A stretch of 64,000 nt of DNA from Ulvibacter litoralis (GTDB lineage Bacteria; Bacteroidota; Bacteroidia; Flavobacteriales; Flavobacteriaceae). A program made the translations under genes and the position numbers. Under the pieces are notes generated by a model. The model did not search any database. It was not told the origin of the DNA and worked only from the letters and a program-made list of their open reading frames with translations. Location: the NCBI RefSeq assembly GCF_900102055.1, contig NZ_FNBA01000002.1, positions 1-64,000 of the forward strand, given 5' to 3'. Positions 1 to 64,000 of this stretch are shown here, piece after piece (position 1 is the first letter of the stretch; each line of letters opens with the position of its first letter).

Positions 1-2
1 GC

Positions 3-56
3 AGCGGCATCCTCTTTATCGTGCTTTTCAAAACGATGAAGAGATATAGCGAATAG
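3..56 (+). CDS. C-terminal tail of a probable membrane protein (partial)
   Basis: The first bases hold an open frame from the left edge to a TAG at 54-56, encoding SGILFIVLFKTMKRYSE. A hydrophobic stretch followed by a short basic tail is what the end of a polytopic membrane protein, such as a transporter, looks like. It would be convergent with the minus-strand gene at 117-347. Only 17 residues are visible, so the family cannot be named and a chance open frame is possible. Confidence 0.35.
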   Translation, partial: SGILFIVLFKTMKRYSE

Positions 57-61
57 CCCGA

Positions 62-82
62 TCTCTATTTTTTCAATAGAGA
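62..82. terminator. Small hairpin between convergent genes
   Basis: TCTCTATT (62-69) and AATAGAGA (75-82) form a perfect 8-bp stem with a 5-nt loop, between the end of the partial plus-strand frame and the end of the minus-strand DUF6095 gene. There is no good U-tract on either side, so it is a weak candidate for a shared terminator. Confidence 0.3.
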
Positions 83-116
83 GGTGCCATAAGCAATAGT
101 ATGAAAGTTGAAATGC

Positions 117-347
117 TTAGTCGTTGAAAATGGACCGCATGATGGTTTGAATGCCTTTAAAACATAAATAAACCGCAAGAATCCCTAAGATGATGCCTAC
201 AGGGAAGAAGATGTAAAAACTGATATTATCTTTGTTTAAAAACCCTAAACTCATTAGATACGGACTTAAAAAAAGTATTGGCAGTGCGAATGCCATGTAT
301 TTAATCCCTCTTACTAATGTTTTGATGTTGGTGTGTCCTTTACTCAT
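117..347 (-). CDS. DUF6095-type small two-helix membrane protein
   Basis: This is a 76-residue inner-membrane protein with two predicted transmembrane helices (about residues 17-36 and 44-66) and short polar ends. It looks like the DUF6095 family, small flavobacterial membrane proteins of unknown function often found beside murQ. Its ATG lies inside the last codons of murQ, overlapping by 8 bp (340-347), so the two are translationally coupled and cotranscribed. A role in the cell envelope or peptidoglycan recycling follows only from this neighbour. Confidence 0.7.
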   Translation of the reverse strand: MSKGHTNIKTLVRGIKYMAFALPILFLSPYLMSLGFLNKDNISFYIFFPVGIILGILAVYLCFKGIQTIMRSIFND

Positions 348-1155
348 TTTTATAGGAATTAATGGCGTTACGAACGTTTTTGTGTTCTTTTAATAATTTT
401 TCAGCTTCAGACTTCTGAATGTTTAATTCACTCATCAGCATTTTCGTGCCTCGTTCTACAAGCTTGTTGTTGCTGAGTTGCATATCGACCATTTTATTGC
501 CTTTGATACGTCCTAATTGTATCATAGCAGTGGTAGAAATCATATTTAAAACTAGCTTTTGAGCTGTTCCTGCTTTCATGCGTGAGCTGCCCGTTACGAA
601 TTCTGGTCCTACAACGACTACAACTGGAAATGTAGCGGTAGTTGCTAATGGACTAGCTTCATTGCAGGTAATGCAACCTGTAGCGATATTGTTTTTATTG
701 CATTTTTCTAAGGCGCTAATAACATAAGGTGTCGTTCCGGAGGCTGCAATACCAATAACCACATCTTTTTCTGAAATGTTGTGTTCTAGTAAATCTTTCC
801 ATCCTTGATTTGTCGAGTCTTCTGCAAATTCTACGGCATCTCGAATGGCTTTATCACCACCTGCAATAATCCCAATCACCATTCCGTGAGGAACTCCAAA
901 AGTAGGAGGACATTCGCTAGCATCTACAATACCGAGTCGCCCACTTGTTCCTGCGCCAATGTAAAATAAGCGTCCGCCCTTTTTTATTCTTTCTGAAACA
1001 ATATTTGTGAGTTGTTCAATTTGTGGTAATGACTTTTCAACGGCTAAGGGTACTGTTTTATCTTCAGCGTTGATATGATGAAGCAATTCTGCTACATTCA
1101 TTTTTTCTAAATGATTGTATTTTGAATCAGATTCGGTGGTTTTGGTAAAGCTCAT
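340..1155 (-). CDS. murQ: N-acetylmuramic acid 6-phosphate etherase
   Basis: MurQ cleaves the D-lactyl ether of N-acetylmuramic acid 6-phosphate to give GlcNAc-6-phosphate and lactate, a cytoplasmic step of peptidoglycan recycling. The protein is a single SIS (sugar isomerase) domain with the family signature GAGTSGRLGIVDASECPPTFG in its N-terminal third, followed by GIAASGTTPYV and the TGSSRMKAGTAQK segment. At 271 residues it is slightly shorter than the usual 300. The frame extends two codons further to a TTG at 1161, but that TTG lies inside a TAACTTTG promoter element, so I take the ATG at 1155 (MSFTKTTES). It overlaps the downstream DUF6095 gene by 8 bp. Confidence 0.93.
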   Translation of the reverse strand: MSFTKTTESDSKYNHLEKMNVAELLHHINAEDKTVPLAVEKSLPQIEQLTNIVSERIKKGGRLFYIGAGTSGRLGIVDASECPPTFGVPHGMVIGIIAGGDKAIRDAVEFAEDSTNQGWKDLLEHNISEKDVVIGIAASGTTPYVISALEKCNKNNIATGCITCNEASPLATTATFPVVVVVGPEFVTGSSRMKAGTAQKLVLNMISTTAMIQLGRIKGNKMVDMQLSNNKLVERGTKMLMSELNIQKSEAEKLLKEHKNVRNAINSYKNE

Positions 1156-1158
1156 ATG

Positions 1159-1166
1159 CAAAGTTA
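1159..1166 (-). promoter_or_regulatory. -7 promoter element of murQ (TAACTTTG)
   Basis: Reading the minus strand, TAACTTTG matches the flavobacterial -7 consensus TAnnTTTG and ends 3 nt before the murQ ATG at 1155. Transcription would begin at or next to the A of the start codon, giving a leaderless message. I found no clear -33 TTG. Confidence 0.5.
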
Positions 1167-1189
1167 CATACTTTTAGGTATTCTGAATT

Positions 1190-1987
1190 TTATTGAACGG
1201 TATATTCTAAGGTTGAAATTTCAGAAATCCTAAAATATCCTAACGGAAAATTCGCTTCGTCTGTTTCATTGATAATATTCCCTCTAACGGTTGCAGGTTG
1301 GGTTTCAAAAGGACCACCGCCACTGCCTGTTTGTTGTAAGAGAATATACATAAAGTTATAAAACTGTTGGTTAACGCCGTATAAATTAAAGGTAAGTTCA
1401 TCTCCAGCAGCTAAATCTTCAGCTAGGTATAAAGCGAAAATTGAATTCCCATCAAAAAAATCGTCGTCATAAATATCTAGATCATCACCGCGCTCTGAAA
1501 ATGCTTCAAAGAAATAGTAATTCCCTAATCCTTCAGGATCTGTAAAGAAAACTTTTAGTTCAACATCCTCTCCTGTAAACCCTCCGTCGTTACGTTGTTC
1601 TACATATTCTAAGGGGGTTGTTCGGTATAATTTTTCAGTAGCTGTATAGGTTTCGTTTTGATGGATAATAGTAAGTGTGTAATTTACATCATCCTGAGGG
1701 ACAAATTCACTTTCATACACGCCATTTGCAGTATGTGTAAATGGAAAAATAGTTCCGTTATCACTTGTAATAGTTACCAAAGCGTCTGCTACAATTGGAA
1801 TTTCTTCATCGAAAAAAGGTGCTGTAGTAGTAAGTCTAATGCTAGGGTTAGAAGTTCCATCTTGTAATATATTGATACTTGCTTCTACCACCAAACGTGG
1901 ATCTGCGGTATTTAAGTCTACATCGACAACATCTTCACAAGCTGTTAAGATTCCGAAGAAAATAAAAAGGATACATAACTTTTTCAT
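1190..1987 (-). CDS. DUF4249 lipoprotein, partner of the TonB-dependent receptor
   Basis: This is a 265-residue lipoprotein with signal peptide MKKLCILFIFFGILTAC and an acidic stretch (EDVVDVDLN) directly after the acylated Cys17. DUF4249 proteins are Bacteroidota outer-membrane lipoproteins of unknown biochemical function, usually encoded right after a TonB-dependent receptor. That is the case here: the receptor gene ends 3 bp upstream. An N-terminal beta-sandwich-like region (PRLVVEASI, NGVYES, YTLTI) fits the family. A role as surface accessory or ligand-binding subunit of the receptor is inferred from this pairing. Confidence 0.82.
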   Translation of the reverse strand: MKKLCILFIFFGILTACEDVVDVDLNTADPRLVVEASINILQDGTSNPSIRLTTTAPFFDEEIPIVADALVTITSDNGTIFPFTHTANGVYESEFVPQDDVNYTLTIIHQNETYTATEKLYRTTPLEYVEQRNDGGFTGEDVELKVFFTDPEGLGNYYFFEAFSERGDDLDIYDDDFFDGNSIFALYLAEDLAAGDELTFNLYGVNQQFYNFMYILLQQTGSGGGPFETQPATVRGNIINETDEANFPLGYFRISEISTLEYTVQ

Positions 1988-1990
1988 AGC

Positions 1991-4351
1991 TTAAAATTTA
2001 AAGTTATAAGTGATTGCGGGAATACGACCAAAAATGGAAAGTCGGGTTGCTTCATTTTGTCCATTGTCGGTATTTTCAGAAAAAGAGATAGACGCTGCGT
2101 TTTTACGTCCGTAGGCGTTGTACAAACTGAACACCCATTCACCTTGCCATCTTTTCTTGCTGTCGGGCTTTGGAGTCCAAGTCGCCGAAAGATCCATTCT
2201 GTGGAAGGCAGGAAGACGACTGCTGTTTCTGTCTTCATACACAGGAATCACTTCGTTGTTGTACACGTATTGTCCGTTAGGGTAGGTGGTTGGTCGTCCC
2301 GTTTGATATACTAGATTAGCACCAAACGACCATTTTTTTGAAAGTTCGTATTGTCCTGTGATGGATAAATCATGTGTTTTGTCCCAACCAGAACTATACC
2401 ACTCCCCATTATTAATTCCGGCTTCTTCAGGAGTTCTACCAGGTGTTTTTTGTTCACTTTTAGATAAGGTGTACGCAATCCAACCTTGTAGTTTTCCTTC
2501 CGTTTTTTTGAAGAGCACTTCTAGTCCATACGATCTTGCTTCTCCGTTTAATATAATTTGTTCTACTGCATTATTTGCTATTAAGTCGGAGCCATCTACA
2601 TAGTCAATTCTATTTTTCACTTCTTTGTAATAGGTTTCCACTTCGAGTGAATAGTTTTCAAATGCTTTAAAATAACCAACAGCCACTTGATCGGCAAGTT
2701 GAGGGTCGATGTACTTTCCGCTAGGCGCATAGATATCGAAAGGAGTAGGCGAGGTGGTATTTGAAATTAAATGAATGTATTGTGTCATTCTATTGTAACT
2801 CGCTTTTATAGATGACTTTTCATTTAATTGGTATGCCAATGCAAATCTTGGTTCTAAATTCGCAAAAGAACGCATGGTTTTGCTTTTGCTCATAGAAAGT
2901 GTATCTATAGGAGTTGCTTTTTCGTAGATTTTCAATTCTTGATTGTACAGAATAGGATTGTCATTTTCATAGAGGTATAATTCTTCTTGTCCTAAACGAT
3001 TAAACGTAGAAACACGAAGCCCTGCTTGAACCGATAGGTTTTCTGTAATATCGATCTCAGCATCTACGTAACCTGCATTTTCAAAAGCGTATTTATCGGT
3101 TAGTTTAAAAGGATTGATTCCCGATGCTTCGCTAGTAGGCTGAACGTCTCCAGGATTGAATTTGTAATAAATACTGTTTACACCATACCGAAGTTGGATG
3201 TCGTTTGAAAGGTAATGACGTAAATCGTATTTAAAGTTGAAGTTTCGAACACCACTATCAAACTGAAAATCGACAAAATTTAATTCTAATCCGTAGTAAT
3301 AATCTGAGTAGATTAGGGAAAGATTTGAAAACAGTTTTTCTGAAAATAAATGATTCCAACGTAGATTTAACGTTGAGTTTCCGAAGGTGTTTGAAAAGGA
3401 ATCGCTAATATTAAAAACGTCCCTTCCAAAATATCCCGAAACAAATAAGGTGTTGTTTTCGTCTAGATTGTAACTTAATTTGGTGTTTAAATCGTAAAAT
3501 AACGCTTTGCTGTCAATATCGAACAATGGCAAGAATAAATGCGCATAACTACTACGCCCTCCAATTAAAAAAGAGGCTTTGTCTTTTACGATAGGCCCTT
3601 CTAGTAATAGTCTGCTTGCGATGAGTCCGATTCCACCAGAGGCTTTAAATTGTTTTTTGTTTCCATCTTTTTGGTAAATATCCAATACAGACGAAGCCCT
3701 TCCTCCATAGCGTGCTGGAATTCCTCCTTTGTATAAGGTTAGTTCCTTGATGGCATCAGGATTGAACACTGAAAAGAATCCAAATAAATGCGAAGAGTTG
3801 TAAAGTGTTGCTTCATCTAAAAGGATTAAATTTTGATCGGCAGCACCTCCACGCACATTAAATCCACTAGCGCCTTCTCCAGCATTGGTAACACCCGGAA
3901 GCAAGGTAATTGCTTTTAAAACATCTGCTTCTCCCAGAACTACGGGAATTTTTTTAATGGTGCTCGCAGAAAGTGAATTTGCACTCATTTGCGGTTTCCG
4001 AATGTTTATTTTTTCAATATCTACTTTTAGAATCACTTCGTCTAGTTGTTCGGAGTCTTCGGAAAGGGACTGATTTATTTTTAAGTTTTCGGTTACGGTA
4101 ATTGTTTCCTTTTTAGTACCGAATCCGATGCTACTAAAATAGAGCTCGTGAGTTCCGGCGGGTAAGGAGATGGAGTAGAATCCATATTCATTGGTAATGG
4201 CTCCGAGTTGTAGTTCGGGTACAATTACGTTTACACCAATTAATGTTTCGCCTGTTTCGGCTTCTAAAACTGTACCACTCACCGTGTATTTTTCTTGTGC
4301 GTAGCCTAAAAGTGTTCCGAAGAGAAAAAGAAATAGGAATTGTATTTTCAC
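1991..4351 (-). CDS. TonB-dependent outer-membrane receptor with carboxypeptidase-regulatory-like N-terminal domain
   Basis: This is a 786-residue outer-membrane importer energised by TonB/ExbBD. A signal peptide (residues 1-18, cut near GYAQ) is followed by a CarboxypepD_reg-like beta-sandwich (about 23-100: VSGTVLEAETGETLIGVNV, NEYGFYSISLPAG). The plug domain (about 115-225) includes the canonical GASGFNVRGGAADQNLILLD and GGIPARYGGRASSVLDI. The rest is a long beta-barrel rich in alternating aromatics, ending in NFKF with the terminal aromatic typical of BamA substrates. It is the upstream partner of the DUF4249 lipoprotein. The substrate is unknown; no SusD-like gene is present, so a polysaccharide-utilisation system is not indicated. 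Confidence 0.92.
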   Translation of the reverse strand: MKIQFLFLFLFGTLLGYAQEKYTVSGTVLEAETGETLIGVNVIVPELQLGAITNEYGFYSISLPAGTHELYFSSIGFGTKKETITVTENLKINQSLSEDSEQLDEVILKVDIEKINIRKPQMSANSLSASTIKKIPVVLGEADVLKAITLLPGVTNAGEGASGFNVRGGAADQNLILLDEATLYNSSHLFGFFSVFNPDAIKELTLYKGGIPARYGGRASSVLDIYQKDGNKKQFKASGGIGLIASRLLLEGPIVKDKASFLIGGRSSYAHLFLPLFDIDSKALFYDLNTKLSYNLDENNTLFVSGYFGRDVFNISDSFSNTFGNSTLNLRWNHLFSEKLFSNLSLIYSDYYYGLELNFVDFQFDSGVRNFNFKYDLRHYLSNDIQLRYGVNSIYYKFNPGDVQPTSEASGINPFKLTDKYAFENAGYVDAEIDITENLSVQAGLRVSTFNRLGQEELYLYENDNPILYNQELKIYEKATPIDTLSMSKSKTMRSFANLEPRFALAYQLNEKSSIKASYNRMTQYIHLISNTTSPTPFDIYAPSGKYIDPQLADQVAVGYFKAFENYSLEVETYYKEVKNRIDYVDGSDLIANNAVEQIILNGEARSYGLEVLFKKTEGKLQGWIAYTLSKSEQKTPGRTPEEAGINNGEWYSSGWDKTHDLSITGQYELSKKWSFGANLVYQTGRPTTYPNGQYVYNNEVIPVYEDRNSSRLPAFHRMDLSATWTPKPDSKKRWQGEWVFSLYNAYGRKNAASISFSENTDNGQNEATRLSIFGRIPAITYNFKF

Positions 4352-4372
4352 GATTTGAGGTTGTTAAATTAA

Positions 4373-4399
4373 AAAGCCTTCAGTGGGTCTGAAGGCTTT
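4373..4399 (-). terminator. Rho-independent terminator after icd
   Basis: A perfect 11-bp stem (4373-4383 AAAGCCTTCAG with 4389-4399) and a 5-nt loop lie just past the icd stop. On the minus strand it is followed by a T-rich run. It also separates icd from the TonB receptor gene. Confidence 0.85.
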
Positions 4400-4414
4400 A
4401 AAACGTAGTACAAA

Positions 4415-7256
<2,842 letters not shown>

Positions 7257-7283
7257 AAAGCCTTCAAGAAACTTGAAGGCTTT
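7257..7283 (-). terminator. Rho-independent terminator after rplS
   Basis: A perfect 12-bp stem (7257-7268 AAAGCCTTCAAG with 7272-7283) has a 3-nt loop and is followed on the minus strand by a run of T. It lies 21 bp past the rplS stop. Confidence 0.9.
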
Positions 7284-7304
7284 TGTATTGTTAAGATTGA
7301 AATA

Positions 7305-7655
7305 CTAGTATCTCTTCTCTTTAATTCTTGCTTTTTTACCAGTAAGACCTCTAAAGTAGTAAATACGTTTTCTACGTACACTTCCTTTTTTGTTGATCTC
7401 AATTTTCTGTAGTGCAGGTAAATTCACAGGGAAAATACGCTCAACACCAATAGTTCCTGACATTTTTCTAATTGTAAAAGTTTGAGTAACTCCCGTTCCT
7501 TTTACTTGAATAACAACTCCTCTAAAAAACTGAGTTCTTGTTTTTTCACCCTCGCGGATTTCGTAGTACACAGTAATTGTGTCTCCAGCTCCAAACTGAG
7601 GAAAATCTTTTGTCTCAACGAATTCGTTTTGAACAAATTTAATTAACTCTTCCAT
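7305..7655 (-). CDS. rplS: 50S ribosomal protein L19
   Basis: L19 is a 116-residue component of the large ribosomal subunit near the 30S interface. Family hallmarks are FGAGDTITVYYEIREGEKTRTQFFRGVVI, the GVERIFPVNLPALQKIEI segment and the basic C-terminus RRKRIYYFRGLTGKKARIKEKRY. In many bacteria rplS directly follows trmD; here the order on the minus strand is trmD, DUF885, a 280-bp gap, then rplS with its own promoter. A leader of roughly 70 nt before the ATG leaves room for autogenous regulation, which is not demonstrated. Confidence 0.97.
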   Translation of the reverse strand: MEELIKFVQNEFVETKDFPQFGAGDTITVYYEIREGEKTRTQFFRGVVIQVKGTGVTQTFTIRKMSGTIGVERIFPVNLPALQKIEINKKGSVRRKRIYYFRGLTGKKARIKEKRY

Positions 7656-7726
7656 TTTTATTAAATACTAAAGTTTTTATTAAAACAACATTCACGTTTC
7701 TCGCCAGAGGTTGGATTAAGTGGGTG

Positions 7727-7756
7727 CAAAAATAACTAAATTATATAATGTAACAA
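7727..7756 (-). promoter_or_regulatory. rplS promoter with -33 TTG and -7 TATTTTTG
   Basis: On the minus strand TTG (7756-7754) is separated by 19 bp from TATTTTTG (7734-7727). This matches the Bacteroidota/flavobacterial sigma-A consensus TTG-N(17-23)-TAnnTTTG, and is the most complete promoter I can see in the window. The predicted start is about 70 nt before the rplS ATG. Confidence 0.65.
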
Positions 7757-7804
7757 GTCTTTCCTCGCTTTTTTATACGATATATTCCTGTTTTTAATTG
7801 TTTT

Positions 7805-7919
7805 GGCGTTTCCTTCTGCTCCTTTTCGAAACTCAAAGCAGCAAAGGCCACGCTTTCGGTAGTCGCTTCCCAATTTCCAATTGGGAGAGCTCCAACAATA
7901 CCTCAATCGTTAACGCGGT
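7805..7919. repeat. Structured intergenic element with imperfect terminal inverted repeats
   Basis: The element runs from GGCGTT (7805) to AACGCGG (7912-7918), whose ends are imperfectly complementary. Inside is a perfect hairpin TCCCAATT/AATTGGGA (7868-7875, 7879-7886) and a shorter CTGCT/AGCAG pair. Local composition is more GC-rich than surrounding intergenic DNA. From memory it resembles dispersed flavobacterial intergenic repeats that start GGCGTT and end near TAACGCGG; I could not verify this. Only one copy is in the window. Confidence 0.4.
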
Positions 7920-7936
7920 TAAAAAGAACTAAAGTC

Positions 7937-9733
7937 CTATTTCTTTTCAGCTTCAATCCAGCTATTTATTTTCGCTTCTAAAACGGCAATAGGGACACAT
8001 CCTGTTTCTAACACTTGGTTGTGGTATTCTCTAATATCAAACGAATCACCTAGTTCTTTTTCAGCTTTGGCACGTAACTCTTTAATCTTTAACTGTCCAA
8101 TTTTATACGACAATGCTTGCCCTGGGTTTGCCATGTAGCGTTCTATTTCCGAAGTAATGCCTGCTTCACTTTCAGCTTCGTTGTCAAGTGAGTATTGAAT
8201 CGCTTTTTCGCGAGTCCACCCTTTTGCGTGCATTCCAGTATCAACAACCAAACGTACCGCTCTGTGCATCTCGGCACCTAACATTCCGAAGTACTGATAT
8301 GGATCGGTATACAAACCCAGTTCTTTTCCTAACGACTCGCTGTACAATGCCCAACCTTCACCGTAACCACTGTACCATAATGTTTTTCTAAACTGAGGTA
8401 ATTCGGTGCTTTCTTGTGTTAACGAAATTTGATAGTGATGTCCAGGAATGGCTTCGTGTAAAAACAACGACTCGTCGCTATACACATTGTATTTTGTGGC
8501 ATCTGGAATTGGCGTGTAAAAAATACCTGGACGAGTCCCATCTAGCGATCCTGGATTGTATTCGGCACTGGCAGAGTTTTCTCTAAAAGCTTCTGTTTGA
8601 CGCACCTCAAATGCCGTTTTTGGTTTTTTGTCAAATAATTTTTCCAATTGTGGCTGCATGGTAGCGTAAATAGCATTAAAGTTGTCGATGATCTCTTTAG
8701 GCTCTTTGTATGGCATTAAGTCTTTGCTTGTGCGAACGTGGTTAAAAAACGCCTTTAAACTTCCTTTAAAACCTACTTGGTTTTTGATTTCTTCCATTTC
8801 CGAAGAAATTCGAGCAACTTCCGACAATCCTAACTGGTGAATCTCTTCCGCAGTCATATTGGTTGTGGTGTATAATTTTATTTGATGTTGGTAATATGCT
8901 TCTCCGTTTGGAATGGCATCAATTCCGCTAGACGCTCTTCCGGCTTCCAAGTATTCGTTTGCCATAAAGTTATGCAGACTTGTGTAGGCTGGAATGACTT
9001 TGGTCGTAATCATTTTTGAAAAATCGGAAGATATTTTCTTTTTATCCTCGGCCGAAAAATCGCTCGGTAAGTTTTTAATAGGTCCGTAAAATAGATGTTC
9101 TTTTAAGTTGGGTTGCATCATTTCTTTTAACTGCGGAATCACTTTTACAATTAATGATTTTGGAAGTACGTAGCCTTCTTTCATTCCTTGTCTCATATTT
9201 TTTTCAGCAGAAGCCAACCATTTTAAATAGCCATCTACTCTTTTCTCCCAATTGCTGTAGTCTTGTACCGTTTTAAAAGGTTGAGCACTGGCGCCACTGG
9301 CTAATTGTCCCATCATTAAATTAACAGACCACATCTGATCGATCGGGAAGTATTGAAAATTTTTAAATTCAAAAGTTTCTAGGTTGATATCACATTCCCA
9401 CGCTAAAATAGCCTTGCTCATTTGTTCGCTTTCCGAAAGAGAGCTGTCATCGTAGTTTGCAAGTGCTTCTTTATAGTTTTGATAATACGCTTTCACGGTA
9501 TTGATTTGCGTGCTGTCTAATGCATTTGGAAACTGATCGTTGTAACGTGTGTCTCCAGAAAAAGTAGCGCCCAACGGATTCAACTTTAAACCTTCTTCGT
9601 AATAATTGTCTAAAAGGTCATTGAACGGAATGACTTCAGCAGTCGTGCCATTTTCTTTTTTAGCTTCGTTTTTACACGCTACAAATAGCAATGTAAGGCA
9701 AATGAGCGTACTTATTTTTCGTATCATAAACAT
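7937..9733 (-). CDS. DUF885 family lipoprotein, putative zinc-metallopeptidase-like
   Basis: This is a 598-residue lipoprotein with signal MFMIRKISTLICLTLLFVAC (an alternative ATG two codons later at 9727) and a Lys/Glu-rich linker after the Cys. It matches DUF885, large helical proteins with an HExxxxHH-type motif, visible here as HEAIPGHHYQI about two-thirds along; the conserved GWALYSE follows. Some relatives are annotated as peptidases, but the substrate is unknown. It sits between trmD (20 bp upstream) and rplS, an unusual insertion in the usual trmD-rplS pair. Confidence 0.88.
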   Translation of the reverse strand: MFMIRKISTLICLTLLFVACKNEAKKENGTTAEVIPFNDLLDNYYEEGLKLNPLGATFSGDTRYNDQFPNALDSTQINTVKAYYQNYKEALANYDDSSLSESEQMSKAILAWECDINLETFEFKNFQYFPIDQMWSVNLMMGQLASGASAQPFKTVQDYSNWEKRVDGYLKWLASAEKNMRQGMKEGYVLPKSLIVKVIPQLKEMMQPNLKEHLFYGPIKNLPSDFSAEDKKKISSDFSKMITTKVIPAYTSLHNFMANEYLEAGRASSGIDAIPNGEAYYQHQIKLYTTTNMTAEEIHQLGLSEVARISSEMEEIKNQVGFKGSLKAFFNHVRTSKDLMPYKEPKEIIDNFNAIYATMQPQLEKLFDKKPKTAFEVRQTEAFRENSASAEYNPGSLDGTRPGIFYTPIPDATKYNVYSDESLFLHEAIPGHHYQISLTQESTELPQFRKTLWYSGYGEGWALYSESLGKELGLYTDPYQYFGMLGAEMHRAVRLVVDTGMHAKGWTREKAIQYSLDNEAESEAGITSEIERYMANPGQALSYKIGQLKIKELRAKAEKELGDSFDIREYHNQVLETGCVPIAVLEAKINSWIEAEKK

Positions 9734-9753
9734 GGTTTTAAAAAATGGATTGG

Positions 9754-10431
9754 TTAGTCTTCTAATAAGTCTGGACGTCTGTCCTCGGTGTGCTTCAATG
9801 CTTCCTCTTCGCGCCAGGTTTCAATTTTTGCGGTGTGACCACTTAGTAGTATTTCAGGAACCTTCCATCCTTTATAGTCCGCTGGACGCGTATAGATTGG
9901 AGGTGCCAGCAATCCATCTTGAAACGAATCGGTTAATGCACTTGTTTCATTTCCTAAAACCCCAGGGATAAGTCGAATCACGGCATCACAAAGTACTGCG
10001 GCTCCGAGTTCGCCGCCACTTAGAACAAAATCGCCTATAGAAATTTCGCGGGTTATAAATTGATCGCGAACGCGTTGATCTACTCCTTTATAATGTCCAC
10101 AAAGAATAATAATGTTTTCTTGTAACGATACCTGATTGGCAATCCCTTGAGTTAAGGTTTCACCGTCGGGTGTCATGTAAATAATCTCGTCGTAGTGTCT
10201 CGCTTCCTTTAGTTTCGAAATGCATTTGTCAATGGGTTCTATCATCATTACCATACCAGCACCGCCACCAAATTGGTAATCGTCAATTTGGTTGTAACTA
10301 TTGGTAGAGAAGTCACGTAAATTGTGCATGTGCACTTCTACCAGCCCTTTTTCAATGGCTCTCTTTAAAATGGAAGCCTCAAACGGACTTGTAAGTAATT
10401 CGGGGAGTACTGTTATAATATCTATGCGCAT
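9754..10431 (-). CDS. trmD: tRNA (guanine-N1)-methyltransferase
   Basis: TrmD methylates G37 of tRNAs that read CNN codons, using SAM, and so prevents +1 frameshifting. The 225-residue protein has the trefoil-knot SPOUT fold signatures: [36 protein letters not shown] and [15 protein letters not shown], and ends with the C-terminal helical region ([15 protein letters not shown]). It starts at ATG 10431, 4 bp after the TPR gene stop, so it is cotranscribed with that gene. Confidence 0.97.
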
Positions 10432-10435
10432 TGGC

Positions 10436-10930
10436 TTATTGTAATTCTTTTTTTAGTTTGCAACGATCGATAGAATCTTTCGCGCGATTTAGGACGTTCT
10501 TGTCTAATGTATTCATACCGCATTTTTTATAATACGTTATTGCTTCGTCTAAATTTCCTTGTTGTTCGTACATGATAGCATATTCATTGTACATGGTTGC
10601 TAATGTAATCCCCGGAATGGTAATAGCGGTATCTAACAGTTTCTTTAAGTCGTCGAACTTTCCGAGGGTAGAAAGCAGCACGGCATAATTATAATATACT
10701 GCAGGATACAAAGGGGTTTTCTCCAAACAAAGTTTGTAAAGCGTTTCTCCTTTTTCGTATTCCTTAAATTTAACTTCGTACAAATATCCTAAGTGATTGT
10801 ATGCTTTTCCGAAGTTGGAATCGATATCAATAATTTTTTCAAGGATGTTTGAAGCTACTTCGTATTTTCCATTTTTAATTTCGAGGTTTGCTTGGTTAAG
10901 CATTTCCTCTAGTTTGGTAAGGTGATCCAT
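10436..10930 (-). CDS. Tetratricopeptide-repeat protein
   Basis: This is a 164-residue cytoplasmic protein without a signal peptide, made of three to four TPR units (around residues 22-56, 57-90 and 109-142; [27 protein letters not shown] and [23 protein letters not shown] show the A/G/Y pattern). Such proteins are scaffolds; no partner can be named. It lies 4 bp before trmD, so the two are probably coexpressed. Confidence 0.8.
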
Positions 10931-10973
10931 AACGAACGAATTTAGAGTGTAAAAATAGCGTATTTATGACAAA

Positions 10974-11414
10974 TTACGCTTCCCAAGTGAAATGATTCAC
11001 ATGGGTGTCTTTTTTCCAGCCGAGACGTTGGTATAACTTCTGGGCAGGATTGTCGACATCTGTTTCGAGGGTTAAGCCTTTGCTTCCTTCAGAAATTGCA
11101 AAAAGTTTGGCGGTTTCCATAAGAGCTTCGCCAACGCCTTTTTTACGTGCTTCGGAAGCGACATAGAGATCATTTAAGATGTAAGTTCGCTGCATAGAAA
11201 CGGATGAAAAGCTTGGATACAATTGTGTAAACCCCAATCCCGTTCCATCGGGCGCAATTGCCAAGAAAATCACAGAGTCTTTCTTTTGAAAACGCTCGGT
11301 TAAAAAAGTACGTGCGGCTTCAGGATTTGAAGCTTGCTTGTAAAACATGCGATAGCCATTAAATAACGGAACGAGTTGATCTAAATCTGCTTCAGTGGCT
11401 TTGTTTACTTTCAT
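10974..11414 (-). CDS. GNAT family N-acetyltransferase
   Basis: This is a 146-residue single-domain GNAT protein. Motif A for acetyl-CoA binding is visible as LYVASEARKKGVGEALMETA, followed by the beta-bulge region LTLETDVDNPAQKLYQRLGWKKD. The substrate is unknown; such proteins modify amines on small molecules or protein N-termini. It lies immediately downstream of the lipoprotein array with 77 bp between, and I see no terminator there, so read-through from the array is possible. Confidence 0.88.
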   Translation of the reverse strand: MKVNKATEADLDQLVPLFNGYRMFYKQASNPEAARTFLTERFQKKDSVIFLAIAPDGTGLGFTQLYPSFSSVSMQRTYILNDLYVASEARKKGVGEALMETAKLFAISEGSKGLTLETDVDNPAQKLYQRLGWKKDTHVNHFTWEA

Positions 11415-11491
11415 CCCTTAAAGATAGGAGTTCTAATTGATATTCAAAATGTTACATCATGAAATAGAACTATCTGTCTTTCCGAAGAAAA

Positions 11492-12922
11492 TTAAATACT
11501 GCAATTTCCATCGATGATGTCTTGCTTCGTTGGGTTGTAGGCATTATAGGCAGCATAATAAATATTAGGCCCTGATGCATTAAATAAATTTTGAAGGGAG
11601 CAAAAATTAGTTAATTGTATATTACCAATTATATCTATTTTCCAGTTGTTTTGTAAACTGTTGAGTCCTTCTAAATTTTGTAAATTATTATTTCGGTAGA
11701 TATTAATTTCATTTACATCTGTCATACTACTAAGTCCCTGAATATTATTTAAAGAATCGTTGTCGTTTATAAAAAGTCCATTTGAAAGACTGGTGATTGA
11801 CTCGAGACCATTTAGGTTTTCAAGCGCGGAGTTATTGTGAATTCTAAGTGTACTGGCTATATCAAAATTTACTAAGCCTTCAATATCTGTAAGGGATGAA
11901 TTATAACCTAGTTCTAAGCTATAAATTTGTGTGTTCAAATTCTGAAGACCGTTTAAGTTCTCTAATAAAGTATTGTGTGTAAAAACTAAAAAACGAATCT
12001 CTTGAGTGAAATTACTTAAATTACTGAGCCCATCGATGTTTGTTAAAGAGTTACAATATTTTACATTCAGGCTACTTCCAAGTGTAGTTAAGTTGCTCAA
12101 CCAATCGAGATTGGGGATTTGAGCACAAGAAAATAGTATAATTCTATTTTCTACCGTAATGAGTTGACTTAAGCCAGAAAGATCATTTAATTGCTCATTA
12201 GTGCTTAATATTAAGTTATATACTGATATTAAATTGTTTAATCCTTCTACTTTTTCTAATGAAGAGTTAACAGTAATAACAAGTTCACCACCTACATAAT
12301 CAATATTCAAGCCTAAAGTTGACACTAAACTTGGATTATTTATAATCCAAAAATTATTGTTTATCGTATTTAAGTTTTGAAGTGGAGATAAATCGAAAAT
12401 ATCTGTTGTTGCTGCTTGCTCTGGGTCTCCGATGGTTAATGAACCATTAACTTTTGTGTAATTATTTGCTCCAAAATCAATTACTTCTTGTTGCGACTTT
12501 AAAATTAAATCACCTTCATAGGTATTGCCTAAATCAATGAGGGTAATTGTAATAGAAGCATTTTCAGAAACAGTGCCATTTGCCACTTTTACAGTACCTG
12601 AAATTGTTGGATTGGTTTCAAATTCAAAAAGATTTGCATCGACAACCTTCAATTCTCCAGAAACTGTATCAATACTAAAAGCTCCCGCGGGTGTTTGCTC
12701 CGTAATTGAAAACGTAACTGTTCCTTGATTGGTAGATCCAGCGACGGTTCCAATTAGTTGTCCTTCGGAAGGATTTTCGTTTATGGTTACTGAAAAATTT
12801 GAAGTAGTTACCGTTATTGCTGAAGCTTCAGGAGTGTTGTCACTGTCTTTGCTACAGGAAATAACTGCAAAAAATACACATAGTAGTGAAAACTGAAGTA
12901 AAGTAGGTTTGAAAATTTTCAT
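11492..12922 (-). CDS. Array lipoprotein 1: cadherin-like plus leucine-rich solenoid (last gene of the array)
   Basis: Predicted surface-exposed lipoprotein of 476 residues. The lipobox is VISC (acylated Cys23) followed by SKDSDN, acidic as in Bacteroidota surface-export signals. A cadherin-like domain spans about 36-130 (FSVTINENPSEGQLIGTVAG, DFETNP-type core as FEFETNPTISGTVKVANG). A leucine-rich/receptor-L-like solenoid follows, with units of about 21-24 residues (pattern N-L-x-x-L-x-G-L-x-N-L). The C-terminal cap has a Cys in NFCSLQNL and ends NAYNPTKQDIIDGNCSI. Its closest relative is the gene at the other end of the array (19685-21103), with an almost identical DNA stretch in the cadherin/solenoid junction. 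Function unknown; adhesion or ligand binding is a guess from domain type. Confidence 0.85.
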   Translation of the reverse strand: MKIFKPTLLQFSLLCVFFAVISCSKDSDNTPEASAITVTTSNFSVTINENPSEGQLIGTVAGSTNQGTVTFSITEQTPAGAFSIDTVSGELKVVDANLFEFETNPTISGTVKVANGTVSENASITITLIDLGNTYEGDLILKSQQEVIDFGANNYTKVNGSLTIGDPEQAATTDIFDLSPLQNLNTINNNFWIINNPSLVSTLGLNIDYVGGELVITVNSSLEKVEGLNNLISVYNLILSTNEQLNDLSGLSQLITVENRIILFSCAQIPNLDWLSNLTTLGSSLNVKYCNSLTNIDGLSNLSNFTQEIRFLVFTHNTLLENLNGLQNLNTQIYSLELGYNSSLTDIEGLVNFDIASTLRIHNNSALENLNGLESITSLSNGLFINDNDSLNNIQGLSSMTDVNEINIYRNNNLQNLEGLNSLQNNWKIDIIGNIQLTNFCSLQNLFNASGPNIYYAAYNAYNPTKQDIIDGNCSI

Positions 12923-12944
12923 GTTTATTCTTCTGAAAGATTAA

Positions 12945-14096
12945 TTAAATACTGCAATTCCCATCAATAATGTCTTGCTCGGTTGGGTTATAGGCGTTAT
13001 TTACAACGGTGTAATCGCCAGAAAGTCCTCCATTCGTCAATAAATTTTGAAGCCCACATAAATCTGTTAAATTATTATTCATTTCTATAAATAGGTTATC
13101 TGTTAAAGTGCTCAGGTTGGATAAACCATCGATATTAGAAAGTGAATTATTATTAAAAATTGATAATTCTCCGTTTATTGAGCTAATACCACTAAGACCA
13201 TTTATATCTGTTAAGAGATCATTTTCATCTATTTCAAATGATTCTGTGATATTGGAAATATGTAAGTCATCTAAATTTACTAAAGAATCATTGTCTGTTA
13301 TTGATAAATAACTTACTGAAGTTATATTGTTAAGACCGTTTAGATTAGCTAAAACAGGATTTCCATATAGTTGCAAACTGAGTGTGAGTTCGGTAATGTT
13401 ACTGAGAGCAGAAATATCTGTTAGTACATCATTTAGCATTATATTTATGGTGCCTGCTGTTTCAATATTTTCTAAACCAGTTAAAGAAGTTAATCCATCA
13501 TTATCGTAAATATTCAATTGATTACCTATATGTTTTATGGAGCTCAATGGTCTTAAGTTATTAAACATAGTAGATTGATTCAAACTCCCAATAAATAAAT
13601 TTCCGGTAACATGGGTATAATTATTTGCACCAAAATTATCTATATCCAGTTGTGTTTCTAATGTAATACCCCCTTCAAATATATTATCCTCATTAAAATC
13701 TTTAATTGTAATGGTTATGGAAGCGTTTTCAGAGACTGTTCCATTGGTAACGGCAACAGTTCCTGTAACCGATGTGTTTGTTTCAAAATCGAATAGTGTT
13801 GGGTCGGCAACTGTTAATTCGCCAGAAGTGCTATTAATTGCAATTGCTCCAGCGGGTGATTGTTCAGTAATAGAGAACGTTATAGACCCTTGATTTGTGT
13901 TTGCCGAAACTGTACCTAGTAATTGACCCTCTTCTGGGTTTTCTACTACTGTTGTTATAAAGTTGGAAGTGAGTACAGTGATTACGTCTCCTAGGTTTTC
14001 GTGGGTATTTTCGTCGTTTTTACTGCATGAAACAACTGTAAATGCAATGCATAATAAGGTAAACTGAAAAAAATAGTAGGATAAAAAGCTTTTCAT
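12945..14096 (-). CDS. Array lipoprotein 2: cadherin-like plus leucine-rich solenoid
   Basis: This is a 383-residue paralogue with lipobox VVSC (Cys24) then SKNDENTHEN. Its cadherin-like domain (about 38-135) is of the second array subtype (VVENPEEGQLLGTV, ISINSTSG-like AIAINSTSGELTVADP) and ends with the calcium-site-like FNEDN. The solenoid starts LRPLSSIKHIGNQLNIYDN and has about eight units. The cap has Cys in DLCGLQNL and ends GNCSI. Its solenoid start and last 50 residues match the paralogue at 18449-19657 very closely, while the cadherin domains of those two differ. Spacer to the next gene is 22 bp. Function is unknown. Confidence 0.85.
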   Translation of the reverse strand: MKSFLSYYFFQFTLLCIAFTVVSCSKNDENTHENLGDVITVLTSNFITTVVENPEEGQLLGTVSANTNQGSITFSITEQSPAGAIAINSTSGELTVADPTLFDFETNTSVTGTVAVTNGTVSENASITITIKDFNEDNIFEGGITLETQLDIDNFGANNYTHVTGNLFIGSLNQSTMFNNLRPLSSIKHIGNQLNIYDNDGLTSLTGLENIETAGTINIMLNDVLTDISALSNITELTLSLQLYGNPVLANLNGLNNITSVSYLSITDNDSLVNLDDLHISNITESFEIDENDLLTDINGLSGISSINGELSIFNNNSLSNIDGLSNLSTLTDNLFIEMNNNLTDLCGLQNLLTNGGLSGDYTVVNNAYNPTEQDIIDGNCSI

Positions 14097-14127
14097 GAAC
14101 TTATAGTTTTTTTATGAGAAATATTAA

Positions 14128-15282
14128 TTAGATGCTACAATTACCATCTATAATATCTTGTTGTGTTGGGTTGTAGGCGTTGCTATGTACAATATATTCG
14201 TTTGAAAGGCCTCCATTGACAATTAAGTTTTGAATACCACAAAGATTGGTTAAATTAATATTGTTATTTATTTGTAAGTGATATAGGAGAAAATTAAGGT
14301 TCGACAAACCATCAATATTAGTAAGCGAAGCATTATATGAAATTTCAATGTGCCCATTAATCGAACTGATACTATTAAGACTGTCTATATTTGTTAAGAG
14401 GTCATTATCGCTAATAATAACTGAATTATTAGCAGTAGAAATATGTAGGTCGTCCAAATCTGTTAAAGCACTATTTTCTGCAATACTTAGAGAGCCAACA
14501 GAGGTTATGTTGTGAAGTCCATTTAAATTAGATAGCAAAGGATTTAGCCATACGTACAAGTCGAGTCTAATTTCAGTAACATTACTCAAAGCAGAAATGT
14601 CAGCTAGCTTATCATTTTGTATAATATAAATAGTGTTAATAACAGTTTCAATGTTTTCTAATCCTGCTAAGGATGTTAACTCTATATTACGAAAAATAGT
14701 TAATCGGTTTCCTATACTTCTTATTGAGGATAGCGGTGTTATATCGTTAAATGTAGTAGCATCATCAATACTACCTATTTGTAAACTTCCTGTAATATGG
14801 GTATAATTATTAGCTCCAAAGTCATCTATTTCTTGTTGTGTTTCTAAGATTACAGTGCCTTCAAAAATTTTATCCTCATTAACATCTTCTATAGAGATTG
14901 TTATGATGGCATTTTGAGAGATAGTCCCATTGGTAACGGCTACTATTCCAGTTATGGTGGTATTTATTTCAAAGTCGAATGCAGCTGGGTCTGCAACAGT
15001 TAGTTCGCCTGAAGCGCTATTAATTGCCAGCGCTCCAGGTGATGATTCGGAGGTGATTGTATATGATAGGGTTCCCTGAGTTGTAGCTCCCGAAACAGCG
15101 CCTATAACTTGATTCTGTTCAGGATTTTCTACAATGCTGGCTACGAAATTAGAGGTGGTCAAGAGATCTGTAACTTCTGGAATTAGAGGCGTATCTTCAC
15201 TGTCTTTACTACAGGAGACAACAGCAAATGTAGCACATAGTAATACAAATTGAAATAGAGGAGTAGCGTTGAATATTTTCAT
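14128..15282 (-). CDS. Array lipoprotein 3: cadherin-like plus leucine-rich solenoid
   Basis: This is a 384-residue paralogue. The frame is open to an ATG at 15318 inside the upstream gene, but the signal peptide starts at ATG 15282 (MKIFNATPLFQFVLLC), giving lipobox VVSC (Cys24) and the usual 23-bp spacer; the apparent overlap with gene 4 is therefore not real. The cadherin-like domain is of the second subtype (IVENPEQNQVIGAVSG) and ends with DVNED, the classical cadherin linker motif. The solenoid resembles genes 2 and 6 (ITPLSSIRSIGNRLTIF). The cap has Cys in NLCGIQNL and terminal GNCSI. Function is unknown. Confidence 0.84.
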   Translation of the reverse strand: MKIFNATPLFQFVLLCATFAVVSCSKDSEDTPLIPEVTDLLTTSNFVASIVENPEQNQVIGAVSGATTQGTLSYTITSESSPGALAINSASGELTVADPAAFDFEINTTITGIVAVTNGTISQNAIITISIEDVNEDKIFEGTVILETQQEIDDFGANNYTHITGSLQIGSIDDATTFNDITPLSSIRSIGNRLTIFRNIELTSLAGLENIETVINTIYIIQNDKLADISALSNVTEIRLDLYVWLNPLLSNLNGLHNITSVGSLSIAENSALTDLDDLHISTANNSVIISDNDLLTNIDSLNSISSINGHIEISYNASLTNIDGLSNLNFLLYHLQINNNINLTNLCGIQNLIVNGGLSNEYIVHSNAYNPTQQDIIDGNCSI

Positions 15283-15305
15283 AGTTTTTTCTTCTGAAAG
15301 ATTAG

Positions 15306-17027
15306 TTAAATACTGCAATTCCCATCGATGATGTCTTGCTTCGTTGGGTTGTAGGCGTTGTTAAATACGGTGTAGTCGCTTGAAGGTCCTCCATTATTTA
15401 TTAGTGTTTGAATACCGCAAAAATCAGTTAAATTTCCATTACTACGAATGTCTAAATCATTATCAATGCTACTAAGGTTTGATAAATCGTCTAAATTAAC
15501 CAGTGCATCATTAGAACTAATGTATAAACTACCCTCAAAAGAAGTTATGTTATTTAGACCTTGGAGTGAAACCAATGCATTGTTTCCAGTTACTTTCAGT
15601 GAATGTAAAGATGAAAAAGATTCCAATCCACTTAAATTGGTTAGGTTGGGATTGAATAAGATATTCAACGAATTAATAACTGCCTGAGCGGGTATTCCTG
15701 CTAATGAAGTTAGATTCTCGTTTTCAATGATCTCAAATTTATTTATTTCAGTTATATTTTGTAATCCATTTAAATTACTTAAAAGATTGTTTTCAGTCAG
15801 ATAAAAAGTATCTGTAACAGTGGAAAGATTTGTTAGGTTTAAACTAGATAAATATGGGTTGTTCTGAATAAATAATCTGTTTACACTACTAATGTTTTGG
15901 AGTGCGTCAATATTTTCTAATAAAGTATTCCCTACAATTTCTAACATCTCTACGGAAAGGTTTTCAAGCCCTGAAAGTCCGTCTAAGCTTAGTAGCGAGT
16001 TATTTTGGTTTATATTTAATTCATCACCAATAAAAGCTAGATTTTCCAAACCCTCTAAATTTATAAGGCTATTATTATTAGATATGCCGAAACTATAAGT
16101 TACTGAAGTGAAATTTGAGAGCTCATGAAGGTTTAGTAGATTTTGATTGTTAACGATTCCTCCCCAACCAATATGCGTTAAATTAGACAATCCGTTTAGA
16201 TATAATAATGAATCATTGCCGAAAATAAAAAAGTATTCTTCAATGTTCTCTATGTTATTAAGAGCGTTAAAGCTTGTTAAGTTGTCATTTTCCATGACGT
16301 ACAAATCTTTAATTGTCCCCGTAATATTATTTAGACTTTCAATATTTATTAAGAGAGAATTTGTGTGAATGGCTAAGGTTCCTCCTACAGATGTTACATT
16401 TTCTAGTCCTACTAATGAAGTTAACTCTGAGTTATATCCTATGTACAATGTCTCACCAACTGATGTTAGGTCGACTAGGGGGGTTAAATCTATAATTGAT
16501 TGTTGGTTTACGTTTGTAGGTGTCCCAATATAAATCTCGCCAGTAATATGTGTGTAATGGTTTTGCCCAAAAGTGTTTACTTCTTCTTGAGTTAATAAGG
16601 TTATGTCGCCATCATAAATATTTTCTTCATTTATATTACTCACATTAATTATAACCGAAACATTTTCAGAAACAGCACCATTGGCAACTTTTATAGTTCC
16701 AGAAATTGTTGGATTTGTTTCAAAATCAAAAAGATTTGCATTGGCAACTTTCAATTCTCCAGAAGCTACATCAATACTAAAAGCTCCCGAGGGTGTTTGC
16801 TCCGTAATTAAAAACGTAACTGTTCCTTGATTGGTAGTTCCAGCAACGGTTCCGATAAGTTGCCCTTCGGAAGGATTTTCGTTTATGGTTACTGAGAAAT
16901 TTGAAGTGGTTACTGTTATTACTGTAGCTTCAGGAGTGTCTTCGCTGTCTGTGCTACAGGAGATGATGGCTAATGTGGCGCATACTAGTAAAAACTTTAG
17001 TGCATACCTAAATTTGAATATTCTCAT
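15306..17027 (-). CDS. Array lipoprotein 4: longest paralogue, extended leucine-rich solenoid
   Basis: This is the longest array member at 573 residues, with lipobox IISC (Cys24) then STDSEDTPE. Its cadherin-like domain (about 38-135) is nearly identical at DNA level to that of gene 6 across the segment encoding SEGQLIGTVAG to VANANLFDFETNP. The solenoid has roughly fifteen or more units (LTSLVGLENVTSVGGTLAI, LINLEGLENLAFIGDELNI, and so on), clearly expanded against the 350-residue siblings. The cap has Cys in DFCGIQTL and ends GNCSI. Extra length probably reflects unequal exchange between repeats. Function is unknown. Confidence 0.85.
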   Translation of the reverse strand: MRIFKFRYALKFLLVCATLAIISCSTDSEDTPEATVITVTTSNFSVTINENPSEGQLIGTVAGTTNQGTVTFLITEQTPSGAFSIDVASGELKVANANLFDFETNPTISGTIKVANGAVSENVSVIINVSNINEENIYDGDITLLTQEEVNTFGQNHYTHITGEIYIGTPTNVNQQSIIDLTPLVDLTSVGETLYIGYNSELTSLVGLENVTSVGGTLAIHTNSLLINIESLNNITGTIKDLYVMENDNLTSFNALNNIENIEEYFFIFGNDSLLYLNGLSNLTHIGWGGIVNNQNLLNLHELSNFTSVTYSFGISNNNSLINLEGLENLAFIGDELNINQNNSLLSLDGLSGLENLSVEMLEIVGNTLLENIDALQNISSVNRLFIQNNPYLSSLNLTNLSTVTDTFYLTENNLLSNLNGLQNITEINKFEIIENENLTSLAGIPAQAVINSLNILFNPNLTNLSGLESFSSLHSLKVTGNNALVSLQGLNNITSFEGSLYISSNDALVNLDDLSNLSSIDNDLDIRSNGNLTDFCGIQTLINNGGPSSDYTVFNNAYNPTKQDIIDGNCSI

Positions 17028-17053
17028 GATTTTTAGTTTATTCCGAAGAAAAA

Positions 17054-18418
17054 TTAAATACTACAATTTCCATCGATGATGTCTTGCTTCGTTGGGTTGT
17101 AGGCGTTGTTATGTGCACCAAAATATCCAACTGATCCAGAAATACAAAGATTTTCGAGAGCACAATAATTTGTAAGGTTTGAATTATCCCAAATAGATAC
17201 CTGTACGCTTACTTCTACAAGATTCTCTAAACCATGTAAGCTTATTAAATTTTCATTATTTTCTATACGAACATGTGTATTAATATTCGTAATCTTTTCA
17301 AGACCAGAAAGATCAGTTAAAGAATTATTACTAAAAATATCAAGTTGTCCATAGCAACTAATATTCTCCAAGCCATTGAGGCTAAATAATGAATTATTAT
17401 AATTGATATAAATTCTACGAATATTCCCTTCTACATTTTCAAGTGGAGTCAAGCTTGTTAAATTAGGGTTATTGTCAATAATAATTTCATCTTGAATTGA
17501 AACTACCCCTGAAAGCGCAGTAATGTTTTCTATGTTTTCATTACCTGAAATTTGAAGCGTTCCTACAGAGGTAATGTTTTGCAGTCCATTTAAATCTACC
17601 AATGGGGTTACTTGAATCGACAAATAACTTGCAATTGTTGTGATGCTTTCTAATCCCTGAAGATTAGTTAACAAAGGGTTCAAATGAAGCATTAAAGAGT
17701 CGTTAATTTCTGTAATCTCTCCTAAGTTTTCCAAGGTTAACAAAGCTGGATTCACTACTATAGCTAAGGTTCCTCCTATTTCTGAAAGATTTTCAAGGCC
17801 TGAAAGTGTTTGTAATTCTCCATTATAGGAAATGGTTACATAATTGCCAACAAAAGTTAATGCTTGTAATGGAGATAAGTTAGTAATGTTAGAATAGGTG
17901 GTACCCGAATCGTGTCCAATAAGAAGATATCCGGTAATACCCGTGTAATTATGAGTTCCAAACTCATCTACTTCCGTTTGCGTTCTAAGTATGACGTCTC
18001 CTTGGTAAATATTTTCTTCAGAAATATCTGAAATGCTTATTGTAACTAATGCATTTTCAGAAATCGCGCCATTGGCAACGTTTACCGTACCCGAAATGGT
18101 AGGATTGGTTTCAAAGTCGAAAAGTGCTTCGTTGGCAACCTTCAATTCTCCCGAAGCTGCATCAATAGTAAAAGCTCCCGAGGGCGTTTGTTCGGTAATT
18201 GAAAATGTAACTGTTCCTTGATTGGTTGTTCCAGCAACGGTTCCGATTACTTGTCCTTCGGAAGGGTTTTCGTCTATGGTTACTGAAAAATTTGAGGTGG
18301 TTACGGTTATATCTGACGCTTCAGGAGTGTCTTCGCTGTCTTTGCTACAGGAGAGAATTGCAAATGAAGCAAAAAGTAACGTGAATTTAAGTAAATAGGT
18401 TGAGTTGAATAGTTTCAT
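17054..18418 (-). CDS. Array lipoprotein 5: cadherin-like plus leucine-rich solenoid
   Basis: This is a 454-residue paralogue with lipobox ILSC (Cys24) then SKDSEDTPE. The cadherin-like domain is of the first subtype (TIDENPSEGQVIGTVAG, DFETNPTISGTVNVANG). The solenoid is its own lineage (LSPLQALTFVGNYVTISYNGELQTLSGLENL, LTSLTPLENVEGNIRRIYI) and carries an extra Cys in ENISCYGQLDIF. The cap differs slightly: YCALENLCISGSVGYFGAHNNAYNP, with two Cys before the terminal GNCSI. Spacer to the next gene is 26 bp. Function is unknown. Confidence 0.84.
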   Translation of the reverse strand: MKLFNSTYLLKFTLLFASFAILSCSKDSEDTPEASDITVTTSNFSVTIDENPSEGQVIGTVAGTTNQGTVTFSITEQTPSGAFTIDAASGELKVANEALFDFETNPTISGTVNVANGAISENALVTISISDISEENIYQGDVILRTQTEVDEFGTHNYTGITGYLLIGHDSGTTYSNITNLSPLQALTFVGNYVTISYNGELQTLSGLENLSEIGGTLAIVVNPALLTLENLGEITEINDSLMLHLNPLLTNLQGLESITTIASYLSIQVTPLVDLNGLQNITSVGTLQISGNENIENITALSGVVSIQDEIIIDNNPNLTSLTPLENVEGNIRRIYINYNNSLFSLNGLENISCYGQLDIFSNNSLTDLSGLEKITNINTHVRIENNENLISLHGLENLVEVSVQVSIWDNSNLTNYCALENLCISGSVGYFGAHNNAYNPTKQDIIDGNCSI

Positions 18419-18448
18419 AAATTTAAAATTGTGTCTTTCCGAAGAAAA

Positions 18449-19657
18449 TTAAATACTGCAATTTCCATCGATGATGTCTTGTTCGGTTGGGTTGTAGGCG
18501 TTATTTACAACGGTGTAATCACCAGAAAGGCCTCCATTCGTCAATAAATTTTGAAGACCACATAAATCTGTTAATGTAGCATTTGAATTAATAGTTAGTT
18601 CTTGTTCAAGAAGGGTAAGATTTGTTAATCCATTAATGTCTGTAAGAGAATCGTTTTGGGATATTGTAACGAAACCATAGATTGAACCTAAATTACTTAA
18701 CCCATCAATATCTGTAAGAGAGTTGTTTTGGGATATTATAAGATCTCTGTAAATTATACTTATGTTACTTAAGCTATTTAAATTAGTTATAAGTGGATTT
18801 TCAGTAATTTCTATTGAATATGTAACTGTAGTTATGTTTAAGTCATCCAAATTTAACAATGCAGAATTGTTATTTATTATTAAATCACCAAAAGAAGTTA
18901 TATTGTGAAGACCATTTAGATTGGTTAGTGCAGGATTATTATCTACTCGAATATCTAGAGGAAGTTCAGTAATATTACTGAGAGCGGAAATATCTGCTAG
19001 CAGGTCATTATTAATTATTTGTATTCTGTTTAAAGTTTCAATATTTTCTAAACCTGTTAAAGAAGTTAACCCATTATTTTTGTAGACGGCCAATCCATTT
19101 CCCAAGTGTTTTATAGAGCTCAATGGTGTTAAATCGTTAAATACAGCATATTGATTAACTCCTCCTATATATAAATTTTCAGTAATATGGGTGTAATTAT
19201 TAGCTCCGAAATCGTTAATTTCTTCTTGGGTTGTTAGAAATATAGTGCCCTCATAAATATGCTCTTCATATAAGTCATCCACACTAATTATAACTGAGGC
19301 ATTTTCAGAAACAGTGCCATTTGCCACTTTTACAGTACCTGAAATTGTTGGATTGGTTTCAAAATCAAAAAGATTTGCATTGGCAACTTTCAATTCTCCA
19401 GAAGCTACATCAATACTAAAAGCTCCCGAGGGTGTTTGCTCGGTAATTGAAAACGTAACTGTTCCTTGATTGGTAATTCCAGCAACGGTTCCGATAAGTT
19501 GCCCTTCGGAAGGATTTTCGTTTATGGTTACTGAAAAATTTGAAGTAGTAACGGTAACTTCTGAAGTATCCTCACTGTCTTTACTGCAGGAGATAATGGC
19601 TAATGAGGCGCATACTAGTAAAAACTTTAGCGCATACCTAGGTTTGAATATTTTCAT
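18449..19657 (-). CDS. Array lipoprotein 6: apparent chimera of gene-4-type cadherin and gene-2-type solenoid
   Basis: This is a 402-residue paralogue with lipobox IISC (Cys24) then SKDSEDTSE. The signal peptide and cadherin-like domain match gene 4 almost residue for residue (signal MKIFKPRYALKFLLVC against MRIFKFRYALKFLLVC). The solenoid start (LTPLSSIKHLGNGLAVYKN) and the whole cap (DLCGLQNLLTNGGLSGDYTV) match gene 2. The 3' flanking spacer instead matches the one after gene 1. This is the clearest mosaic in the array. Function is unknown. Confidence 0.85.
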   Translation of the reverse strand: MKIFKPRYALKFLLVCASLAIISCSKDSEDTSEVTVTTSNFSVTINENPSEGQLIGTVAGITNQGTVTFSITEQTPSGAFSIDVASGELKVANANLFDFETNPTISGTVKVANGTVSENASVIISVDDLYEEHIYEGTIFLTTQEEINDFGANNYTHITENLYIGGVNQYAVFNDLTPLSSIKHLGNGLAVYKNNGLTSLTGLENIETLNRIQIINNDLLADISALSNITELPLDIRVDNNPALTNLNGLHNITSFGDLIINNNSALLNLDDLNITTVTYSIEITENPLITNLNSLSNISIIYRDLIISQNNSLTDIDGLSNLGSIYGFVTISQNDSLTDINGLTNLTLLEQELTINSNATLTDLCGLQNLLTNGGLSGDYTVVNNAYNPTEQDIIDGNCSI

Positions 19658-19684
19658 AGTTTTTTATTTTATTCCAAAGAAAAG

Positions 19685-21103
19685 TTAAATACTGCAATTC
19701 CCATCGATGATATCTTGTTCGGTTGGGTTGTAGGCGTTATAACCCGCGTAATAAACGGCGGGGCCTGATGTGGTGAAGAAATTTTTAAGGGAACAGAAAT
19801 CGGTTAATTGTGAATTACCAGAAATACTTAATTCCCTGTTAGATTGTAAGTTGTTCAGTCCTTCTAAGTTTTGCAAACTATTGTTTTGGTGTAAATTGAT
19901 TACTTGAACATCCGTTATATTACTAACACCCTGAATGTTATTTAAAGCAATGTTATCATTTATAAAAAGTCCATTTGAAAGACTAGTAATTTTCTCAAGA
20001 CCATTTAAGTTCTCAAGCGCTGAATTACCGTGAATTTTAAGGGTGTTATTTATATCTATATTCTCTAAACCTTCGATAGTTGTAAGGGAAAAATTATTAC
20101 CTATTTCTAAACTATAAATATGGGTGTTCAAATTCCTAAGACCATCTAAATTCTTTAATGAAGTATTGTGTGTAATAAGGAAAAAACGAAACTCATTAGT
20201 TAAATTAATTAAATTACTAAGCCCATCGATGTTAGTCAATGAGTTACAATATCTAATATCTAGGCTGCCTCCAAGTGTCGTTAAGTTGTTTAGCCAATCG
20301 AGATTGGGTATTTGAGGACAAGAAAACACTATAATTTTATTTTCTACTGAAATGAGTTGGCTTAAGCCAGAAAGATCATTTAATTGCTCATTAGTACTTA
20401 ATATTAAGTCATATACTGATATTAAATTGTTTAATCCTTCTACTTTTTCTAATGAAGAGTTAACAGCAATAACAAGTTCACCACCTACATGATCAATATT
20501 CAAGCCTAGAGTTGATACTAAACTTGGATTATTTATAATCCAAAAATTATTGCTTATAGTATTTAAGCCTTGAAGTGGAGATAAATCGAAAATATCTGTT
20601 GTTGCTGCTTGCTCTGGGTCTCCGATGGTTAATGAACCATTAACTTTTGTGTAATTATTTGCTCCAAAATCAATTACTTCTTGTTGCGACTTTAAAATTA
20701 AGTCACCTTCATAGGTATTGCCTAAATCAATGAGGGTAATTGTAATAGAAGCATTTTCAGAAATAGTGCCATTTGCCACTTTTACAGTACCTGAAATTGT
20801 TGGATTGGTTTCAAATTCAAAAAGATTTGCATCGGCAACCTTCAATTCTCCCGAAGCTGCATCGATACTAAAAGCGCCCGCAGGAGTTTGCTCAGTAATA
20901 GAAAATGTGACACTACCTTGATTGGTTGTTCCTGAAACCGTTCCGATAACTTGCCCTTCGGAAGGATTTTCGTCAATGGTTACTGAAAAATTTGAAGTAG
21001 TAACCGTTACTTCTGAAGCTTCAGAAGTATTATCACTGTCTGTGCTACAGGAGATGAGTGTAACGGTAATGAGTAGTAGGGCTAGTTTTAGGGCGTTCTT
21101 CAT
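19685..21103 (-). CDS. Array lipoprotein 7: first gene of the array operon
   Basis: This is the promoter-proximal array gene, 472 residues. The frame is open further upstream to 21151, but the signal peptide begins at ATG 21103 (MKNALKLALLLITVTLISC, lipobox LISC, Cys19), and the upstream residues read across a perfect inverted repeat. Its signal peptide is unlike the other six. The cadherin-like domain is first subtype; the solenoid is the sister of gene 1 (IFDLSPLQGLNTISNNFWI, IPNLDWLNNLTTLGGSLDI). The cap has Cys in DFCSLKNF and ends GNCSI. The spacer to gene 6 is 27 bp. Function is unknown; surface location is inferred from the acidic residues after the Cys. Confidence 0.84.
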   Translation of the reverse strand: MKNALKLALLLITVTLISCSTDSDNTSEASEVTVTTSNFSVTIDENPSEGQVIGTVSGTTNQGSVTFSITEQTPAGAFSIDAASGELKVADANLFEFETNPTISGTVKVANGTISENASITITLIDLGNTYEGDLILKSQQEVIDFGANNYTKVNGSLTIGDPEQAATTDIFDLSPLQGLNTISNNFWIINNPSLVSTLGLNIDHVGGELVIAVNSSLEKVEGLNNLISVYDLILSTNEQLNDLSGLSQLISVENKIIVFSCPQIPNLDWLNNLTTLGGSLDIRYCNSLTNIDGLSNLINLTNEFRFFLITHNTSLKNLDGLRNLNTHIYSLEIGNNFSLTTIEGLENIDINNTLKIHGNSALENLNGLEKITSLSNGLFINDNIALNNIQGVSNITDVQVINLHQNNSLQNLEGLNNLQSNRELSISGNSQLTDFCSLKNFFTTSGPAVYYAGYNAYNPTEQDIIDGNCSI

Positions 21104-21104
21104 T

Positions 21105-21134
21105 AAAAATGTATTTTTGTAAACATACATTTTT
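21105..21134 (-). promoter_or_regulatory. Perfect inverted repeat abutting the start codon of the lipoprotein array
   Basis: AAAAATGTAT (21105-21114) and ATACATTTTT (21125-21134) are perfectly complementary over 10 bp with a 10-nt loop. One base separates the repeat from the ATG of the first array gene at 21103. On the minus strand the arm-loop junction reads TATGTTTA, close to the -7 consensus TAnnTTTG, so the repeat may overlap a promoter. It could be an operator or an RNA hairpin masking the start. Confidence 0.5.
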
Positions 21135-21215
21135 TCAAAATAGTAGCCCAAAAAAAAAGCCCATTAATTAAAATGTGCTTTTCAGAGTACGATAAAAACG
21201 AACTTTTTTTGTAGC

Positions 21216-22436
21216 TTAATTTTCCTCTTTATCTTCTTCTTTAGTACCATCAAACAAATTTTTCAAAAAACCTGTGGTGTCTTTTTCACGTTCTGCACGG
21301 CGTTGTTCACGTCTTTTTTTCCGAAGTTCCTTTTTTTCTTCTTTGCTGAGGTTGGGATCGTTAAAGGCATCTTCAAAATCGATGACATTATCTACTTTTT
21401 CAGAAAAGGCACGAATCCATGCATTTTCAAAAATACTTATAACAGTAGGCCAAACACCTGCCTCCACATTGTTTAAATCACCTTCAATAGGAACTCTTGT
21501 AGCCAACGTATTGGTTCCTTGATTTTTCAGAATAAATTTAAAAAAGCTTACAAAGCCTTCCCAAAGCACACCTAGAAAACCATCTTCACTTCCAATCAAT
21601 TTTGTTTTGGTTAGAAGCGGTTTTAGATAACCTTTTAGATGTCCGTCGGCAATGGCGATTTCACTAAAAAGGCCAAAAGTTCCAGATTCAAAATCGATTC
21701 CTGTATAATGACGCGTAAATGGATTTAGCGCCGTTACATTCGCATTTTCTAGCGAAAAATTGATGTTCATATCGGGAATCTCTTTGACAATATTCATAGC
21801 CCCATCGAGTGAGACTGTTCCGTTTCCAATGGAAACTCCTGTGGCTTTGATAGGAGAAGGAAGAACCCGTTCTTTTGCTACGACATTCCGAAGGTTGTCG
21901 GCCGTTAAGGTGATTTTTGAAATTTGAAGATCAATATTCGGATCTGTGTTCACTTCAACATACGCGAAACCTCCATCATGGACCTCAAAGTGGTTAATTT
22001 CTAGCGGAACAATATCGGTAAGCGCTTTGGTCCAATCGTCAATATTAGGATCACCTTCAGTTGGAGTTTTTTGTTGATCTTCGGCAACATAAATCACTTT
22101 CGGACTGGTCATTATAATTTCGGACACTATTCTTCCCTTTAAAAGTGATTTCCATTCAATAGAAACATCGCTTTTTGGAAAGCTTAAAAAAGGTACTTGT
22201 GTTTCAGCATCCACTTTGTTGAGGTACATTCCGTGAATTTGATAAGCGCCACGGTATAATGAAATGTTTATTTTGTCCACTTGTCCGTAATACCCAGGAA
22301 TATCGGCAAGAACTTTATTGATGTAATTTTTTGTCCAAACGGGAAGGTACAAACGAGCCGCTACTAAAAGAAGTAATAGAATAATAGGGAAGGTGTACCG
22401 TTTCTTTTTATAAACTCTTCTCTTCTTTTTTGTCAT
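21216..22436 (-). CDS. DUF748/AsmA-like membrane-anchored protein
   Basis: This is a 406-residue protein with a basic N-terminus (KKKRRVYKKKRY), one transmembrane anchor (about residues 17-35, FPIILLLLLVAARLYLPVW) and a long periplasmic beta-rich region. It resembles DUF748, relatives of the AsmA/TamB lipid-transfer-like envelope proteins (VDKINISLYRGAYQIHGMYL, PLEINHFEVHDGGFAY, SLDGAMNIVKEIPDMNINFSLENANV). The C-terminal 60 residues are highly charged (EEKKELRKKRREQRRAERE), a probable coiled coil. The frame opens at TTG 22469; the ATG at 22436 (MTKKKRR) is preferred. A role in envelope integrity is inferred from the family. Confidence 0.72.
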   Translation of the reverse strand: MTKKKRRVYKKKRYTFPIILLLLLVAARLYLPVWTKNYINKVLADIPGYYGQVDKINISLYRGAYQIHGMYLNKVDAETQVPFLSFPKSDVSIEWKSLLKGRIVSEIIMTSPKVIYVAEDQQKTPTEGDPNIDDWTKALTDIVPLEINHFEVHDGGFAYVEVNTDPNIDLQISKITLTADNLRNVVAKERVLPSPIKATGVSIGNGTVSLDGAMNIVKEIPDMNINFSLENANVTALNPFTRHYTGIDFESGTFGLFSEIAIADGHLKGYLKPLLTKTKLIGSEDGFLGVLWEGFVSFFKFILKNQGTNTLATRVPIEGDLNNVEAGVWPTVISIFENAWIRAFSEKVDNVIDFEDAFNDPNLSKEEKKELRKKRREQRRAEREKDTTGFLKNLFDGTKEEDKEEN

Positions 22437-22507
22437 TCTAAAAGTGGGTTTGCTTTTAACAAATTTCAAATAAAGAAGGCTGATTGTCAGTTAATGAACT
22501 CACAAAA

Positions 22508-22537
22508 AAAAGCCTGAAGATTTCTCAACAGGCTTTT
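22508..22537 (-). terminator. Rho-independent terminator after GAPDH gene
   Basis: AAAAGCCTG (22508-22516) pairs with CAGGCTTTT (22529-22537) across a 12-nt loop; on the minus strand the stem runs into a stretch of T. It lies 20 bp past the GAPDH stop. Confidence 0.85.
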
Positions 22538-22557
22538 GAATAGTTATAGTATAATGA

Positions 22558-24006
22558 CTAGTAGTATGTAAAACGTCTTACTTTAGCAATGTATTTTGCC
22601 AAACGAATTACTTGGTGGCTATAGCCATATTCGTTATCGTACCAAACGTAAAGTACAACATTTTTACCATCATTAGCGACAATAGTAGCATTACTATCGT
22701 AGATTGAAGGAGCCGAAGATCCCACAATATCACTAGATACTAATTCATTGTTTAACGAGTATTTTATTTGCTCTACCAAGTCACCTTCAAGTGCGTATTT
22801 TTTCATTACGGCATTAAGGGCGTCTACTGAAGTTGTATTTTCTAATTCTAGTTTTAAAATAGCCAAAGAGCCATTTGGAACAGGAACACGAATCGCATTT
22901 GAAGTTAACTTTCCTTCAAATGAAGGCAATGCTTTTGTTACTGCTTTACCAGCTCCAGTTTCAGTAATTACCATGTTTAATGCAGCTGCACGACCACGAC
23001 GGTATTTACTATGCATATTATCTACCAAGTTTTGATCGTTGGTATACGCGTGAATGGTTTCTAAATGTCCTTGAACTACACCAAATGAATCTTCAATTGC
23101 TTTTAAAATAGGTGTAATTGCATTGGTAGTACAAGAAGCCGCAGAGAAAATAGATACTTCGTCTGGGCTGTAATCTTTATGATTTACACCGTGAACGATA
23201 TTTGGAACTCCTTTTCCTGGTGCTGTAAGTAATACTTTTGAAGCTCCTTTTGAAGTTAAGTGACGACTTAAAGCTTCTTCATCTCTGAAGGCGCCTGTAT
23301 TATCAATAACCAAAGCATCTTCAATACCATACGATGTATAGTCAATTTCTTCTGGACCATTTGCAGAAATCATATGAACCGTAGTTCCGTTTATGATTAA
23401 CGCTTTATTTTCAACATCGATACGAACCGTTCCTGGAAAATCTCCGTGAACAGAATCCAATTGTAATAATGAAGCTCTTTTTTCCAAAACAGTTTCAGTA
23501 ATAGCACCACGTGTTACAATAGCACGCAAACGCATTTGGTTTCCTTTACCCGTACGTGTCATTAACTCTCTCGCTAACAAACGACCAATTCTTCCGAAGC
23601 CATATAAAACAACATCTTTAGGAACAATATCGGTACTTTCTTTAGCGTCTTTTAATTTGTCTGAAACAAACGCAAGCGCATCAGAAAATTTGTTGTCTTC
23701 TAAGTGGTATTCATACGTTAACTTTCCAATATCTAATTTAGCAGGAGGAAGCCCAAGTGTTTTAATCGCTTGTGCAATTTCTACTGAATCAAAGATAGAA
23801 ATAGGTTTTTGTACAAATTCGCCAGCATATTCGTGAAGATTTAAAATCTCACTTACGTTGCGATCTATTAGTTGATTTCTGAAAAGTACCAATTCTATCG
23901 ATTTGTCATACCAAAGATCACTAATAATATTAATAAACTCAACGGTAGCCTTGCGGCGATCGGTTTGAAAAGACAGTTCTTTTTCATAAACGTCATCAAA
24001 ACTCAT
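22558..24006 (-). CDS. gap: Glyceraldehyde-3-phosphate dehydrogenase, long form with N-terminal extension
   Basis: GAPDH oxidises glyceraldehyde-3-phosphate to 1,3-bisphosphoglycerate with NAD(P)+. The dinucleotide fold begins at VLYGFGRIGRLLARE (about residue 133) and the catalytic Cys lies in FSAASCTTNAITPILKA; VWYDNEYGYSHQVIRLA closes the catalytic domain. At 482 residues it is about 140 longer than standard 335-residue enzymes; the extra part is an N-terminal helical extension (FQTDRRKATVEFINIISDLWYDKSIELVLFRN region). This long form is common in Bacteroidota, where a second short GAPDH may also be present. The gene is monocistronic, with its own promoter and terminator. Confidence 0.94.
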   Translation of the reverse strand: MSFDDVYEKELSFQTDRRKATVEFINIISDLWYDKSIELVLFRNQLIDRNVSEILNLHEYAGEFVQKPISIFDSVEIAQAIKTLGLPPAKLDIGKLTYEYHLEDNKFSDALAFVSDKLKDAKESTDIVPKDVVLYGFGRIGRLLARELMTRTGKGNQMRLRAIVTRGAITETVLEKRASLLQLDSVHGDFPGTVRIDVENKALIINGTTVHMISANGPEEIDYTSYGIEDALVIDNTGAFRDEEALSRHLTSKGASKVLLTAPGKGVPNIVHGVNHKDYSPDEVSIFSAASCTTNAITPILKAIEDSFGVVQGHLETIHAYTNDQNLVDNMHSKYRRGRAAALNMVITETGAGKAVTKALPSFEGKLTSNAIRVPVPNGSLAILKLELENTTSVDALNAVMKKYALEGDLVEQIKYSLNNELVSSDIVGSSAPSIYDSNATIVANDGKNVVLYVWYDNEYGYSHQVIRLAKYIAKVRRFTYY

Positions 24007-24039
24007 AATTGTGTTGTTTTAAGGGGTTTAAATTTTGCG

Positions 24040-24047
24040 CAAAAATA
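24040..24047 (-). promoter_or_regulatory. -7 promoter element of GAPDH gene (TATTTTTG)
   Basis: On the minus strand TATTTTTG matches TAnnTTTG and ends 33 nt before the GAPDH ATG, allowing a conventional leader of about 30 nt. Confidence 0.5.
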
Positions 24048-24087
24048 GCTATTTCAATCGTTTTCGTAAAGCTTATTAGTAAAAATT

Positions 24088-24124
24088 AACACCCCTTCCA
24101 GAATCAAAATCCAAAAGGGGTGTT
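24088..24124 (-). terminator. Rho-independent terminator after the DegP/Q gene
   Basis: AACACCCCTT (24088-24097) pairs perfectly with AAGGGGTGTT (24115-24124) across a 17-nt loop; on the minus strand AATTTTTAC follows. It lies between the protease gene and the GAPDH gene. Confidence 0.85.
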
Positions 24125-24146
24125 TTTAAATTATTGTATTATTTTA

Positions 24147-25538
24147 CTACCTAAATATAAAGGTGTTTGTTTCATCGTTCTGATTTACGAACGTCATTTT
24201 AATAGGGGCTTTAAAATCTCGTTGCGACATCACTCTTTTTACATCGTCAATGTTTGAAATTTTCTGATTGTTAATTTCAGTAATCAGAACACCTGCTAAA
24301 TTGTATTGTGCAATGTCTCTTGTTAATGCTTTGGTAACGATTACCCCTCGGGATTGCCCACGGTCTTTTAAGTCTGTTGTGCTTGCATTTTTAACCTCTA
24401 AGCCTAGATAATCAATTTCATAAGTCTCAAGTTTTATCAAGGTAACAGGAATCACTTTTTCATTTCCATCACGCAGAATCGTTACTGCTACCACGTCGTC
24501 TGGTCGTTTGGAACCTATGTAGCCTGTAAGGTCTGAGAATTTACCAACATCGTATCCGTCAATTTTTTTAATAACATCTCCAGCTTTGATGCCTCCTTTG
24601 TCGGCGCCACTACCACGTTCAATTCCTGCGACATATACTCCTTGTGTTTCCTCTACACCGAATTGTTTGGCCGATTTTGAATTTAAATTACTTCCTCTAA
24701 TTCCTAAGATTCCTTGTTGCACATTTCCGAACTCCATAATGTCTTCAATCACTTTACGTGCGTTGTTAGAAGGTACTGCAAACGAATAGCCAACGTACGA
24801 ACCTGTTTCGGAAGTAATAGCTGTGTTAATACCAATTAATTCGCCTCGTGTGTTTACTAAGGCACCACCGCTATTTCCACGGTTTACAGCAGCATCTGTT
24901 TGAATAAACGACTGCGGATTCCCATCAAATTGATTTAAATCTCGCGCTTTAGCACTTACAATTCCGGCAGTAACTGTTGAGGTTAAATTAAAAGGATTTC
25001 CTACGGCGAGTACCCATTCTCCAATTTGTAAATTATTAGAATCTCCAAACGGAACATAAGGTAAATCTTCATCGCTTTCTACTTTAATTAAAGCGATATC
25101 TGTTTTAGGGTCGGTACCGATTAATTCGGCTGGATAAATTTTATTGTCGTTAAGCGTCACCTCTAATTGAGAAGCATTAGCAATAACGTGATTGTTGGTA
25201 ATAATGTAGCCATCAGGCGTAATGATAACACCACTACCAGAGCCAACCATGGCGCGAGGAGTTCCGCCGCCACTAAAATATTCTAACACATTAGTAGGTT
25301 GCTTACTAACGGTGGTATTTTTTACGTGCACTACAGCGTGAACGGTTTTTTCAGCTGCTTCAGTAAAATCAATATTAGTTGAGGCAGCTTCCGAAGAAAA
25401 ATTTGTTGGAATAAAAGAAGGAGTTGCATTAGCTTCAGGTATTGTAACCGTTCCATCTTCTACAAAAAATTTGTACCCTCCAAGGGTGATAGCGCCTGCA
25501 AACAGCGCCACTGTAAATAAACGAAGTGTCTGTTTCAT
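24147..25538 (-). CDS. DegP/DegQ-type periplasmic serine protease with two PDZ domains
   Basis: HtrA proteases degrade or chaperone misfolded periplasmic proteins. The 463-residue protein has a signal/anchor segment (MKQTLRLFTVALFAGAITLGG), a trypsin-like domain with catalytic His in ITNNHVIANAS, Asp in TDIALIKV and Ser in NRGNSGGALVN, and two PDZ domains (about 285-375, QGVYVAGIERGSGADKGGIKAGDVI, and 390-463, RDIAQYNLAGVLITEINNQKI). An upstream ATG at 25604 keeps the frame open, but ATG 25538 begins the signal peptide. It diverges from dapF over a 165-bp shared intergenic region. Confidence 0.93.
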   Translation of the reverse strand: MKQTLRLFTVALFAGAITLGGYKFFVEDGTVTIPEANATPSFIPTNFSSEAASTNIDFTEAAEKTVHAVVHVKNTTVSKQPTNVLEYFSGGGTPRAMVGSGSGVIITPDGYIITNNHVIANASQLEVTLNDNKIYPAELIGTDPKTDIALIKVESDEDLPYVPFGDSNNLQIGEWVLAVGNPFNLTSTVTAGIVSAKARDLNQFDGNPQSFIQTDAAVNRGNSGGALVNTRGELIGINTAITSETGSYVGYSFAVPSNNARKVIEDIMEFGNVQQGILGIRGSNLNSKSAKQFGVEETQGVYVAGIERGSGADKGGIKAGDVIKKIDGYDVGKFSDLTGYIGSKRPDDVVAVTILRDGNEKVIPVTLIKLETYEIDYLGLEVKNASTTDLKDRGQSRGVIVTKALTRDIAQYNLAGVLITEINNQKISNIDDVKRVMSQRDFKAPIKMTFVNQNDETNTFIFR

Positions 25539-25690
25539 GAGTATGTAATTTAGATTCATTAAAAGTAACACATAATAGACTAAATTTATTTCGCTATGTT
25601 TCACTTTTAACGCGTATTTAACAGTGTTTGTAAGGGTTTTGTTAAACTAATTATGCGTAAAAAAACGTTTTAACTCCCCAAGGCTTTTTA

Positions 25691-25698
25691 TACCTTTG
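25691..25698 (+). promoter_or_regulatory. -7 promoter element of dapF (TACCTTTG)
   Basis: TACCTTTG matches TAnnTTTG and ends 5 nt before the dapF ATG at 25704, so the message is predicted to be leaderless or nearly so. No good -33 TTG was found. Confidence 0.5.
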
Positions 25699-25703
25699 CG
25701 ACT

Positions 25704-26477
25704 ATGAAAATTCCGTTTTATAAATATCAAGGTACTGGAAATGATTTTGTGATGATTGATAATCGTCAGAATACATTCGATACAACTAATACCGAATTGG
25801 TCGCTCAAATCTGTGATAGACGTTTTGGTGTGGGGGCCGACGGACTTATTTTATTAGAAAATCATCCGACTGCCGACTTTAAAATGGTGTATTACAATTC
25901 TGATGGAAATATCAGTACAATGTGTGGTAATGGCGGAAGATGCATTGTCCAATTTGCAAAGCAATTAGGAATTGTAACTACGAAAGCTGTTTTTGAAGCT
26001 ATAGATGGAATGCATGAAGCTTCTATTAATGATGCAATTGTATCGTTGAAGATGAATGATGTTGCAAATGTTGAGGTTTCAGAAAATCATACCTTTTTAA
26101 ATACAGGCTCGCCTCATCACGTTGAGCTTGTAGATAATCTTTTGGAGTTTGATGTTAAAGATAAAGGCGAAATATTGCGTTATACTACCTACGGAAAAGA
26201 AGGTTCAAACATAAATTTTGTAGAGGGGATTGATAAAGACACTTTTTTTGTACGAACGTATGAGCGTGGTGTTGAAGATGAAACATTATCGTGCGGTACG
26301 GGAGTGACAGCTGTGGCAATCGCTTTGCATGAAACGGGAGTTGTAGCTGCAAATAAAGTAATGTTAAAAACCCTTGGCGGAATCTTAACCGTTCGCTTTA
26401 CAAAAGAAGAAGGTGTATATAAAAATGTATATTTGGAAGGACCTGCCACATTTGTCTTTAAGGGTAGTTGGGAATAA
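25704..26477 (+). CDS. dapF: Diaminopimelate epimerase
   Basis: DapF converts LL- to meso-diaminopimelate, the lysine precursor and peptidoglycan cross-linker, without a cofactor. Both catalytic cysteines are in canonical contexts: MCGNGGRC (first half) and LSCGTGVTAVA (second half). The N-terminus FYKYQGTGNDFVMID is also diagnostic. At 257 residues its length is normal. It heads a plus-strand operon with a GNAT gene, which starts within its stop codon (TAATG), and mltG. dapA lies about 16 kb away in this window. Confidence 0.97.
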   Translation: MKIPFYKYQGTGNDFVMIDNRQNTFDTTNTELVAQICDRRFGVGADGLILLENHPTADFKMVYYNSDGNISTMCGNGGRCIVQFAKQLGIVTTKAVFEAIDGMHEASINDAIVSLKMNDVANVEVSENHTFLNTGSPHHVELVDNLLEFDVKDKGEILRYTTYGKEGSNINFVEGIDKDTFFVRTYERGVEDETLSCGTGVTAVAIALHETGVVAANKVMLKTLGGILTVRFTKEEGVYKNVYLEGPATFVFKGSWE

Positions 26478-27007
26478 TGACATTAAAAGGAAAAGATATT
26501 GAGCTTCGCGCTCTAGAGCCTTCAGATTTAGATTTTCTATACCAATTAGAGAATGACGAGTCTGTTTGGGAAATTAGCAATACCAATGCACCGTATTCAA
26601 GATTTATTCTGAAACAATACTTAGAAAATGCACATCGCGATATTTTTGAAGTAAAACAATTGCGATTGGTAATTTGTCTTGCTTCGGAAACACGCCCGAT
26701 AGGTTTTATCGATTTGTTTGATTTTGAACCAAGCCATCATCGAGTAGGTGTGGGGATTGTTATTTTTGCTGAAAGTGATAGAGGGAAAGGATATGCCTAT
26801 CAAACCATCGAAATGATTTGTAAATACGCTTTTACACATCTGAAGGTGCATCAAGTATATGCAAATATTACGGAAGACAACCAGCCGAGTATCGATCTGT
26901 TTCAGAAAGCAGGTTTTGAAAAAGCAGGTGTTAAAAAAGATTGGATTTTTTCAGAAGGAACTTATAAAAACGAACACTTATACCAACGACTAACAGATGT
27001 ACTTTAA
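26477..27007 (+). CDS. GNAT N-acetyltransferase, RimJ/RimL-like
   Basis: This is a 176-residue acetyltransferase of the RimJ/RimL subgroup: the N-terminal LRALEPSDLDFLYQLENDESVWEIS and the acetyl-CoA site VIFAESDRGKGYAYQTIEMICKYAF, then the conserved NQPSIDLFQKAGFEKAGV. Start chosen at ATG 26477, which overlaps the dapF stop by one base (TAATG); an in-frame TTG at 26468 is less likely. Its 3' end overlaps mltG by 11 bp. Tight coupling suggests coexpression with wall genes; the substrate is unknown. Confidence 0.9.
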   Translation: MTLKGKDIELRALEPSDLDFLYQLENDESVWEISNTNAPYSRFILKQYLENAHRDIFEVKQLRLVICLASETRPIGFIDLFDFEPSHHRVGVGIVIFAESDRGKGYAYQTIEMICKYAFTHLKVHQVYANITEDNQPSIDLFQKAGFEKAGVKKDWIFSEGTYKNEHLYQRLTDVL

Positions 27008-28040
27008 AAAGATTTTGTGGGCCATAGCCCTTATTGGATTGCTTGTAATGGCTGGTTTTGCTTATTATGTGTATAGCAGCGTTTTTATTCCGAATACAGC
27101 GTTTAATAATGATGAAGCGCATGTGTATATTCCAACCGGAGCTCGATTTAGCGATGTCATGGAAGAGATGCGTCCTTTGTTAGACAATACTGTTTCATTT
27201 GAAGCTGTAGCCAACAGAAAAGGATATCCGGCAAATGTAAAGCCTGGGCACTATATTATTAAAAAGGGAATGAACAACAACGATATTATCAATACGATTC
27301 GCAGTAAAAACATTCCTATTTATGTGAAATTTAATAATCAAGAGCGATTAGAAAATTTAGCAGGACATCTTTCCAATCAGATTGAACCCGATAGTATTTC
27401 ATTACTAACTGCGATGCGAGACCCTTCATTTCTGAAAGAAGCTGGATTAACAACAGAAACAGCTTTGTCGGTATACATTCCAAATACATATGAGTTGTAT
27501 TGGAATACGACTCCGGAATCTTTCCGAAGTAGAATGCTGAAAGAATACAACACCTTTTGGAACGAATCGCGAACAAAGAAGGCCAAAGACTTAGGGCTTT
27601 CTCGTGAGCAAGTAATATCGTTAGCAGCAATTGTACAAAAAGAAACAGCTAAAACAGATGAACGTGCACGTGTAGCAGGCGTTTATGTCAATCGACTTAA
27701 AAAAGGAATGCTATTACAGGCAGATCCTACGGTTATCTTCGCTAAAAAGTTTTACGAAAATGATTTTGACCAAGTTATCAAACGTGTTCTGTATAAAGAC
27801 TTAGAATTAGATTCTCCTTATAATACGTATAAATATACAGGTGTTCCTCCTGGACCTATTGCAATGCCAGATATCTCTTCTATAGATGGTGTGCTAAATT
27901 ATGAAAAACACGATTACATCTTTTTTGTAGCTGATGTAACCAATTTTGGATACCACAAGTTTGCAAAAACGTTAGCGCAACACAATCGTAATAAACAAGA
28001 ATATGTGCGTTGGGTAAATGCGAATGGTGTAAATAGGTAG
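26997..28040 (+). CDS. mltG: Endolytic murein transglycosylase MltG (YceG-like)
   Basis: MltG is an inner-membrane lytic transglycosylase that cuts nascent glycan strands and sets their length. The 347-residue protein has an N-terminal transmembrane helix (about residues 6-28) and a YceG domain. The catalytic Glu is in the signature AAIVQKETAKTDERARVAGVYVNRL, followed by LQADPTVIFA and SPYNTYKYTGVPPGPIAMP. It overlaps the preceding GNAT gene by 11 bp and ends the dapF operon. Confidence 0.95.
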   Translation: MYFKKILWAIALIGLLVMAGFAYYVYSSVFIPNTAFNNDEAHVYIPTGARFSDVMEEMRPLLDNTVSFEAVANRKGYPANVKPGHYIIKKGMNNNDIINTIRSKNIPIYVKFNNQERLENLAGHLSNQIEPDSISLLTAMRDPSFLKEAGLTTETALSVYIPNTYELYWNTTPESFRSRMLKEYNTFWNESRTKKAKDLGLSREQVISLAAIVQKETAKTDERARVAGVYVNRLKKGMLLQADPTVIFAKKFYENDFDQVIKRVLYKDLELDSPYNTYKYTGVPPGPIAMPDISSIDGVLNYEKHDYIFFVADVTNFGYHKFAKTLAQHNRNKQEYVRWVNANGVNR

Positions 28041-28415
28041 TCAGATGTCAAGTAAATAGGCTTCCATTTTTTCAGAATAAAGAGAAAATGATAGCTTTGG
28101 GGGGTGTGAAAACCATTTTATTTTTAATAGTGCGATACAGAATCTAGTTTTATCAAAATTAAACTATTGATTGTCAACAACTTGAGTATTGGTAATTTGT
28201 TAATAACTCTGTTGTTAAATTAGCGTTAATCTTCTCATAACCAGTCTTTTCGAAACTTATCTTTGCATTGTATTTTTGTAGGAAAATGTAACGGATAAAC
28301 CCCCGGTTTTATTTTTAACATTAATTAACGCTCTGTAAATCAGTTTTATGAAAAATGTTGTATATTTGCACGCTGAAAAAATAAGTGTGAATTTTCTCAC
28401 GAAAGTTTTTAAGAA
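28041..28415. other. 375-bp intergenic region with two promoter-like elements
   Basis: There is no convincing gene. TATATTTG (28361-28368), 47 nt before the downstream ATG, matches the -7 consensus, and a second match TATTTTTG lies at 28271-28278. Around 28171-28215 there is an imperfect dyad with AACAAC and GTTGTT arms. I see no clear terminator for mltG. Confidence 0.5.
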
Positions 28416-29057
28416 ATGAAAAAAAACATATTACAAGTTACATTAGTACTTATTGTTACTGTATTAGTAGCATCAAGTTTTTCTTTTAGAAAGGTAGATT
28501 TGTCTGTGTACAAAACAACAGGGATGAAGTTTAATTACTTTGTGCCTAACCACGATGATGAGCTTTTGCCAATTGTAACAGCACCACAATACAGTTTGTT
28601 TTTAGGAAAAACGTATGTAGGGTTTAAAGAGGCAGTTGGTTTTAAAGAGTCTCGAGGCGATTATTCTTCTGTAAATCCGTACGGATATATGGGAAAATAT
28701 CAATTTGGGAAAGAAACCTTACGAATGATTGGCGTGTATAATGCCGATACCTTTATGGAAGACCCAGAATTACAAGAAAAGGCTTTTAAAGCCTATACTT
28801 CTAGAAATAAATGGATTTTACGAAGAGACATCAAACGTTTTAAAGGTAGATTCATCAATGGGGTGAAAGTTACTGAGTCTGGAATTCTTGCAGCGGCACA
28901 TCTTGCTGGCGCTGGAAATGTGAAAAAATTCTTGCGTAGCTATGGGGTAGAAGATTTTGAGGATGCCAATGGCGTTTCCATTAGATATTATCTAAAGAAA
29001 TTTTCTGGATATGACACCTCGTTAATTCGTCCAGATCGAAAAGCAAAAGCATTGTAA
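28416..29057 (+). CDS. Secreted lysozyme-like (transglycosylase-fold) protein
   Basis: This is a 213-residue exported protein with an N-terminal signal/anchor (residues 4-24). The centre has a lysozyme/SLT-like core: GFKEAVGFKESRGDYSSVNPYGYMGKYQFG, in which the Glu of KESRGDY sits where the catalytic Glu of soluble lytic transglycosylases lies and GYMGKYQFG matches the usual G-L-M-Q-F segment. A later ESGILAAAHLAGAGNVKKFL fits the helical lobe. Activity on peptidoglycan is likely but not certain. It follows mltG and converges with the methylase gene, 9 bp apart. Confidence 0.7.
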   Translation: MKKNILQVTLVLIVTVLVASSFSFRKVDLSVYKTTGMKFNYFVPNHDDELLPIVTAPQYSLFLGKTYVGFKEAVGFKESRGDYSSVNPYGYMGKYQFGKETLRMIGVYNADTFMEDPELQEKAFKAYTSRNKWILRRDIKRFKGRFINGVKVTESGILAAAHLAGAGNVKKFLRSYGVEDFEDANGVSIRYYLKKFSGYDTSLIRPDRKAKAL

Positions 29058-29066
29058 AAAAGAAAA

Positions 29067-29780
29067 TTATTTTTGAATAATGAATAAGGTAGGTCTTTTA
29101 TGAAGGTCTACCTTTATTTTTTTCCAATCTCCCGCCGAAGCTGTTTTAATATATTCTGAAGGTAACGTAATGTCACAAGCCACGCAAATCATGGTTTGTG
29201 GATGTAACGTACTGCACAAACTTTCTAATAATTGATTGTTGCGATACGGTGTTTCGATGAATGATTGTGATTGATCGTATTCAATCGAGAGTTTTTCTAG
29301 GCGTTTAATTGTAGTTTTTCGCTCTCCTTTGTCAATGGGTAAATAACCATTAAAGGCAAAGTTCTGACCGTTAAATCCGCTGGCCATCATTGCCATTAAA
29401 ATTGAAGAAGGTCCTACCAAAGGTACGACACGAATTCCTCTTTTGTGTGCTTCTTGTACAACTGAGGCGCCCGGATCTGCAATTCCAGGACATCCAGCAT
29501 CGGATAGAACACCTACATCAAAACCTTGAAAGCAAGGATTGAGCATCTGCGGAATTTCTTCTGGATTGGTGAATTTGTTAATCTCTTGAAAGATAAGATC
29601 GCCTTGTATTTTTTTTGAATCAATACTTTTGATAAACCGACGGGCATTTTTTTCGTGCTCTACAACGTAGTGATTAATATGTTCTACGGCCTTTTTAACG
29701 AGTAGCGGTAATACTTCTAAGGGAGGCGTGTCTCCGAGTGTGCACGGAATTAAATATAAATTTCCTTTTTGGGGTTCCAT
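29067..29780 (-). CDS. RsmI-like SAM-dependent methyltransferase (tetrapyrrole methylase superfamily)
   Basis: This is a 237-residue protein of the RsmI/tetrapyrrole-methylase superfamily: LYLIPCTLGD, the SAM-binding LSDAGCPGIADPGASVVQEAHKRGI, VVPLVGPSSILMAMMASGFNGQNFAFNGYLP and FIETPYRN. True RsmI 2'-O-methylates C1402 of 16S rRNA and is about 280 residues with SDAGTPG; this shorter form has Cys in place of that Thr and is the variant often found in Bacteroidota, so the exact substrate is uncertain. It is 10 bp downstream of the T9SS dehydrogenase gene. Confidence 0.8.
   Translation of the reverse strand: MEPQKGNLYLIPCTLGDTPPLEVLPLLVKKAVEHINHYVVEHEKNARRFIKSIDSKKIQGDLIFQEINKFTNPEEIPQMLNPCFQGFDVGVLSDAGCPGIADPGASVVQEAHKRGIRVVPLVGPSSILMAMMASGFNGQNFAFNGYLPIDKGERKTTIKRLEKLSIEYDQSQSFIETPYRNNQLLESLCSTLHPQTMICVACDITLPSEYIKTASAGDWKKIKVDLHKRPTLFIIQK
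29086..29122 (+). terminator. Probable plus-strand terminator inside the 3' end of the methylase gene
   Basis: AAGGTAG (29086-29092) pairs with CTACCTT (29108-29114), followed by TATTTTTTT on the plus strand. It would end the transcript of the lysozyme-like gene and lies within the last codons of the convergent methylase gene. The stem is only 7 bp. Confidence 0.5.
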
Positions 29781-29790
29781 TAATTTGGGG

Positions 29791-31176
29791 TTACTGAATG
29801 ATTAATTTTTTTATACTGAAATTGCCGTTTTCAGCGGTGATTTTTGCGAGATAAATACCTTCAGAAAGACTAGTAAGTGAAATGTTTTTTTCTGAAGCGT
29901 TGATGTTTTCTTCGGAAAGTACTACGCTTCCTTTACTATCTACTATTTCAATAGAGGAGAACGTTCCCGATTCTGTTATAAAGTGAACGCTTTCCGAAGC
30001 AGGGTTGGGCGTCATCATGATATTATTCGTGCTGTCAAATTCTGAAACATTTACAATATGCTCTCCTATAATTTTGTAAATACTTCCTCCAAGAGCAACG
30101 ATATAAAGCTCTTCGTAGTTGTCTACTCCAAATGAAACCCACGAATTGTTAAAGGTTCCGTATTCAATTATGTCCCCATCATTATTTACAGAACCTATAA
30201 GACCACTGCACACATCGGCATAAAAGTACAAGCCATATAGATCTGCAAAGGTTCCGCCTCTGTAAACAATACCGCCCGTAATAGAACAGTTACTAGTACT
30301 TGAGCTGGACGAATATTCAGCAAAAGGGAACGTAAGCTCACTTGCTGAAGGACAACCGCTCGTGTTATAGGTCTGAGAGCCTTCGTAACAGCGCCATCCG
30401 TAATTTAAACCTCCTTCTGAGCTTTGAGCTCTGTCAATTTCTTCTACATCTCCTTGTCCCACATCGCCAATCCAGATGTCTCCAGTGATACTATCAAAAG
30501 AGAAGCGCCAAGGGTTTCGTAATCCGTAGGCCCAAATTTCTTGTGCATGGGTAGTACTGCCAGCAAATGGATTATCTGAAGGGATGCTATAGTTATTAGG
30601 AGGAGCTGGTGTATCAATATCTAGTCGGAGTAACTTCCCTAATAAAACACTGGTGTTTTGAGCTCTATTTTCGGGATCTCCACTAGAGCCACCATCGCCG
30701 GCTGCGATATAAAGATAACCGTCTGGACCAAATGCGATTCCGCCTCCGTTGTGGTTCGAATAAGGTTGGTCGTATTCGATAATCTTGAGTTCAGAGTTGG
30801 GCAATGTAGTGTTTGGGTCGTTAGGGTCTGTAGTAAACCTAGCAACACGTGTGTTTCCGTTTGTTTTGGTGTAGTTAACAAAATAGTGTCCATTATTTGC
30901 GTAGTCTGGATGAAATGCCAAACCGAGCAAACCTTGTTCACCACCTGTAGAAACTAAACTTGTAATATCTAAGAATAGAATAGGGTTTACACTTCCGTCA
31001 GGATTAAGTATTTTAATGCGTCCTCCTTTTTCAGCTACAAAAAGACGTTCATCGCCAACATTTTGTAGATCAATAGGACTGATAAAACCGTCTTTAATAA
31101 GTTCAAGGGTGATATCTTGAGCCAATAGGGTACAGGATAATAAACAAAATAGCGAGGAGAGAAGGAAGGTTTTCAT
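29791..31176 (-). CDS. PQQ/sorbosone-type sugar dehydrogenase-like protein with T9SS sorting domain
   Basis: This is a 461-residue secreted protein. A signal peptide (residues 1-19, LLAQ) precedes a six-bladed beta-propeller of the glucose/sorbosone dehydrogenase family: GLLGLAFHPDYANNGHYFVNY, SNHNGGGIAFGPDGYLYIAAGDGG, WAYGLRNPWRFSFD, GEIDRAQ-type VEEIDRAQSSEGGLNYGWRCYEG. Residues about 380-461 are a type A T9SS C-terminal domain (MMTPNPASESVHF, IEIVDSKGSVV, LSEGIYLAKI, IKKLIIQ). It should be exported by the Por/T9SS system to the cell surface or medium. The sugar substrate is unknown, and PQQ dependence is a family inference. Confidence 0.9.
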   Translation of the reverse strand: MKTFLLSSLFCLLSCTLLAQDITLELIKDGFISPIDLQNVGDERLFVAEKGGRIKILNPDGSVNPILFLDITSLVSTGGEQGLLGLAFHPDYANNGHYFVNYTKTNGNTRVARFTTDPNDPNTTLPNSELKIIEYDQPYSNHNGGGIAFGPDGYLYIAAGDGGSSGDPENRAQNTSVLLGKLLRLDIDTPAPPNNYSIPSDNPFAGSTTHAQEIWAYGLRNPWRFSFDSITGDIWIGDVGQGDVEEIDRAQSSEGGLNYGWRCYEGSQTYNTSGCPSASELTFPFAEYSSSSSTSNCSITGGIVYRGGTFADLYGLYFYADVCSGLIGSVNNDGDIIEYGTFNNSWVSFGVDNYEELYIVALGGSIYKIIGEHIVNVSEFDSTNNIMMTPNPASESVHFITESGTFSSIEIVDSKGSVVLSEENINASEKNISLTSLSEGIYLAKITAENGNFSIKKLIIQ

Positions 31177-31219
31177 AACTTTTTATTGGTACACTAATGT
31201 AGTGAAAACCAAGCAATAA

Positions 31220-31678
31220 TTAAAGCGATAGTTTACTTACTAGAATTTCGCAAGCTTCATCAATCATTTTGTACACATTGTCAAAGCCTGTTGTCCCTCC
31301 GTAATAGGGGTCTGGAACATCTACATTTTCGTTTGGAAAGATAAAATCTAGGAGTAATTGTACTTTTTTAGTGTCACCTTCATTTCTAGCGAGTTGTAGG
31401 ACGTTTGCTTTGTTAGAATTGTCCATTACAAAAATGTAATCAAAAGTGTCAAAATCTTGAGTGCTAAACTGTCTGCCTCGTTGCTGAGAAATGTCTATTC
31501 CATTTTGTTTTGCAACAGCAATACTTCTCGGGTCTGGCGAATTTCCAACGTGCCAATGACCTGTTCCCGCCGAATCTACAGTTACTTTTGAAGTGTCAAC
31601 TTTCGACTTCAATATACCTTCAGCTAGAGGAGATCGGCAAATATTGCCAAGACATACCATGAGTACTTTTGTTTGCAT
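31220..31678 (-). CDS. Low-molecular-weight protein tyrosine phosphatase
   Basis: This is a 152-residue cytosolic phosphatase using a Cys nucleophile. The P-loop CLGNICRSP lies at the N-terminus and the general-acid Asp in VPDPYYGG near the C-terminus; MDNSNKANVL is also typical. In bacteria such enzymes act on phosphotyrosine proteins such as capsule kinases, but here no kinase is adjacent. The gene sits 43 bp downstream of dnaA on the same strand. Confidence 0.93.
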   Translation of the reverse strand: MQTKVLMVCLGNICRSPLAEGILKSKVDTSKVTVDSAGTGHWHVGNSPDPRSIAVAKQNGIDISQQRGRQFSTQDFDTFDYIFVMDNSNKANVLQLARNEGDTKKVQLLLDFIFPNENVDVPDPYYGGTTGFDNVYKMIDEACEILVSKLSL

Positions 31679-31721
31679 CGCTAGATGTGTGTCGTTTTCG
31701 GAAAAGATTCCGAAGAAAAAG

Positions 31722-33152
31722 TTATAACGTTAGTTTCTTATTAAGATCTTCTACGTATTTTCTGAATTGTTTGTCGGTAGTAGAAAGATTGTCTACAGTT
31801 TTACAAGCGTGAAGTACGGTTGCATGATCGCGCTGTCCAATTTGAGAACCAATAGATGCTAATGAAGCTTTGGTTAGTTTCTTTGCAAAGAACATTGCTA
31901 ATTGTCTCGCTTGTACAATGTGACGCTTACGGGTTTTAGATTGTAAGGTGTCAACATCCATTTGGAAATAATCGCTCACTACTTTTTGGATGTAGTCGAT
32001 AGATACTTCACGTTTAATGTGCTTCACGTAGTTATCAACAATTTTCTTCGCTAATTCAATAGTGATTTCGCGTTTGTTGAATGATGAATGAGCAATTAAA
32101 GAAATAATAGCGCCTTCCAGTTCGCGAATGTTTGTTTTGATGTTGTTGGCTAGAAACTCAACAATATCATCTGGCATTTCCACACCATCGCGATACAATT
32201 TGTTTTTAATAATGGCAACACGTGTATCGTAATCTGGATGGTTCAATTCTGCTGAAAGTCCCCATTTGAAACGTGATAATAAGCGTTGTTCTATATCAAT
32301 CATATCGACAGGAGCCTTGTCACTTGTTAAAATAACTTGCTTTCCGTTTTGATGTAAGTGATTGAAAATATGGAAGAAAACGTCTTGTGTTCCTGCTTTA
32401 CCAGACAATAATTGAATGTCGTCTACAATAAGCACATCTATAATTTGGTAAAAATGAATAAAGTCATTTCTGTTATTTTTCTTTACCGACTCAATGTACT
32501 GTTGTGTGAATTTTTCAGCAGAAATATAAAGAACTGTTTTCTCAGGATATTTGTCTTTTATTTCAACTCCGATAGCGTGTCCTAAATGCGTTTTTCCTAA
32601 ACCAACACCTCCAAATATAAGCAGTGGGTTAAAAGAAGTTCCTCCAGGTTTGTTGGCAACAGCTAAACCAGCCGAGCGCGCCAAACGGTTCGATTCTCCT
32701 TCTAAGAAACTCTCAAAGTTGTAATTTGGATTTAATTGTGATTCGATTTTTACATTTCGAATCCCAGGAATGATAAACGGATTTTTAAGCTCCGGACTTT
32801 TATTTTTAAGTGGCACATCAACTTCTTGCGATTGTTGAGCGTTGCTTCTATTTGAACTTGGAATTTTTTCGGTAAATGGTTGTTTGTTACCGTAGGTGTT
32901 TTCCATTTTAATAATGTACACCAATTTTGCAGTCGCACCTAACTCTTTGTTAAGAGCTACTTTTAACAACTTCACGTAGTGCTCCTCAAGCCATTCGTAA
33001 AAAAACTTACTTGGCACTTGAATACTAAGAGCATTGTCTGTAAGCTTTACAGCCTTAATTGGTTCGAACCAAGTCTTGTATGCCTGAGATGCAATATTAT
33101 CTTCAATAAAGGACAAACAGTTGTTCCAAACCGATTCCGCAGTTTTGCTCAT
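31722..33152 (-). CDS. dnaA: Chromosomal replication initiator DnaA
   Basis: DnaA is the ATP-dependent initiator that binds oriC. The 476-residue protein has domain I (about 1-80), a low-complexity linker (about 90-130), the AAA+ domain with Walker A GGVGLGKTH and Walker B VLIVDDIQLL, sensor segments (SRFKWGLSAEL), and the C-terminal DNA-binding helix-turn-helix with signature GQRDHATVLHACKTVDNL. The 209-bp upstream region has only one near-match to a DnaA box (TTGTTCACA, minus strand, about 33246-33254), so autoregulation is possible, but there is no evidence that oriC is here. Confidence 0.97.
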   Translation of the reverse strand: MSKTAESVWNNCLSFIEDNIASQAYKTWFEPIKAVKLTDNALSIQVPSKFFYEWLEEHYVKLLKVALNKELGATAKLVYIIKMENTYGNKQPFTEKIPSSNRSNAQQSQEVDVPLKNKSPELKNPFIIPGIRNVKIESQLNPNYNFESFLEGESNRLARSAGLAVANKPGGTSFNPLLIFGGVGLGKTHLGHAIGVEIKDKYPEKTVLYISAEKFTQQYIESVKKNNRNDFIHFYQIIDVLIVDDIQLLSGKAGTQDVFFHIFNHLHQNGKQVILTSDKAPVDMIDIEQRLLSRFKWGLSAELNHPDYDTRVAIIKNKLYRDGVEMPDDIVEFLANNIKTNIRELEGAIISLIAHSSFNKREITIELAKKIVDNYVKHIKREVSIDYIQKVVSDYFQMDVDTLQSKTRKRHIVQARQLAMFFAKKLTKASLASIGSQIGQRDHATVLHACKTVDNLSTTDKQFRKYVEDLNKKLTL

Positions 33153-33361
33153 AGTTAATTTTGTTGAAGTTTTTAGTTTGTTAAATTAGGGTGGCTAATA
33201 AATGAAAAAGAGTGTCTTTTTGACATTTTCTTAACGGTGCAAATATGTGAACAAAAAAATGAAAAAAAAAACGTTGGGGGTATTGAATTTTCGGTTTTTT
33301 TTTCTCATACTTAATTTATGCTAAAGCTACGAAAAAAGTTCCTTTTTATACCTATCATCTT

Positions 33362-33760
33362 GTGAAAAAAACTCTTACAAAATTTCGCGTTCGTTACGGC
33401 GAAACCGATCAAATGGGCATCGTTTATTACGGAAATTATGCGCAATATTTAGAACAGGGGAGAACCGAATGGCTACGAGAATTGGGCTTTTCCTATCGAT
33501 GGATGGAAGAAAACAACGTTCAACTACCTGTTATTAATTTAAACATAGATTACAAGTCCCCAGCACATTATGATGACCTACTCACCGTAGTTACTACCTT
33601 GGTGAAAATTCCTACAGTGCGAATTGAATTTTACTACGAAATATATAACCAAAATGACAAGCTTTTGATAACCGCAAATACGACTTTGGTTTTTGTGAAT
33701 AGTACTACAAAAAAGTTGATGAAAGCACCAAGTTATTTGTTGGAAAAATTGACTGAATAG
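33362..33760 (+). CDS. YbgC-like acyl-CoA thioesterase (4HBT hotdog fold)
   Basis: This is a 132-residue hotdog-fold protein. The N-terminal YGETDQMGIVYYGNYAQYLEQGRTEWL carries the catalytic Asp and the V-Y-Y-x-N-Y-x-x-Y-x-E-x-x-R-x-E pattern of the YbgC/4-hydroxybenzoyl-CoA thioesterase family. It hydrolyses acyl-CoAs; in Proteobacteria YbgC is tied to the Tol-Pal system, but no tol genes are near. Translation starts at a GTG (33362). It diverges from dnaA. Confidence 0.9.
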   Translation: MKKTLTKFRVRYGETDQMGIVYYGNYAQYLEQGRTEWLRELGFSYRWMEENNVQLPVINLNIDYKSPAHYDDLLTVVTTLVKIPTVRIEFYYEIYNQNDKLLITANTTLVFVNSTTKKLMKAPSYLLEKLTE

Positions 33761-33781
33761 TTAAACAATTTTAGCTTTTTT

Positions 33782-34399
33782 TTATTCAGGAGTGTTTAGC
33801 TTTTTGATCGAAACTTTATACGTGTTGTTGAAAAGTTCAAAAATACGTTCTGCGTCTTTTTTTCGAACCGAAATTTCAAACTCGCACGAAAGCTCCATTT
33901 TCTGATTTTCTATGGAAAGGGACTCGTCTTTTATAATTCGCATCACGGTGTTCATTTCTGGATATTCAAACGTGAGTTTAAATTCTTCGTCAATAGTTCG
34001 CTCTACAATCTTTGAAGCTTCTAAAGCCATCTGTGCACCGGTTTTATAGGCTTGGATTAAACCGCCAACCCCTAATTTGGTGCCGCCAAAATAACGAACA
34101 ACTACAACAAGTACATTGGTAACGTCAAAGGATTGTAATTGTCCATAAATAGGCATTCCTGCACTGTTCGAGGGCTCTCCATCGTCATTGGCACGGTAAT
34201 TTTCATAACTTTTACCGAGCTGCCAAGCGTAACACCAGTGACGTGCATTGTGATGCGTTTTCTTCAGTTGCTCTATGTGTTCTTTTATTTGGTCTTCATT
34301 AGTGACGGGAAAAGCATATCCATAAAACTTGCTGCCTCTGTCTTTAAAAAGGGTTTCCGTAGAGGGTTTTACAATGGTTTTGTAGGTGTCTTTTTCCAT
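33782..34399 (-). CDS. YigZ/IMPACT family protein
   Basis: This is a 205-residue protein with an N-terminal IMPACT domain (DGEPSNSAGMPIYGQL; TNVLVVVVRYFGGTKLGVGGLIQAYKTGAQMAL) and a C-terminal DUF1949-like ferredoxin-fold region. The family is linked to translation or stress control (IMPACT, YigZ), with no defined enzymatic reaction. Its ATG shares one base with the stop of the upstream permease gene (TAATG). It converges with the thioesterase gene, 21 bp apart. Confidence 0.9.
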   Translation of the reverse strand: MEKDTYKTIVKPSTETLFKDRGSKFYGYAFPVTNEDQIKEHIEQLKKTHHNARHWCYAWQLGKSYENYRANDDGEPSNSAGMPIYGQLQSFDVTNVLVVVVRYFGGTKLGVGGLIQAYKTGAQMALEASKIVERTIDEEFKLTFEYPEMNTVMRIIKDESLSIENQKMELSCEFEISVRKKDAERIFELFNNTYKVSIKKLNTPE

Positions 34400-35271
34400 T
34401 AGCTATTAGAAAGTGTGATTAAAAGAATGCTTAAGATAGCCAAAACAATTCCGATCCAGTTTTTAAGAGTGAGTTTTTCTTTAAAGAAGGTTATTCCTAT
34501 TAATGTCGATACCATTACGATTGCAACGTTGTTCACAGTGAATATTCCAGAGCTATCAAATAAATCACTTCGAAGGGCTTTTACAAGAAAAAAGATGGAA
34601 AAATAATTTGGGATTCCTAAGAAAATCCCCGCAAGAATATTTTTAAATGATAACTGCAGTTTTCCAACAAAGCTTTTATAGACTAAGGTAAGGCTTCCAA
34701 TAATTGCTGCGAAGGCAAATATGGTTGCTGAAAATACAGGGATGTCATTTTCTGAAACATACGAATTCTCTAAAAATTTAATACTAGTGTCAATAATTCC
34801 GCTTCCTAAGAATACAAATAAAGGGTAGAGTAGGTTCTTTCGTTCTATGGTGAGCCCGTCTTTAGTCTTTACTGAAGTTAGATACACTGCGACTAGCGCA
34901 AATAAAATCCCAACTATTTTTAAAGTGCCAAAGTGTTCCTTATAATATAGGAGTCCGAAAAGGATCGGAATTACAACGCTCATCTTCGTTGCGACAGAAA
35001 CCACCGATAAGCCACTTCGCTGCGTCGTTACCGCCATTAAGTTGAATACAACGATGAATAAGACTCCAAGTCCTAAGCTGTAATAAAACCAGTCGTAATT
35101 GGGTATTTCTGAAACAACAATAGGATGGTCGTAAGCGATAATACCGCAAATACAGGCAATAAAGTAATTCGCTATAATCGCCTGTGAAGTGTTTACATTA
35201 TATTTCGCAAAGAGTTTGAATACAACAAAAATTAAAACCGACGCTAGTATGCTAAGAAGTAAGTATGTCAA
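34399..35271 (-). CDS. EamA/DMT superfamily permease
   Basis: This is a 290-residue inner-membrane protein with about ten hydrophobic helices in two repeats of five, typical of drug/metabolite transporters (ILFALVAVYLTSV closing the first half; IGITFFKEKLTLKNWIGIVLAILSILLI closing the second). The substrate is unknown. It overlaps ribD by 4 bp at its 5' end (ATGA) and yigZ by 1 bp at its 3' end, so ribD-permease-yigZ form one operon; flavin export is a possible but untested idea. Confidence 0.85.
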   Translation of the reverse strand: MTYLLLSILASVLIFVVFKLFAKYNVNTSQAIIANYFIACICGIIAYDHPIVVSEIPNYDWFYYSLGLGVLFIVVFNLMAVTTQRSGLSVVSVATKMSVVIPILFGLLYYKEHFGTLKIVGILFALVAVYLTSVKTKDGLTIERKNLLYPLFVFLGSGIIDTSIKFLENSYVSENDIPVFSATIFAFAAIIGSLTLVYKSFVGKLQLSFKNILAGIFLGIPNYFSIFFLVKALRSDLFDSSGIFTVNNVAIVMVSTLIGITFFKEKLTLKNWIGIVLAILSILLITLSNS

Positions 35272-36320
35272 AGTGGGTTGTTTTTAAAGTACTGTAATAC
35301 GTCTTCTCTTATGTTTTCTTCGGAATGAATTACTGCGGAAAGTACCGGAGCTTTGACGCCTTTGCCAAAGATAGCTTTTCCTTTAAAAACAAAGGCTTCG
35401 TCCCAAAGATTGGCATCTATAAATGTCTGAAGGGTTTTTGCACCGCCTTCTATAATGATAGATTGCAATTCATGTTTGTGGGCTATGTTGCAAATTTGTT
35501 GCGTTAGGTTTTCTGAAAAATCACAACGTTCATAAAAATGAGTTGCTGTGTTTGTGGCTTCTTTTTCTGTAACGATAATGGTTTTGGAAGCATCGTTTAA
35601 AACGGAAGCTTCTTTTGAAATCTTTAAGTTTCGGTCTAAAACAACTCGAACAGGATTGCTTCCGTACCAGTCGCGCGTAGTTAGGCTCGGATTATCATCT
35701 AAAACGGTCTGCGTGCCGACTACTATTCCTTGTTCTTCGGCGCGGAGTTTATGTGCAATTTGTCTAGAGTAGGTGTTCGTAATCCAAACAGGTTCTATTT
35801 TATTGTTTCTTTCTGAACTCTCTGGCGCTATGAAGCCATCGGCTGTTTCGGCCCATTTTAATAATATATAAGGACGTTTTTTTTTGTGAAACGTAAAAAA
35901 TCGTTTGTTTAATTCGTCACATTCCGTTTCCAAAACGCCAACGACTACATCACATCCCGCTTGTAGTAACTTCTGAATACCACGTCCCGCTACTTTCGGA
36001 TTCGGGTCGGTACTGCCAATTACGACTTTCTTAATACCTGAGGCGATGATTAAATCGGCACAGGGTGGTGTTTTTCCAAAATGGCTGCAAGGTTCTAAGC
36101 TCACATAGATGGTTGCTTTTTGTAATTGTTCCTTGTCTTTTGCACTCGAAATGGCGTTTACTTCCGCATGAGGCATTCCAGCTTGGTAATGCCAGCCTTC
36201 GCCTATAACTTTATTATTGTAAACAATAACGCTTCCTACTAACGGGTTGGGATACGTGGTTCCCAGTCCATTTTTAGCGAGTTGAACGCAGCGAGACATA
36301 TATTTTTCGAGTATCTTCAC
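35268..36320 (-). CDS. ribD: Riboflavin biosynthesis bifunctional deaminase/reductase
   Basis: RibD deaminates the pyrimidine intermediate from GTP and then reduces its ribose, steps 2 and 3 of riboflavin synthesis. The deaminase domain (about 1-145) has zinc ligands in PHAEVNAI and EPCSHFGKTPPCADL; the reductase domain (about 150-345) has RPYILLKWAETADGFIAP and IIIEGGAKTLQTFI. The frame opens with TTG at 36335, but this lies inside a promoter-like TATTTTTA; I prefer GTG 36320 (VKILEKYMSRC), which fits the family N-terminus; ATG 36299 is an alternative. Length from GTG is 350 residues, normal for the family. Confidence 0.94.
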   Translation of the reverse strand: MKILEKYMSRCVQLAKNGLGTTYPNPLVGSVIVYNNKVIGEGWHYQAGMPHAEVNAISSAKDKEQLQKATIYVSLEPCSHFGKTPPCADLIIASGIKKVVIGSTDPNPKVAGRGIQKLLQAGCDVVVGVLETECDELNKRFFTFHKKKRPYILLKWAETADGFIAPESSERNNKIEPVWITNTYSRQIAHKLRAEEQGIVVGTQTVLDDNPSLTTRDWYGSNPVRVVLDRNLKISKEASVLNDASKTIIVTEKEATNTATHFYERCDFSENLTQQICNIAHKHELQSIIIEGGAKTLQTFIDANLWDEAFVFKGKAIFGKGVKAPVLSAVIHSEENIREDVLQYFKNNPL

Positions 36321-36347
36321 CGCGTAAAAATACAATGATTTGCTTAG

Positions 36348-36836
36348 ATGAACACACCTATCATTAGACCTTTAGAAAAAAAAGATAATCCGCACATTGC
36401 AAGTGTTATTCGCGCTGTTTTAATCGATTTAGGTGTTCCGAAAGTTGGAACAGCCTATGCCGATGCAGCTTTAGATTGTATGTTTGAAACCTATCAAAAA
36501 GAACGCGCTATGTATTTCGTAGTGCTTGAAAATGATAGGATTATAGGCGGTTCCGGAATTGCGCAGTTGGATAATTATGATGGGAATGTGTGTGAGCTTC
36601 AGAAAATGTATTTTTTACCTGAAGCGAGAGGAAAAGGAATTGGAACGGCGATGATAAACCGTTGTTTGGAGTTTGCGGCAACCCATAACTTTGACCAATG
36701 TTACCTAGAAACGATGCCGTATATGAAGGCGGCTCAGAAACTATATGAGCGCTCCGGATTCCGACATATCGACGGACCAATGGGCGATACAGGGCATTAT
36801 TCATGTCCCGTACATATGTTAAAAGATTTAAAATAA
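36348..36836 (+). CDS. GNAT family N-acetyltransferase
   Basis: This is a 162-residue single GNAT domain. The acetyl-CoA binding motif is clear: CELQKMYFLPEARGKGIGTAMINRCLEFA, followed by CYLETMPYMKAAQKLYERSGFRHI. Substrate unknown. It is divergent from ribD with only 27 bp between the chosen starts, and 19 bp upstream of prmC on the same strand. Confidence 0.9.
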   Translation: MNTPIIRPLEKKDNPHIASVIRAVLIDLGVPKVGTAYADAALDCMFETYQKERAMYFVVLENDRIIGGSGIAQLDNYDGNVCELQKMYFLPEARGKGIGTAMINRCLEFAATHNFDQCYLETMPYMKAAQKLYERSGFRHIDGPMGDTGHYSCPVHMLKDLK

Positions 36837-36855
36837 TCTGTTTATTTATTTCTGA

Positions 36856-37713
36856 ATGAAGCTAAGAGAATTAAAATTGGAAGTCAGTCAAGCGCTTTTA
36901 GAGGTGTATCCTTCAGAAGAAGTAGCTTCTTTTTTTGTACTCCTTTCTGAAGCGTATTTAAACATGTCACGCTTAGAGCTAGCTTTGAATACAGAAGTTG
37001 TTGTTTCTGAAGCTGTTTCAGAAAAATTTAGAAATGCAGTAGTCCGACTGAAGGCTTTTGAGCCAATACAATATATAATAGGTACAACAGAATTTTACAG
37101 TTTGCCTTTTAATGTGACCAAAGCCACGTTAATTCCGAGACCCGAAACCGAAGAGTTGGTCGATTGGATTTTGAATGATATTCCGAAGAAAGAAAATTGG
37201 GAGGGTTCTGTGTTAGACATTGGAACAGGATCGGGATGCATCGCCATTTCGTTGGCAAAAAACCTTCCGAAGAGCAGTGTTTCCGCTTTGGATTTTTCCG
37301 AAGAAGCATTAAAAATCGCCAAACAGAACGCCGAATTAAATGGAGTCTCCGTAGATTTTAGTACGCAAAACATTCTCACTGTAGCAACCCTTCCGAAGCA
37401 ATACAGCGTCATAGTTTCCAATCCGCCTTATGTGCGAGAACTTGAGAAAAAGGAAATGCAACAAAACGTTTTGCGGCACGAACCTGATTCGGCATTATTT
37501 GTAAGTGATGCAGATCCGTTGGTGTTTTATAGACGTATTGCAACACTGGCAAAGCAGCATTTATATAAGGATGGATTACTTTACTTCGAAATTAATGAGT
37601 ATCTTGGTAATGAGTTGGTTACAATGCTGACTGAGATGGATTATAAAAATGTAACCCTTAAAAAAGACATCTTCGGGCGTGATCGAATGATAAAATGTAA
37701 AACAAATGAGTGA
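36856..37713 (+). CDS. prmC: Peptide chain release factor N5-glutamine methyltransferase
   Basis: PrmC methylates the Gln of the GGQ motif in release factors RF1/RF2, raising termination efficiency. The 285-residue protein has an N-terminal helical domain, FEPIQYIIGTTEFYSLPFNV, the SAM motif VLDIGTGSGCIAISLA and the catalytic VSNPPYV. Its end overlaps the LOG-family gene by 8 bp. The gene holds four copies of the octamer TTCCGAAG within about 220 bp (37181, 37265, 37296, 37391), in two different reading frames. Confidence 0.96.
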   Translation: MKLRELKLEVSQALLEVYPSEEVASFFVLLSEAYLNMSRLELALNTEVVVSEAVSEKFRNAVVRLKAFEPIQYIIGTTEFYSLPFNVTKATLIPRPETEELVDWILNDIPKKENWEGSVLDIGTGSGCIAISLAKNLPKSSVSALDFSEEALKIAKQNAELNGVSVDFSTQNILTVATLPKQYSVIVSNPPYVRELEKKEMQQNVLRHEPDSALFVSDADPLVFYRRIATLAKQHLYKDGLLYFEINEYLGNELVTMLTEMDYKNVTLKKDIFGRDRMIKCKTNE

Positions 37714-38296
37714 AATTTCTAAAATATGTGTTTTCTGCGGAAGCAGCGACGGAAACGATTTAGCAATAACAGATGCTGCCGAGCGATTAGGAACTTATTT
37801 TGCTAAGAATGATATTACGTTGGTCTATGGAGCCGCAAAAATTGGAGTCATGGGGACGTTGGCAAAAGCGACCTTAGATCATAAAGGTAATGTTATAGGT
37901 ATTATTCCTTCTTTTCTGAAGAAGAAAGAGGTAGTTCATTTAGGGCTTACAGAATTGATTACCACCGAAAACATGCACGATCGAAAACTGAAAATGCAAG
38001 AGATTAGCGACGGTTTCATTGTGCTTCCAGGAGGTTTTGGAACGCTAGAAGAGTTGTTTGAGATTATTACGTGGTTGCAATTAGGCTTGCATCAAAAACC
38101 GATTGGATTGCTAAATGTGAACGGTTTTTACAACGATTTGCTCAAACTTCTAGAGACAATGGTTCGAAAAGGATTTCTTTCTTTGGAAAATTACGAACTG
38201 CTATTGGTAGATAATACAGTGGAGAATCTAGTTGGAAAAATGAACAGTTTTAAAGCGCCTCAGCTTCCTAAGTGGTTGAATGATAGTCGAGCGTAA
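37706..38296 (+). CDS. LOG family protein, putative nucleoside 5'-monophosphate phosphoribohydrolase
   Basis: This is a 196-residue Rossmann-fold LOG protein. The hallmark PGGFGTLEELFEIITWLQLG and the N-terminal CVFCGSSDGND and VYGAAKIGVMGTLA match the cytokinin-activating Lonely Guy family. Bacterial members cleave the N-glycosidic bond of nucleoside monophosphates; the physiological substrate here is not known. It is coupled to prmC by an 8-bp overlap. Confidence 0.92.
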   Translation: MSEISKICVFCGSSDGNDLAITDAAERLGTYFAKNDITLVYGAAKIGVMGTLAKATLDHKGNVIGIIPSFLKKKEVVHLGLTELITTENMHDRKLKMQEISDGFIVLPGGFGTLEELFEIITWLQLGLHQKPIGLLNVNGFYNDLLKLLETMVRKGFLSLENYELLLVDNTVENLVGKMNSFKAPQLPKWLNDSRA

Positions 38297-38394
38297 TTTT
38301 ATATTTATTAACGTTTAGCCTCGTTTTTTTAACAAAATAACTTTTCAGAAACATATTTACGTACATTTAAAGGACTAACATTAAATGTAAACAT

Positions 38395-39096
38395 ATGAAA
38401 TCATCAAAAAAGTATTTCGCAGAGGGATTAGGCACTTTTGCTTTAGTTTTATTTGGTTGTGGGGCAGCAACAATTGCTAGCGTTTCTCAATCAGGTCCTG
38501 AAGGGATCGGGCTCTTAGGTATTTCTCTCGCTTTTGGTTTGTCGGTAGTCGTAATGGCTTATACCATTGGTCCCATTTCTGGATGTCATATCAATCCCGC
38601 TATTTCTATTGCAATGTTGGCAGCAGGGAAATTATCTGGAAAAGACACTGTTGGGTATATTGTAGCGCAATGTATTGGTGCGATTGCAGCCGCTGGCTTG
38701 CTCTATGTAATAGCTACAGGAAGTGCTGGTTTTTCAATGCCCGAATGGGGGCTAGGAAGTAATGGATGGGGCGATGGTTATTTGGGAGAATATGATATGA
38801 AATCTGCTTTCATTGCCGAATTTGTATTTACTTTTTTGTTCTTATTAGTGATTTTTGGAACTACAGCTAAAAATGCATCTCCTATGATGGCTGGTTTGGC
38901 TATCGGTATTTCATTGGCGTTAATTCATATGGTTGTAATCCCAATTACAGGAACCTCCGTGAATCCAGCGCGTAGTTTAGGTCCTGCACTTTTCGCAGGA
39001 GGAATGGCGTTGGAGCAGCTTTGGTTGTTTGTTGTGGCGCCTGTAGCAGGAGGTTTATGTGCTGCATTGGTTCGAAATGTATTTTTAGAAGACTAA
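38395..39096 (+). CDS. Aquaporin Z-like water channel
   Basis: This is a 233-residue MIP-family channel with six transmembrane helices and two half-helices bearing NPA boxes: GCHINPAISI and SVNPARSLGPALF. The Arg after the second NPA fits the ar/R filter of water-selective aquaporins, and the length fits AqpZ rather than the longer GlpF. No glycerol genes are adjacent. It is monocistronic, with a terminator just downstream. Confidence 0.93.
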   Translation: MKSSKKYFAEGLGTFALVLFGCGAATIASVSQSGPEGIGLLGISLAFGLSVVVMAYTIGPISGCHINPAISIAMLAAGKLSGKDTVGYIVAQCIGAIAAAGLLYVIATGSAGFSMPEWGLGSNGWGDGYLGEYDMKSAFIAEFVFTFLFLLVIFGTTAKNASPMMAGLAIGISLALIHMVVIPITGTSVNPARSLGPALFAGGMALEQLWLFVVAPVAGGLCAALVRNVFLED

Positions 39097-39122
39097 TTTT
39101 TAATTGATTGTATATTTTTTCT

Positions 39123-41170
<2,048 letters not shown>

Positions 41171-41199
41171 TTGGCGTGTAAAATTATTGCGTAATACTG

Positions 41200-41207
41200 T
41201 ACTTTTG
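41200..41207 (+). promoter_or_regulatory. -7 promoter element of the DUF6913-dapA operon (TACTTTTG)
   Basis: TACTTTTG matches TAnnTTTG and ends 21 nt before the ATG at 41229, a conventional short leader. Confidence 0.5.
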
Positions 41208-41228
41208 TCAACGAATAGTTCCCTGTAG

Positions 41229-41744
41229 ATGTTTGAAAAATTAAAACGAAAATCATTACAAAAGCAAACCCAAAAAAATATTTTAAAAAGGGATTTGTCA
41301 TATGTAAATGCACCTGTTAAAACCATCGGGTTTTTAATAGATGAAGTGTCGTTTAATGATTTTGAAAAGCTATATGAATTCTCAAAAACATTAGGAATAC
41401 AGCGAAAAGATGTAAAAGTGTTCTCGTTTGTTCCGTATCAAAAAAAAGCACCGTCTTTGCGTCAAGACCAAATAAGTAACAAAGATTTTTCTTGGGGTGG
41501 CGTTGTTAAAAATACAAGTGCTCAGGAGTTTTTAAAAACCCCTTTTGATGTTTTAGTTGGATATTATAACGGAACACACGAATTTTTAGATTTATTAGTT
41601 TCTGAAAGCAAGGCGAGATTTAAAGTGGGCGTGGTTGGTGCAGATGAACGTCTTTTTGATTTGCTGATAGCTGTAGAGTTGTCTAAAACAGAATCTTTTA
41701 AAACGGAATTAAAAAAATACTTAACTGTTTTAAATAAATTGTAA
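41229..41744 (+). CDS. DUF6913 family protein
   Basis: This is a 171-residue cytosolic protein with a basic, Lys/Gln-rich N-terminus ([20 protein letters not shown]) and an alpha/beta core ([41 protein letters not shown]). It fits DUF6913, a Flavobacteriia family of unknown function usually found directly upstream of dapA. Its stop overlaps the dapA start by one base (TAATG), so the two are coupled. Confidence 0.78.
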
Positions 41745-42619
41745 TGAAAGAATTAATGGGAACAGGTGTAGCGCTAGTTACTCCTTTTAATGATGATTTT
41801 TCGGTAGATGTTGCAGGATTGAAAAGAGTTGTTGATTTTAATATCGACAACGGAATTGACTATTTAGTGGTTCTAGGAACTACTGCGGAAAATGCAACAC
41901 TTTCATTAGAAGAAAAACAGTTGGTGATATCTACAATTGTGGAAGCTAATAATAGCAGGCTGCCTTTAGTTTTAGGAATTGGAGGCAATAATACAGCTGC
42001 ATTAATTGAAGAAATGCAAACAAGAGATTTAGCTGCTTTTGCTGCAATTTTATCAGTATCTCCATTTTATAACAAGCCTACACAGGAAGGTATTTACCAA
42101 CATTTTGCTGCCTTAGCGAAAGTAGCGCCTAAACCAATTATTTTATACAATGTTCCTGGCAGAACGGCGTCTAATATGCTTCCTGAAACTGTGATCCGTC
42201 TGGCGAATGATTTTGAAAATATCATAGGAATAAAAGAAGCTGCGGGTGATATAGTGCAAGCAATGCGTTTAATTTCAGGTTGTCCAAACGACTTTTTAGT
42301 GATTTCGGGCGATGATGCTATCGCGTTACCGATGATTTTAGGTGGCGGTGCTGGTGTGATTTCTGTGATAGCGCAAGGTTTTCCGAAAGAATTCTCAAAA
42401 TTGATTCGTTTAGGATTGGATAGGAAAGTAGACGAAGCCTATCAAATTCAATATAAAATACTTCCGGCGATTGATTATATTTTTGCAGAAGGTAATCCGG
42501 CAGGAATTAAGGCTGTATTCAGTAAATTAGGAGTTTGTGGAGCTACTGTTCGACTTCCATTGGTTGGGATTAGTGCAGATTTGCAATCGAAAATAGATGC
42601 TTTTATTTCAGAATTATAA
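41744..42619 (+). CDS. dapA: 4-hydroxy-tetrahydrodipicolinate synthase
   Basis: DapA condenses pyruvate with aspartate semialdehyde, the first committed step to diaminopimelate and lysine. The 291-residue TIM-barrel has the GTTAEN motif (GTTAENATL), the catalytic Tyr in YNVPGRT and the Schiff-base Lys in [11 protein letters not shown]. It is translationally coupled to the DUF6913 gene. With dapF elsewhere in the window it supplies the lysine/peptidoglycan branch. Confidence 0.96.
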
Positions 42620-42727
42620 AAAAGGATTGATAGGGTATCGTTAAACTTTTCAAAATTAGCCTTATTTCTATGGTTTAATACAATAATTTAGTGCCCTAAT
42701 AAGTTTTTCTAATCAGGTAGAATTCAC

Positions 42728-42735
42728 TACTTTTG
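42728..42735 (+). promoter_or_regulatory. -7 promoter element of the bamD operon (TACTTTTG)
   Basis: TACTTTTG matches TAnnTTTG and ends 20 nt before the bamD ATG at 42756. Confidence 0.5.
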
Positions 42736-42755
42736 CACGATGTTTTTTTAACACT

Positions 42756-43559
42756 ATGAGAATACCAATATTACTTTTTTTTTGCATTACAATAGCTTTT
42801 ACTTCATGTAGCCCTTATCAGAAGGTCTATCGAGGTGATTCAATGACAGCCAAATACAACCTTGCCGACTCATTATATCAAATGGGGAAGTATAAGAAAG
42901 CGCTCAAATTAATGGAGCAAGTTGTTCCTGTGTATCGCGGAAAACCACAAGCAGAGAAGTTAATGTTTATGTATTCAAATACATTTTATAACTTAGGGGA
43001 TCATTATTTAGCAGGATATCAATTTGAACGTTTCGAAACATCTTATCCAAAAAGTGATAGTGTTGAAATAGCAGCGTACAGATCGGCAAAAAGCTACTAC
43101 GAGTTATCTCCTCGTTATAGTTTAGATCAAAAAGATACATATACTGCAATCGAGAAATTGCAAAACTATATTAATAAGTATCCTAATACTCAATACCGAC
43201 AAGAAGCAAACGATTTAGTTGCTGAGTTGCGTGGAAAGTTAGAAAAAAAGGATATTGAAGTTGCAAAGCAATATTTAAAAATATCAGAATACAAGCCAGC
43301 GATTGAAGCGTTTGATAATTTTATTTCAGATCATCCAGGATCTCAATATAGAAAAGATGCTTTTTTTGGTCGTTTTGATGCAGGATATCAATTAGCAATA
43401 CGCAGTATTCCAAGATTAGTAAATGAACGACTTATTATTGCTAAAGGATATTATGCTAACTTTGCAAAATATTATAAAGACAGTGATTTAATTGAAGATG
43501 CGGATGCCATTTTGGAGGACATTAACAAGCGTCTTAATACAGAAGAACCTACAAGTTAA
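42756..43559 (+). CDS. bamD: Outer-membrane assembly lipoprotein BamD
   Basis: BamD is the essential lipoprotein partner of BamA in outer-membrane protein insertion. The 267-residue protein has a lipoprotein signal ending TSC (Cys18) and five TPR-like helical repeats (YNLADSLYQMGKYKKALKLMEQVVPVYRGKP, HYLAGYQFERFETSYPKSDSVEIAAYRSAKSYYELSP, AIEAFDNFISDHPGSQYRKDAFFGRFDAGYQLA). The next gene, rpoZ, begins 11 bp downstream, and the rpoZ-coaBC-DUF4835-recN order that follows is the one common in Flavobacteriia. Confidence 0.92.
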   Translation: MRIPILLFFCITIAFTSCSPYQKVYRGDSMTAKYNLADSLYQMGKYKKALKLMEQVVPVYRGKPQAEKLMFMYSNTFYNLGDHYLAGYQFERFETSYPKSDSVEIAAYRSAKSYYELSPRYSLDQKDTYTAIEKLQNYINKYPNTQYRQEANDLVAELRGKLEKKDIEVAKQYLKISEYKPAIEAFDNFISDHPGSQYRKDAFFGRFDAGYQLAIRSIPRLVNERLIIAKGYYANFAKYYKDSDLIEDADAILEDINKRLNTEEPTS

Positions 43560-43570
43560 CAATAGAGATT

Positions 43571-43906
43571 ATGACAGATATCAAAAATTCTGAAGCACCT
43601 ATCAATACAACTACGATTGATAAAAACATTATAGATGCGCCAACTAATAATATTTATGAGGCTATTTCTATTATTTCAAAAAGAGCCAATCAAATCAATG
43701 GCGATATCAAGAAAGAATTGCTTGAGAAACTAGACGAATTTGCAACTTACAATGACAGTTTAGAAGAAATTTTTGAAAACAAAGAACAAATTGAAGTTTC
43801 TAAGTTTTACGAAAAATTACCTAAGCCGCATTCACTTGCAGTGCAAGAGTGGATTGAAAACAAAATCTACTACCGTAATACACAAGACGAAGCTTTAGAA
43901 AAATAA
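43571..43906 (+). CDS. rpoZ: RNA polymerase omega subunit, Bacteroidota type
   Basis: This is a 111-residue protein of the divergent omega family found in Bacteroidota: NNIYEAISIISKRANQINGDIKKELLEKLDEFA, then a short acidic linker and KLPKPHSLAVQEWIENKIYYRN. Omega stabilises beta-prime during polymerase assembly. It lies 11 bp after bamD and 2 bp before coaBC. Assignment rests on the motif pattern and conserved position. Confidence 0.88.
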   Translation: MTDIKNSEAPINTTTIDKNIIDAPTNNIYEAISIISKRANQINGDIKKELLEKLDEFATYNDSLEEIFENKEQIEVSKFYEKLPKPHSLAVQEWIENKIYYRNTQDEALEK

Positions 43907-43908
43907 GA

Positions 43909-45120
43909 ATGTCTGTACTAAGCGGAAAAAATATACTGCTCGGTGTTACTGCCGGTATTGCCGCTTATAAATCAGCATTTTTGGTTCGGTTGTTAGTAAA
44001 AAGTGGTGCAAATGTGAAGGTTGTAATGACACCTTCAGCAAAAGATTTTGTAACTCCTTTAACGCTTTCAACTCTTTCAAAGAATGAAGTTTTTTCTTCC
44101 TTTTACCAGGAAGATGATGAAAATGCCCAATGGAATAACCACGTAGAGTTAGCCCTTTGGGCTGATTTGTTTGTAATAGCTCCGGCAACGGCTAATACAC
44201 TCTCTAAAATGTCTAATGGCGTTTGTGACAACCTTTTGTTAGCGGTTTATCTATCGGCTAAATGTCCTGTTTATTATGCGCCGGCAATGGACTTGGATAT
44301 GTACAAGCATCCGAGTACGGTAGCGACTTTCGAGAAATTGAATTCCTTCGGAAACCTACAAATTCCAGCGGGACATGGCGAACTAGCGAGTGGCCTAGTA
44401 GGACAAGGTCGTATGGCTGAGCCTGAAGCAATTGTCGCTTTTTTAGAAGCGGATATAGCGAAAACACTTCCGTTGCGCGGTAAAAAGGTTTTAATTACTG
44501 CGGGACCTACCTATGAAGCTATAGATCCTGTGCGATTTATAGGAAATCATTCTAGTGGGAAAATGGGTTTTGCAATCGCTGAAACAGCAGCTCGATTAGG
44601 GGCTGAGGTTGTTTTGGTTTCGGGTCCGGTAAGTTTAAAGTTAGATCATCCACAGATTAAAGTGGTTTCGGTAACTTCAGCACAGCAAATGTACGATGCT
44701 GTTCATGCTTCATTTGAAGGTGTAGATATCGCGATTTTAAGTGCAGCTGTTGCAGATTATCGTCCTAAAGATATCGCTTCAGAAAAGATAAAAAAGAAAG
44801 ACACTACCTTAACACTCACCTTAGAGAAAACGAAAGATATTTTGGCTTCATTAGGTGAAATTAAGGGAAAACAATTCTTAGTGGGCTTTGCACTAGAGAC
44901 CGAAAACGAGTTGGAACACGCAAAAACAAAACTCAAAAAAAAGAATTTAGATTTAATTGTATTAAATTCGCTTAAAGATAAAGGAGCAGGTTTTAAAACA
45001 GACACTAATAAAGTAACCTTGATTTCGAAAGACAATAAAGTGGTTCCTTTTCCTGTTAAAACCAAAGCAGAAGTAGCAAACGATATTTTTACACACATTA
45101 TAAATAAACTCCATGCGTAG
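43909..45120 (+). CDS. coaBC: Bifunctional phosphopantothenoylcysteine decarboxylase/phosphopantothenate-cysteine ligase
   Basis: This bifunctional enzyme carries out two steps of coenzyme A synthesis. The N-terminal CoaC flavoprotein (about 1-180) has VTAGIAAYKSA, the catalytic His in WNNHVELALWADLFVIAPATANTLSKMSNGVCDNLL and APAMDLDMY. The C-terminal CoaB (about 185-403) has VLITAGPTYEAIDPVRFIGNHSSGKMG, AAVADYRP and KTKDILASLG. At 403 residues it is of normal length. It overlaps the DUF4835 gene by 8 bp. The later CoA enzyme coaE is in the same window. Confidence 0.96.
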   Translation: MSVLSGKNILLGVTAGIAAYKSAFLVRLLVKSGANVKVVMTPSAKDFVTPLTLSTLSKNEVFSSFYQEDDENAQWNNHVELALWADLFVIAPATANTLSKMSNGVCDNLLLAVYLSAKCPVYYAPAMDLDMYKHPSTVATFEKLNSFGNLQIPAGHGELASGLVGQGRMAEPEAIVAFLEADIAKTLPLRGKKVLITAGPTYEAIDPVRFIGNHSSGKMGFAIAETAARLGAEVVLVSGPVSLKLDHPQIKVVSVTSAQQMYDAVHASFEGVDIAILSAAVADYRPKDIASEKIKKKDTTLTLTLEKTKDILASLGEIKGKQFLVGFALETENELEHAKTKLKKKNLDLIVLNSLKDKGAGFKTDTNKVTLISKDNKVVPFPVKTKAEVANDIFTHIINKLHA

Positions 45121-46003
45121 TAGTATACTTTTTATAGCATTTATAGTTGGAATTTTCACGGTACAAGCACAAGAGCTTAATTCTACTGTGATTATCGATG
45201 CCGAACAAACAGGACAGTCAAATCAACAAATATTTAAAACGCTAGAGCAACAACTAACCGAGTTTATAAACAATAGGAGTTGGACTAATAAAGAATACAA
45301 AAATCAAGAGCGTATTGATTGTAGTTTTACGCTAATTGTATCTGAATATGACGGAACAAACTTTACAGCTTCGTTACAAGTAGGAGCCACACGTCCTGTC
45401 TTTAATTCAACATACGACAGCCCAATTTATAACTATAACGACAGACAAGTTTCATTTATGTATAAAGAGTTTGAACCGCTTACGTTCAATATCAACACAT
45501 TTGATTCTAACTTGGTTTCTGTGATTGCATATCACGTATATACGATTATCGGATTAGACGCCGATTCTTTTGAGTTAAATGGAGGTGATGCTTATTTTGC
45601 AATAGCTAAACAAATTGTAGGTACGGCAGCCTCTAGCAATTATTCTGGATGGAAACCAACAGACGGGACACAATCCCGTTACCAATATAACAATGCAATC
45701 CTTTCAAACGTGTACAAAGAATTCCATACGGCTATGTACGATTATCATAGGGTAGGGTTGGACGTTATGGAAAGCAAACCAAAAGAAGCGAAGGTTGCAA
45801 TTATTGGTGCGATTAAAACTTTAAAAGGAATTAACGATCGACGACCAAATTCGTATCTTTTAAGAACCTTCTTTGATGCTAAAAGTGAAGAAATTCAAGC
45901 GATTTTTAGCGGCGGACCAAGAGTTGATATCGCCGAATTGGTTGAAAATCTTACCAGAATGGCACCTACTAAGCGAAGTAATTGGAACGAGATTAAGTTG
46001 TAA
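45113..46003 (+). CDS. DUF4835 family exported protein
   Basis: This is a 296-residue exported protein with a signal peptide (residues 1-18, cut near VQAQ) and a DUF4835 body: DAEQTGQSNQQIFKTLEQQLTEFINNRSWTN, FNSTYDSPIYNYNDRQVSFMYKEFEPL, DSFELNGGDAYFAIAKQIV. The family is confined to Bacteroidota and its function is unknown; it sits constantly between coaBC and recN. The 8-bp overlap with coaBC indicates coupled translation. Periplasmic or outer-membrane location is inferred from the signal. Confidence 0.87.
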   Translation: MRSSILFIAFIVGIFTVQAQELNSTVIIDAEQTGQSNQQIFKTLEQQLTEFINNRSWTNKEYKNQERIDCSFTLIVSEYDGTNFTASLQVGATRPVFNSTYDSPIYNYNDRQVSFMYKEFEPLTFNINTFDSNLVSVIAYHVYTIIGLDADSFELNGGDAYFAIAKQIVGTAASSNYSGWKPTDGTQSRYQYNNAILSNVYKEFHTAMYDYHRVGLDVMESKPKEAKVAIIGAIKTLKGINDRRPNSYLLRTFFDAKSEEIQAIFSGGPRVDIAELVENLTRMAPTKRSNWNEIKL

Positions 46004-46073
46004 TCAACTTGTTCTTTTGCTTGCTAGTCTTGTAAAACTCCCATACATTTAAAAGAAATTTAAGACACTTTTC

Positions 46074-47726
46074 GTGATTACTATTCTTGCTATTAAAAAT
46101 TATGCGCTTATAGAAGATATCCGTGTGGATTTACACAAGGGATTAACTACTATTACGGGAGAAACAGGCGCTGGAAAATCTATCATTTTAGGAGCTTTGG
46201 CATTGCTTTTGGGAAAAAGAGCCGATGTAAGTAGTGTGAAAGATGCTGCTAAAAAATGTGTAATTGAAGGAGAATTTGCTGTCAAGCAATATCAGTTGCA
46301 CACTATTTTTGAAGAGAATGATTTAGATTACGACGACCATACTATTATTCGACGTGAAATATTACCAAGTGGAAAATCGCGAGCTTTCGTAAACGATAGT
46401 CCAGTGTCATTGTCGCAGCTTCAAACACTGGGAGTGCATTTGGTAGATGTACATAGTCAAAATGAGACGTTGTCTTTAGCTTCGGAAAGTTTTCAGATGG
46501 AGATTGTAGATGCGTTGGCAAACAATGCTTCAAAATTACAAGAGTATGGACGACAGTTTGAAGCGTATAAAGCACTTTCAGAAAAGATTTCAGAATTAAA
46601 AAGTAATAAAGAAGACGCTTCTAAAGAGCTTGAATACAATACCTTTTTACATAAAGAATTGGTCGAGGCTGGTCTTCAGAAAATGAATCAGCAGGAATTA
46701 GAGGAAACCTACGAGGCGCTAAACAATACAGAACTTATTCAAGAGTCACTTTCGAAAGTACTTCAATTGCTTTCAGAAGAGCAAATAGGAGCTATTGAAT
46801 CTGCAAAGGAAGCTCGATTGGCTTTAGGGAAAATAAGAACCTTCTCTAGCTCTTTCGAAGAATTATGGAACCGTATCAATAGTGTTATTATTGAATTTGA
46901 AGATCTTTTTGAAGGGATCGAGGATGAGGCAGATGCGGTAGAGGCAGATCCATCCAAATTAGTGGAAGTAAACGAAAAGCTTCAAACTTTATACAAGTTA
47001 CAACAAAAGCATTCGGTGGCTACGGTTTCTGAGTTGGTAAATATTCAGGAAGAATTGGCTTCAAAAATTGACGGGGTAGAAAACCTAGATGCACATATTC
47101 TTGTATTGGAAAAAGAATTGACTGTGTTAAAAAATAACGCCTTAGCAACTGCAAAAACGCTTCATGAAAATAGGCAAAAAGCCCTTCCGAAGTTAAAAGA
47201 ACAATTAGAAGCTTATTTAAGTGAATTAGGTTTGCCAAATGCGCAGTTCAAGTTTACGTTGGAGACTTCTAAGAGCTTTAGAGGGAACGGAACCGATGTG
47301 TTAGACTTGTTGTTTACAGCGAATAAAGGACTTGCTTTAGGTTCGTTGAAAAAAGTGGCTTCAGGGGGAGAAATGAGTAGAATTATGCTGTCGGTAAAGG
47401 CAGTTTTGGCAAAGTACAAACAATTGCCAACCATTATTTTTGATGAAATTGATACAGGGGTTTCTGGAGAAGTTGCTAATAAAATGGGACGTATCATGGA
47501 CAGCATGAGTAAATCGATGCAGTTAATTAGCATCACGCATTTACCTCAAATTGCCGCAAAAGGGGAGCATCATATTAAGGTGTACAAAGAAGATGTAGAA
47601 AACGTAACTCAAACGCGTTTAAAAAACCTTACGGCCGAAGAGCGAGTGATAGAAATTGCCCAAATGATTGGTGGAACTACGGTAACAGAAGTTGCTATTG
47701 CCAATGCAAAAGAATTACTGAATTAA
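46074..47726 (+). CDS. recN: DNA repair protein RecN
   Basis: RecN is an SMC-like ATPase acting early in double-strand-break repair. The 550-residue protein has Walker A GETGAGKSII near residue 30, a long central coiled coil (about 150-350), the signature KKVASGGEMSRIMLSVKAVLA and Walker B TIIFDEIDTGVSGEVANKMG, then SITHLPQIAAKG. The start is a GTG at 46074, giving MITILAIKNYALIEDI, the expected family N-terminus. Confidence 0.95.
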   Translation: MITILAIKNYALIEDIRVDLHKGLTTITGETGAGKSIILGALALLLGKRADVSSVKDAAKKCVIEGEFAVKQYQLHTIFEENDLDYDDHTIIRREILPSGKSRAFVNDSPVSLSQLQTLGVHLVDVHSQNETLSLASESFQMEIVDALANNASKLQEYGRQFEAYKALSEKISELKSNKEDASKELEYNTFLHKELVEAGLQKMNQQELEETYEALNNTELIQESLSKVLQLLSEEQIGAIESAKEARLALGKIRTFSSSFEELWNRINSVIIEFEDLFEGIEDEADAVEADPSKLVEVNEKLQTLYKLQQKHSVATVSELVNIQEELASKIDGVENLDAHILVLEKELTVLKNNALATAKTLHENRQKALPKLKEQLEAYLSELGLPNAQFKFTLETSKSFRGNGTDVLDLLFTANKGLALGSLKKVASGGEMSRIMLSVKAVLAKYKQLPTIIFDEIDTGVSGEVANKMGRIMDSMSKSMQLISITHLPQIAAKGEHHIKVYKEDVENVTQTRLKNLTAEERVIEIAQMIGGTTVTEVAIANAKELLN

Positions 47727-47839
47727 CGGTATCTTTGTTTGCTTAGATGTAACTTTTTAAAATTACTTCGGAATAGTTTACAGAATTAAATAAACGTAAC
47801 GGCTAGCTATGGTTGTAGCGAGTGCAAAATATATTAAAG

Positions 47840-48652
47840 ATGTCATACAATTTATTAAAAGGAAAACGAGGAATTATATTTGGGGCTTTAGATGCAAATT
47901 CGATTGCCTGGAAAACTGCCGAGCGTGTTTTTGAGGAAGGCGGAACGTTTGTGTTAACCAATGCGCCTATTGCAATGCGGATGGGGCAAATTGACGAGTT
48001 GGCAAAAAAAACCAATTCGGAAATCATTCCAGCAGATGCTACCAATATTGAAGATTTGGAAAACCTTGTAGCGAAAGCAACAGAAATTTTAGGAGGTAAG
48101 TTAGACTTTGTACTGCATTCTATCGGAATGTCGGTAAATGTGCGAAAAGGGAAGCACTATACAGATCAAAATTACGATTGGACAGCTAAGGGCTGGGATG
48201 TGTCGGCGGTTTCATTTCATAAAACGATGCAGACATTATACAAGCAAGATGCAATGAATGAATGGGGAAGTATCGTTGCGTTAACGTATATGGCTTCTCA
48301 ACGGGTATTTCCGAATTATAATGATATGGCCGATAATAAAGCCTATTTAGAGTCGATTGCGCGAAGTTTTGGTTATTTCTTCGGAAGAGATAAAAAAGTT
48401 CGTGTCAATACTATTTCACAGTCGCCAACAGCAACCACGGCAGGTCAGGGAGTGAAAGGATTTGATGATTTCATCAGTTATGCTGATAAAATGTCGCCTC
48501 TAGGAAACGCAACGGCGTTAGATTGTGCTAATTATACAGTTAGTTTATTTAGTGATTTAACAAAACGAGTGACATTACAGAATTTATATAATGATGGCGG
48601 TTTTTCGAATATGGGGGTCAGTGATGCTTTGATTGAAAAATTCTCAGAATAG
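47840..48652 (+). CDS. fabI: Enoyl-[acyl-carrier-protein] reductase (NADH)
   Basis: FabI carries out the final reduction in each cycle of fatty-acid elongation. The 270-residue SDR-type protein starts MSYNLLKGKRGIIFGALDANSIAWKTAERVF, has VLHSIGMS, and the catalytic Tyr-x6-Lys in NYNDMADNKAYLESIARSFG. The frame is open from a GTG at 47822, but ATG 47840 gives the family N-terminus. It is followed by a clear terminator. Confidence 0.95.
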   Translation: MSYNLLKGKRGIIFGALDANSIAWKTAERVFEEGGTFVLTNAPIAMRMGQIDELAKKTNSEIIPADATNIEDLENLVAKATEILGGKLDFVLHSIGMSVNVRKGKHYTDQNYDWTAKGWDVSAVSFHKTMQTLYKQDAMNEWGSIVALTYMASQRVFPNYNDMADNKAYLESIARSFGYFFGRDKKVRVNTISQSPTATTAGQGVKGFDDFISYADKMSPLGNATALDCANYTVSLFSDLTKRVTLQNLYNDGGFSNMGVSDALIEKFSE

Positions 48653-48680
48653 GTAAATAATTGAATTTAAACCTTGTAGC

Positions 48681-48710
48681 AAACTGTCTTCAATTTTTTG
48701 GAGGCAGTTT
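48681..48710 (+). terminator. Rho-independent terminator after fabI
   Basis: AAACTGTCTTCAA (48681-48693) pairs with TTGGAGGCAGTTT (48698-48710), with two G-U pairs, a 4-nt loop and a following T-run. Confidence 0.85.
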
Positions 48711-48840
48711 TTGTATTTATTCAATTCTTAAAAGGTTAAATATTAATCGTTAAAAGATGTTTATTGTCGAAAAACATTTGATTTAACCTTTTTTTAAAGT
48801 ACTTTTAGGATACTATTAACTATTCTAATATCATTAAATT

Positions 48841-51800
48841 ATGAAAAAAATTACATTCGTATTTTTTATTTGTTTTTGTGCTGTAGGTTTCAGCCAGACT
48901 CAAATATCTACGATGGGGGATAATAATCCCGTCGTATACGGCACAAACAGGGCTGTACAACAAACTCACGTGAGTACAGAAACAAATGCTTCGGCAGTAT
49001 CTCTTATTTCTCTTGGGGAAGAGTATAACGCTACATTTAATGGAGCACAAGAAGATAGACAAGTATTTAACTCATCTTCCGACGCTAAAAACATTAGCGC
49101 TAATGGAGCGAACCGAAATGCTGCTGCAACTCAAAATATATTAATGCGTACAGCGCAAATGGACGAAGAGCTTCAAGCTGCTGCAATTTGGAGAGCTACC
49201 AACCCTGCTACAACAAGTAGTAGAGCTGTAGGAAACAATATGCCTTCTGCAAATTTATTAGCAGATTTTATTCCAACTGCTGGCGCAACTGAAACTTTTA
49301 CACCGGCTGTAGGAGATCACTTTTTTGATCCGGGAGGGCCAGGAGGAAGTTCTACTGGAGGTTCTCCAGGAAACTATCCAAACTGTGATTGTGATACAGT
49401 AACAACTTTAGCGGGAGTAACTGAAATTGAGTTTCTTGATTTTGGTGTTTTCGCAACATTTGATTATGTAAGAATTTACGATGGAGTTGATACTTCTGGA
49501 GCTGTATTGTATGATAACTCTACAGGGGGTGCAAATCAAGGAGATATCACATTAGGAGATATGATTGCTTCTAATGGTTCTGCTTCAATTGTAGGTACTT
49601 CAGGGGCATTAACATTTTTCTTTCATGCTTCTGGTGTAGTTGACTATGGTGGATGGGATGCAGAAATTATCGCATTATCAGCACCAGTTGTTTTTCCAGC
49701 TCCTTATTGTGGGCCACTTGATTTTGTTAATAATGTAGAGCCAATTACCTTAGTTGATGTTGCTGGAATTAGTAATGTTAGTGACGCTACTGTAGGAGGA
49801 TCTCCTGCACATGAAGATTTTACACTAATCGTTGGTGCTATGGAAGAAGGGATGACTTATCCAATCTTACTTGAAGGAAATACGAATGGTAACTTCACAA
49901 ACAGATTCGCTGTTTTTATTGACTGGAATCAAAATGATGTTCTTGACGATGCTGGAGAAGTATATGAAATCACCGAATTATTAATAAATTCTACCGGTGT
50001 AGATGGTATTCAAGTGGGGGGAGACATTGTTGTCCCTGCAGGAGTTACTGCTGGTGACACTCGAATGAGAGTGAAGAAAATTTTCGGAACTACAGACTAT
50101 TTAGACCCTTGTTTAGGAACAGGATTTGGACAAGCTGAAGATTATACAATTACTGTTACTGCTAGTGGCGGTGGTGGTGGTGGTACTGTTGCTTGTACTC
50201 AAGAGCACCCGCTTTCTGCTGTAGCAGCTGGAGGTATGGGATCATCTGTTGATTCTGATTTCAAAACAGCTTCTGATATTGTAATACTTGCAGGTGAAGA
50301 TTTCACGATTGATACTATCGATACGTATTTCTTAACATTTGCTCCATCTGACCCTCCAACGACAGCGAACGTTGTTTATTATGAAGATGCTGGTGGATTT
50401 CCAGGAGCAGTTTTAGGAAGTGAAACAGTTGTTCCAACGATTCTAAATGCGCAACCATGGGTAAACCCAGTTGCAGATCAATATGAAATAACTATGGCAG
50501 TAACGCCATTTACTTTTGCAGGAGACCCTAGTGCTGATACAACATACTGGATTGAAGTTAGTATGGGAACTGCCACAAATCAAGCGACTGTTTTTTGGGA
50601 GTATACTAATGACACTCCAGTAGAAGGAAGTCCTGCTGTTCAATTTGACGCAACATTAGGTACTTGGTCAATTCCTGATCCTACTCAAGAAGTTGTGTAT
50701 GTTTTTGCTGGTGAATGTTCAACATCTGGAGGTGGATCTACGATCCCTTGTAATGAGGAAAACCTTTCAAACGCATTTGAAAATGCTTTATTTAGTGGTA
50801 CTGGAGCAACTGCGCCAGCTCAAGTTATAGCAACGGATATGACAATTGCTGCAGATACAGATTTCAGCTTAACTACGGTTAATGCTAATTTATGGATTCG
50901 TGGTATGGGTGAAAGCATTACAGCTGCTGATATCGTTATTTACGGTGACGCTGCAGGTTTCCCAGATTCAGGAAACATCATTGCATCTTATCCAGCAGTA
51001 GCTCCAACATCTGAAACAGTTCTAGGAACTGCCTTTACAGATTTTGAAGTACTAGATGTTACTTTCGATATTCCTGCAACTATGTTAGCAGGTCAAGCAG
51101 GAGCAACAACTACCTATTGGGTAAGTATTTATGGTACAGCATCTAATGCAGATGATGTATTGTGGGAAAGTACAACAGCTTCAACTATAGGTAATGAAGG
51201 AGTCTTTAGTGTTGATAATGCTGCTACTTGGACAGGATATGTTGCTTCTGATATGGTGTATAACTTCTCTGGAGATTGTACGACTACCGGTGGTGGTGGT
51301 GGAGCTACTTGTGAAGCTTCAAACCCAGGTAATGCATTTGAAAATGGATTCTTCAACAATGAAGGAGGTGCATTTACAACAGCAAATGATTTAATCGTTT
51401 CTGATGGTGAGCAATTTGAAATGAATCAAGTAACCTTGTATTTATTCCACGATGTTGGAGCAACAATTTCAAATGTTAACTTCTTCTATTATGACAATGT
51501 TGGTACGCTTCCTGGAACTTTAATTGGTTCTGAAATGGCAGTAGTTCCAACCTCTCAAGTAGTTGTTGGTAATAACTTTGGTTTTGATGTTAGTGAAGTA
51601 GTACTTGATATTACGCCGTTTGTTTTTGCAGGTGTAAATGGTTCTGATACTACATATTGGGTTGAGACAACTGCAAATAATAGTGCTGCAGGTATAACAG
51701 CTTGGGAAGCAACTTCAGCTTCATATATTGGAAACCCATCATTATCTTTTGATATCGCTAATTCAACTTGGATTCCACAGGTAGAAGATGGAGTTTATAA

Positions 51801-52887
51801 GTTTACTGGAGATTGTACTGCACTTCCACCAGACCCAACTTATGATACTTGCGACGGAGCAAGAACTATTATGTGTGGTGAAACTGTTGTAGGTTCAACT
51901 ATTGGAGCTACAGAAGATAGCGCAGTAGCGCCTACATGTGATACTACAGTAACTGCACCAGGTGTGTGGTACAAATATGAAGATACTTCAGGATTGGTTA
52001 CAGATATTACAGTAACTATGTGTGAAGGTACTACTGCTTATGATACTAAATTATCAGTATACACTGGAGATTGTGGAGCACCACCATTTACTTGTGTAGC
52101 AGGAAATGATGATTCTTGTGGTCTTCAATCTGAAGTTACATTCCAAAGTGATGGAGCTACAACTTTCTATATCTTAGTTCATGGATTCGGTACTAGTACA
52201 GGAGACTTTGAGTTAACAATGAACTGTACTCCGGTTCCACCACCAAACGATATGATTGCAAACTCTATCGATGTTGATGAAGCTGGATACCCTTACGTAG
52301 ATCCTGCAGTAGCAATGCCTGCAGCAACAACTGAAGCTGGTACACCATCTGGTTGTGATAATGCTGGAGCTAAAGGTGTTTGGTATAACTTCGTTCCTGT
52401 AGCTGACGGTGAAGCAACTGCAAAAATTACTTCTCCAGCAGGAGTTAGTTCAGTAACTTTCTATACAGCTCCTAACGAGAATTCAACAGAAACTGACTTA
52501 GTATTAGTAGACTGGTATTTAAACCAATGTCTTCCAGGTACTGAAGCTACTATTCCAACTGTAGCAGGTCAAGCATATTATGTATATGTTGTAAATCACG
52601 GAGGAATTACTGATATCGAAATTGATGGTGATGGTTTAGGTTTATTAGATAATACAATCCAAGGATTTAGTTTTTATCCAAACCCTGCTGAAACTACAAT
52701 TAATTTAGATTCTGTAGATACTATTGAAAGTGTTGCAATCTTTAATATGTTAGGTCAAAAAGTAGTTGATCAAACTATTAACGCTACAACATCTCAGGTA
52801 GATATTTCTAAACTAGCAACAGGAACTTACTTATTACAAGTATCTGTTAATGGACAAAGAGGGACTTATAAAATTCTTAAGAATTAA
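48841..52887 (+). CDS. Large modular T9SS-secreted protein (CUB-like, GEVED, triple repeat module, T9SS CTD)
   Basis: This is a 1348-residue surface or secreted protein. A signal peptide (1-18, VGFSQ) precedes a low-complexity N-region (20-150), a CUB-like domain (about 155-283; FLDFGVFATFDYVRIYDGVD), a GEVED domain (about 290-440; RFAVFIDWNQNDVLDDAGEVYEI, GQAEDYTITV) and three homologous modules of about 180 residues (451-627, 636-813, 822-992). Each module starts with Cys and ends G-[DE]-C; Gly-rich linkers join them. Two further sandwich domains (about 1000-1128, 1133-1255; GVWYKYEDTSG and GVWYNFVPVADG) precede a type A T9SS C-terminal domain (FSFYPNPAETTINL, VAIFNMLGQKVV, ATGTYLLQVSVNG). 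Codon use looks ordinary. Adhesive or binding function is inferred; no enzyme motif was seen. Confidence 0.88.
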   Translation: MKKITFVFFICFCAVGFSQTQISTMGDNNPVVYGTNRAVQQTHVSTETNASAVSLISLGEEYNATFNGAQEDRQVFNSSSDAKNISANGANRNAAATQNILMRTAQMDEELQAAAIWRATNPATTSSRAVGNNMPSANLLADFIPTAGATETFTPAVGDHFFDPGGPGGSSTGGSPGNYPNCDCDTVTTLAGVTEIEFLDFGVFATFDYVRIYDGVDTSGAVLYDNSTGGANQGDITLGDMIASNGSASIVGTSGALTFFFHASGVVDYGGWDAEIIALSAPVVFPAPYCGPLDFVNNVEPITLVDVAGISNVSDATVGGSPAHEDFTLIVGAMEEGMTYPILLEGNTNGNFTNRFAVFIDWNQNDVLDDAGEVYEITELLINSTGVDGIQVGGDIVVPAGVTAGDTRMRVKKIFGTTDYLDPCLGTGFGQAEDYTITVTASGGGGGGTVACTQEHPLSAVAAGGMGSSVDSDFKTASDIVILAGEDFTIDTIDTYFLTFAPSDPPTTANVVYYEDAGGFPGAVLGSETVVPTILNAQPWVNPVADQYEITMAVTPFTFAGDPSADTTYWIEVSMGTATNQATVFWEYTNDTPVEGSPAVQFDATLGTWSIPDPTQEVVYVFAGECSTSGGGSTIPCNEENLSNAFENALFSGTGATAPAQVIATDMTIAADTDFSLTTVNANLWIRGMGESITAADIVIYGDAAGFPDSGNIIASYPAVAPTSETVLGTAFTDFEVLDVTFDIPATMLAGQAGATTTYWVSIYGTASNADDVLWESTTASTIGNEGVFSVDNAATWTGYVASDMVYNFSGDCTTTGGGGGATCEASNPGNAFENGFFNNEGGAFTTANDLIVSDGEQFEMNQVTLYLFHDVGATISNVNFFYYDNVGTLPGTLIGSEMAVVPTSQVVVGNNFGFDVSEVVLDITPFVFAGVNGSDTTYWVETTANNSAAGITAWEATSASYIGNPSLSFDIANSTWIPQVEDGVYKFTGDCTALPPDPTYDTCDGARTIMCGETVVGSTIGATEDSAVAPTCDTTVTAPGVWYKYEDTSGLVTDITVTMCEGTTAYDTKLSVYTGDCGAPPFTCVAGNDDSCGLQSEVTFQSDGATTFYILVHGFGTSTGDFELTMNCTPVPPPNDMIANSIDVDEAGYPYVDPAVAMPAATTEAGTPSGCDNAGAKGVWYNFVPVADGEATAKITSPAGVSSVTFYTAPNENSTETDLVLVDWYLNQCLPGTEATIPTVAGQAYYVYVVNHGGITDIEIDGDGLGLLDNTIQGFSFYPNPAETTINLDSVDTIESVAIFNMLGQKVVDQTINATTSQVDISKLATGTYLLQVSVNGQRGTYKILKN

Positions 52888-52906
52888 GTAAACACTCTTT
52901 AATATT

Positions 52907-52938
52907 AAAGCCGTCCCAATTACTATTGGGGCGGCTTT
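52907..52938 (+). terminator. Rho-independent terminator after the T9SS protein gene
   Basis: AAAGCCGTCCCAAT (52907-52920) pairs with ATTGGGGCGGCTTT (52925-52938) with one G-U pair, a TACT tetraloop and a long T-run. This is one of the strongest terminators in the window. Confidence 0.92.
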
Positions 52939-52947
52939 TTTTTTATT

Positions 52948-52955
52948 TATATTTG
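52948..52955 (+). promoter_or_regulatory. -7 promoter element of the glycosyltransferase gene (TATATTTG)
   Basis: TATATTTG matches TAnnTTTG and ends 4 nt before the ATG at 52960. It begins just past the T-run of the preceding terminator, so promoter and terminator are nearly fused. Confidence 0.55.
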
Positions 52956-52959
52956 CGGA

Positions 52960-53961
52960 ATGAAGTTAGCCTATTCTTTCATTATTCCTGTGTATAACCG
53001 CCCTCAGGAGGTAAAAGAACTTTTAGAAAGTTTTAGTGAACTCCAATTTACGGAACCGTTTGAAATTGTAATTGTAGAAGATGGTTCTTCGGAAAGTTCT
53101 GAAGGTATTGTTACTTCATTTTCGGATAGATTAAATATATCTTATTATTTTAAGCAAAACTCTGGTCCCGGAGCATCTAGAAACTTCGGAATGGAAAGAG
53201 CAAAAGGAAATTATTTTATTATCCTAGATTCTGATTGTTTGCTACCGCCACAGTACCTTACAACGGTAGATACCTTTTTGAAGAATACCTATTATCCTTG
53301 TTTTGGAGGAGCCGACGCTGCACATTCCTCTTTTACATCCTTACAAAAAGCGATTAATTACGTAATGACCTCTTTTCTTACCACTGGAGGAATTAGAGGG
53401 AATAAAAAGAGTGTGACCAACTTTGAACCTCGTAGCTTTAATATGGGGATCTCTAAAGAAGCATTCCAAAAAACCAGAGGATTTGCTAAGATTCATCCTG
53501 GAGAAGACCCAGATCTTTCACAGCGCATATTGAAGGAAGGTTTTAAAACGACTTTTATACCGAACGCGTTTGTGTATCATAAACGTAGAATCTCTTGGAA
53601 GAAGTTTTACACACAAGTAAAAAAGTTTGGTATGGTACGTCCAATCCTCAATAAATGGCATCCACAAGCTTCAAAAATAACCTTTTGGTTTCCTACTTGT
53701 TTTGTTGTTTTTACCATAGCTTCAGTTCTGCTCGGAGTTTTTTACCATAGCTTGTTTGTAGCCCCTTTACTTTTTTATATAGCGCTCATCTTTTTTGATG
53801 CAACAATTAAAAACAAAAATTTATATATCGGGATACTTTCAGTACTAGCACTTTTTATTCAATTTTTTGGCTACGGTTTGGCTTTTCTAAAATCGACCTT
53901 TTATATTAAAATACTGAATAAAGATCCTGAGATTCAGTTTCCGCAGTTATTTTTTAAGTAA
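52960..53961 (+). CDS. Family 2 glycosyltransferase with C-terminal membrane helices
   Basis: This is a 333-residue GT-A protein: SFIIPVYNRPQEVKELLESF, IVEDGSSESSEG, NSGPGASRNFGMERAKGNYFIILDSDCLL (DxD-type metal site as DSDC) and HPGEDPDLSQRIL. The last third has two or three hydrophobic helices (about 240-305), so it is membrane-associated at the cytoplasmic face. Donor and acceptor are unknown; a role in cell-surface glycan synthesis is inferred. Followed by ybbR after 23 bp. Confidence 0.9.
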   Translation: MKLAYSFIIPVYNRPQEVKELLESFSELQFTEPFEIVIVEDGSSESSEGIVTSFSDRLNISYYFKQNSGPGASRNFGMERAKGNYFIILDSDCLLPPQYLTTVDTFLKNTYYPCFGGADAAHSSFTSLQKAINYVMTSFLTTGGIRGNKKSVTNFEPRSFNMGISKEAFQKTRGFAKIHPGEDPDLSQRILKEGFKTTFIPNAFVYHKRRISWKKFYTQVKKFGMVRPILNKWHPQASKITFWFPTCFVVFTIASVLLGVFYHSLFVAPLLFYIALIFFDATIKNKNLYIGILSVLALFIQFFGYGLAFLKSTFYIKILNKDPEIQFPQLFFK

Positions 53962-53984
53962 TTTTAATTTTCAGTAAATAATAT

Positions 53985-54932
53985 ATGTTTCAAGAACTTA
54001 AAAAATTATTTAAGAATACGAAGCTGAAAGGTTTTCTTTTCTTTTTAGCGCTAGCGACTGTTTTTTGGATTTTAACTAAATTTTCTCGACAATATACAGC
54101 AACCACAACGGCAGGTATCGAATACGTGAATATTCCTGAAGCGACTCTTATTTCTGAAAGTAATTTAAAAGAAATCTCTTTCGATCTTACTGCAAACGGT
54201 TTTGAATTTTTGTTTTTTAATTTAAAGAGTCCCACTGTTCAAGTAGATATTTCTAAGTATTATACTTCGGAAGAAACGCAAGTTATCATTCCAAAAGCGG
54301 AACTAATTAAACTAATTTCGAAGTACTTGAATGCTAATATTGCAGTTAGAAATCCTTCGGTTGAAGCTCTAACGGTTAAATTAGACGCGATAGTGTCCAA
54401 GAAAGTACCTGTAATTGCTAAAACAGATTTCAGCTATAAAGACGGATTTAAACTTTTAGATAGTGTGGTTATTTCTCCAGATTCAATTGTTGTTTCGGGA
54501 CCATCAAAAGAGTTAGAGAACGTTCATGTTGTTACAACCAAAATGGTTTCAGAAAAAAATATAGATAAATCGGTTGTGTATTCAGTAGCAATAGAAAATG
54601 AGCAATCTAAATTAGTAATGCAGCCTAAAGAGGTTTCACTTTCATTAAAAATTGCCGAATTTTCACAGAAAGAAATGGTACTGCCCATTACGGTGGTAAA
54701 TGTCCCTGAAGAAACCGTTATTAAATTAATTCCTAATGTTATTTCAGTTTCATTTGATGTATCGGTTGAAGATTTTAGAGTGATTACTGAAAATGATTTT
54801 GAGCTGGTATGTGATTATTCTGAACGAAACACGGAAGAAAACTTTATGATTCCGAGGATTACTAAAAGTCCGAAAGGAGTGACCAACATAGAATATGAAA
54901 CTAAAAAAATTGATTTTTTAATATTTAAATGA
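53985..54932 (+). CDS. YbbR-like domain protein
   Basis: This is a 315-residue protein with one N-terminal transmembrane helix (about residues 14-31, LKGFLFFLALATVFWILT) and an extracytoplasmic region built of YbbR-type beta repeats (KKVPVIAKTDFSYKDGFKLLDSVVISPDSIVVSGPSKELENV; VLPITVVNVPEETVIKLIPNVISVSF). In Firmicutes YbbR/CdaR proteins regulate c-di-AMP cyclases; no cyclase gene is adjacent, so the link is not shown. It overlaps coaE by 4 bp. Confidence 0.85.
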   Translation: MFQELKKLFKNTKLKGFLFFLALATVFWILTKFSRQYTATTTAGIEYVNIPEATLISESNLKEISFDLTANGFEFLFFNLKSPTVQVDISKYYTSEETQVIIPKAELIKLISKYLNANIAVRNPSVEALTVKLDAIVSKKVPVIAKTDFSYKDGFKLLDSVVISPDSIVVSGPSKELENVHVVTTKMVSEKNIDKSVVYSVAIENEQSKLVMQPKEVSLSLKIAEFSQKEMVLPITVVNVPEETVIKLIPNVISVSFDVSVEDFRVITENDFELVCDYSERNTEENFMIPRITKSPKGVTNIEYETKKIDFLIFK

Positions 54933-55504
54933 AAATTGTAGGACTTACAGGAGGAATTGGAAGCGGAAAAACTACCGTGGCTGCTATGTTTAAAGAACTA
55001 GGAGTTCCTGTGTATATTGCCGATGATGAAGCGAAGAAGCTAACCAATACTTCTAAAGTGATTCGCAGAAAGCTTATAGCACTGTTAGGAGAAGAAGCTT
55101 ATGTAGATGGTGCACTTAATAGAAAGTTTGTTGCTAGTAAAATTTTTAATGATACCGAATTGCTTCAGCAGGTCAATGCGATTATTCATCCAAAAGTTGG
55201 GGCTCATTTTAAAAGATGGGTAAAAAAGCAAGATGCACCATACTGTATTAAAGAAGTAGCTATTTTGTTTGAAAATGGAAGCTACAAACAGTGTGATGTA
55301 ACTATTTTAGTGGTGAGTCCGTTGGAAGTCCGTATAAATAGGGTGATGCAACGGGATAATACTTCCGAAGAAGCTGTTTTAGAGCGTGTTAAGAATCAGT
55401 GGACAGATGCAGAAAAAAGCAAACTGGCAACAATCATTATAGAAAACAAAACACTTTCAGAAACTAAAAAACAAGTTCAGAAAATTCACGCTTCTCTTCA
55501 ATAA
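54929..55504 (+). CDS. coaE: Dephospho-CoA kinase
   Basis: CoaE phosphorylates the 3'-OH of dephospho-CoA in the last step of CoA synthesis. The 191-residue P-loop kinase begins MKIVGLTGGIGSGKTTVAAMF (Walker A), followed by VYIADDEAK and the lid region RVMQRDNTSEEAVLERVKNQW. Its ATG overlaps the ybbR stop (ATGA). Confidence 0.96.
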   Translation: MKIVGLTGGIGSGKTTVAAMFKELGVPVYIADDEAKKLTNTSKVIRRKLIALLGEEAYVDGALNRKFVASKIFNDTELLQQVNAIIHPKVGAHFKRWVKKQDAPYCIKEVAILFENGSYKQCDVTILVVSPLEVRINRVMQRDNTSEEAVLERVKNQWTDAEKSKLATIIIENKTLSETKKQVQKIHASLQ

Positions 55505-55528
55505 TTTATACAAATTTTTGTAATTATT
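55500..55528. other. AT-rich hairpin at the end of coaE
   Basis: AATAATT (55500-55506) pairs with AATTATT (55522-55528), with an inner ACAAA/TTTGT pair after a 3-nt bulge. It overlaps the coaE stop codon and could be a weak terminator or part of the control region of the downstream two-component genes. Confidence 0.35.
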
Positions 55529-55579
55529 TCGTTTTGTTAACATTTGGTTAAATGGGGAACCATCTAAATGTTAAAATCT

Positions 55580-55587
55580 TACTTTTG
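55580..55587 (+). promoter_or_regulatory. -7 promoter element of the two-component operon (TACTTTTG)
   Basis: TACTTTTG matches TAnnTTTG and ends 4 nt before the histidine-kinase ATG at 55592, predicting a leaderless message. Confidence 0.5.
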
Positions 55588-55591
55588 AAGT

Positions 55592-57154
55592 ATGAACAAA
55601 AAATTGTTTGCACTTCTTATTGCCTTAATGACTCTATCTTTATTAGGGATTATTTTTGTTCAAGGATATTGGATCTCAAATTCGTACAGTACACGCGATG
55701 AACAGTTTTCCATGAATGTGCAACAGATACTTACAGCGACTGCGAAGGAAATTCAATTACGCGAAGTAAATTACTATTACGATATCTATGATGGCTATAT
55801 TGATAGTATTGGAACTCCCGAAAACGTTACAGTAAGTGAGTTGTTGTATAAAATTGATAGTGAGAAAAACGAAGAGACCTATATCTATTCGGATGGAATA
55901 TTAGAAGAAGATTACAAATTATCATCTAGTTTTTTAGATACTGAATTTGATAGTATTCAGTTTAAAAAGTTGACCAATAGAAAGAGTACTACTAAAATTA
56001 GTGCTGGTATCGATGGTGTCAATAAAACAGAAACTACGATTAAATCTATTTCTAGATTGCGTGATTTTGAAAGAAGTCGTTTTGAGCAAGCTTTTAGTAA
56101 TATTTCTGCTAAAACGCCGATTCATAAACGAGTTACTGGCGATGAGATTGAAGAGATTATCAATAGGGAGCTAAAGGCTAGAGGTTTTTCATCTAAATTT
56201 GAATATGCCGTTTACAGTCATAATTTAGCAACTAAAGTAAGATCGAAGAAGTTTTATTTAGAACCAGAATCGACCTATAGCGTTCCTTTATTTGTGAATG
56301 AAGATTTGAATACTACGTACGAATTGTATGTGAATTTTTCAGAAAAAGAAAAAGTAGTACTAAGTTCAATAATAGGAATGGCGCTATTGTCGTTAACATT
56401 TACAGCGGTGATTGTATTAGCGTACGCCAGTGCTTTATCGCAAATTTTTAAGCAGCGCCAAATCTCTCAGATTAAGACAGATTTTATAAATAATATGACG
56501 CATGAGTTTAAAACACCTATTGCTACAATCAACTTAGCTCTAGATGCTTTAAAAAATCCTAAAGTAAAAGATAACCAAGAATTTTTAACGAGGTATCTAG
56601 GGATGATTCGTGAAGAGAATAGAAGAATGCACGCTCAAGTAGAAAACGTTTTGCGAATTTCGAAGCTTGAGAAGAATGAAATTGATCTTCCAAAAGAGCG
56701 AATTAAACTTCACGATATTATAGAAGACGCAATTACACACGTAAGTTTAATTGTTGAAGATAGAGGAGGTTATATTAACACGCATTTGGATGCTAATAAG
56801 TCGTCTGTATTAGGGAATGAATTGCATCTAACCAATGTAGTGGTTAATATTTTAGACAATGCAATTAAGTATACAGAAGGCCCCCCTAAAATTGATGTAT
56901 ATACTGAAAACGTTAAAAATAGCGTTATTTTAAGGATTACTGACCAAGGAATGGGAATGGGGGCTGCGGCACAAAAGAGAATATTTGAAAAATTTTATAG
57001 AGAACATACAGGAGACATTCATAACGTAAAGGGACACGGTCTTGGCTTGGCGTACGTAAAACGTATTCTAGACGATCACGATGCACAAATATTTGTGGAA
57101 AGTGAGAAAGACAAGGGAAGTACCTTTATCATAAACTTACACTTAATATCTTAA
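55592..57154 (+). CDS. Membrane sensor histidine kinase
   Basis: This is a 520-residue sensor kinase. Two transmembrane helices (about 7-28 and 258-285) flank a periplasmic sensor region of about 230 residues without a named fold. The HisKA domain has the phospho-acceptor His in INNMTHEFKTPIATINLALDAL; the HATPase has the N box VVNILDNAIKYTEG, DQGMGMGAAAQKRIFEKFYR and GHGLGLAYVKRIL. The partner regulator starts 3 bp downstream. It resembles the RprX group of Bacteroidota; the signal is unknown. Confidence 0.92.
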   Translation: MNKKLFALLIALMTLSLLGIIFVQGYWISNSYSTRDEQFSMNVQQILTATAKEIQLREVNYYYDIYDGYIDSIGTPENVTVSELLYKIDSEKNEETYIYSDGILEEDYKLSSSFLDTEFDSIQFKKLTNRKSTTKISAGIDGVNKTETTIKSISRLRDFERSRFEQAFSNISAKTPIHKRVTGDEIEEIINRELKARGFSSKFEYAVYSHNLATKVRSKKFYLEPESTYSVPLFVNEDLNTTYELYVNFSEKEKVVLSSIIGMALLSLTFTAVIVLAYASALSQIFKQRQISQIKTDFINNMTHEFKTPIATINLALDALKNPKVKDNQEFLTRYLGMIREENRRMHAQVENVLRISKLEKNEIDLPKERIKLHDIIEDAITHVSLIVEDRGGYINTHLDANKSSVLGNELHLTNVVVNILDNAIKYTEGPPKIDVYTENVKNSVILRITDQGMGMGAAAQKRIFEKFYREHTGDIHNVKGHGLGLAYVKRILDDHDAQIFVESEKDKGSTFIINLHLIS

Positions 57155-57157
57155 ATT

Positions 57158-57874
57158 ATGGAAACAGAAAATAAAAAAATCTTACTAGTAGAAGATGATC
57201 CAAACTTTGGAACGGTACTAAAAGATTACCTTGCGATGAACGATTACAACGTTACGCATGCGAAAAATGGAATGGAAGGCTTTGAAAAATTCAAAAAAGA
57301 CGATTTTGATCTTTGTATTTTAGACGTCATGATGCCGTATAAAGATGGATTTACGTTAGCAAAAGAGATTCGTGAAAAGAATGCTGATGTGCCTATTATT
57401 TTCCTTACTGCAAAAGCAATGAAGGAAGACGTAATGAAAGGATATAAAGTTGGAGCAGACGATTATCTTAACAAACCATTCGATAGCGAAGTATTGTTGA
57501 TGAAGATTAAAGCAATCATTCAACGTAAAGCAACCGATTCTATCACTGATAGTAAACAATTTGAGTTCGTAGTTGGAAACTTCCATCTGAATTCTAAATT
57601 GCGTTTTCTTACCTATAAAGATGAAAGCCCATCGAAACTTTCACCTAAAGAAAATGAATTGTTGCGTATGTTAGCGTTACATAAAAACGATTTAATGCCA
57701 CGTGAATTGGCGTTAACAAAAATATGGAGAGACGATAACTATTTCACCTCTCGTAGTATGGATGTTTACATTGCAAAGCTTCGTAAATACCTAAGTAAAG
57801 ATGATGGTGTAGAAATTATCAATATCCACGGAGAAGGCTTCCGTTTGGTGGTAAAAGACGAAGTGGATAACTAA
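57158..57874 (+). CDS. OmpR/PhoB-type response regulator
   Basis: This is a 238-residue response regulator with a receiver domain (KILLVEDDPNFGTVL; phospho-acceptor Asp56 in CILDVMMPYKDG; Thr and Lys in FLTAKAM and LNKPF) and a C-terminal winged helix (about 140-238; LSPKENELLRMLALHKNDLMPRELAL, SRSMDVYIAKLRKYL, IINIHGEGFRLV). It pairs with the kinase 3 bp upstream and resembles RprY of Bacteroidota. Target genes cannot be read from the sequence. Confidence 0.94.
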   Translation: METENKKILLVEDDPNFGTVLKDYLAMNDYNVTHAKNGMEGFEKFKKDDFDLCILDVMMPYKDGFTLAKEIREKNADVPIIFLTAKAMKEDVMKGYKVGADDYLNKPFDSEVLLMKIKAIIQRKATDSITDSKQFEFVVGNFHLNSKLRFLTYKDESPSKLSPKENELLRMLALHKNDLMPRELALTKIWRDDNYFTSRSMDVYIAKLRKYLSKDDGVEIINIHGEGFRLVVKDEVDN

Positions 57875-57901
57875 ATTAAGAAATTAATTAAGTGTATATA
57901 A

Positions 57902-57922
57902 AACGCCCTATTATAGGGCGTT
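57902..57922. terminator. Bidirectional terminator enclosing the miaA stop codon
   Basis: AACGCCCTA (57902-57910) pairs perfectly with TAGGGCGTT (57914-57922) with a 3-nt loop and a T-run on the plus side. The loop TTA (57911-57913) is, read on the minus strand, the TAA stop of miaA, so the right arm is the last miaA codons. Confidence 0.88.
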
Positions 57923-58831
57923 TTTTTCTTTTATAAAGGAAATTATTTCTGAAGAATCGGTCGTGTAATCAAACCAATTAATTTGTTTGTTGTTCCGAAA
58001 CCAAGTTCCTTGCCTTTTAGCAAATCTTCGCGTGTTCTTTTTAATTTCTTCAATAGCTTCTTGCTGGGTTAGTGTTCCTTCAAAGTAATGAAACAGTTCT
58101 CTGTACCCTACGGTTTGTAGTGCGTTTAAAGTTTTGTGTGGGAGTAATGCTTCCGCTTCGGCTACTAAGCCCTCAGCGACCATGATTTCTACGCGTTGGT
58201 TAATGCGTTGGTACACCATTTCCCGTTCTGCCGAAAGTCCAATATACAGCGTATTAAAAGGTCTGTTTACGGTCCCTTTTTTTAAGAATGATGAATATGG
58301 TTTTTCAGTACTTCTGCAGATTTCTAAGGCACGTATTACGCGATGTGGATTGTGTATGTCTACCTTCTGAAAATAGGTAGGATCTTTTTCTTTTAATTCT
58401 TTCTGAAGGGATTCGATGCCTTTTTCTTGAAGCTCTTCATTTAACTTTTCACGTACTTCTGAAGGGACATCAGGAAATACATCTAAGCCGTTTACAACAG
58501 CATCTACGTAAAGTCCAGATCCGCCAACCATCACAACTACCGAGTGTTTTTGAAACAATTGATCTAGCTTCAGTAATGCGTCACGCTCAAAGTCGCCCAC
58601 ACTATAGGCTTCAAAAATGCTTCTATTCTGAATAAAATGATGTGGCGCAGCAGCTAATTCTTCCGAAGAAGGAACCGCAGTTCCTAAGGTCATTTCTTTG
58701 TAAAACTGTCGAGAATCTGCAGAGAGTATTTCCGTAGCAAAAGCGTTTGCAATTTTAATGGATAAAGCAGTTTTGCCTATTGCTGTAGGTCCAACAATGC
58801 AAATAAGTAATGTTTTTTTTGTTGCAGACAT
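57911..58831 (-). CDS. miaA: tRNA dimethylallyltransferase
   Basis: MiaA adds the isopentenyl group to N6 of A37 in tRNAs reading UNN codons. The 306-residue protein has the P-loop GPTAIGKTALSIKIA, SADSRQFYKEMTLGTA, GGSGLYVDAVVNGL, NPHRVIRALEI and the C-terminal RRFAKRQGTWFRNN. Its start overlaps the channel gene stop by one base (TAATG), so it is the last gene of the minus-strand operon; its final codons form one arm of the shared terminator. Confidence 0.96.
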   Translation of the reverse strand: MSATKKTLLICIVGPTAIGKTALSIKIANAFATEILSADSRQFYKEMTLGTAVPSSEELAAAPHHFIQNRSIFEAYSVGDFERDALLKLDQLFQKHSVVVMVGGSGLYVDAVVNGLDVFPDVPSEVREKLNEELQEKGIESLQKELKEKDPTYFQKVDIHNPHRVIRALEICRSTEKPYSSFLKKGTVNRPFNTLYIGLSAEREMVYQRINQRVEIMVAEGLVAEAEALLPHKTLNALQTVGYRELFHYFEGTLTQQEAIEEIKKNTRRFAKRQGTWFRNNKQINWFDYTTDSSEIISFIKEKNAL

Positions 58832-59712
58832 TATCCTGAAGTTTCGTCATCTCCCTCATAATCTGCCAAATTAGTTCCACATCTGTGGCAATATTCGGCA
58901 TCATCTCTATGTTTTGAAACACCGCAGTTATGACACGCTTGTGTGTTTACATGTACATAATTAGGATCATCTTGTTGTGGAGTGTCACTTTTTCCTGCTT
59001 TTGTGTATTCGGCACTGACAATTCCGGTAGGAACGGCGATAATTCCGTACCCCATAATCATAATGACTGCCGCTAAAAGTTGTCCGACTGGGGTTACTGG
59101 TGCAATATCTCCAAAACCAACAGTTGTAAGTGTTACAATACACCAATAAACGCTTACAGGGATGCTATTAAAACCACTTTCTTCTCCTTCAATCAGGTAC
59201 ATAAGTGTTCCTGAAATAATAGCAATAATTAACACCGCAAAAAGGAATACAAAAATCTTGGCGCGACTGTCTTTTAGTGCTTTGGCTAATTTATTAGATT
59301 CACCAATGTAACGTGTTACTTTTAAAATTCGGAACACACGCAATAAACGAAGTGCTCGAACGGTAAGTAGTACATTACTTCCTACTAAAATGAACGATAA
59401 GTAGAGTGGGATGGTCGATAGAAAATCGATAATTCCGTAAAAACTAAAAATATAACTCGAGGGTTTTTTAACAGTAACGATACGGGCAATATACTCTAGT
59501 GTGAAAAAGATGGTGATAATCCATTCGCCTACATTTAAAAAGGTATGGTATTTTAAGTCTATACCTTTCACACTTTCTAACATCACCAATACAATACTTA
59601 CTAGAATAAGAATAAGAAGTATGATATCGAAAAGTTTCCCCATAGGGGTATCTGCTTCATAAATAATTTCATGAAGTCTAGTACGCCAAGTATGCTTTTT
59701 TGTGGTTGTCAA
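58831..59712 (-). CDS. Voltage-sensor-type potassium channel with C-terminal zinc ribbon
   Basis: This is a 293-residue tetrameric-type cation channel with six transmembrane helices. S4 carries regularly spaced arginines (VRALRLLRVFRILKVTRYIG) and the pore loop has the K+ filter TTVGFGDI. The C-terminus (about 245-293) has a four-Cys zinc-ribbon pattern, CHNCGVSKHRDDAEYCHRCG, instead of an RCK or cyclic-nucleotide domain. K+ selectivity is firm from the filter; the role of the zinc ribbon is unknown. Cotranscribed with miaA (1-bp overlap). Confidence 0.9.
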   Translation of the reverse strand: MTTTKKHTWRTRLHEIIYEADTPMGKLFDIILLILILVSIVLVMLESVKGIDLKYHTFLNVGEWIITIFFTLEYIARIVTVKKPSSYIFSFYGIIDFLSTIPLYLSFILVGSNVLLTVRALRLLRVFRILKVTRYIGESNKLAKALKDSRAKIFVFLFAVLIIAIISGTLMYLIEGEESGFNSIPVSVYWCIVTLTTVGFGDIAPVTPVGQLLAAVIMIMGYGIIAVPTGIVSAEYTKAGKSDTPQQDDPNYVHVNTQACHNCGVSKHRDDAEYCHRCGTNLADYEGDDETSG

Positions 59713-59752
59713 GCTAAAATTGATTACGTTTTATAAATGTAGGTAAGTTTCT

Positions 59753-61132
59753 TTAATTTACAGTGTTTGCGTCTAAATTAACAATTTTAAGTACCTTGTT
59801 TTTCCGAAGATACCCTTGAATAATATGTTGTGCATCTCGATTGTTTTGCATCGGATTGATAATCGTTTTTAAGATTTCAACGTTATTAATCTGGTGGTTC
59901 AAATTGTAAAAACCGTATCCTTTGTATTGGCCATTTTCAATTAAAATCACCGAATGCTCATCAATCTCTCTGCCTTTGTCTATAATAAGCATGTGCTTGT
60001 GTAGGTAACTGTATTTTTCAATGAGTTTTTGTACACGTTGATTGTAAATTTCGGGAGCTTCCTCCTGAATACAGGCACCCTTGCACTCTTTGATGGTGTG
60101 TAAAAAACAATTCGTTTCTGTATCGTATAGTCCTGTTAGTTTCTGGCAAAGCTGAAACTCTTCCGTAATACGAAATAGAGACGATTTTGCTTGTTGGTAA
60201 TTGGTAAATGTAATAATGGCTTTTTTACGTCCGTCCGCTTTTTCAATAGAAAGATTGATATAGCCGTTTTCATCAACAAAAGAGGAAAGCTGGTAATTAA
60301 AAAGTGTTTTTCGCAAGGCACGATTGTAAATAGGCTTGCTTTGTTTTATCTCTTCGCTTTCTTTTAGCTGTGCAATTAAATCATTTCCAGTTACTTCATA
60401 CGTAACCGAGGTCACATCCAATTGAATGCGTTTCGATTTCCGATTATCGTTGGTAAAATGCTGTGTTAATCGCTTTTTTATATTCTTGCTTTTTCCAATA
60501 TAGATGATTTTTCCATCTTTTCGATGCATGTAATACACACCCGTACTGGTAGGAGCGTCTTTAATAATATCGATTAATTTAGGTTCTAATTGTCGTTTCG
60601 GATCTTTTCCTGTTAGCGATTGAATAATCTCTTTGGAAGTGTCTTTAGTTAGCAACAATTTGAATAACGCAACTGTTGCTTTGGCATCTCCTTGCGCTCT
60701 ATGTCTGTCGCTTAACGGAATTCCAAGCGTTCGAACCAACTTTCCTAAACTATAAGAAGGAAGATCCGGAATTAATTTTTTTGAAAGTTCAACCGTACAA
60801 AGTGTATTCATACTAAAATCGTAGCCTAATCTGTCAAACTCGGTGGTTAAAATTCGGTTGTCAAACTTAGCATTGTGCGCTACAATAGTGCAACCATCGG
60901 TAATTTCTATAATGCGTTTGGCAACTTCATAAAATTTCGGAGCATTCCGAAGCATGTCATTGTTAATCCCTGTAAGATTCACTACAAACGGCTGAATGCT
61001 ACGTTCAGGATTTACCAAACTACAAAACTGGTCTACAATTTTATGGCCGTCAAATCGGTAAATAGCAATCTCAGTAATACCTTCTTCATTGTATTTACCA
61101 CCTGTGGTTTCAATATCTAAAATTGCGTACAA
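59753..61132 (-). CDS. DnaQ-type exonuclease fused to a GIY-YIG (UvrC N-terminal-like) domain
   Basis: This is a 459-residue two-domain nuclease. The N-terminal DEDD exonuclease (about 1-170) has YAILDIETTGG (the first Asp and Glu), AHNAKFDNRIL and the ExoIII motif HRAQGDAKA, like the epsilon subunit of DNA polymerase III. A GIY-YIG domain follows (about 195-275; GVYYMHRKDGKIIYIGKSKNIKKRLTQHF) as in UvrC/Cho. The last 180 residues hold conserved Cys (CFLHTIKECKGAC). Likely a DNA-repair nuclease. The start is TTG (61132), which gives the family N-terminus. Confidence 0.88.
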   Translation of the reverse strand: MYAILDIETTGGKYNEEGITEIAIYRFDGHKIVDQFCSLVNPERSIQPFVVNLTGINNDMLRNAPKFYEVAKRIIEITDGCTIVAHNAKFDNRILTTEFDRLGYDFSMNTLCTVELSKKLIPDLPSYSLGKLVRTLGIPLSDRHRAQGDAKATVALFKLLLTKDTSKEIIQSLTGKDPKRQLEPKLIDIIKDAPTSTGVYYMHRKDGKIIYIGKSKNIKKRLTQHFTNDNRKSKRIQLDVTSVTYEVTGNDLIAQLKESEEIKQSKPIYNRALRKTLFNYQLSSFVDENGYINLSIEKADGRKKAIITFTNYQQAKSSLFRITEEFQLCQKLTGLYDTETNCFLHTIKECKGACIQEEAPEIYNQRVQKLIEKYSYLHKHMLIIDKGREIDEHSVILIENGQYKGYGFYNLNHQINNVEILKTIINPMQNNRDAQHIIQGYLRKNKVLKIVNLDANTVN

Positions 61133-61168
61133 ATTGTGTATTTAAGTTTATTAGTATCAATTATAAAG

Positions 61169-61828
61169 TTACCCATTATAATTTCGTTCCCCAAAGATTT
61201 TACTTCCCACTCTTACCATGTTGCTGCCATTTTCGATAGCAAGTTGGTAATCTCCGCTCATTCCCATTGAAAGTGTGGTTAGGTTATGAGGCGTTTTAAG
61301 AGCGTCGTATTGTTTTTTTAACTTCTGAAACTCAGTTGCAACTTGAACAGTGTCTTCGGTAAACGTTGACATTCCCATTAACCCAACAATCTGCACATTT
61401 TGAAAGTCTTTCACCTCTTCTGAAGCTAATAAAGGAGCGACTGAAGCTGCTTCCATTCCGAACTTTGTATCTTCTTCAGCAATCTTCACCTGAAGCAAAC
61501 ACTGAATAATACGATCGTTTTTTTTCGCTTGTTTGTTTATTTCTTTCAGTAATTTTAGGCTGTCAACCGCATGAATTAAATGTACAAAAGGCGCCATGTA
61601 TTTCACCTTATTGGTTTGTACATGACCAATCATATGCCACTGAATGTCTTTGGGTAGTGCTTCCCATTTCGACTCCATTTCTTGGATCTTATTTTCACCA
61701 AAAATGCGTTGTCCAGCATCGTAGGCTTCTTGAAGGTTTTCAATAGGTTTGGTTTTAGAAACGGCAACAAGTGTTACTGTTTCTGGAAGTGTTGCCTTTA
61801 GTTGTTGTATGTTTTCTGAAATACTCAT
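61169..61828 (-). CDS. YggS-type pyridoxal-phosphate homeostasis protein
   Basis: This is a 219-residue PLP-binding alanine-racemase-fold protein. The PLP Lys lies in LVAVSKTKP; GENKIQEMESKWEAL, WHMIGHVQTNKVKYMAP, GLMGMSTF and LSMGMSGDYQLAIENGSNMVRVGSKIFG are all family signatures. YggS/PLPBP buffers free PLP; it has no known catalytic turnover. It lies 19 bp after the DUF1015 gene. Confidence 0.95.
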   Translation of the reverse strand: MSISENIQQLKATLPETVTLVAVSKTKPIENLQEAYDAGQRIFGENKIQEMESKWEALPKDIQWHMIGHVQTNKVKYMAPFVHLIHAVDSLKLLKEINKQAKKNDRIIQCLLQVKIAEEDTKFGMEAASVAPLLASEEVKDFQNVQIVGLMGMSTFTEDTVQVATEFQKLKKQYDALKTPHNLTTLSMGMSGDYQLAIENGSNMVRVGSKIFGERNYNG

Positions 61829-61847
61829 ACGCTACTTGCTCTTCTTT

Positions 61848-63086
61848 TTAAAATTCATAAATCGTAACGCCACTTCGAAGTTTAGGCTCAATATAAGTGC
61901 TTTTAGGAGGCATTTTCAGGCCTTCATCTGCAATTTGTTTCATCTCTTGCGTGGTAACGGCTAACAAACCGAAACCGACAGTGAAGTCACCTTTATCCAC
62001 CATCGTTTGTACGTACGCCAAATCATTTTTACCATGCGAATATTCAATGCGTGTATCGTTTCGTAAATCTTCAATTCCTAAAATAGGCTTCAAGATGGTT
62101 TTGTATAAAATCTGCGCATCCAATCCATCCAACGCATTTGAAATGGTGTAGCTGTTTTTCCGAAGTGATAACGAATAAAACTCACCGTCTAAGTACATGC
62201 TAAAATGATGTTTTCGCAACGGTTTGTAGTATTCTTGATTTCTGTTTTCTATACGGAATACAGTATCTAACTGAATTAAAAATTCCTCTTTGCTTAACCC
62301 GTTCAGTCCTTTTACCAATCGATTGAATTCGTAAATTTTTAAATCACTTTCTGGAATTAAATAAGACATAAAATAATTATACGCTTCCTTTCCTGTATGA
62401 TTTTCATTTTCAGCTTTTAAATGCTTTGCTAACAAGCACGAAGAAGCAGATCTGTGATGTCCGTCGGCAATATAGAGCGTTTCCATGCCTTCGTAAATAC
62501 TCTGAATAGTGTTAATTGTAGTTTCATCATCAACCTTCCACAAATAATGTGTGTCGCGATAGGTTGTGGTAAACTCGTACTCGGCACGATCGTGCATCAC
62601 CGTTTCAATAATGGTTGCTAATTCATCATTGTCGGGGTAGGTGAGGAGCACGGGCTCGGCATTGAATCCTACTGTTTTTAAGTAATTTTCGAAAATGACT
62701 TCTTTATACTCTAGGGTGTCTTCGTGTTTTTTTATGACGTCGTTTTCATAGTCTTGAGCGCTTGCTGCAGCAACAATTCCATTAAACTCCAAGCCGTCTC
62801 TATTTACAATTTTATAGATATAAAAACTTGGTTTTTCGTCTTGAGTAAAAATTTCATCCTCTTTAAACTCCTGATACCGGTTGCGAACCAAACTGTATCT
62901 TTCTTCACCGCTAATTTCCTTTTTGTATTTATAGCCAGGATTTACAATGTGTAAAAAAGAGAACGGGTTGTCCCGAAGTCTCGATTCAACTTGTTCTGGC
63001 GTATAACTATCGTACGACCGCGCTGCAAGCAAACTCACTTTGTCTCGTGTAGGGCGTACTGCTTTAAAAGGAATTATTTTTGCCAA
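61848..63086 (-). CDS. DUF1015 family protein
   Basis: This is a 412-residue cytosolic protein with the DUF1015 hallmarks: IIPFKAVRPTRDKVSLLAARSYDSYTPEQVESRLRDNPFSFLHI, the central DGHHRSASS and the C-terminal YIEPKLRSGVTIYEF. Distant relatives include the archaeal free-serine kinase SerK, where the DGHHR region is in the active site, so a small-molecule kinase is possible. Cotranscribed with hbd (20 bp) and yggS (19 bp). Confidence 0.9.
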   Translation of the reverse strand: MAKIIPFKAVRPTRDKVSLLAARSYDSYTPEQVESRLRDNPFSFLHIVNPGYKYKKEISGEERYSLVRNRYQEFKEDEIFTQDEKPSFYIYKIVNRDGLEFNGIVAAASAQDYENDVIKKHEDTLEYKEVIFENYLKTVGFNAEPVLLTYPDNDELATIIETVMHDRAEYEFTTTYRDTHYLWKVDDETTINTIQSIYEGMETLYIADGHHRSASSCLLAKHLKAENENHTGKEAYNYFMSYLIPESDLKIYEFNRLVKGLNGLSKEEFLIQLDTVFRIENRNQEYYKPLRKHHFSMYLDGEFYSLSLRKNSYTISNALDGLDAQILYKTILKPILGIEDLRNDTRIEYSHGKNDLAYVQTMVDKGDFTVGFGLLAVTTQEMKQIADEGLKMPPKSTYIEPKLRSGVTIYEF

Positions 63087-63106
63087 TTTTTCGTATTTGG
63101 ATTCTT

Positions 63107-63994
63107 TTACTGAAACATTTTTGCTACAGCTTCAGCTTTTCTGTTTTCACTGTAATCGTAGAAACCTTCGCCACTTTTTGCGCCTAACTTTCCAGCCATT
63201 ACCATATTCACTAATAACGGACAAGGTGCATATTTCGGGTTTTTAAATCCGTCGTACATCACATTCAGAATAGACAAACAAACGTCCAATCCTATAAAAT
63301 CAGCCAACGCTAATGGTCCCATAGGGTGGGCCATTCCTAACATCATTACTGTGTCAATTTCTTTCACACCAGCCACACCATTGTAAAGTGTTTCGATGGC
63401 TTCGTTAATCATTGGCATTAAAATACGATTGGCAACAAAACCAGGGTAATCGTTCACTTCCACAGGAACTTTGTGGAGTTTTTCTGAAAGTTCTTTAACT
63501 ATCGTGTAGGTTTCTTGGCTTGTACTATATCCTTTAATAATTTCAACCAGTTTCATAATCGGCACTGGATTCATAAAATGCATTCCGATTACCAATTCTG
63601 GGCGTGAGGTAACGGAAGCAATTTTTGTAATAGAAATGGAAGAAGTATTACTTGCTAAAATGGTGTCGGCTGCACAAAAAGTGTCTAAATCTTTAAAGAT
63701 TTTAAGTTTTAAATCTAAGTTTTCGGTAGCAGCTTCTACCACCAAACCTACCGATGCAACTCCTTCTTCTAAATTGGTGTAGGTGGTGATATTGTTTAAA
63801 GTATTTTGTTTGTCGGCTTCCGAAATTTTTTCTTTGGCCACCATTCGGTCTAAATTTTTTGATATTGTTGCCATCCCTCTGTCTAGAGAAGCTTGCGAGA
63901 TATCAATAAGGTTCACTTTATAATTGCTTTGAGCAAATGTATGGGCAATTCCATTTCCCATGGTTCCTGCTCCAATAACAGCTACGTTTTTCAT
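63107..63994 (-). CDS. 3-hydroxybutyryl-CoA/3-hydroxyacyl-CoA dehydrogenase
   Basis: This is a 295-residue NAD-dependent dehydrogenase that interconverts 3-hydroxyacyl-CoA and 3-oxoacyl-CoA in fatty-acid and butyrate metabolism. The N-terminal Rossmann motif is VAVIGAGTMGNGIAHTFAQ; the catalytic His and Asn lie in GMHFMNPVPIMKLVEII; YPGFVANRILMPMINEAI and AHPMGPLALADFIGLDV complete the HCDH domains. Single-domain length suits the Hbd/PaaH group. It heads the operon running to miaA; its promoter would lie beyond the right edge. Confidence 0.95.
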   Translation of the reverse strand: MKNVAVIGAGTMGNGIAHTFAQSNYKVNLIDISQASLDRGMATISKNLDRMVAKEKISEADKQNTLNNITTYTNLEEGVASVGLVVEAATENLDLKLKIFKDLDTFCAADTILASNTSSISITKIASVTSRPELVIGMHFMNPVPIMKLVEIIKGYSTSQETYTIVKELSEKLHKVPVEVNDYPGFVANRILMPMINEAIETLYNGVAGVKEIDTVMMLGMAHPMGPLALADFIGLDVCLSILNVMYDGFKNPKYAPCPLLVNMVMAGKLGAKSGEGFYDYSENRKAEAVAKMFQ

Positions 63995-64000
63995 TGGTAT

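Follow-up and report, generated by a model that had tools for sequence, protein, structure and literature searches.

The window analysed here is a 64,000-nucleotide stretch of the Ulvibacter litoralis genome (contig NZ_FNBA01000002.1, positions 1 to 64,000). Seven complete open reading frames on its minus strand fill positions 11492-21103, with intergenic gaps, in window order, of only 22, 31, 23, 26, 30 and 27 bp. Each encodes a cadherin-LRR lipoprotein. From array gene 1 to the last gene they are A1 (19685..21103; P0007; 472 residues), A2 (18449..19657; P0006; 402 residues), A3 (17054..18418; P0005; 454 residues), A4 (15306..17027; P0004; 573 residues, with the longest solenoid), A5 (14128..15282; P0003; 384 residues), A6 (12945..14096; P0002; 383 residues) and A7 (11492..12922; P0001; 476 residues). 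A1 and A5 start at the ATG codons at 21103 and 15282, and the extra N-terminal codons proposed by the ORF finder (21104-21151 and 15283-15318, respectively) are not needed. The seven proteins can be aligned over their full length. Together with the reading frames, the 22-31 bp spacers, Pfam matches and two AlphaFold models, this alignment confirms the first-pass annotation, which had described a seven-gene tandem array with a common plan of cadherin-like domain, LRR solenoid and conserved C-terminal cap.

The gene spacing suggests that the array is transcribed as a single operon. The sole long gap lies 5' of the array (21104..21215, minus strand) and is a candidate promoter region: a terminator-like T-tract hairpin after the DUF748 gene, whose fold is weak (z only -1.8), is followed by TATGTTTA, which is located ~25 bp before the A1 ATG and resembles the Bacteroidota -7 element TAnnTTTG. 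Scanning the array for the Bacteroidota promoter consensus gave no perfect match. Neither an invertible promoter nor convincing inverted repeats nor slippery repeats were found there, and phase variation was rejected on these grounds. Long-range inverted repeats at the array are low-complementarity matches, mostly within coding sequence.

All seven proteins begin with a lipobox signal peptide in which a hydrophobic helix leads into ISC, VSC or LSC followed by Ser, as expected of bacterial lipoproteins, and the Cys and Ser directly after the signal peptide are invariant. The residues from the Cys onwards read C-S-K/T-D-S-E/D (C-S-K-N-D-E in A6). As suggested earlier, this acidic stretch resembles the surface-export signal (LES) of Bacteroidota lipoproteins, which is C-X-K-(D/E)2-X or an S-D-D-type acidic signal directly after the Cys. 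Like known LES-bearing surface lipoproteins, the array proteins have a Cys followed by polar or basic and then acidic residues, but in most of them the second acid comes one position later than in the tested minimal signal C-X-K-(D/E)2 (PMC5080379). None of the seven has the exact minimal signal, which occurs instead in homologues, L088 and L091 among them.

The N-terminal domain is predicted to be cadherin-like, a term we use because all seven matches to the cadherin family PF00028 (17.2-27.2 bits) lie below the Pfam cut-off of 28.8 bits, yet the fold match to cadherin EC domains, which are the top Foldseek matches in the PDB, is strong. The set of what we take to be the calcium-binding motif positions is incomplete. 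Judged by eye on the alignment of the seven, the Glu of ENP and the D-x-E of FDFE are kept in most of the proteins, and DxDxG and AxDxG are replaced (TNQG, VANG). The remainder of each protein is a solenoid of approximately 8-17 leucine-rich repeats of 22-25 residues with a regular LxIxxN pattern, ending in a cap with an almost unchanging 17-residue C-terminus (NAYNPTxQDIIDGNCSI). Recep_L_domain and/or LRR_EndoS match every protein, with at least one of the two above cut-off (21.8 and 27.9 bits, respectively) in five (P0002, P0003, P0004, P0005 and P0007) and scores below cut-off in P0001 and P0006. In the AlphaFold models of A2 (pLDDT 91.8) and A4 (pLDDT 91.2), a cadherin-like beta-sandwich leads into a single uninterrupted LRR solenoid and then the cap. 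A viral fold library returned generic cadherin and LRR matches only, and NCBIfam matches to lactaldehyde reductase were ignored as scoring far below cut-off.

The array site is flanked by a conserved block, GAPDH-(DUF748)-GNAT-TPR-trmD. All these flanking genes are on the minus strand in the window. The insertion site is bounded on one side by the DUF748 gene (21216..22469), beyond which GAPDH (22558..24006) forms the outer marker of the block, and on the other by a GNAT acetyltransferase gene (10974..11414), with the TPR protein gene and trmD (9754..10930) downstream; a DUF885 gene is also among the neighbors. At the orthologous site there are seven copies in the window genome, one in each of L018 (an Aequorivita MAG), G107, G159, G304 and G339, and none in all three sampled genus mates (G001, G002 and G003) or at 26 other sites read. 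Another genus, g101, differs internally, with one copy in G304 but an empty site in G103. Comparison of copy number and synteny thus finds close relatives without the same seven genes. This distribution supports an ancient locus, as a rule with a single copy and often with none, that appears to have expanded in this lineage. The genome yielded just one further relative, a solitary LRR-cap gene that lacks the cadherin part (C38:877424-878761), so the array is not a chance grouping. Away from the GAPDH-trmD site the neighbors of homologues vary from genome to genome, and thus no conserved partner gene was found.

The array genes are mosaic, in a way that supports the exchange of modules between copies. 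The cadherin modules of A2, A4 and A7 are much closer to one another than their solenoids are, with dS of 0.30 vs 2.7 for A2/A4, 0.39 vs 2.8 for A4/A7 and 0.38 vs 2.1 for A2/A7, although the deep LRR values are saturated and solenoid alignments are uncertain across unequal repeat numbers. The pair A2/A6 has the opposite pattern (cadherin dS 2.7, LRR dS 1.2) and an identical cap, the final 40 residues of A6 being those of A2, so that A2 combines an A4-like cadherin module with an A6-like solenoid and cap. The youngest pair is A1/A7 (LRR identity 81%, dS 0.34). In AU tests the tree of each segment, cadherin or solenoid, is rejected on the data of the other (p 7e-5 and 5e-69). The best third-position breakpoints for A2/A4, A2/A7, A4/A7 and A1/A2 lie close to the boundary between the two domains (residues 119-162) and were equalled in 0-1 of 1000 shuffles. 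The same is seen in an independent six-gene array of another flavobacterium (L020), where the cadherin modules of copies b and d are 92% identical (dS 0.16) and their LRR regions just 39% identical (dS 1.6), the solenoid of d being nearest to L019_x.

These trees bear on whether the array arose in place. Monophyly of the seven genes is recovered in neither segment tree, and the start of the A1/A7 solenoid groups with the same-site copy of G107 (support 82/87). In relatives, unrelated genes too are found between GAPDH and GNAT, among them a GFO_IDH_MocA oxidoreductase. On these grounds several of the seven genes might have come separately from other flavobacteria to a permissive site. We consider such an assembly unlikely: a single origin is not rejected (AU 0.28 and 0.33), and the spacers following A2 and A7, like those following A4 and A6, have near-identical sequence in common, as tandem duplication predicts. 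There is likewise neither a mobile gene nor a tRNA at the array edges, and no plasmid or phage relative. The absence of edge tRNA or recombinase genes, and of relatives in phage records, viral contigs and plasmids, also led us to reject an identity as mobile-element or phage cargo.

Amino acid change in the solenoids is concentrated on the beta-sheet face. There dN is 0.90-1.21, compared with 0.17-0.21 at other exposed solenoid positions (Fisher p 3e-5 to 1.5e-4), and the fast-changing positions coincide with the strands of the predicted model. The contrast is already visible in the A1/A7 pair, with a dN of 0.20 on the sheet face vs 0.10 elsewhere exposed and replacements at 35% vs 18% of positions (p 0.035). 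Overall dN/dS between array copies is below 1 (0.2-0.5). It is ~0.1-0.2 at core and non-sheet positions and ~0.8-1.4, with large error, on the sheet face. The single-copy orthologues L020_d and L019_x also vary most on this face, indicating that sheet-face variation is a property of the family and not of the array. Uniform purifying selection on the paralogues was not seen, sheet-face dN being close to dS. With the 7/1/0 copy numbers and the exchange of modules, this supports the diversifying family that the first-pass annotation had proposed.

A sheet-face dN/dS of about 1, not clearly above it, is a value at which relaxed constraint would look the same as positive selection. The expansion may then be neutral, an ordinary tandem duplication under relaxed constraint in which homology between similar cadherin modules leads incidentally to gene conversion and most copies duplicate one another's role; that most relatives have no copy shows the gene to be dispensable. 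This explanation seems doubtful to us, given that all seven reading frames are intact despite mostly ancient solenoid divergence, that core and non-sheet positions remain strongly constrained, and that the same pattern is found in two independent arrays.

We favor, as the probable explanation of the sequence patterns, outer-membrane lipoproteins for recognition or adhesion, with tandem duplication and the recombination of modules as the sources of their diversity. The lipid anchor and acidic linker would hold each protein, predicted to face outward from the outer membrane, and the cadherin-like stalk would lift the solenoid away from the membrane. The parallel beta-sheet face of the solenoid would be the putative binding surface, with the conserved cap closing the solenoid. 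The GAPDH-GNAT site would have started with one ancestral gene, which underwent tandem duplication in the lineage of the window genome. Two processes would then have diversified the copies: recombination close to the cadherin-LRR junction, by gene conversion or unequal crossing-over, which kept the stalks similar and joined them to old, divergent solenoids, and the build-up of substitutions on the sheet face. The putative targets are external macromolecules, whether other cells, particles, or surface glycans or proteins, and a repertoire of solenoids would give breadth.

Bacteroidota outer-membrane lipoproteins often capture glycans for polysaccharide uptake, and the array proteins could do the same, each tuned to another glycan. 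In the L020 array a PKD/LamG (concanavalin-like) lipoprotein does sit between two copies. However, no SusC/SusD, glycoside hydrolase or regulator gene adjoins the array in the window, and housekeeping genes predominate among its neighbors, as they do around the syntenic loci with one copy, making this function improbable. For want of linked SusC/SusD and CAZyme genes beside the array, we also rejected identity as a polysaccharide utilization locus or Sus glycan-binding protein. Also improbable is variation driven by phage, with solenoids as attachment sites or decoys that escape adsorption and an array that adds redundancy: presence/absence polymorphism and a single fast-changing exposed face fit an arms race, but phage receptors need not occur as seven co-oriented copies, the array is without a phase-variation element, and searches of phage records, viral contigs and PADLOC gave neither a relative nor a match (which a receptor would not need). 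Since none of the seven matches PADLOC-DB, a known anti-phage defence was rejected as an identity.

The proposed recognition lipoproteins have partial counterparts elsewhere. Listeria internalins are likewise surface LRR proteins encoded by tandem paralogues, and recombination among them creates new combinations, InlH having arisen by recombination of InlC2 and InlD (PMC5397405), and a profile search with the array family matches Internalin K. However, internalins are Gram-positive proteins, mostly anchored by LPXTG or GW, in which a helical N-cap and a post-LRR Ig-like inter-repeat domain are typical, whereas the array proteins have a lipobox anchor, a cadherin-like domain before the LRR and a different cap at which the sequence ends; identity as internalins was rejected accordingly. 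BspA-type LRR proteins are implicated in adhesion. BspA of Tannerella forsythia is also a surface-type LRR protein from the same phylum, but the array proteins have another repeat class and no T9SS tail, and identity with BspA (LRR_5) was rejected as PF13306 gave no match to any of them, even with E values as high as 1 allowed. The same solenoid type and cap occur in flavobacterial LRR-cap lipoproteins and T9SS LRR proteins (Recep_L_domain/LRR_EndoS), but these are mostly lone genes, often with Big/FN3 N-terminal domains or within proteins of 1000+ residues. Lamprey VLRs and plant LRR receptors combine constant parts with solenoids that vary on the beta-sheet face, as the array proteins do. 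Unlike in these receptors, there is no sign in the array of somatic assembly or programmed switching, and its diversification is evolutionary. No description of such arrays was found in the open-licence literature searched.

A broader generalization, which we put forward tentatively as a minority possibility, is that flavobacteria maintain a recombining recognition repertoire. A fixed lipid-anchored cadherin-like stalk would be recombined with alternative LRR solenoids in tandem arrays, at two independent loci, so that outward-facing specificities turn over quickly, a bacterial analog of constant/variable LRR receptors for recognition of partners, prey or phage. What the comparison shows is seven copies of a surface-type protein where relatives have one or none, with a similar stem and a differing presumed binding part. 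If the recognition reading is true, the interval from GAPDH to GNAT-TPR-trmD offers a concrete place to track between species how bacterial LRR recognition proteins arise, are shuffled and are lost. The seven natural solenoids, borne on similar stalks, would then allow their ligands to be compared directly, and the flavobacterial LRR-cap lipoproteins, a large class most of whose members are unassigned, would be tied to recognition and not to a structural role. The family profile has a match in 132 of the 300 Flavobacteriaceae genomes sampled, in some to the cadherin-like part only, and, apart from the window array, neighboring cadherin-LRR genes were seen only in G339, as a pair, and in L020, as a set of six.

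The minus-strand interval 11492-21103 is filled by seven complete, co-oriented genes separated by gaps of 22-31 bp, which we number in transcription order from A1 (19685-21103) to A7 (11492-12922). The encoded proteins align along their whole length, bearing out the seven-gene array described in the first-pass annotation. The common plan it had proposed is likewise confirmed by the alignment and by structure models: a signal peptide, an invariant C-S carrying the lipobox Cys, an acidic linker, a cadherin-like domain ending at about residue 137, an LRR solenoid of variable length (201-393 residues) and a conserved C-terminal cap terminating in NAYNPTxQDIIDGNCSI. AlphaFold predicts A2 and A4 with high confidence (pLDDT 91.8 and 91.2, respectively), each with a single unbroken solenoid after the cadherin-like domain. 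The fold of the N-terminal domain matches cadherin EC domains. In all seven copies the Pfam cadherin model scores under its cut-off, and the calcium motifs DxDxG and AxDxG are replaced, so that 'cadherin-like' is the proper term. Elsewhere in the genome, the only further relative found is a solitary LRR-cap lipoprotein that lacks a cadherin domain (G000:C38:877424-878761; L023:8422-9846).

The genes are mosaics. Synonymous divergence (dS) in the cadherin module versus the solenoid is 0.30 versus 2.7 for A2/A4, 0.39 versus 2.8 for A4/A7 and 0.38 versus 2.1 for A2/A7, whilst A2/A6 shows the reverse (2.7 in the cadherin module, 1.2 in the solenoid, with caps identical in protein). Values of dS above 1.5 in the solenoids are saturated, and alignments between copies that differ in repeat number are approximate; the result lies in the contrast rather than in the absolute figures. 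Protein-level selection alone should not produce such a contrast at synonymous sites. For A2/A4, A2/A7, A4/A7 and A1/A2, the third-position change points lie within residues 119-162, close to the domain junction. In AU tests on the seven, the cadherin tree and the solenoid tree are mutually rejected (p 7e-5 with the cadherin data, 5e-69 with the solenoid data). Short-segment trees that include outside sequences are poorly supported, and a single origin of all seven copies is neither demonstrated nor refuted. The spacers 3' of A2 and A7 have near-identical sequence in common, as do those 3' of A4 and A6, an argument for tandem duplication of units made up of a gene and its spacer.

The solenoid repeats follow LxIxxNxxL with a period of 22-25 residues, and the model strands map onto this segment, the parallel beta-sheet side of the solenoid (sheet face). 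With faces labeled from repeat register and model strands rather than from computed solvent accessibility, 74-79% of sheet-face codons differ among A2, A5 and A6, compared to 32-38% of other exposed and 11-15% of core codons (Fisher p 3e-5 to 1.5e-4 for the sheet-face excess); the corresponding dN values are 0.90-1.21, 0.17-0.21 and ~0.1. The young pair A1/A7 gives 35% at the sheet face versus 18% (p 0.035). The same bias separates homologues from different species (L020_d/L019_x), and is thus a family property. Sheet-face dN/dS is ~1, a value that could reflect very weak constraint or, alternatively, a mixture including positive selection.

A second array, in a Flavobacteriales MAG (L020), comprises six cadherin-LRR lipoproteins in tandem with one PKD/LamG (concanavalin-like) lipoprotein (L020:8934-9917) flanked by two copies. 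It repeats the mosaic pattern: copies b and d are 92% identical in their cadherin modules (dS 0.16) and 39% identical in their solenoids (dS 1.6), and the solenoid of copy d is closest to the single copy of L019 (57%). L019 has a related lipoprotein gene downstream and could therefore be the counterpart of this locus in a different species. Gene pairs occur in G339 and, with different N-termini, in G312, G042 and G277; since no more than the best few candidates were scored in each genome, there may be additional arrays. In G280 (L101:5055-7706) two adjacent lipoproteins have the same cadherin-like module without LRRs, one with three cadherin-like repeats.

The array site lies within a block of GAPDH, DUF748, GNAT, TPR and trmD genes that is conserved in this part of the Flavobacteriaceae, one or two members being absent in some genomes. 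The comparison of copy number and synteny proposed in the first-pass annotation covered this interval in 35 genomes or contigs, some picked via homologue matches. The window has DUF748 plus seven copies. Five others have exactly one: an Aequorivita MAG (L018), on the opposite side of DUF748, and G107, G159, G304 and G339 (in the G159 stretch, L093, GAPDH is unlabeled and GNAT, TPR and trmD do follow the copy). The three genus mates (G001, G002, G003) and the other 26 sites have none. In the less biased subset of 27 genomes reached via the TPR gene, seven copies occur in 1/27, one in 4/27 and none in 21/27, with 1/27 unreadable. From these copy numbers, the locus is old, mostly single-copy, often lost or never gained, and expanded in the window lineage. 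The GAPDH-GNAT interval looks permissive for insertions, since relatives hold unrelated genes there, such as an opposite-strand GFO_IDH_MocA-type oxidoreductase with an RRSF leader (L088:9406-10818, L093:6977-8389, L143:7024-8436 and L145:6489-7901). The DUF748 gene (window 21216-22469; L085-L087) adjoins GAPDH, is kept in many relatives, is missing from the three genus mates, and sits in other neighborhoods in several other genera. With dnaA ~10 kb away (31722-33152), the array may be close to the replication origin.

The residues after the Cys are S-K/T-D-S-E/D in six of the seven copies and S-K-N-D-E in A6. The tested minimal export signal of Capnocytophaga canimorsus is C-X-K-(D/E)2-X, and SDDFE, derived for F. 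johnsoniae, works in C. canimorsus (PMC5080379). The window copies are near this signal, mostly shifted by one position, and homologues in L088 and L091 match it exactly, making surface exposure of the array proteins likely. We would class it as a probable LRR surface-protein array, a known kind, here found in Flavobacteriaceae and built on a lipoprotein anchor with a cadherin-like stalk. The Listeria internalins, whose tandem LRR genes recombine (InlH arose from InlC2 and InlD; PMC5397405), provide a working analogy; anchor, domain order and cap differ, and the array is therefore not an internalin locus. Nor are the proteins BspA-type, the LRR_5 model having no match in them, and the array is not a polysaccharide utilization locus.

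We consider the array most likely to encode a repertoire of outward-facing recognition lipoproteins, in line with the diversifying family of outward-facing binding proteins suggested in the first-pass annotation. A lipid anchor and a short cadherin-like stalk would carry each protein, and every solenoid would present its own sheet face to some external macromolecule. Tandem duplication at an old locus would have given rise to the repertoire, which would then have diversified by recombination close to the stalk-solenoid junction together with fast sheet-face change. Most relatives do without the gene, which makes neutral expansion the most serious rival; the intact reading frames, the strong constraint on positions other than the sheet face and the recurrence of the pattern in L020 argue against it. 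Glycan capture or a phage-related role may also be considered, though the locus shows no sign of either.

Elsewhere in the window are an Rfam L19-Flavobacteria ribosomal protein leader (7686-7713, minus strand) and a protein of 1348 aa (48841-52887) that contains a GEVED domain and ends in a type IX secretion sorting tail.
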